From the IMG/VR virus record IMGVR_UViG_3300032278_000901, positions 1-20,227 of that record: a DNA stretch of 20,227 bases, one strand, 5' to 3'. Source of the stretch: a virus. The notes below the pieces were generated by a model. The model was not told where the DNA came from and did not search any database. It was given only the letters and a program-made list of their open reading frames with translations. Of the stretch, positions 1-20,227 are shown one piece after another; position 1 is the stretch's first letter, and each line of letters opens with the position of its first letter. The position numbers were made by a program, and so were the translations under genes.

Positions 1-857
1 GCCACTGTAGTTACGTTAGCTTGAATGCCCGAAACGGTATTAATATGTGTTTGATCGCCTGATGTTGGAGTGGTTCTAAGCCAGGTCGTCGTACCCAGGT
101 CATAGACCATCATTACATTATTGCTAGTATTGAAATATAAGGCTCCGTCAAGCAACGTTGCTCCATCATTGTCAACGCTGGGATCGGAAGACTTTGTACC
201 TAAATATCTGTCATCAAAGGAATCGTAACTGGCCGCAGCCGCTGTAGCTGAAACAGAAGCTGCTGAAGCCTGAGTGCTTGCCGTGGACGCGCTGGCCGCA
301 GCCGCCGTGGCCGAGGCAGCCGTGGCAGCCGTTTGATCGACGTAATTATCCGTGGATACTCCAACATCCCCATCAGCGTCAAAGACTATTGTCTTGTTAG
401 CTCTTAATGTATTTGAAGCTAGTTCTACCGAGGTCCCGGCAGAATCTGAAACTGGTATCTGGATGGATCGCGTTACTTTTTCATCAGCCCTTCTAGCTAA
501 AATGGTGCTTCTATCTAACGCATCCTCGATGACGTTAGGGAAGAACCCACCGCCGGACACAAGGTCTGTACCCTGGGTATAATCAGGTTCGTTTAGTATG
601 GTTATTTTTTCGCCAACCGCAATTGGACTCCAGGCACCGGTCGTCGTAATCGATCCCCCAGGATTGTTATCCTGGTCAGCGTTTAGACTAACAGTATAGT
701 CGGTCGTTAATGTCTTGGTTGATTCAACGCCAGATGAGTTGGTGAATACGACTGCAAGGTCTGCTTGGGCGAACACCTTATATGTGAACGCAAACGTAGT
801 TGTGGAAGCATTTCCTGCGAAAGGTCCTGCCTTTATAGCTTCTGTGGATATTGTCAC
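1..857 (-). CDS. Tail fibre protein, T7 gp17-like N-terminal part (3' end outside window)
   Basis: Receptor-binding tail fibre, attached to the tail by its N-terminus. The reading frame is open from a GTG at 857 to the window edge (285 complete codons). GTG is preceded by GGAGG at 864-868 with 6 bases between, and the frame is closed upstream by a TAA with no ATG or GTG between, so the start is well supported. Residues 1-135 resemble the tail-binding domain of T7-type fibres: FTYKVF near 24, TDYTV near 52, an ITILNEPDYTQGTD stretch near 85-98, and EDALDR near 111. Residues 176-210 are almost only Ala/Ser/Thr. Residues 213-260 carry the FDDRYLG and DGALYFNT-NNVMMVYD pattern common in marine phage fibres, and an I-TV-GI-AN repeat pattern begins at the edge. 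The receptor-binding tip is not in the window. The gene has its own promoter upstream. Confidence 0.9.
   Translation of the reverse strand, partial: MTISTEAIKAGPFAGNASTTTFAFTYKVFAQADLAVVFTNSSGVESTKTLTTDYTVSLNADQDNNPGGSITTTGAWSPIAVGEKITILNEPDYTQGTDLVSGGGFFPNVIEDALDRSTILARRADEKVTRSIQIPVSDSAGTSVELASNTLRANKTIVFDADGDVGVSTDNYVDQTAATAASATAAAASASTASTQASAASVSATAAAASYDSFDDRYLGTKSSDPSVDNDGATLLDGALYFNTSNNVMMVYDLGTTTWLRTTPTSGDQTHINTVSGIQANVTTV
228..332 (-). repeat. Ala/Ser/Thr low-complexity segment of the fibre with in-frame 14-bp repeat
   Basis: This GC-rich stretch encodes about 35 residues of Ala, Ser and Thr with one Gln (fibre residues 176-210). A 14-base direct repeat occurs at 229-242 and 292-305 (CTGGCCGCAGCCGC on the plus strand), exactly 63 bases or 21 codons apart, so slippage or recombination between copies would keep the frame. 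It is probably a trimeric helical linker between the tail-binding domain and the next fibre domain. Confidence 0.6.
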
Positions 858-910
858 TTTAAGCCTCCATGCTAATAAGACCAGCTTCCAGCCGGAATAT
901 AGTTACCTTC

Positions 911-939
911 ATTCTATATGATATAGATTATAGTGTCAA
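911..939 (-). promoter_or_regulatory. Sigma70-like promoter for the tail fibre gene, with overlapping palindrome
   Basis: On the minus strand there is a perfect -35 TTGACA (934-939), a 17-base spacer and a -10 TAGAAT (911-916, 5 of 6 to TATAAT). Transcription would start near 904, giving a leader of about 47 bases that carries the GGAGG site used by the GTG at 857. A perfect 15-base palindrome, TCTATAT-C-ATATAGA, lies at 913-927 across the spacer and -10, where a repressor could bind. It sits in the only real gap of the late operon. Sequence match is strong; activity is inferred. Confidence 0.65.
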
Positions 940-947
940 ACCTCAAC

Positions 948-2384
948 CTATTGTTTTGAGTACCCAAATAATGGGGCTGTTACCTTGTCGGTTTTTCCTT
1001 CAGCCAGGTCTAAGCTGCCCCAGATCACTCGCTCAACCTGGACCGCTGGCCAATGGAAAAACACGCCGCCTGTTTTATTAGCAGCTTTCCATAACTTCTC
1101 ATCATTCTCCATTTGTCCCACTTGCGTGGCAAACTTTGACAATTCTGCAATTCCCCTCATGCCAGCTGGTCCCTGGTACTGGGAGAACCCTTGAGCCATT
1201 CCGACAAACTCTCGGCCTATAAAAATTCCGCTCAATGGATATGCGATATGATCCCTCACGATCTTTTCTCGCATACATGCCCAATCCTTGCCATCGTCAC
1301 ATTCTCCCCTTAACAACGCCCCCCTGACATATTCTTCAATAAGGATAGGGATAGTGTAGAGCAAGAGAAAGTCAACCCCCAGGCGAGCAATTGAGGTAGG
1401 GCTTTTAAAGTTAGTCCCTTTAATGCTGTCTGTAGAGAGGTTATAGGTTGTCTGGAAATAGGACATGAAATTAGTCCATAGCTTTTTCAAAGGACCCCCT
1501 CGCTGAATGCTTGCCAAATCCTTAATGTGTCCTGACCCCTGGGAATCGATCACCGCCTGATCTGCCATCGCGATCGCGTCCTGCTCGCTGGCATTCTCTG
1601 CCTGGGCTTTTTCATACGCCCCAAGCCAGGTCGGAATATCTGCCATCAACTGCGCTTTAGCGATCAGGTAAAAGAAAGTATCATCTATCGGCCCTCTCGC
1701 CTTACTGACAAAACCAGTACCGGCAATCTTGTTACGAATTTCGTTGATCTCTCGATTCATCGTCTTGCCGCGTAGGCGCATAAAAGAACTATGTTCGTAC
1801 ATGAATTTAACCGTACCATCCATCGTCGCTGCCCCACTAAAAAACCTCAACATGGCTTTTGCCACATAAATAGGACCGACTCGGACCATCGACTGAGTAA
1901 GTCCCAGCGGTTGCAATAAGGAAGTTCCAAGGTTCCACCCCATAGCTGCTATAGACATACCCTGCCGGAGCCAGTTCATTGCTCTTTCATGGGTTTGTAC
2001 GGAAGGAACATCGCCAGCTGCGATATCGATAACTGTATTCTTTAACGCCTTATAAGTCGCTGCTCCATAATGTGCCGTGATCGCATCCACCATATCCTGA
2101 TGCCCCAGGATTTTATTGGTATCGATCAACCATTCATGCCAGGCAAGATCATGGATTACCTGGTGAACATGCGAAAAGATAACTCCGAAATCAGCCTTTA
2201 TTTTAATATTAACAGGCCCTTGCGATCTAGCCTCGGTATGTCCTCGCGCTGTCGTAGACCTGCCAGCGGCGCCTAGTCTTGCCTGGTCAGCTGCCGTCTT
2301 AGCCAGGTTGTCAAACGCGATATTGCTTTCATCTTGGTCGAATGTGATAGGGAAGTATCCGCCTCTGATTTGCCCTACAGCGGT
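948..2384 (-). other. C-terminal ejection-protein region with membrane segments (residues 3480-3957)
   Basis: This part resembles the C-terminal region shared by large internal virion proteins of many podoviruses. It has a GMSIAAMGWNLGTSLLQPLG stretch near 3621-3640, then MYEHSSFMRLR near 3674-3684, and a strongly hydrophobic stretch at about 3812-3833 (GVDFLLLYTIPILI). Cys3841 and Cys3849 follow just after it in an acidic loop (ECDDGKDWAC). A role in spanning or touching the host inner membrane during DNA entry is inferred from the hydrophobicity and the family. Confidence 0.55.
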
Positions 2385-5300
2385 GCCTGTATTGACCGGT
2401 AATGCTTCTACTTTTTCCGGAGCTACCCCTGTAACCCTTCGTTCTTTTGCCTCTATCAAAGCCCAGTATTCTTCAATGTAATCCCACATCCCCTGGACAA
2501 ACGTCCAATCCCTTTCATCAAGAGTGGAAAGGATATGGCTCTCAACATCGGACGCGGTCAGGCCGAACCCATCGGTCACCCTGGCACGGTTGGTTTCGTT
2601 CCCCCAGTTCAAAGCAATCATAATACGCTCTTGCTTTGACAGGCTAATATCGATATCAGGCACATACTCCAACTTATACAAACCGCCCTTTAGGGTAGTA
2701 AACTCCAGGGTGTTATAAACGCTAAACAACTCACCGAGCTTGATGTTCGCCTTTTCCTGCATCTCGGCTTGCCAATCCGCCTGGGCATTCATCTTCTTAG
2801 TTACAAACTGCCAGAATGGACCGTTTTTTAAACCATCAAAAACACGCCCGATATTCCCGAATTTGCGGTGTTCTGCCATGAAATTCAGCTTGTCTTTTTT
2901 CCATTGGTCCTGGGGGTTGTTTAGCCCTAACCGTTTGTCTGAATCTTTGATCTTTTTCTTTTTAGCGGTCGCGTTAATTGTAAGCGTAATCTCATTGACC
3001 GCTGATTGCAGGTCGCGTTTTTCCTGCTCCAGGAGAAGTTGGTTTTTGAGCCTTCCCAAGTGATCGATATTTTTTATGGTATCGTACAGTCCCCTAAATT
3101 CATCCATCGGGACCTGCCGATAATGCGTGAGTTCTATCTCGCCCAGGAGCCTTGGGTCTACATTAGGATTATTCCCTTTTGCTAGTTCTGCCTGGACCCA
3201 TGCACCCAGAGTTTCCCTACGTTTCAAGGCTTTCTGCGTTACGCTTTTTCGAATATCAAATTTCCCTAGGAGCCTGTCGATCTCGATCATGTATTCTGGC
3301 TCGATAGCTTTCCTGGCTCCCTTGCTATCCAGCCTGTTAAAGAAACGGACATTCCTGTCTACCTCTTCAAGGGCCTTAGACGCTACTTTTGCAAAGTGAT
3401 GATTTAATACCGCAGCCCTTTTGTGGTCGGTCGCTTCATCTAAATTACCGCGCTTGAGAGCATTCTCTGCTAACCGGTTCGCCCTGGCTTCCGCAGCTGC
3501 AAACTGACTCGGTTTAATATCCATGATTTTCATCCTGCCGATTTTCTCTTCCGCCCAGGCTCGCGCAGCCTTCATCAAAACATTTCCTTTACCGACTCTC
3601 TTGGCTAATGCGCTTAACTCTGCATGCACCGCCTTGGTCCTGGCTTCGTTATGGAGAGCTTCATCAACCGCCTTATCTATGCTTGCGCGGTCACCCAGGG
3701 TGCCAAATAGTTCCAGCATCCTGCGGTCGGTTTCTTCCTCAATAGCCTCTCTCATCGGTTTTGCTTTAACTATGGCATGTATCATTTCATCTGCGGAGGA
3801 GTAACCAGCCAGGTCTTTAAGCAGGTTTACATTAATAGCGTCTTCCGAGTCGGAGATTAAGCCCCAGCGTCCTTTTGGCAGCGTCTTCCAAATAGCATCC
3901 TCTTCGTTGCCGAATGTATCGATTAGACTCTGGATAGAAATCTTTTGATGCGGAGCATCTTCCAGATTGCCCTGTTGCCCTTCCTCCTGGGCGAATTTAA
4001 AGTAATTATCTTCATACGCTTCCGATGCTTCGTACTGATCGTTTTGTATAGAATTGTGTTTTCTGCCAGCGATTTCATTAATGAAAAGGTCTTCAAATAC
4101 ATGTGACTCGTACTTACCGTCTTGAGCGAGGGGATGCAAGTATCCATACTGCACAAGCTGCGTTCCCATATCATCGATACTCAACCCACCTGTCGTCCTG
4201 GCAACCTTGCGGAAAGTACCGTATTCGGTTTTCTTATCTACGCCCCATTGTGCATACAGTTCATCCTGTTTAATTCCGCCTAGTTTCCCGATAGCCACGA
4301 ACAGAGAATCTACCTCTGGGGTAACATCTGTTTTATGGCTTTTAGTGGTTTTTTTCTTATCAACCGGCTGCCGTAACCAGGCAACCAATTTGTATTCTTG
4401 CTTCTCTGCGACCGTTTGTTCTGCTTCATTCTTGACCGCTTCTCGCTGGGACCTGATCTCTCGTTTCTTTTCTAGCAGGATACGGTTAGTCCCGATGCGG
4501 AGCCATTTCATATTGTCCAGGCTTTTAGTCCGCAACTTCTCATCCGCTTCTTCTACATCGTTAGTCACCGCTCGCTGGTACTCTAGCCACCGGTCAGGGT
4601 CCATCTTGATAACCTCGTTATTCTCAAACAGAGGTTTCATCCTGTTTATTTCCCTGGCGTTTGCGATCTCCTCTTCGGTTGCCAGCATACGGTCGAACAC
4701 TTCCCTCACTTCGTCACTAAGGCTAACTTTTAGACCGCTTCGGATCGTTGTGTATATCCGCTTCATCCATTCAGCGAAACTTCGGAATATTCCTTGGAGT
4801 TCCAGGGTAGGGGCGTTGCCTTCAAATAGGTATGCTTCAAACGCCCTGGCCACTTTCTCATGTCCGGTACGGCGTTCCTCTAAAGTCATATTGTTCCAGG
4901 CTGCCAGATCAAGTTTTTCTCCGCCGACAAACTTGAGCAGCTTGTCCATATCATCTTTGATTTTCTGCGGTGCGTTAGGCTGGTTTGCCAGGTAGCGTAG
5001 TTGTTCGTAAAAGAAATGACCAAGTTCATGGAGATAAGTGGATAGATCAGCATTTTCCAGGAGCAAAATAACATTATCCCCTTTGCTGATATCCGGACCA
5101 AACTGCAAGGCCCCTCGCTTTAACCCCTGTTTCTCCTGGAATAGGGCGATCCTTTTTGTTTTACCTTCTTCATCGGTTAGAGCCTCGCGAACCTGGGCAA
5201 GATCAAATCCTGGTTGAAAACCCCTGGTGTATTCTTCGGGCGTGAGATCACCAGCTGGATCGATCTTCGCATTCTTGACCCCTAGCTTTTTCAAAACATC

Positions 5301-8300
5301 TTTAGCGACACTCGGTAATATCTTGTCGTAATAATCTTTCATGCCATCAGTAGCAACCTGGACCTCTATGCCGGACAACGCTTTATCGTTTGCTTCTAGG
5401 TCCTCTATAACAGAACCAGTTTCTTGCTCCAATAGTGTTATTTTTCTAATTGCTACGGTTTCAATCCCCATAGCCGCCTTTTTGTCCATCTCGAATTTAT
5501 GTGCTGCCGTAGCGAGTTCAAGAACTGCGTCCTTCGGCAAATCTGTTTTCGAATGGTTGAACAGCTTCTCCCAGAGGGTCAGGTGCATGTTCCTAGTTTT
5601 AGATTTATCTCTCTTGGGGTTCTGCTTGTCCAGAAATATTTCTGCTCCCAGGTCCACTATCGAATCTGTTACCTTTGCCCCAAAACCGGCAGAGATTTGA
5701 TATTTGCTCTTGAACTCGTTATATAAGATGGTTTGCTCTATCTGGGCTGCCTTATATTTATGCTGCGCTTCCTTCCTCTCAAACTTTGCTTTCTCAAACT
5801 TAGCTAGCACTATCGGCGTTGGCGGTTCAGACCGGATCAATCGGGCTGCCGCGTCCCCACCGATATACTTCGGCAGATCAGCTTCCTCGACATGGTCCGC
5901 TATCTCGACAAATTCCTTTTCTCCTCGCGGCCTGGCTCTTAGGACCTTGGTATCAGGGTTCCAGATAATGCCGGAAATGAATCGCTCCATGTCATACCTG
6001 GTATCTTGCTGGAGTCCACTTGTCCATTCGATACGATCGAAACCATTGCTGATCGCATGATGGATCATCCGCTTGAGTGCCAGGGCGGTATACTCTTTAG
6101 TGTCATCTATAAATGGGGCTGGCGGAGGATCATAGTCGGTCGTAACTGGGACCGTCATAGCTCGCCTGGCATCTGCCCAATCGGATTGAAGTTCTTGGAG
6201 GTAAAGAACCCTGGCGTGTTCTCCCTCACCCATCGCTGCGGTTTCTTCTTGGTGAAGCGCATTCCTCGCGTCATTTAAAGCATCTACAACTTCCTTTTCC
6301 TGCTTTTCCAATTCCAAGAAATGCTGAGATGTGGCAGGGGTTCCATACATTTTTTTACGGATCGCCGTCAATTCCTTGTCCAGCCTAGCCATTTCCTCTC
6401 TTTTCGCGACCAATGCAGGTTGATCTTTTTCGTATTTTACGAACCCGACTCTTTCATCCGCTCTGACATGCACCAGGATATTAGGATTAGGGAAATGGGA
6501 ATCGTGTTTAAATTCTTTAACAGGAGGATCAGAGAAACGACCAGAATAACTACCGTGAACAGGACCTGGAACAACGGAGAGAACGGTAAAATATCTGGTT
6601 TCATTTTGCCAGTAGTAATTAAGCTCCTCCTTGGTAAAAATATCGCTATTAGACTTTAGGGCAAGGAAGTTTGCGGACCTTGCGCTGTCCTTGAACTCGG
6701 CGAGCCAGGCTGCCCTTCGCTGCGATTGGTTCCCCCCTCCTGGCGCGTCCTTCGCTTTCATCTCTGCCCATTTGATAATCTTTTCTCTAAGCGCGTGAGC
6801 TTTGGCTGGCACCGCAACTGCCATCTTATTTTCCGGCAGCGTGATTAACCACTCGACATAATCCTTGCCGCCTTCATGCATCCACTCGGTGAACTTGGTA
6901 ACTCCTTCGCGTTTAACCTGTCTACGCTCATCTAAGAAATCCGCTTCAGCTTGTTTCCTGGCCTCACGTTTCATCTCCCTAAGTTTTATCCATATAGGAT
7001 TTGTTACTTCCTCTCCGAATAAAGGTGTATGTGCTTCAAATTCCAATATCTCTTTGTCGATGGCTTTCCATTCCCAATCCACTAAATCTACTACTGTGAA
7101 ATTTTCTGGAGTCAAAGTATCCATTAGCACGGTGACCTGCGCTGCCGTATCTTTGTCTGCGTAGACTTCTTTTGGGTCCGCTCCTGCTTTAAGTTTTTTT
7201 ATATTTTCCACCGCTCGCCCATATTGAAGGTCGTATACAAAGTCGTCCATCTTCTCAGCAACAATCTCCCTGGTCCGCTCTTCAACCGCCAGATCAATAT
7301 CTTCCATCTTCTCCTCATACCAGGCGAACTCGCTGCCATCCTGCGGAATCCCATTGGTAACATCAACCAGCTTGACTCCGTTATCGTTGAGGTATTGTTT
7401 GATCTGGTCGTGGGTAAACTTAGGCTGCTTCATCTTGCGGACTTTCTCTAACTCCGCTTTAGCATTGTCTAGGCTCTCTTGGCGTAGACCTATAATAGTT
7501 TCTACATCGGGATATTGTTTGTACCCCTCTCTTCTTTGTTTCCCAACATCCGCTTGAGCCATGTTCAGGTCTTCTTGCCTTAACTTAACTTTATTCTCAG
7601 CTTCCGCAATTAAATATTTTCTATGGTCGAGGCTGAGATAGTTTTCCAAACCGGTAGCCGCAATTTCTCCAGCTTTAACTTTAGGGAGTTTGCGAATAAT
7701 GTTTAACCATTCTTCGGCTGACTTGGGTTGGGCCTTGCTAGGCTTGAGGTTGTGGACTGCGTCTGCGAGGGTAGAGTAATGCCAGGTTGGGTTTACTTCT
7801 TCGGCAACTTCGTCTTGGTAGAGTTCTTGTGGTCCCTCTATCTTTTTCTCTACCTGGAAAGGAGCTTGTCCTTTCATCGGCGCAAGTTTCTGCGGTTGCG
7901 TGTAAGGCTTTACACTTTCAATTTCCCATACATGGGTTTCTTTGCGGCTGCCGAAATCAAACTCTGATCCCTTTTCAACCTGATGCTGTTTACGGAGTTT
8001 GTTAAATTCTTTTGCGGTTTTAACCTGGCGAGAACCCTTGAACACTACCTCTCCAAGGGCTTCATTGTTTTCGTTCTTTAAGACGATAGGTACGCCTATA
8101 TGTTTTGCTGGGATTGCTCTGCCCCTGACTTCCAGCGTCTTACCGCCGGATATAATCTTTTCATCCCAAGGGCCACGGATGAATAGTTTTGTTATTTCTC
8201 CTTTTTCGTTCCAGGGGAGTTCTTGGGAGATTCCGCTATCATCTCGTTTAACTCCCTCTCCTCCTTCTCGATGTGGGCCAGTTGTTTCAGTTGTTTCGTT

Positions 8301-11300
8301 ATCAACGACTCCTTCTCCTTTTTGGACAGGTTCTGTCCGTATATTGCGTTTCCCTTCATAAAGAGTTCGGAGGATTCCTGTAAATTGCTTTTCATCGATT
8401 TCGTTGGCATCTTTAAGCTCCTTCAGCTTTTGTTCAATTTCCGCCAGGGACTTGTCAACTTGCTTCCTGGTTTGTTCCTGCGGCCCATTGACCTGCTTAA
8501 TCTGGGCAAAAACCTTTTTAACATTCTCGGTTTTATTATCACCATAGAAACATCCGGCAGCCCCAAATTTATCACAAGCGGTACAAGTCCACAAGCCTTC
8601 TTCCGCTGTCCTATCGGCAATACTAACAAAACTCGTTCCTTTTTTGGTCGTCATCTTTCCGCCATCGACAGGGCAGAGCTTCTTGGTCATCTTGTTAAAT
8701 ACCTTCGGGAACCGCTCCTTTACATCCGCCCTGGTTATTTCTCCGCCTTTCATGTTGACCGGCAGATACACCGCGACTCGATCGTTAATCTCTTCCAGTT
8801 GACTTTCGCTCATACCGTCAGTAATGGTGACCGCCAGCTGCATGTCCGGATTTTCCATCGCCAGGTTAAAGTTAGACGCATCGATAGAAAGCATTTTTAG
8901 ATTGAAGTCGCTGACCTTTTTCAGCATGTCAGGTCGCTTGGAGAATATCTGCATTCGAATCCCACGGCGGTTTAGCTCTTTGATTAAAACAACCTGGGCT
9001 GCGGATAAATCCCCTTTATCGTTGATACGCAAAGCCAGCCCCTCATGCCCTTGCGCGGTAACATTGTAATTTTGAGCGACCGTATCTGCCAGGACATCTG
9101 GGTGATTCTCCGCAACCCATTCGGTAAATTCTGCCTTCATCAGTTCCGCTGGTCTGGCATTTGCCAGGGAAGCGTAGCACCAGATCGCGCAATCCTTACT
9201 GGGGTTACAGTTCTTAAACGATCCGGAAATATCGGTTTCCGCTTTGCGGTTGTCCCCGATAAACTGATAGGACCTGGCAAATTTTAAAGCAGCCTCTGGG
9301 CTATGTTTAAAAGCCTTAATCATGGAATATCGGTTCAAATCATCCTTACCCCATAACTTACTTGTCGCTATGTCCTGGACATCACGCCCCTCAACGGCTC
9401 GATAGAATAACTCGCGGATCGCCATCCCCCTCATAGCCGCAGCTGCCCAGGCAGTTCCTTCATGCGTCTTCATATTGGCCTTAAACAGCTTTGCTTCGGC
9501 CTTGCTCATGCGACCAATGGTTTCCTTTACAGCTTCATTAATCTCTGGATAGGGGGTGTTTAGGGTTCCTGTTTCCTCTGTCCTGGACGGACCTTTCTGC
9601 GCCGCTTGCTCCAAGATATCAGGGCTGGTCGGATCGAACTTCTTAGCATGGATGGATTTTATTTGTTCTGGATGGAAGGCGATGTAGGAGTCGCCTGGTC
9701 CCTCGGCGTGGTTTTGATAAACTATACCATCGTACCCCAACTCCTCAAGCTTGTTTTTTACAGCGGCAATATTTTTTCCTTCGTCAACTATATCCTTTAT
9801 GGCTTTGTAAGCCTCGTAAGGTACAGCCGCCTCCTGGATTGCCTCTAAAAATAGTGCCGGATCAGAGAAATCCCCAGCATCATTCATCCTTAGAGGATTC
9901 TTAATACTAAGATAAACAGGAATGATTCTACTATCTCGATCTGCCTTAACATCCATTCCCACGGCAGATTTTATCCTGGACAAAGGTTCCTCTCTTCTCC
10001 AGGTAGCTAAAGTGCCAAGCCTGTTGTTGGCTTGCTCAATCGTGCCAAAATGAGAGCCTAAATCGAACTCCGCCTCCGTCTTAAAAACCCCAAAATCTTC
10101 CTCTGCTTGTGTCGCATGATAAAGAACCAGCGGTTCACCGGCTGCATCCACTACCTGGGAACCTTCGAAAAACGCATCGAACCCTGGTTCTGCTTTAACC
10201 GCAGCGGCAGCCTGGTCTAAGGTTTGGGTTTGGGCTTTTTCACCTTTTAAGTCAGCGGCTAAATCTGGGTCATCTTCAAACATCTTCTGCAAACCTGCTT
10301 CAGCATCCGATATCTCAGCTTTTAATTTAGAGTGTTCTTCACTACCTTCCTTAGTTTCATTTAATTGTTTATTTAATTTGTCTATTCTTGTAGTTACAAA
10401 TCGTGCCATTTCTGGAGAAATCCCTGTGCCTTCTCCGGTATCCATTCTTTCTAAAAATTTAATTTGTAATTTAACAGCAACAAGATTTAATCTCATTCTA
10501 GCAAGTTGCTCTTCAACCGTTCCCCTTCTAGGATGATCTTTTAGCTTTTTGTTCCCTTCGGGATTAGCTAATGTTTTTTCTATAAAGGACTGTTTCTTTT
10601 TAAGACCTTCAAGATTGAAATCCTGGAATGTATGTAAAACTGATTGTTGCTCAGAATGTAAAACATCTTCAATAGATGGGGTTGCAGCGGTAGGTTGGTC
10701 TAAGGCTTGGGTTTGTTGCTGATCTCTATTTCTCTCCAATCCTTTTAGTGATTGGTTGCGTACAGTTTTATCCCCATCGATCACGCGAAAACCGTCATAT
10801 CCTTTTTCTCTTAACTCTTCAACCGTAGGATCGCCCATTGCCTGGTGTTCTTCGACTGTCATCACCAGGGGTTTTTTTATAGAATCGACCTTGAGCGACA
10901 TAATATTGTTAAATTCCTCAAGGGACATTTCCATAGCCTCTGCCGTGACTCTTTGGTTAGTAGCGTAGACCGTAGCCATCTTCGTAGCGTTCTCTTCCGA
11001 GGTTCCGCCTTCAATCAACTGGTCGCGATGGTCGTTTAAGATGTTGTCAAACGTATCATTTTCTTTTTGCCCTTCCATGTGCTTACGGAGAATAGTTTCT
11101 GCATCGTCATCGAGCCTTTCTGCATCTTCAACGTATTGCCGCGCTTCGGTAGGAGTGAACCCATCAGCATCAAACTTTGCATGCGGCATCAACGCAGCAT
11201 GCGCTTCGGGGTTCCTGGCAATATTCGATGCATAATCTGGCAAAGGTATCCTGATCGGGCTGTCGGTTTCCAGGGCGGTTTCGTATTGATCTGTTAGCCC

Positions 11301-12821
11301 CAACTCTTCCATCACCGCAGCTGCATCATCCTGGTAAAATTCCTGCACCGCTGCGGAGTCCACATAAACGTCGCTGACCGGACCCTCTTCGGTAACAGCT
11401 TCTACATACTCGCGGTGCCTATCTGGTAATTGTTCTGCTAGGTTGGATTCCTGGGCGTTCTCTCCCAGGGCAGTCATCATCTTTTCGTTAATATCAGCCT
11501 GGCTGACTTTCTTTCGTTCTGCGTAGTACCGAGCCATTCCGCCAGGAGAACCCAGCACCGCAGACCCAGCAAACACTTTAATGCCTATGGTCCCTATCTG
11601 TTTGGCCGCTTCTTTTAGTTTCCTCGGCGTATCTAATTCCGAGTCAATATCCTTTGAGCTTATATGCCTGGCAACTTCTCGACTTAAAAAGTTGTTTATC
11701 TCCTGGAGAACTTCCGTCCCAGCCTCACCTCCGGCAGACTTAAATATAGTCGCTATCGCCAATACCAAAGCCTGTTTCTTGGAAACGGTCCCAAGTTTAG
11801 CCTTCTTAGCAATCGCCTTGACGATCGCTGATTTGATCGGCTTGGTAAACAACCCAATTCCTATCACTTCCAGGGACCCATTCACCCAGCCGACGACATG
11901 AGAGGTATTCTTTGCCAGCCCAGGCTCAAAACCCATGCCTATCATTTCTTTTTCAGCATGGCCAGCTTCAACCTGTCTTGCCTGGTTAAACACTTCTCCC
12001 ATCGCAGCAATCGTACCCATAAGGGTCCCAGCTGCCGGAACGGTTACAAGCTCTTCGGGCAACCCAGCGAGAGGCCCTGCTTGCCCAGCTATAGCCGCAG
12101 TAGTGGCACCACCCAATGCTCCGGCGGATGCCTTTTTCGCAATTTCATCCAGCCCCTCAAACACTTGACCGACCAGCAATGCCGCTTCTCCCAGCGGTCC
12201 TGACGGACCAAAAATACCATCCTTGTCCGCATGGTATCCTTCCAGGATTTTATCGATCTCCTCGATCCTTTTTATACTTTCTAGTTTTTGTGTTTCATTG
12301 AGATTACCTTTGTTGTAGATACGCATTCCTTGTTCGTGAACCAACCGGCCTTCATCGAACATATTCCCCATGTCCTTCCAGATAGTTTCGTACCAGGACA
12401 GGTTCTCTATGTCCTCCGGCACCGCCATGACTTCCGCCAGGGTTCTATCTTTAAGCAACTCTTTGAGGAAAGGAGCTTGCCCCAGGGCTTTATTAGCTTG
12501 GTTGATCTTGATCTGATTCTCTGCAAACTTCGGATCCGCTTCGACTCGTTCCGCTGGCACCTCTAACTCACCAGCCATTTGCTGATTTTTAATTACTTCC
12601 TGCGGATTACCTTCCAGGGATGTTTCCAGGTTATGTTCAACGCGAGCCGCATCTTCCTCTTCCTGGATACCATGCATCGCCTCACGCAACTTCTTGAGGC
12701 CATCGCCTTCTACCGCTAAAGGAGAAAGTCCAGTTTCCTGCTCGCCTGGGTCAGGCTCGCCGATCAACGGTTCATCGAGAACCGGATCGCGTTCCATCTC
12801 ATAGTCAGTCAGTAAACCCAT
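948..12821 (-). CDS. Giant polyvalent internal virion / DNA-ejection protein (T7 gp16 position)
   Basis: A 3,957-residue protein placed like T7 gp16, the largest protein of the ejected inner core, but almost three times its length. ATG at 12821 directly follows the stop of the gp15-like gene (TAAATG), with GGAG 9 bases upstream. Regions in order: acidic leader (1-100); Gly/Ala-rich and hydrophobic stretches (205-275, 310-365, 400-430); a conserved phage segment with an IPLPDYA motif (485-640); an ART-like relic (640-690); a coiled-coil cassette (703-870); ART-like domain (875-1072); Gp88/radical-SAM-like domain (1090-1450); ASCH (1542-1645); long polyvalent domain (1680-2555); HELGH peptidase (2570-2740); GGLSIDDM domain (2834-2925); helical region; C-terminal ejection-protein region (3480-3957). 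I find nine cysteines, seven of them in the Gp88-like domain. No lytic transglycosylase motif is recognisable. It probably enters the host with the DNA; this is inferred from gene order and domain type. Confidence 0.88.
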   Translation of the reverse strand: MGLLTDYEMERDPVLDEPLIGEPDPGEQETGLSPLAVEGDGLKKLREAMHGIQEEEDAARVEHNLETSLEGNPQEVIKNQQMAGELEVPAERVEADPKFAENQIKINQANKALGQAPFLKELLKDRTLAEVMAVPEDIENLSWYETIWKDMGNMFDEGRLVHEQGMRIYNKGNLNETQKLESIKRIEEIDKILEGYHADKDGIFGPSGPLGEAALLVGQVFEGLDEIAKKASAGALGGATTAAIAGQAGPLAGLPEELVTVPAAGTLMGTIAAMGEVFNQARQVEAGHAEKEMIGMGFEPGLAKNTSHVVGWVNGSLEVIGIGLFTKPIKSAIVKAIAKKAKLGTVSKKQALVLAIATIFKSAGGEAGTEVLQEINNFLSREVARHISSKDIDSELDTPRKLKEAAKQIGTIGIKVFAGSAVLGSPGGMARYYAERKKVSQADINEKMMTALGENAQESNLAEQLPDRHREYVEAVTEEGPVSDVYVDSAAVQEFYQDDAAAVMEELGLTDQYETALETDSPIRIPLPDYASNIARNPEAHAALMPHAKFDADGFTPTEARQYVEDAERLDDDAETILRKHMEGQKENDTFDNILNDHRDQLIEGGTSEENATKMATVYATNQRVTAEAMEMSLEEFNNIMSLKVDSIKKPLVMTVEEHQAMGDPTVEELREKGYDGFRVIDGDKTVRNQSLKGLERNRDQQQTQALDQPTAATPSIEDVLHSEQQSVLHTFQDFNLEGLKKKQSFIEKTLANPEGNKKLKDHPRRGTVEEQLARMRLNLVAVKLQIKFLERMDTGEGTGISPEMARFVTTRIDKLNKQLNETKEGSEEHSKLKAEISDAEAGLQKMFEDDPDLAADLKGEKAQTQTLDQAAAAVKAEPGFDAFFEGSQVVDAAGEPLVLYHATQAEEDFGVFKTEAEFDLGSHFGTIEQANNRLGTLATWRREEPLSRIKSAVGMDVKADRDSRIIPVYLSIKNPLRMNDAGDFSDPALFLEAIQEAAVPYEAYKAIKDIVDEGKNIAAVKNKLEELGYDGIVYQNHAEGPGDSYIAFHPEQIKSIHAKKFDPTSPDILEQAAQKGPSRTEETGTLNTPYPEINEAVKETIGRMSKAEAKLFKANMKTHEGTAWAAAAMRGMAIRELFYRAVEGRDVQDIATSKLWGKDDLNRYSMIKAFKHSPEAALKFARSYQFIGDNRKAETDISGSFKNCNPSKDCAIWCYASLANARPAELMKAEFTEWVAENHPDVLADTVAQNYNVTAQGHEGLALRINDKGDLSAAQVVLIKELNRRGIRMQIFSKRPDMLKKVSDFNLKMLSIDASNFNLAMENPDMQLAVTITDGMSESQLEEINDRVAVYLPVNMKGGEITRADVKERFPKVFNKMTKKLCPVDGGKMTTKKGTSFVSIADRTAEEGLWTCTACDKFGAAGCFYGDNKTENVKKVFAQIKQVNGPQEQTRKQVDKSLAEIEQKLKELKDANEIDEKQFTGILRTLYEGKRNIRTEPVQKGEGVVDNETTETTGPHREGGEGVKRDDSGISQELPWNEKGEITKLFIRGPWDEKIISGGKTLEVRGRAIPAKHIGVPIVLKNENNEALGEVVFKGSRQVKTAKEFNKLRKQHQVEKGSEFDFGSRKETHVWEIESVKPYTQPQKLAPMKGQAPFQVEKKIEGPQELYQDEVAEEVNPTWHYSTLADAVHNLKPSKAQPKSAEEWLNIIRKLPKVKAGEIAATGLENYLSLDHRKYLIAEAENKVKLRQEDLNMAQADVGKQRREGYKQYPDVETIIGLRQESLDNAKAELEKVRKMKQPKFTHDQIKQYLNDNGVKLVDVTNGIPQDGSEFAWYEEKMEDIDLAVEERTREIVAEKMDDFVYDLQYGRAVENIKKLKAGADPKEVYADKDTAAQVTVLMDTLTPENFTVVDLVDWEWKAIDKEILEFEAHTPLFGEEVTNPIWIKLREMKREARKQAEADFLDERRQVKREGVTKFTEWMHEGGKDYVEWLITLPENKMAVAVPAKAHALREKIIKWAEMKAKDAPGGGNQSQRRAAWLAEFKDSARSANFLALKSNSDIFTKEELNYYWQNETRYFTVLSVVPGPVHGSYSGRFSDPPVKEFKHDSHFPNPNILVHVRADERVGFVKYEKDQPALVAKREEMARLDKELTAIRKKMYGTPATSQHFLELEKQEKEVVDALNDARNALHQEETAAMGEGEHARVLYLQELQSDWADARRAMTVPVTTDYDPPPAPFIDDTKEYTALALKRMIHHAISNGFDRIEWTSGLQQDTRYDMERFISGIIWNPDTKVLRARPRGEKEFVEIADHVEEADLPKYIGGDAAARLIRSEPPTPIVLAKFEKAKFERKEAQHKYKAAQIEQTILYNEFKSKYQISAGFGAKVTDSIVDLGAEIFLDKQNPKRDKSKTRNMHLTLWEKLFNHSKTDLPKDAVLELATAAHKFEMDKKAAMGIETVAIRKITLLEQETGSVIEDLEANDKALSGIEVQVATDGMKDYYDKILPSVAKDVLKKLGVKNAKIDPAGDLTPEEYTRGFQPGFDLAQVREALTDEEGKTKRIALFQEKQGLKRGALQFGPDISKGDNVILLLENADLSTYLHELGHFFYEQLRYLANQPNAPQKIKDDMDKLLKFVGGEKLDLAAWNNMTLEERRTGHEKVARAFEAYLFEGNAPTLELQGIFRSFAEWMKRIYTTIRSGLKVSLSDEVREVFDRMLATEEEIANAREINRMKPLFENNEVIKMDPDRWLEYQRAVTNDVEEADEKLRTKSLDNMKWLRIGTNRILLEKKREIRSQREAVKNEAEQTVAEKQEYKLVAWLRQPVDKKKTTKSHKTDVTPEVDSLFVAIGKLGGIKQDELYAQWGVDKKTEYGTFRKVARTTGGLSIDDMGTQLVQYGYLHPLAQDGKYESHVFEDLFINEIAGRKHNSIQNDQYEASEAYEDNYFKFAQEEGQQGNLEDAPHQKISIQSLIDTFGNEEDAIWKTLPKGRWGLISDSEDAINVNLLKDLAGYSSADEMIHAIVKAKPMREAIEEETDRRMLELFGTLGDRASIDKAVDEALHNEARTKAVHAELSALAKRVGKGNVLMKAARAWAEEKIGRMKIMDIKPSQFAAAEARANRLAENALKRGNLDEATDHKRAAVLNHHFAKVASKALEEVDRNVRFFNRLDSKGARKAIEPEYMIEIDRLLGKFDIRKSVTQKALKRRETLGAWVQAELAKGNNPNVDPRLLGEIELTHYRQVPMDEFRGLYDTIKNIDHLGRLKNQLLLEQEKRDLQSAVNEITLTINATAKKKKIKDSDKRLGLNNPQDQWKKDKLNFMAEHRKFGNIGRVFDGLKNGPFWQFVTKKMNAQADWQAEMQEKANIKLGELFSVYNTLEFTTLKGGLYKLEYVPDIDISLSKQERIMIALNWGNETNRARVTDGFGLTASDVESHILSTLDERDWTFVQGMWDYIEEYWALIEAKERRVTGVAPEKVEALPVNTGTAVGQIRGGYFPITFDQDESNIAFDNLAKTAADQARLGAAGRSTTARGHTEARSQGPVNIKIKADFGVIFSHVHQVIHDLAWHEWLIDTNKILGHQDMVDAITAHYGAATYKALKNTVIDIAAGDVPSVQTHERAMNWLRQGMSIAAMGWNLGTSLLQPLGLTQSMVRVGPIYVAKAMLRFFSGAATMDGTVKFMYEHSSFMRLRGKTMNREINEIRNKIAGTGFVSKARGPIDDTFFYLIAKAQLMADIPTWLGAYEKAQAENASEQDAIAMADQAVIDSQGSGHIKDLASIQRGGPLKKLWTNFMSYFQTTYNLSTDSIKGTNFKSPTSIARLGVDFLLLYTIPILIEEYVRGALLRGECDDGKDWACMREKIVRDHIAYPLSGIFIGREFVGMAQGFSQYQGPAGMRGIAELSKFATQVGQMENDEKLWKAANKTGGVFFHWPAVQVERVIWGSLDLAEGKTDKVTAPLFGYSKQ
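4047..4322 (-). other. Polyvalent-protein-associated GGLSIDDM domain (residues 2834-2925)
   Basis: A compact segment of about 90 residues with an IGKLGGIKQDEL motif, then TTGGLSIDDM, then QLVQYGYL, then FEDLFINEIAG. This order (Lys-Leu-Gly-Gly, then Gly-Gly-x-Ser-x-Asp-x-Met, then Gly-Tyr) recurs in many giant phage and mobile-element proteins next to metallopeptidase domains, as here. Its function is not known to me. Confidence 0.5.
4602..5114 (-). other. HELGH zincin-type metallopeptidase domain (residues 2570-2740)
   Basis: The HExxH motif is HELGH at residues 2598-2602, preceded by a hydrophobic strand (ILLLENADLSTYL). About 55 residues later comes HEKVARAFEAYLFEG (2654-2668), whose Glu2662 is a plausible third zinc ligand. 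FAEWMKRIY follows near 2682. This arrangement is typical of the peptidase domains found in polyvalent phage proteins. It could process the giant protein itself, other core proteins or a host protein; the sequence does not decide. Confidence 0.75.
5157..7784 (-). other. Long conserved phage polyvalent domain, ELQSDW type (residues 1680-2555)
   Basis: Conserved blocks appear in the order seen in many giant phage proteins: SAEEWLNIIRKLPKVKAGE then GLENYL (1701-1729); FTHDQIKQYLNDNGVKL (1802-1818); SHFPNPNILVHVR (2108-2120); YLQELQSDWADARR (2207-2220); APFIDDTKEYTALALKRM (2235-2252); IEWTSGLQQDTRY (2264-2276); and VATDGMKDYYDKILPSVAKD (2489-2508). Between blocks lie charged helical insertions at about 1735-1800, 1930-2060, 2140-2200 and 2335-2475, which make the domain unusually long. 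The family is widespread but has no assigned activity that I know of. Confidence 0.65.
7887..8198 (-). other. ASCH (PUA-like) domain (residues 1542-1645)
   Basis: The segment begins ITKLFIRGPWDEKIISGGKT and contains the ASCH signature G-x-K-x-x-E-x-R at Gly1559, Lys1561, Glu1564 and Arg1566. A strand follows (VPIVLKN), then ALGEVVFKG, and the segment closes with HVWEIESVKPY. ASCH domains are beta-barrel folds related to PUA and are thought to bind RNA or modified bases. Its target here is unknown. Confidence 0.7.
8472..9554 (-). other. Gp88/radical-SAM-like cysteine domain (residues 1090-1450)
   Basis: After a helical lead-in (1090-1190) the segment shows Cys1205-x5-Cys1211-x3-Cys1215-Tyr, then LALRINDKGDLS (1262-1273), then MQIFSKRPDMLKKV (1290-1303), LSIDASN (1311-1317) and YLPVNM. 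It closes with Cys1383 and Cys1413-x2-Cys1416-x7-Cys1424. The order (cysteine trio with CY, Arg-to-Gly-Asp strand, SKRP strand, C-terminal cysteine cluster) resembles mycobacteriophage L5 Gp88-type proteins, which look like radical-SAM-type TIM barrels. The first trio is not the classical CxxxCxxC, so SAM chemistry is unproven. A bound Fe-S cluster or zinc is likely, because nearly all cysteines of the giant protein are here. Confidence 0.55.
9606..10214 (-). other. ADP-ribosyltransferase-like domain of polyvalent type (residues 870-1072)
   Basis: The domain starts GFDAFFEGSQVVDAAGEPLV, followed by the YHAT motif (901-904), FGTIEQANNRL (925-935), VYLSIKNPLRM (969-979), LGYDGIVYQN (1028-1037) and YIAFHPEQIKS (1046-1056). 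This is the pattern of ART-type domains found in polyvalent phage and conjugative-element proteins, which are predicted to transfer ADP-ribose from NAD to a protein. A catalytic Glu cannot be assigned by eye. If active, it would modify host targets upon ejection, as T4 Alt does. Confidence 0.7.
10201..10232 (-). repeat. Imperfect 32-bp direct repeat, copy 2 (in gene order)
   Basis: This 32-base segment matches 10684-10715 at 28 of 32 positions. It encodes giant-protein residues 864-874 (QTQTLDQAAAA). It lies directly in front of the intact ART-like domain and 483 bases, or exactly 161 codons, after the other copy. Confidence 0.75.
10684..10715 (-). repeat. Imperfect 32-bp direct repeat, copy 1 (in gene order)
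   Basis: This is the partner of 10201-10232, encoding residues 703-713 (QTQALDQPTAA). It lies just after the short ART-like relic at residues 640-690. The DNA between the copies is AT-rich: by hand count about 32% GC at 10321-10620, against 45-57% in two other 60-base lines counted from the same gene. It encodes a charged coiled-coil segment. The copies probably mark the ends of an inserted or duplicated cassette. Confidence 0.75.
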
Positions 12822-15254
12822 TTATTCGTTCTCCGATTTTAATTCTTCAGCTTGTTTAATAATATAATCATAAGCCTTCGCTGCGTATGGTCCATAATCA
12901 CGCAGAATGATTGGCCTGGCTTTCTTCATACCGGACACGCTCAGCCCTCGGCTATGCTCTAGCAAGGTTCTGCCGGAAATAGTTTTATTCCCATCCGGGT
13001 TTTCTATACGGACAGAACTTAGAACAACCTTCGGATGTTGCCCTCGCCAAAATTCAGCCAGAACTTGATAAGTATCGACCTGACCGCTTGCCTTGATCTC
13101 ACCGGCCAACTGCCTGGAAGTTTTGCTGTCCATCTCACTAAGCCATACTTCTATTTTGTTGATAGGCACAACTTCATCGTCTACCAGGACATACATGTTT
13201 TTAGTTTGTACTCCGTCTGCCAGGGCCTTGTCGTAATACTCATCAGCATCATCGCCAAACTGAAAAAATCCTTCCTGCGGATCGGGTTTATCCCCTGGGT
13301 CTGCATAATAAATCTTATTGTTAGCAATGCGTCTTGCCACGGTTGTTTTTACATGGGGAGGCATATCACTACCCCAATCACGTTTCCAGTTATCTTCCTC
13401 ACGCTCTGCCGCACTCCCCAAAACTGCGAACAACTGGACATTGTCTATTTTCTTCTTATTGGTTGCCGCTATCAATTCGTTATCCAGCCGCGTTGTAATG
13501 CCGCGTCCTTGAGTCGCGGTACTAGCAACGGCAATCGGATATTTCTTTTCCAGTTGTTTTTCGTATTGAGGGGTTAGCGTCCTCTCGACAATCGCTTTAA
13601 ACTCTTTATCATCTGGCTTTCTCCCATTGTTTTTCGGGTCTGCTGTAAAAGCATCGACTTCGGTTTGGACCGCTTCCCTAGCCGTTCCTCGCATCGGTGC
13701 GTAGTCTGCTCCTGTCCAACCCCACCTATCAAACCTGTCTGCCAGCCTGTCTTTCCGGCTGCCTTCCGCTCCCTCTTTCAGTAGAGTAGTTTTTCTTCGC
13801 ATGAAAGATTGCAGGGCTTGTTGTCTAAGTTTGCCGCCAAACTCTCTCTCTATATTAAGAGCCTTGAATTTAGCCGGATTGTTGTAATACATTTTCTCCA
13901 GGATTTCATAATTAGTAGAATGTACTTCTTCTGGAATATTCTGGACTCCTAGAAGTTGCTGTTTGAGTTCAGCATCCAGTTGGTTTTTTTCGGTGACCCC
14001 CAGGTTATCGTAGTGAGCTTGCATCGATGGCGGCAGGTTGTTAAAGTCAATCGGAGTGCCAGCGTCCCCACCTTCTATCGAAACTTGTCCATCTTTGACG
14101 TTTAACTGGATTTGTGGGTTAATACCCTTGTTTTGTCTTATCCACTCGAAAACAGCATTGGCGGAGTTCTCGGTCCTTTTCGCATCGCCTTTAGCCGCTG
14201 CCGTTTCTAAATAACGGTACTTAACCATCGCCGCACTTGAAATTTCCTTATTTTTCTCACCGAATATAATGGTCAAAGGATTGTTAGACTCCAATGCCTT
14301 GGCTGCCAGTGAAGAGGACTCAACATCCACCGTTTCTTTCCACATCCTGTTCCCTATGGTTTTGCGAGTTGCCTGGTTAATATCTTTCTTATGTGTTTCA
14401 AAATATTGTTTGGCGGTCTGCAAATTCTCGGCGCGTTTATCTCCGCTGTTTAAAAGATTATCAATCACGCCCTGGTGTACCGTGGACTTGTATACATGTA
14501 TATCTATCGCGAGAGAGTTTTTATCGGTCAGCCCCATGGCCTTCGCATTCGCCCTGATCGCATTAACTCCTTCCAAGATATGTTTGGTGCGTTTTGCATC
14601 AGCCCCTGGCGTTCCAGTACCTGCCTGGATTGCCTCTGTCGCAGCCCACTCTGCCGCTTTCTTGTTAGACGCGATCATCGCTGTTACTCGTTCTTTATCT
14701 TCATGCAGCCCGATCGCATGCAGGTGAGCGGATCGACGATCCTTGATGATCGTATCTACCGCCAGTTTTTGTCGGCCATCCATCTCTTGGTACTTATCAA
14801 GAAAATCATTATGCAACCTTGACATCTCCCCACGTTGTGTAAAGGCGGCCTGGGCATCAGGGTCTTTCTCATCCCAGAGAATCTCTGCCCCTTCTGGGCG
14901 ATGGTAATCATCTATCTGGTTTGGCCTTAAAGGGGACTTATAGTTTTCCCAAAGAGAAGATTCTCTACCTAATATCCCTTTTGCATTGTTACCTCTTTTA
15001 TTAGAAGCAGATCGTTTCCGCGCAAACTCGTATTCCTTCCAGGCGGACGATGCGTCCTGCACAATCGTCAGGTCCAACTGGTTTTGTTTAGCAATCACAA
15101 AGTCCTGTATTTTATCCGCTGCTACACCGAACATTTTAGCAAGTTCCACTTCCTCCCCTCCCAGGTTCTCGATCGTAGCGGTATTACGAAACGAAGGGGC
15201 GTTAAGTGGTTTTAGTTTTACAGTTGGCTCATTAACGAAAGGCATTCTTGGCAT
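12822..15254 (-). CDS. Internal virion protein, T7 gp15-like position (810 aa)
   Basis: Probable inner-core and ejection protein. In T7, gp15 (747 aa) forms a tube with gp16 across the periplasm; the length here (810 aa) is similar. The protein is mostly charged helix with no transmembrane segment, no recognisable enzyme motif and no cysteine that I can find. The N-terminus (PTVKLKPLNAPSF, then LGGEEVELAKMFG) resembles internal virion proteins of marine podoviruses. The assignment rests mainly on its place between gp14-like and gp16-like genes. ATG at 15254 lies 5 bases after the gp14-like stop with only a weak AGG upstream; ATG at 15245 is an alternative. Its TAA is directly followed by the ATG of the giant gene, suggesting translational coupling. 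Confidence 0.72.
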   Translation of the reverse strand: MPRMPFVNEPTVKLKPLNAPSFRNTATIENLGGEEVELAKMFGVAADKIQDFVIAKQNQLDLTIVQDASSAWKEYEFARKRSASNKRGNNAKGILGRESSLWENYKSPLRPNQIDDYHRPEGAEILWDEKDPDAQAAFTQRGEMSRLHNDFLDKYQEMDGRQKLAVDTIIKDRRSAHLHAIGLHEDKERVTAMIASNKKAAEWAATEAIQAGTGTPGADAKRTKHILEGVNAIRANAKAMGLTDKNSLAIDIHVYKSTVHQGVIDNLLNSGDKRAENLQTAKQYFETHKKDINQATRKTIGNRMWKETVDVESSSLAAKALESNNPLTIIFGEKNKEISSAAMVKYRYLETAAAKGDAKRTENSANAVFEWIRQNKGINPQIQLNVKDGQVSIEGGDAGTPIDFNNLPPSMQAHYDNLGVTEKNQLDAELKQQLLGVQNIPEEVHSTNYEILEKMYYNNPAKFKALNIEREFGGKLRQQALQSFMRRKTTLLKEGAEGSRKDRLADRFDRWGWTGADYAPMRGTAREAVQTEVDAFTADPKNNGRKPDDKEFKAIVERTLTPQYEKQLEKKYPIAVASTATQGRGITTRLDNELIAATNKKKIDNVQLFAVLGSAAEREEDNWKRDWGSDMPPHVKTTVARRIANNKIYYADPGDKPDPQEGFFQFGDDADEYYDKALADGVQTKNMYVLVDDEVVPINKIEVWLSEMDSKTSRQLAGEIKASGQVDTYQVLAEFWRGQHPKVVLSSVRIENPDGNKTISGRTLLEHSRGLSVSGMKKARPIILRDYGPYAAKAYDYIIKQAEELKSENE

Positions 15255-15259
15255 ATTAT

Positions 15260-15778
15260 TTAACCTATTTTTGAATATTTGTATCCAGCGTAATCACCGG
15301 CGGAACCTAACAAGCTCGACATAAACGCCATTGTTCCTGCTCTACTAGGGCTGATAGTCGATGCCTTTGCTGACGCGATATCTGCTTCGTTTTTATAATT
15401 AAATTTCTTGATATTTAATCCAAACACTTCGTTGTCGGTATTCGCCGCAATCGCTTCTCGATCAACCGCCTCGATCACGTTGGTACTCAACAATATATCC
15501 AGCGGTGTTCCGCCGGTCATCAGGATATTCCTGGAACCCCAGCCAGCCTTTTGGCTTGCCTTCATGTGCTTGTACCTTAACCGGTTGGCATTCTCTTCGG
15601 CGCGACCACGTTTCTCGGCGTTGCGTATTTCCGCCATCGTCAGTATCTGGTTGTTCTGCGCGTTTTGGATAATGTGATGGTAGTAGGATAGCTCGGTAGT
15701 GGCTTCTGCCGTTGCCCCATAACTAGCCATCCCTGCCTTGAACATACTTGTCGCTGCGAACATCGTTCCAAAACTCAT
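15260..15778 (-). CDS. Internal virion protein, T7 gp14-like (172 aa)
   Basis: A small core protein expected to be ejected first and to form the pore in the outer membrane, as T7 gp14 does (196 aa). The N-terminus is Ala/Gly/Met-rich and amphipathic (MFAATSMFKAGMASYGATAE). Then comes a helix rich in Asn, Gln, Arg and Glu (about 37-80), a GTPLDILLSTNVIEAVDREA motif near 100, and a Gly/Ala-rich C-terminus (SLLGSAGDYAGYKY). This layout is common to gp14-like proteins of marine podoviruses. It has no cysteine. Its ATG overlaps the GNAT stop (ATGA, 4 bases), with GGGAG upstream, so the two genes are translationally linked. Confidence 0.72.
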   Translation of the reverse strand: MSFGTMFAATSMFKAGMASYGATAEATTELSYYHHIIQNAQNNQILTMAEIRNAEKRGRAEENANRLRYKHMKASQKAGWGSRNILMTGGTPLDILLSTNVIEAVDREAIAANTDNEVFGLNIKKFNYKNEADIASAKASTISPSRAGTMAFMSSLLGSAGDYAGYKYSKIG

Positions 15779-16269
15779 TTTCCGGCTCCCTTGTGATATT
15801 TATTAATCTGGTAACCCTCTAACTTGTAGCCCAGTTTCTCGTAGAGTTTTAAAGTTCTCTCAGCGTCCACTCCGGTTGATATCCCGAACCTAAGAACTTC
15901 GGCCCCATTCGCGAAAGCCCAACTCTCAAACGCTTTAATCAACCGATAGGCTGCGGTCCCACCACGCCTGGATTTTGTTACAAACAAACAAAGGTCATTC
16001 GCCATCAGCGCATTCCCAAAGTAATGAGGGACAATCACCCCACAAAACATTCCTATCGCTTCGCCGTTGACTTCCGCCAGGAACGATGCCCCATGCTCGG
16101 TCATAGATGGGGAAGCTGCCAATGCTGTCAATTTCGCTTCATCAAAGTCAATCATGTCGAAAGTAGGGGCCTCTTCATGCATTTCCCTTCCCAGCCTCAC
16201 CAATGAAGGAATATCATCGGTATCTGCCTTTCTTATCACCATGGCGGTTTTTGTTTTAGGCTGCGCCAA
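15775..16269 (-). CDS. GNAT-family N-acetyltransferase (TTG start)
   Basis: Predicted acetyl-CoA-dependent N-acetyltransferase of about 164 residues. Counting from the upstream TTG at 16275, residues 13-32 give the first strand and helix (VIRKADTDDIPSLVRLGREM), 63-80 the paired strands, NDLCLFV (93-99) leads into the acetyl-CoA loop SRRGGTAAYRL (102-112), and LYEKLGYK (144-151) is a typical GNAT C-terminal motif. The start is uncertain. TTG at 16275 touches the GGAGG (16276-16280) and is too close. TTG at 16269 has a 6-base gap and is chosen here. ATG at 16242 gives a normal GNAT start (MVIRKA) but has no ribosome binding site. The gene overlaps the nozzle gene by 14 bases and the gp14-like gene by 4, so it belongs to the virion operon. 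Substrate unknown. Confidence 0.85.
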   Translation of the reverse strand: MAQPKTKTAMVIRKADTDDIPSLVRLGREMHEEAPTFDMIDFDEAKLTALAASPSMTEHGASFLAEVNGEAIGMFCGVIVPHYFGNALMANDLCLFVTKSRRGGTAAYRLIKAFESWAFANGAEVLRFGISTGVDAERTLKLYEKLGYKLEGYQINKYHKGAGK

Positions 16270-19141
16270 ATTCAACCTCCGTTGTTAAAGATAATACGGT
16301 TAAGGGCGAGGGGTCCGTTTGCCTAACCACGATCTGCCCACCCCTGGTCCAGGACGCATCCAGGGCAATCTCGATCTCGTTAGAAACTAACGCGGTCGGT
16401 TCGCCATAAGCCTCGCTGGTTCTTTGGGCATATGCCACCAGGTGATCGTAATCCGGTCCCACCTGGGAAGGACCTCTCGTTGTATCCACTCTAAGATGTA
16501 TTTTTGAAACTGATTTTAATTGTCCCTGGCCCAGACCGTCCCCTTTAGCTTGCACGATAGGGAGTGTTTGAATGTCAGACGTATAGGATAATCCAATATG
16601 AATACGGCCAGCCCCCTGGGTAAGAGTAATCGATCCATCCGCTGCCACGGTTTGTTTGGGAGCTACCGATCCATCCGCATAAATAGCTACACTTTCACCT
16701 ATCAGGTGATGCAACCCATTCACAACGGTGATTTCTTTTCTCGCTTTGCCCCCTGAAACATAGGCCGTATATGCGGCTCCGTCGATTCCTGTTTCGTTGG
16801 TCACCGCAATCCTGATCGGGTCATCGCTCGCAATCGCCAAAATACTGGCGGTACTGAGTCTTGGTGTTTCCGTGACCGTTATCACATTAGCTGCTGGGTT
16901 TGGTGCGGACAAGTTGGCTATGTTATTCAACCCAAGGACTCCGCCAGTACCGACCGCTATATTGTCAGCAACACCATTGTTAGTCCCATCTCCTAAGGAA
17001 AATTCGTTTGGGCTTGCCGGGGGGTCATCATCGGTAGCCGTCATAACAACGGTCGAACCGTCTGACAGGGTTAAGGTGATCTTGGTCCCAACCGCTATAT
17101 TGGCTGCATCGGTGACCGTAATCGTCGCCGAACCATTAGCCCCTTTCAGTTCAAATGTATTTGTTGCTTTATTCTGCACGGTGTACCGGTTGCCGTTTAG
17201 TTCTGTCATCCCAGTTTCAGTACCAATGCCACTAACATCGCTTATCTGGACAACATCGCCGTCCGAGAAACCGTGAGAGGCTGACGTAATAACGACAGGG
17301 TTAGCTTGGGTTGCTGCTGTAATCGTCTTAGGATCGTCATACGATAGCCCAGAATCCACATGGAAGGCATCTTTAACGGTAGAGAATATCCTGGAATGCA
17401 ACCGCTCAATAAACCTTCGGTCCACTCCATTGATCCTGCGCTTGACAACGACATACAGCATCTTCTCACCGCTGCTCTCCGGAATAACCGCGACTGATTC
17501 GAACTCCCCATCGGTTTCATGCAGATGCCAACCGAGAACATCCGGCTTCTGGCCAGAGAGATAAGTCAACCCAACCAACTTGCCGTCGGACCTTACAGCC
17601 CAGATCAGCGAAACAGGAACACTGGAATACGCCCAATCCGAGATAGTGTAAGAATCAAACAGGTGAGGTGCTATGATGCTGATATCTCTAGGCTTATACT
17701 GGTCCGTTTCAAACGAATAGTTCATGTCATAAACATGTCCGCCCAGGTCCGCAATAAAGAGGACCGCGTCACCTGATACAATCGGTTCGCGAGTACCAGA
17801 ACCAACATAACTTTGTGGTCTAAGCGCAATTGTAGTCGGAGTCAACGCATCAGAGTTTTCAGTCGTCAGCTTCCATTCGGTAGCAGAGGTGAAGATAAGT
17901 AATTCATCCAAAGGCACAATGTGCCTAACCTGGTTGTATTGCCTGGCTGACAAGGTAAACAGAATCGAGTCGTCATCCTGGGAAGGAATGGACTTCGACA
18001 AATTTGCCTCGGTCCCTGGGCGAGTCATCCAGGTTGATTGTGGATTATTATTAGTGGCAGAAAAAACGCGGCGTTGATCGTGGTAAGAAGCCGTTGATGG
18101 ATAATTGTCGGTGCTATTAAATGGAGTCTGATTCTCAGGAGGGGATATTAAAACATCCGCCTCGATGTTATCGTCAACAAAAGACGTATCCGGAGTCTGA
18201 CCTATATAGCCATGCACCCCATTATCGTCTTTATAAACATTGTATCTGGACGCACCAGTAACCGCTGCCCAGGAAACCGTATTCTTGTTGGGTGATGTTG
18301 CCAGATCATTGGTTGCTGTCACTTCCGCTGATGCCAGGGATTCCTCCAGGATATCCGATAAGGCGGTCACCACATATTTGTAAGACAACGATCCTGAAGT
18401 CGGGGAAGCTGAAACCGATACGCTCCCTGGAATGGATACGCTTGGAGCAAAAGTAATTGTCGTTACAGTCCAGTTTGTTGCTCCCAGGCGTTTGAGTTCT
18501 CTCGGCGCATGCGAGGGGTGAACCAAAGTCATCACATCAGCCGATTGCGTATAATTGATTTGGAAAAGATCAGCGGTCGCATAAGGAGTTACTACCGTAT
18601 AAACCCTGCCAGCTGTCCCTGCGGAACCATAAGCGGTATACGCCGATGAATTTATGTTGTTGCCCTGGAGATCGGTGATCTCAAATGTATTGGTCGTCTT
18701 GTTAGCGACCTTAAAGTATCGGCCATTCAGTTCAGTCATCCCGACAATAGAGGAAATATAAACCTCCTCACCATCTAAATATCCATGACCGGTATCAGTA
18801 ACAACACAAGGATTCGCCTGGGTAGCCCCTGATATTGTCGTATTAGCTTCCAGGACCGTAGAGCCTTCGGTATGTATTCTAAGGTAAAGATTGCCGAACT
18901 CCAGGCAGTACGCTTGCTCGGTATTAAATATGAAGGGAATCACTCTAGTCGAGGCTGATCCGCCGTCTTTGACTTCCTTGATATATTGGAATCCTGGACG
19001 GTTGACAACCGGACCATGGGGCAGCGGATAGAAGTTAAGACATTCCGAAAGCCCTGTCTGGTAGTGGTTAAGGTCGATACGCCCCAGCATTTCCGGAGCG
19101 ATAACACCGCCCCCGAAAGAGCGTTGATGTATTCTTGCCAT
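16256..19141 (-). CDS. Tail nozzle / tail tubular protein B, T7 gp12-like (961 aa)
   Basis: Forms the distal part of the short tail through which DNA leaves. The N-terminus (residues 1-60) carries the family pattern: FGGGVIAPEMLGRID, LSECLNFYPLPHGPVVNRPG and FQYIKEV. Then come FIFNTEQAYCLEFG (71-83), TADLFQINYTQSADVMTLVHPSH (188-211) and DELLIFTSATEWKL (412-425). It is longer than T7 gp12 (794 aa). An ATQANP-HG-DG-GMTELNG-TNTFE module occurs twice, near 105-178 and 609-800, and the second copy is interrupted by a domain of about 115 residues. ATG at 19141 is preceded by GGGAG with a 5-base gap, and the gene starts 9 bases after the adaptor stop. Its last codons contain the ribosome binding site of the GNAT gene. 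Confidence 0.9.
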   Translation of the reverse strand: MARIHQRSFGGGVIAPEMLGRIDLNHYQTGLSECLNFYPLPHGPVVNRPGFQYIKEVKDGGSASTRVIPFIFNTEQAYCLEFGNLYLRIHTEGSTVLEANTTISGATQANPCVVTDTGHGYLDGEEVYISSIVGMTELNGRYFKVANKTTNTFEITDLQGNNINSSAYTAYGSAGTAGRVYTVVTPYATADLFQINYTQSADVMTLVHPSHAPRELKRLGATNWTVTTITFAPSVSIPGSVSVSASPTSGSLSYKYVVTALSDILEESLASAEVTATNDLATSPNKNTVSWAAVTGASRYNVYKDDNGVHGYIGQTPDTSFVDDNIEADVLISPPENQTPFNSTDNYPSTASYHDQRRVFSATNNNPQSTWMTRPGTEANLSKSIPSQDDDSILFTLSARQYNQVRHIVPLDELLIFTSATEWKLTTENSDALTPTTIALRPQSYVGSGTREPIVSGDAVLFIADLGGHVYDMNYSFETDQYKPRDISIIAPHLFDSYTISDWAYSSVPVSLIWAVRSDGKLVGLTYLSGQKPDVLGWHLHETDGEFESVAVIPESSGEKMLYVVVKRRINGVDRRFIERLHSRIFSTVKDAFHVDSGLSYDDPKTITAATQANPVVITSASHGFSDGDVVQISDVSGIGTETGMTELNGNRYTVQNKATNTFELKGANGSATITVTDAANIAVGTKITLTLSDGSTVVMTATDDDPPASPNEFSLGDGTNNGVADNIAVGTGGVLGLNNIANLSAPNPAANVITVTETPRLSTASILAIASDDPIRIAVTNETGIDGAAYTAYVSGGKARKEITVVNGLHHLIGESVAIYADGSVAPKQTVAADGSITLTQGAGRIHIGLSYTSDIQTLPIVQAKGDGLGQGQLKSVSKIHLRVDTTRGPSQVGPDYDHLVAYAQRTSEAYGEPTALVSNEIEIALDASWTRGGQIVVRQTDPSPLTVLSLTTEVEFGAA
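16784..17143 (-). other. Domain inserted in the second repeat module of the nozzle protein
   Basis: Residues about 667-786 interrupt the second ATQANP module between NTFELKG and DGAAYTAYVSGG, segments that are nearly adjacent in the first module (NTFEITDLQ, then SSAYTAYGSAG). The insert is Thr/Asn/Ala-rich beta sequence with ITVTDAANIAVGTKITLTL, NEFSLGDGTNNGVADNI and NPAANVITVTETP, a pattern I associate with repeat domains in other phage structural proteins. It is probably a surface-exposed domain on the tail nozzle. Confidence 0.6.
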
Positions 19142-19150
19142 TATTGCTCC

Positions 19151-19765
19151 CTAGCTGCGGACCTTGATACCACTCGGCACAAAGGTCCCAAGATTCAAAT
19201 CAGTTTTGCTTAACAGTTTCCCCTGGCTTGCATCGATCGCCTTGGCTTTCCCCATGTTGGCGTTGTATTGCTGTACTGCAATTTCCTTGATCTTCGGTTC
19301 CCTGGTTAAAGGGAGAGAAAGATAGGAAGCTAATAGCCAGGACAATGCGTGAATAAATAAAGGGGGGTACTTCGTTGTATCGGTAATAATCGCGGTATAC
19401 CAAAGCTCCGCCTTGTTGGTATTAGCCAGGATAATAGTGCCGTGAGTTTCATGGCTCTCGGTCGTAAACTGGACCGGAGTATCGTACTCCTCAACCACTA
19501 ACTGCCTGGCTACCAGGTAAGGATTAGGCACGGTATACCAATACTCCCAACCCGACGGCGCGGTCCCTGATATTTGAGCCAGGACCTGCCGACGTTTGGC
19601 AAACCCCCAATCAAACTCTGATAAGCATTCGTCCCTAGCAATCGGATAAAACTTCCCACATTGAGCCGCTTCGGCACTCCCATCAGGGGGTACGATTGCG
19701 GTAATCTCGGCTTTATTCCCGATATGTCCCAGGGCTAAGTTACAAATATCAACAGCTGATGCCAT
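19151..19765 (-). CDS. Tail adaptor / tail tubular protein A, T7 gp11-like (204 aa)
   Basis: Adaptor ring joining the portal to the tail nozzle. The length matches T7 gp11 (196 aa). The family pattern is clear: ICNLALGHIGNKAEI (7-21), SAEAAQCGKFYPIARDECL (30-48), FDWGFAKRRQVLA (51-63), WEYWYTVPNPYLVAR (73-87), then a Glu/Thr-rich stretch, TIILANTNKAELWYTAII (110-127) and PLFIHALSWLLASYLSLPLT (134-153). ATG at 19765 directly follows the stop of the upstream 98-residue gene, with GGAG 7 bases before it. The nozzle gene follows 9 bases downstream, the standard gp11-gp12 pair. Confidence 0.9.
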   Translation of the reverse strand: MASAVDICNLALGHIGNKAEITAIVPPDGSAEAAQCGKFYPIARDECLSEFDWGFAKRRQVLAQISGTAPSGWEYWYTVPNPYLVARQLVVEEYDTPVQFTTESHETHGTIILANTNKAELWYTAIITDTTKYPPLFIHALSWLLASYLSLPLTREPKIKEIAVQQYNANMGKAKAIDASQGKLLSKTDLNLGTFVPSGIKVRS

Positions 19766-20062
19766 TTACTTTCTCCGTTTAGAGGACTTCTTTTTTGGTT
19801 TCTCCGGTTCCTTGACTACCTTGGATTCCCCGACCGGCTCTTCCCATGGATCTTTACTAATGTTATGAATGTTCCCTCCTGCTTTGGTCCCCTTGATATT
19901 GGATGTAAAAGGCATCGCCTCTTTCTTCGGCGGCAACTCATCATCAACGCCAATCATCCAGGACCCTCGATCTTCTTCTTTCTCGATCTCAAAGACATCT
20001 CCAGGCCGCCTTCTCTGGGATCCGTAGTAGCCCATGATTTTTGCTTTTACTTTAATTGACAC
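19766..20062 (-). CDS. Small basic-tailed virion-region protein (98 aa), function unknown
   Basis: Starts with GTG at 20062, preceded by AGAGGTG with about 6 bases between. The N-terminus (IKVKAKIMGYYGSQRRRPGDVFEIE) resembles a short protein often found just before the gp11-like adaptor gene in marine podoviruses, usually with a GYY-x-x-RRR-x-GD-x-F pattern that may form a small beta barrel, followed by a Trp-Met (GSWMIGV) motif. The last 25 residues are Lys/Glu/Pro-rich and end KKKSSKRRK, so the tail is strongly basic and could touch DNA. It ends immediately before the adaptor ATG (TAAATG). A head-completion or accessory structural role is suggested only by position. Confidence 0.75.
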   Translation of the reverse strand: MSIKVKAKIMGYYGSQRRRPGDVFEIEKEEDRGSWMIGVDDELPPKKEAMPFTSNIKGTKAGGNIHNISKDPWEEPVGESKVVKEPEKPKKKSSKRRK

Positions 20063-20081
20063 AAATCACCTCTTTTTAAGG

Positions 20082-20159
20082 TTAAACCATCCAGTAAAAG
20101 ACGGCTGATACTGCCCAGCCAGCCATGAACCAGATAAAATTATTCCAATTCATTTCCAT
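20082..20159 (-). CDS. 25-residue single-pass membrane peptide
   Basis: A very short ORF, ATG at 20159 to TAA at 20082, with a strong AAGGAG (20167-20172) and a 7-base gap. The peptide begins MEMNWNNF and continues as an unbroken hydrophobic run rich in Trp, Phe, Ala and Val to the last residue (IWFMAGWAVSAVFYWMV), enough for one membrane-spanning helix with the N-terminus polar. It lies between the terminator and the 98-residue gene, whose GTG follows 19 bases later. Length is below most gene-calling limits. Membrane insertion is predicted from composition; function is unknown and I see no holin signature beyond size. Confidence 0.6.
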   Translation of the reverse strand: MEMNWNNFIWFMAGWAVSAVFYWMV

Positions 20160-20174
20160 GTCAGTTCTCCTTAT

Positions 20175-20218
20175 AAAAAAAGGGTGATGGAAGCACGGTA
20201 GGGAAGCCCCCACCACCC
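20175..20218 (-). terminator. Rho-independent terminator before the tail genes
   Basis: On the minus strand GGGTGGTGG (20210-20218) pairs with CCATCACCC (20182-20190) as a 9-bp stem with one G-U pair, followed at once by seven T (20175-20181). The 19-base loop can form a second small hairpin (GGG-CTT-CCC). It would end the transcript of the gene upstream of the window. T7 has its late terminator in the same place, between capsid gene 10 and gene 11, and it is leaky. Since I see no promoter between it and the tail genes, read-through is probably needed here too. Confidence 0.85.
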
Positions 20219-20227
20219 TCGGAGGGC

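What the first reader, a model, noticed from the sequence alone, without database searches (positions are those of the whole stretch)
948..12821. A 3,957-residue virion ejection protein fused to a row of effector-like domains
One uninterrupted reading frame joins a gp16-like ejection scaffold to ART-like, Gp88/radical-SAM-like, ASCH, zinc-peptidase and two polyvalent-type domains. Polyvalent proteins are known from phages and conjugative elements as carriers of proteins that enter the cell with the DNA. The specific combination and order seen here, in the T7 gp16 slot, could be a pre-assembled first-strike toolkit against host defence or metabolism.
Basis: partly seen in the sequence, partly recalled or inferred. 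Interest (0 to 1): 0.75.

Follow-up and report, generated by a model that had tools for sequence, protein, structure and literature searches.

The report
Phage injection protein with swappable cargo
A bacterial virus gene encodes a 3,957-residue protein whose two ends are a conserved frame found at the DNA-injection-protein position of hundreds of short-tailed phages, and whose middle is a fast-changing slot holding effector-type enzyme domains that probably enter the host with the DNA; proteins of this kind are known, but this one is among the largest and shows domain-by-domain cargo replacement.

Summary
The 3,957-aa frame is real (948-12821, minus strand). It is a very large member of the Bbp10-type protein of BPP-1-like podoviruses and sits after tail-tube, gp14-like and gp15-slot genes and before the tail fibre. 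It has no detectable sequence homology to T7 gp16. Across 106 relatives the architecture is fixed. An N-terminal part (LPD22 plus a membrane-active segment) and a C-terminal part (zincin, HExxH in 103/106, plus ~1,050 aa ending in a hydrophobic segment) flank a slot of 41-2,066 aa. In 55 slots Pfam finds ART (20), PBECR RNases, GNAT, GGDEF, RelA/SpoT, Zeta toxin, RadC and Pol-beta domains. In the window the slot holds ART (strong), a Gp88-like module and ASCH (both sub-threshold but supported by relatives), and a ~430-aa domain seen in >120 phage contigs but absent from Pfam. Against a relative with 96% identical flanking DNA, ART and Gp88 are saturated with changes, ASCH is 98% identical, and a 150-aa piece is present or absent: domain-wise replacement under purifying selection. 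Virion packaging and cytoplasmic delivery are inferred, not shown. 'Radical SAM' is not supported. Verdict: a known kind (polyvalent protein), a new variant, with a testable chassis-and-slot logic.

The parts
948..12821 (-). P0001, 3,957-aa Bbp10-type ejection-position polyvalent protein
   Evidence: single ORF; homologues in INPHARED and IMG/VR
10722..12821 (-). N-terminal chassis, residues 1-700
   Evidence: 96% DNA identity to L004, dS 0.10; HMM found in 74 giants
12357..12638 (-). LPD22 domain, residues 62-155
   Evidence: PF18834 E 6.8e-6, up to E 3.5e-25 in relatives
11811..12047 (-). N-terminal hydrophobic segments, residues 259-337
   Evidence: Kyte-Doolittle peaks; 41 of 67 relatives have one above threshold in this part
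10233..10685 (-). presence/absence segment, residues ~713-863, absent from L004
9639..10148 (-). ART-PolyVal domain, residues 892-1061 (HFGT subclass)
   Evidence: PF18760 E 1.1e-14; alignments
8397..9587 (-). Gp88-like module, residues 1079-1475
   Evidence: 67% identical module in L100-L102; PF17338 weak in L004 and L100
7869..8183 (-). ASCH domain, residues 1547-1651
   Evidence: PF04266 18 bits, phrog_3136, PDB 1wk2/2dp9 alignment, GxKxxExR motif
7452..7781 (-). X1 segment ('FYSxL...QWL' motif), residues 1681-1790
   Evidence: shared with Nsp18, L022, L027, L030, L045, L060, L067
5118..6899 (-). X domain ('QSDW...WTSGLQQxxRY'), residues ~1975-2568
   Evidence: profile E 6.9e-35; in >=120 IMG/VR stretches; no Pfam match; model pLDDT 80
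4434..5084 (-). zincin-like metallopeptidase domain of the chassis, residues 2580-2796
   Evidence: conserved in 93 giants; phrog_9880
5016..5030 (-). HELGH zinc-binding motif, residues 2598-2602
   Evidence: invariant H, E and H columns in alignment A9; 103/106 giants
951..3944 (-). C-terminal chassis, residues 2960-3957
   Evidence: >=571 relatives in IMG/VR, 45 loci in bacterial genomes
1311..1394 (-). C-terminal hydrophobic segment, residues 3810-3837
   Evidence: 63 of 67 relatives, clustered 100-150 residues from the C-terminus
12822..15254 (-). gp15-slot protein, 810 aa, no detectable peptidoglycan hydrolase
15260..15778 (-). gp14-like internal virion protein
   Evidence: phrog_418 E 5.6e-11
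15775..16275 (-). GNAT acetyltransferase inside the internal-virion cluster
   Evidence: PF00583 E 4.8e-9, phrog_1249
16256..19141 (-). tail tube/nozzle protein
   Evidence: phrog_376 E 1e-197
19151..19765 (-). tail tubular protein A-like
   Evidence: phrog_394 E 2e-43
3..857 (-). tail fibre N-terminal part (runs off the contig)
   Evidence: phrog_38058, phrog_1640

Best explanation
This is the ejection-position protein of a BPP-1-like short-tailed phage, built as a conserved chassis with one cargo slot. Shown by sequence: (i) the N-terminal chassis (LPD22 plus hydrophobic segments) and the C-terminal chassis (zincin plus about 1,050 residues ending in a hydrophobic segment) are conserved and size-constant; (ii) the stretch between them varies from almost nothing to about 2,000 residues and carries host-modifying enzyme domains; (iii) in the window it holds ART, Gp88-like, ASCH and X domains; (iv) these domains are replaced one at a time between phages whose chassis is nearly identical, while staying under purifying selection. 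Inferred: the protein is packaged as one of the few internal proteins and leaves the capsid with the DNA. The two membrane-active regions that flank the slot anchor it in the inner membrane, as proposed for T7 gp16, so the cargo faces the cytoplasm. There the ART and the other domains act on host targets in the first minutes. The zincin, kept even where the slot is empty, probably serves assembly or ejection of the chassis and may also cut cargo free.
For: Synteny: tail tube, GNAT, gp14-like, gp15 slot, giant, tail fibre, as in BPP-1, SR18, Carin1 and others. Chassis homology: 25 INPHARED records with at least 80% cover of the C-terminal 1,402 aa; >=571 IMG/VR stretches. Slot: N part ends at 571+-94, zincin-to-end 1294+-63, slot 49-2066 aa in 74 giants; 41-2066 aa in 106 giants. 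Slot content: 22 Pfam families, mostly effector or polyvalent types; ART in 20 of 55. Window against L004: flanks 96% DNA identity, dS 0.10-0.15; ART-Gp88 47-66% with pS 0.75-0.94 but pN 0.17-0.45; ASCH 98-100%; a 150-aa presence/absence piece. Other pairs: L033/L052 C-part 89% and L038/L048 88%, with hardly alignable slots. Gp88 module 67% identical, starting exactly at the ART end, in L100-L102, in a gene beside a different internal virion protein (phrog_6651) and the same gene order. Hydrophobic peaks: 63/67 in the C part, 41/67 in the N part, 7/67 in the slot.
Against: No proteomics: no paper found here reports the protein in virions. T7 gp16 is not a sequence homologue, so the membrane topology is by analogy. 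The ART strand-2 tyrosine of the published H-Y-D triad aligns with histidine (HFGT), although Tunturi_5 and L022 share it. ASCH and Gp88 are below curated thresholds.
Confidence: 0.7

Rival explanations
1. A self-processing polyprotein: the zincin cuts the giant before packaging, and only the chassis parts enter the virion; the slot products act late in the producing cell.
For: HExxH is conserved in 103/106 relatives; phage P1 DdrB is processed before packaging (PMC5512222).
Against: The zincin is kept in members with an essentially empty slot (MZH 49 aa, L050 50 aa), so cargo release is not its only role. N4 vRNAP with a comparable zincin is packaged uncut (PMC5512222).
Confidence: 0.15
2. 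A structural lysin or tape-measure-like protein, as annotated in relatives ('lysis protein', 'lysin', 'crystallin motif'), with the middle as filler.
For: Existing annotations.
Against: No peptidoglycan hydrolase domain found in P0001; slot size varies 50-fold, unlike a length ruler; slots carry intracellular-type enzymes.
Confidence: 0.05
3. The slot is drifting debris: neutral insertions tolerated in a loop.
For: Large size variation; only some of each slot is covered by Pfam matches.
Against: pN is far below pS across ART-Gp88 at saturation; invariant residues in the X domain across 78 sequences; recurring known enzyme families.
Confidence: 0.03
4. Cargo acts against competing phages or prophages (superinfection) rather than against host defence or metabolism.
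For: Iyer et al. raise this for polyvalent domains captured by hosts (PMC5512222); ART and RNase targets are unknown.
Against: Nothing specific; not testable here.
Confidence: 0.1

Closest known systems
Bbp10 of Bordetella phage BPP-1 and homologues (Caulobacter SR18 gp040c, Cobetia Carin1 gp32, Pseudomonas AF gp16, Nostoc Nsp-JY18)
   Same: same gene position; homologous LPD22, N-chassis, zincin and C-terminal chassis
   Different: BPP-1 carries one small slot domain (PBECR1, 203-aa slot), SR18 only ART; the window has a 1,953-aa slot with ART, Gp88-like, ASCH, X1 and X
Polyvalent proteins (Iyer et al. 2017, PMC5512222)
   Same: disparate enzyme domains in one phage polypeptide near late virion genes; ART, LPD22, zincin
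   Different: ASCH and Gp88 are not mentioned in the main text of that paper; the two-sided chassis with a single swappable slot is a layout of BPP-1-like phages found here
T7 gp16
   Same: position after gp14/gp15-like genes and before the tail fibre; hydrophobic regions flanking the central part
   Different: no sequence homology, no transglycosylase, three times longer
Phage N4 virion RNA polymerase
   Same: N-terminal part, enzyme cargo, HExxH zincin, then ~1,100-aa mostly helical C-terminal region (PMC12633501)
   Different: no sequence homology detected (hhalign probability 0.4%); cargo is an RNA polymerase
T4 Alt ADP-ribosyltransferase
   Same: virion-delivered ART model
   Different: different ART clade (R-S-E against H-Y-D), stand-alone protein (PMC5512222)

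Membership tests
Polyvalent proteins | two or more domains of disparate activity in one polypeptide | tested here: met
   ART above cut-off, zincin, ASCH, Gp88-like, LPD22
Polyvalent proteins | encoded among late virion genes of a phage | tested here: met
   neighbours are tail tube, internal virion protein, tail fibre
Polyvalent proteins | packaged and injected with the DNA | not testable with these tools
   needs virion proteomics and an injection assay
Bbp10 / phrog_9880 family of BPP-1-like podoviruses | homologous zincin plus C-terminal ~1,050 aa | tested here: met
   phrog_9880 1078 bits; SR18 41.6%, BPP-1 35.9%
Bbp10 / phrog_9880 family of BPP-1-like podoviruses | position after gp14-like and gp15-slot genes, before tail fibre | tested here: met
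T7 gp16 family | sequence homology to gp16 | tested here: not met
   hhalign probability 0.8%, E 0.07; single T7 sequence on one side
T7 gp16 family | N-terminal transglycosylase | tested here: not met
   no Pfam or NCBIfam hit in P0001 or P0002
T7 gp16 family | membrane-active regions flanking the central part | tested here: inconclusive
   hydrophobic peaks in N and C parts, rare in the slot; membrane insertion itself not tested
ART-PolyVal (Tox-ART-HYD2) | profile match above curated cut-off | tested here: met
   55.8 bits against 31.2
ART-PolyVal (Tox-ART-HYD2) | H-Y-D catalytic triad | tested here: inconclusive
   H (LYHAT) and D (GYDG) present; the Y position is H in HFGT, as in L022 and Tunturi_5
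Gp88 (PF17338) | profile match above curated cut-off | tested here: inconclusive
   none in the window; 17.9 and 18.9 bits in relatives against 24.4
Radical SAM | CxxxCxxC cluster motif in a TIM-barrel-like fold | tested here: not met
   motif is CNPSKDCAIWC; model pLDDT 62 with alternating strands and helices but no significant PDB match
ASCH | profile match above curated cut-off | tested here: not met
   18 bits against 21.2
ASCH | GxKxxExR motif and full-length alignment with a solved ASCH-like protein | tested here: inconclusive
   GGKTLEVR present; 1wk2/2dp9 aligned over 108 residues at E ~0.9
Zincin metallopeptidase | HExxH on a conserved helix | tested here: met
   HELGH; 103/106 relatives
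GNAT (for the X domain) | profile or fold similarity to GNATs | tested here: inconclusive
   FemA/FemX ranked at prob 0.80/0.72 but E 0.46/1.4; hhalign to P0004 negative
N4 virion RNA polymerase | homology of zincin plus C-terminal region | tested here: not met
   hhalign probability 0.4%; layout alone is alike

The most novel reading that the evidence does not exclude
The Bbp10-type protein is a general-purpose effector delivery device. A membrane-anchored ejection chassis displays whatever is in its single slot to the host cytoplasm, and phages re-arm by exchanging single domains at domain borders by recombination while the rest of the virion stays the same. The X domain (invariant E, R, Q, W, T, G, R, Y; possibly GNAT-like) is an undescribed enzyme family of this arsenal.
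Probability: 0.35. Interest if true: 0.8.

Novelty: new variant of a known kind. Interest (0 to 1): 0.55.

Why it matters
Effector-bearing phage polyvalent proteins were predicted in 2017 largely from domain lists. Here one large family offers a clean natural experiment: constant flanks, a slot whose content ranges from empty to about 2,000 residues, and near-identical phages that differ in single cargo domains. That makes 'does the ejection protein deliver effectors into the cytoplasm?' directly testable in cultured relatives, for instance Caulobacter phage SR18 with a single ART in the slot. The slot is also a prospecting site: over 100 slots could be mined for unknown host-modifying enzymes, beginning with the X domain, which Pfam lacks.

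Tried and rejected
Radical SAM for the Gp88-like module: rejected on motif and fold search. Homology of the C-terminal chassis with T7 gp16, with N4 vRNAP C-terminal region and with any PDB chain: none found. GNAT identity of the X domain: suggestive topology, and FemA/FemX in the PDB list, but not significant. Gp88 module in plasmids, INPHARED phages and 84,980 genomes: no match; the INPHARED miss at this sensitivity does not exclude distant members, since BFVD lists 'Gene product 88 domain-containing' giants among the X-domain fold matches. A defence-system hit (PADLOC): none. A lysozyme in the gp15-slot protein P0002: none found, and no similarity to gp15-slot proteins of 14 relatives. L106 as a Gp88 relative: rejected, it is a UDG/DNA polymerase protein with a chance local match.

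Full report
OBSERVATION. The frame at 948-12821 is a single ORF of 3,957 codons on the minus strand. The window is a 20,227-base viral contig, not known to be a complete genome. All major genes point the same way, in the order tail tubular A (19151-19765), tail tube/nozzle (16256-19141), GNAT (15775-16275), gp14-like internal virion protein (15260-15778), an 810-aa protein in the gp15 slot (12822-15254), the giant, and a tail fibre (3-857). Three IMG/VR contigs carry the full or partial fusion: L004 (3,802 aa), L002 and L003. L005 is identical over window 7904-~16,900 and cut inside the giant.

WHAT THE SCAFFOLD IS. The C-terminal 1,402 residues match 43 INPHARED records, 25 of them over at least 80% of the query. 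The best are Caulobacter phages SR18, JessA, RapA and BL94 (41.6%) and Bordetella BPP-1 Bbp10 (35.9%); the list runs to Vibrio, Xanthomonas, Pseudomonas, Acinetobacter, Nostoc and Microcystis phages. The gene order around them is the same. A profile of the last ~980 residues has at least 571 relatives in IMG/VR, and 45 loci in bacterial genome assemblies, mostly Beta-, Gamma- and Alphaproteobacteria. Profile-profile comparison finds no homology with T7 gp16 or with the N4 virion RNA polymerase C-terminal region. So 'gp16-like' holds for position and layout, not for descent as far as these tools see.

CHASSIS AND SLOT. I translated the giant from 15 phage records and 80 IMG/VR loci and mapped window-derived HMMs on them. 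In 74 proteins with both ends, the N-terminal part ends at 571+-94, the part from zincin to C-terminus is 1294+-63, and the stretch between them is 49 to 2,066 residues (SD 494). With prophage loci added, 106 proteins have slots of 41-2,066. Vibrio MZH0603 and L050 are essentially empty (49 and 50 aa); the window (1,953) is second only to Nostoc phage Nsp-JY18 (2,066). HExxH is kept in 103/106, including the two empty ones printed, so the zincin belongs to the chassis. Hydrophobic 19-residue peaks occur in the C part of 63/67 members (clustered 100-150 residues from the end), in the N part of 41/67, and in the slot of 7/67. Putative membrane segments therefore flank the slot, as TMH I and TMH II flank the cytoplasmic gp16-C in T7 (PMC8954989). 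Position and hydropathy are shown; cytoplasmic display of the slot is inference.

WHAT SITS IN THE SLOT. Pfam on 55 slots of relatives gives 22 families: ART-PolyVal in 20, PBECR5 in 10, DUF7178 in 6, GNAT in about 4, GGDEF, DUF3293, PBECR3 and MuF_C in 2 each, and single RadC, Zeta toxin, PBECR1, RelA/SpoT, Pol-beta, LPD3 and LPD23 among others. This is the polyvalent arsenal of Iyer et al. (PMC5512222). In the window: ART 892-1061; Gp88-like 1079-1475; ASCH 1547-1651; X1 1681-1790; X ~1975-2568. X is a ~430-residue domain. A pattern scan for WTTGEQQ gave at least 120 IMG/VR stretches; 121 of 122 ORFs with the motif, these plus the loci, fit the profile, most of them over its full length, and only 26 of those ORFs also carry this chassis's zincin. 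Ten columns are invariant over 78 sequences and Pfam has no model for it. Its model is confident (pLDDT 80). PDB matches are not significant, although FemA/FemX (GNAT superfamily) appear with prob 0.80/0.72. BFVD matches are phage giants annotated Gp88, ART-PolyVal and large polyvalent domain, so Gp88 and X meet in other phage proteins too.

DOMAIN-WISE REPLACEMENT. Window and L004 are 96% identical in DNA over residues 1-712 and 2469-3957 (dS 0.10 and 0.15). Between them: residues ~713-863 are absent from L004; ART and Gp88 (880-1530) fall to 47-66% DNA identity with synonymous sites saturated (pS 0.75-0.94) but pN 0.17-0.45; ASCH and the following stretch (1533-1747) return to 97.7%; 1784-2071 is 87-89%; the WTSG core of X (2233-2352) is 94.7%. 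One lineage thus received divergent alleles of ART-Gp88 while keeping ASCH, and the imported part is under purifying selection. The pattern recurs at protein level: C-parts 89% (L033/L052) and 88% (L038/L048) identical with slots that hardly align; MZH/1.185.O 73% with 50 against 494 aa. The Gp88 module also appears, 67% identical and beginning just after where the window's ART ends, in three contigs (L100-L102), in a gene of a different phage with the same gene order but another internal virion protein (phrog_6651). Sharing cargo across unrelated ejection-position proteins is what a delivered module predicts.

MECHANISM. Most likely the protein is one of the internal virion proteins, leaves the capsid with the DNA, anchors in the inner membrane by its flanks and presents the slot enzymes to the cytoplasm. 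ART would ADP-ribosylate host proteins as T4 Alt does. ASCH is a fold with an amidohydrolase member (E. coli YqfB acts on ac4C, PMC6972931 abstract), so a role on RNA or modified bases is plausible. Gp88 and X remain unassigned. None of these activities is shown.

LIMITS. Virion content was not testable and no paper found here reports it. ASCH and Gp88 calls are sub-threshold. The ART has H in place of the triad Y, as in L022 and Tunturi_5. Breakpoints rest on one close DNA pair plus protein-level pairs; relatives were the best 80 hits, with some near-duplicates.

VERDICT. The concept is known (polyvalent proteins); the protein is a new variant, and the two-sided chassis with one swappable slot gives a testable system.

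Noticed in passing
window 16900-20091 against L005: L005 is 100% identical to the window over 7904-~16,900 and then drops abruptly to 69-84% inside the tail nozzle gene: a recombination border or an assembly chimera in one of the two contigs.
   Followed up: partly
window 12822-15254: The 810-aa protein in the gp15 slot shows no similarity to the gp15-slot proteins of 14 relatives and no peptidoglycan hydrolase, although many relatives are annotated with a lysozyme or M23 peptidase there.
   Followed up: partly
window 15775-16275: A GNAT acetyltransferase is encoded inside the internal-virion-protein cluster; L100 has a GNAT-like protein at the same position that matches an 'internal virion protein' family.
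   Followed up: no
window 16256-19141: The tail nozzle protein carries two E1_FCCH-type stretches (PF16190, E 7e-19), as annotated in Vibrio relatives.
   Followed up: no
L100 4873-10351: The Gp88-bearing ORF (806 aa) overlaps the next, internal-virion-protein ORF (1025 aa) by 14 nt, and the second begins with sequence matching the window's post-Gp88 linker (1466-1535): split gene, frameshift or two genes.
   Followed up: no
L018 (Limnohabitans phage DC33): The record is filed as Inoviridae, but its gene content is that of a BPP-1-like podovirus.
   Followed up: no
L019 (vir555): A contig assigned to Methanomicrobiales carries a divergent chassis protein; host assignment may be doubtful.
   Followed up: no
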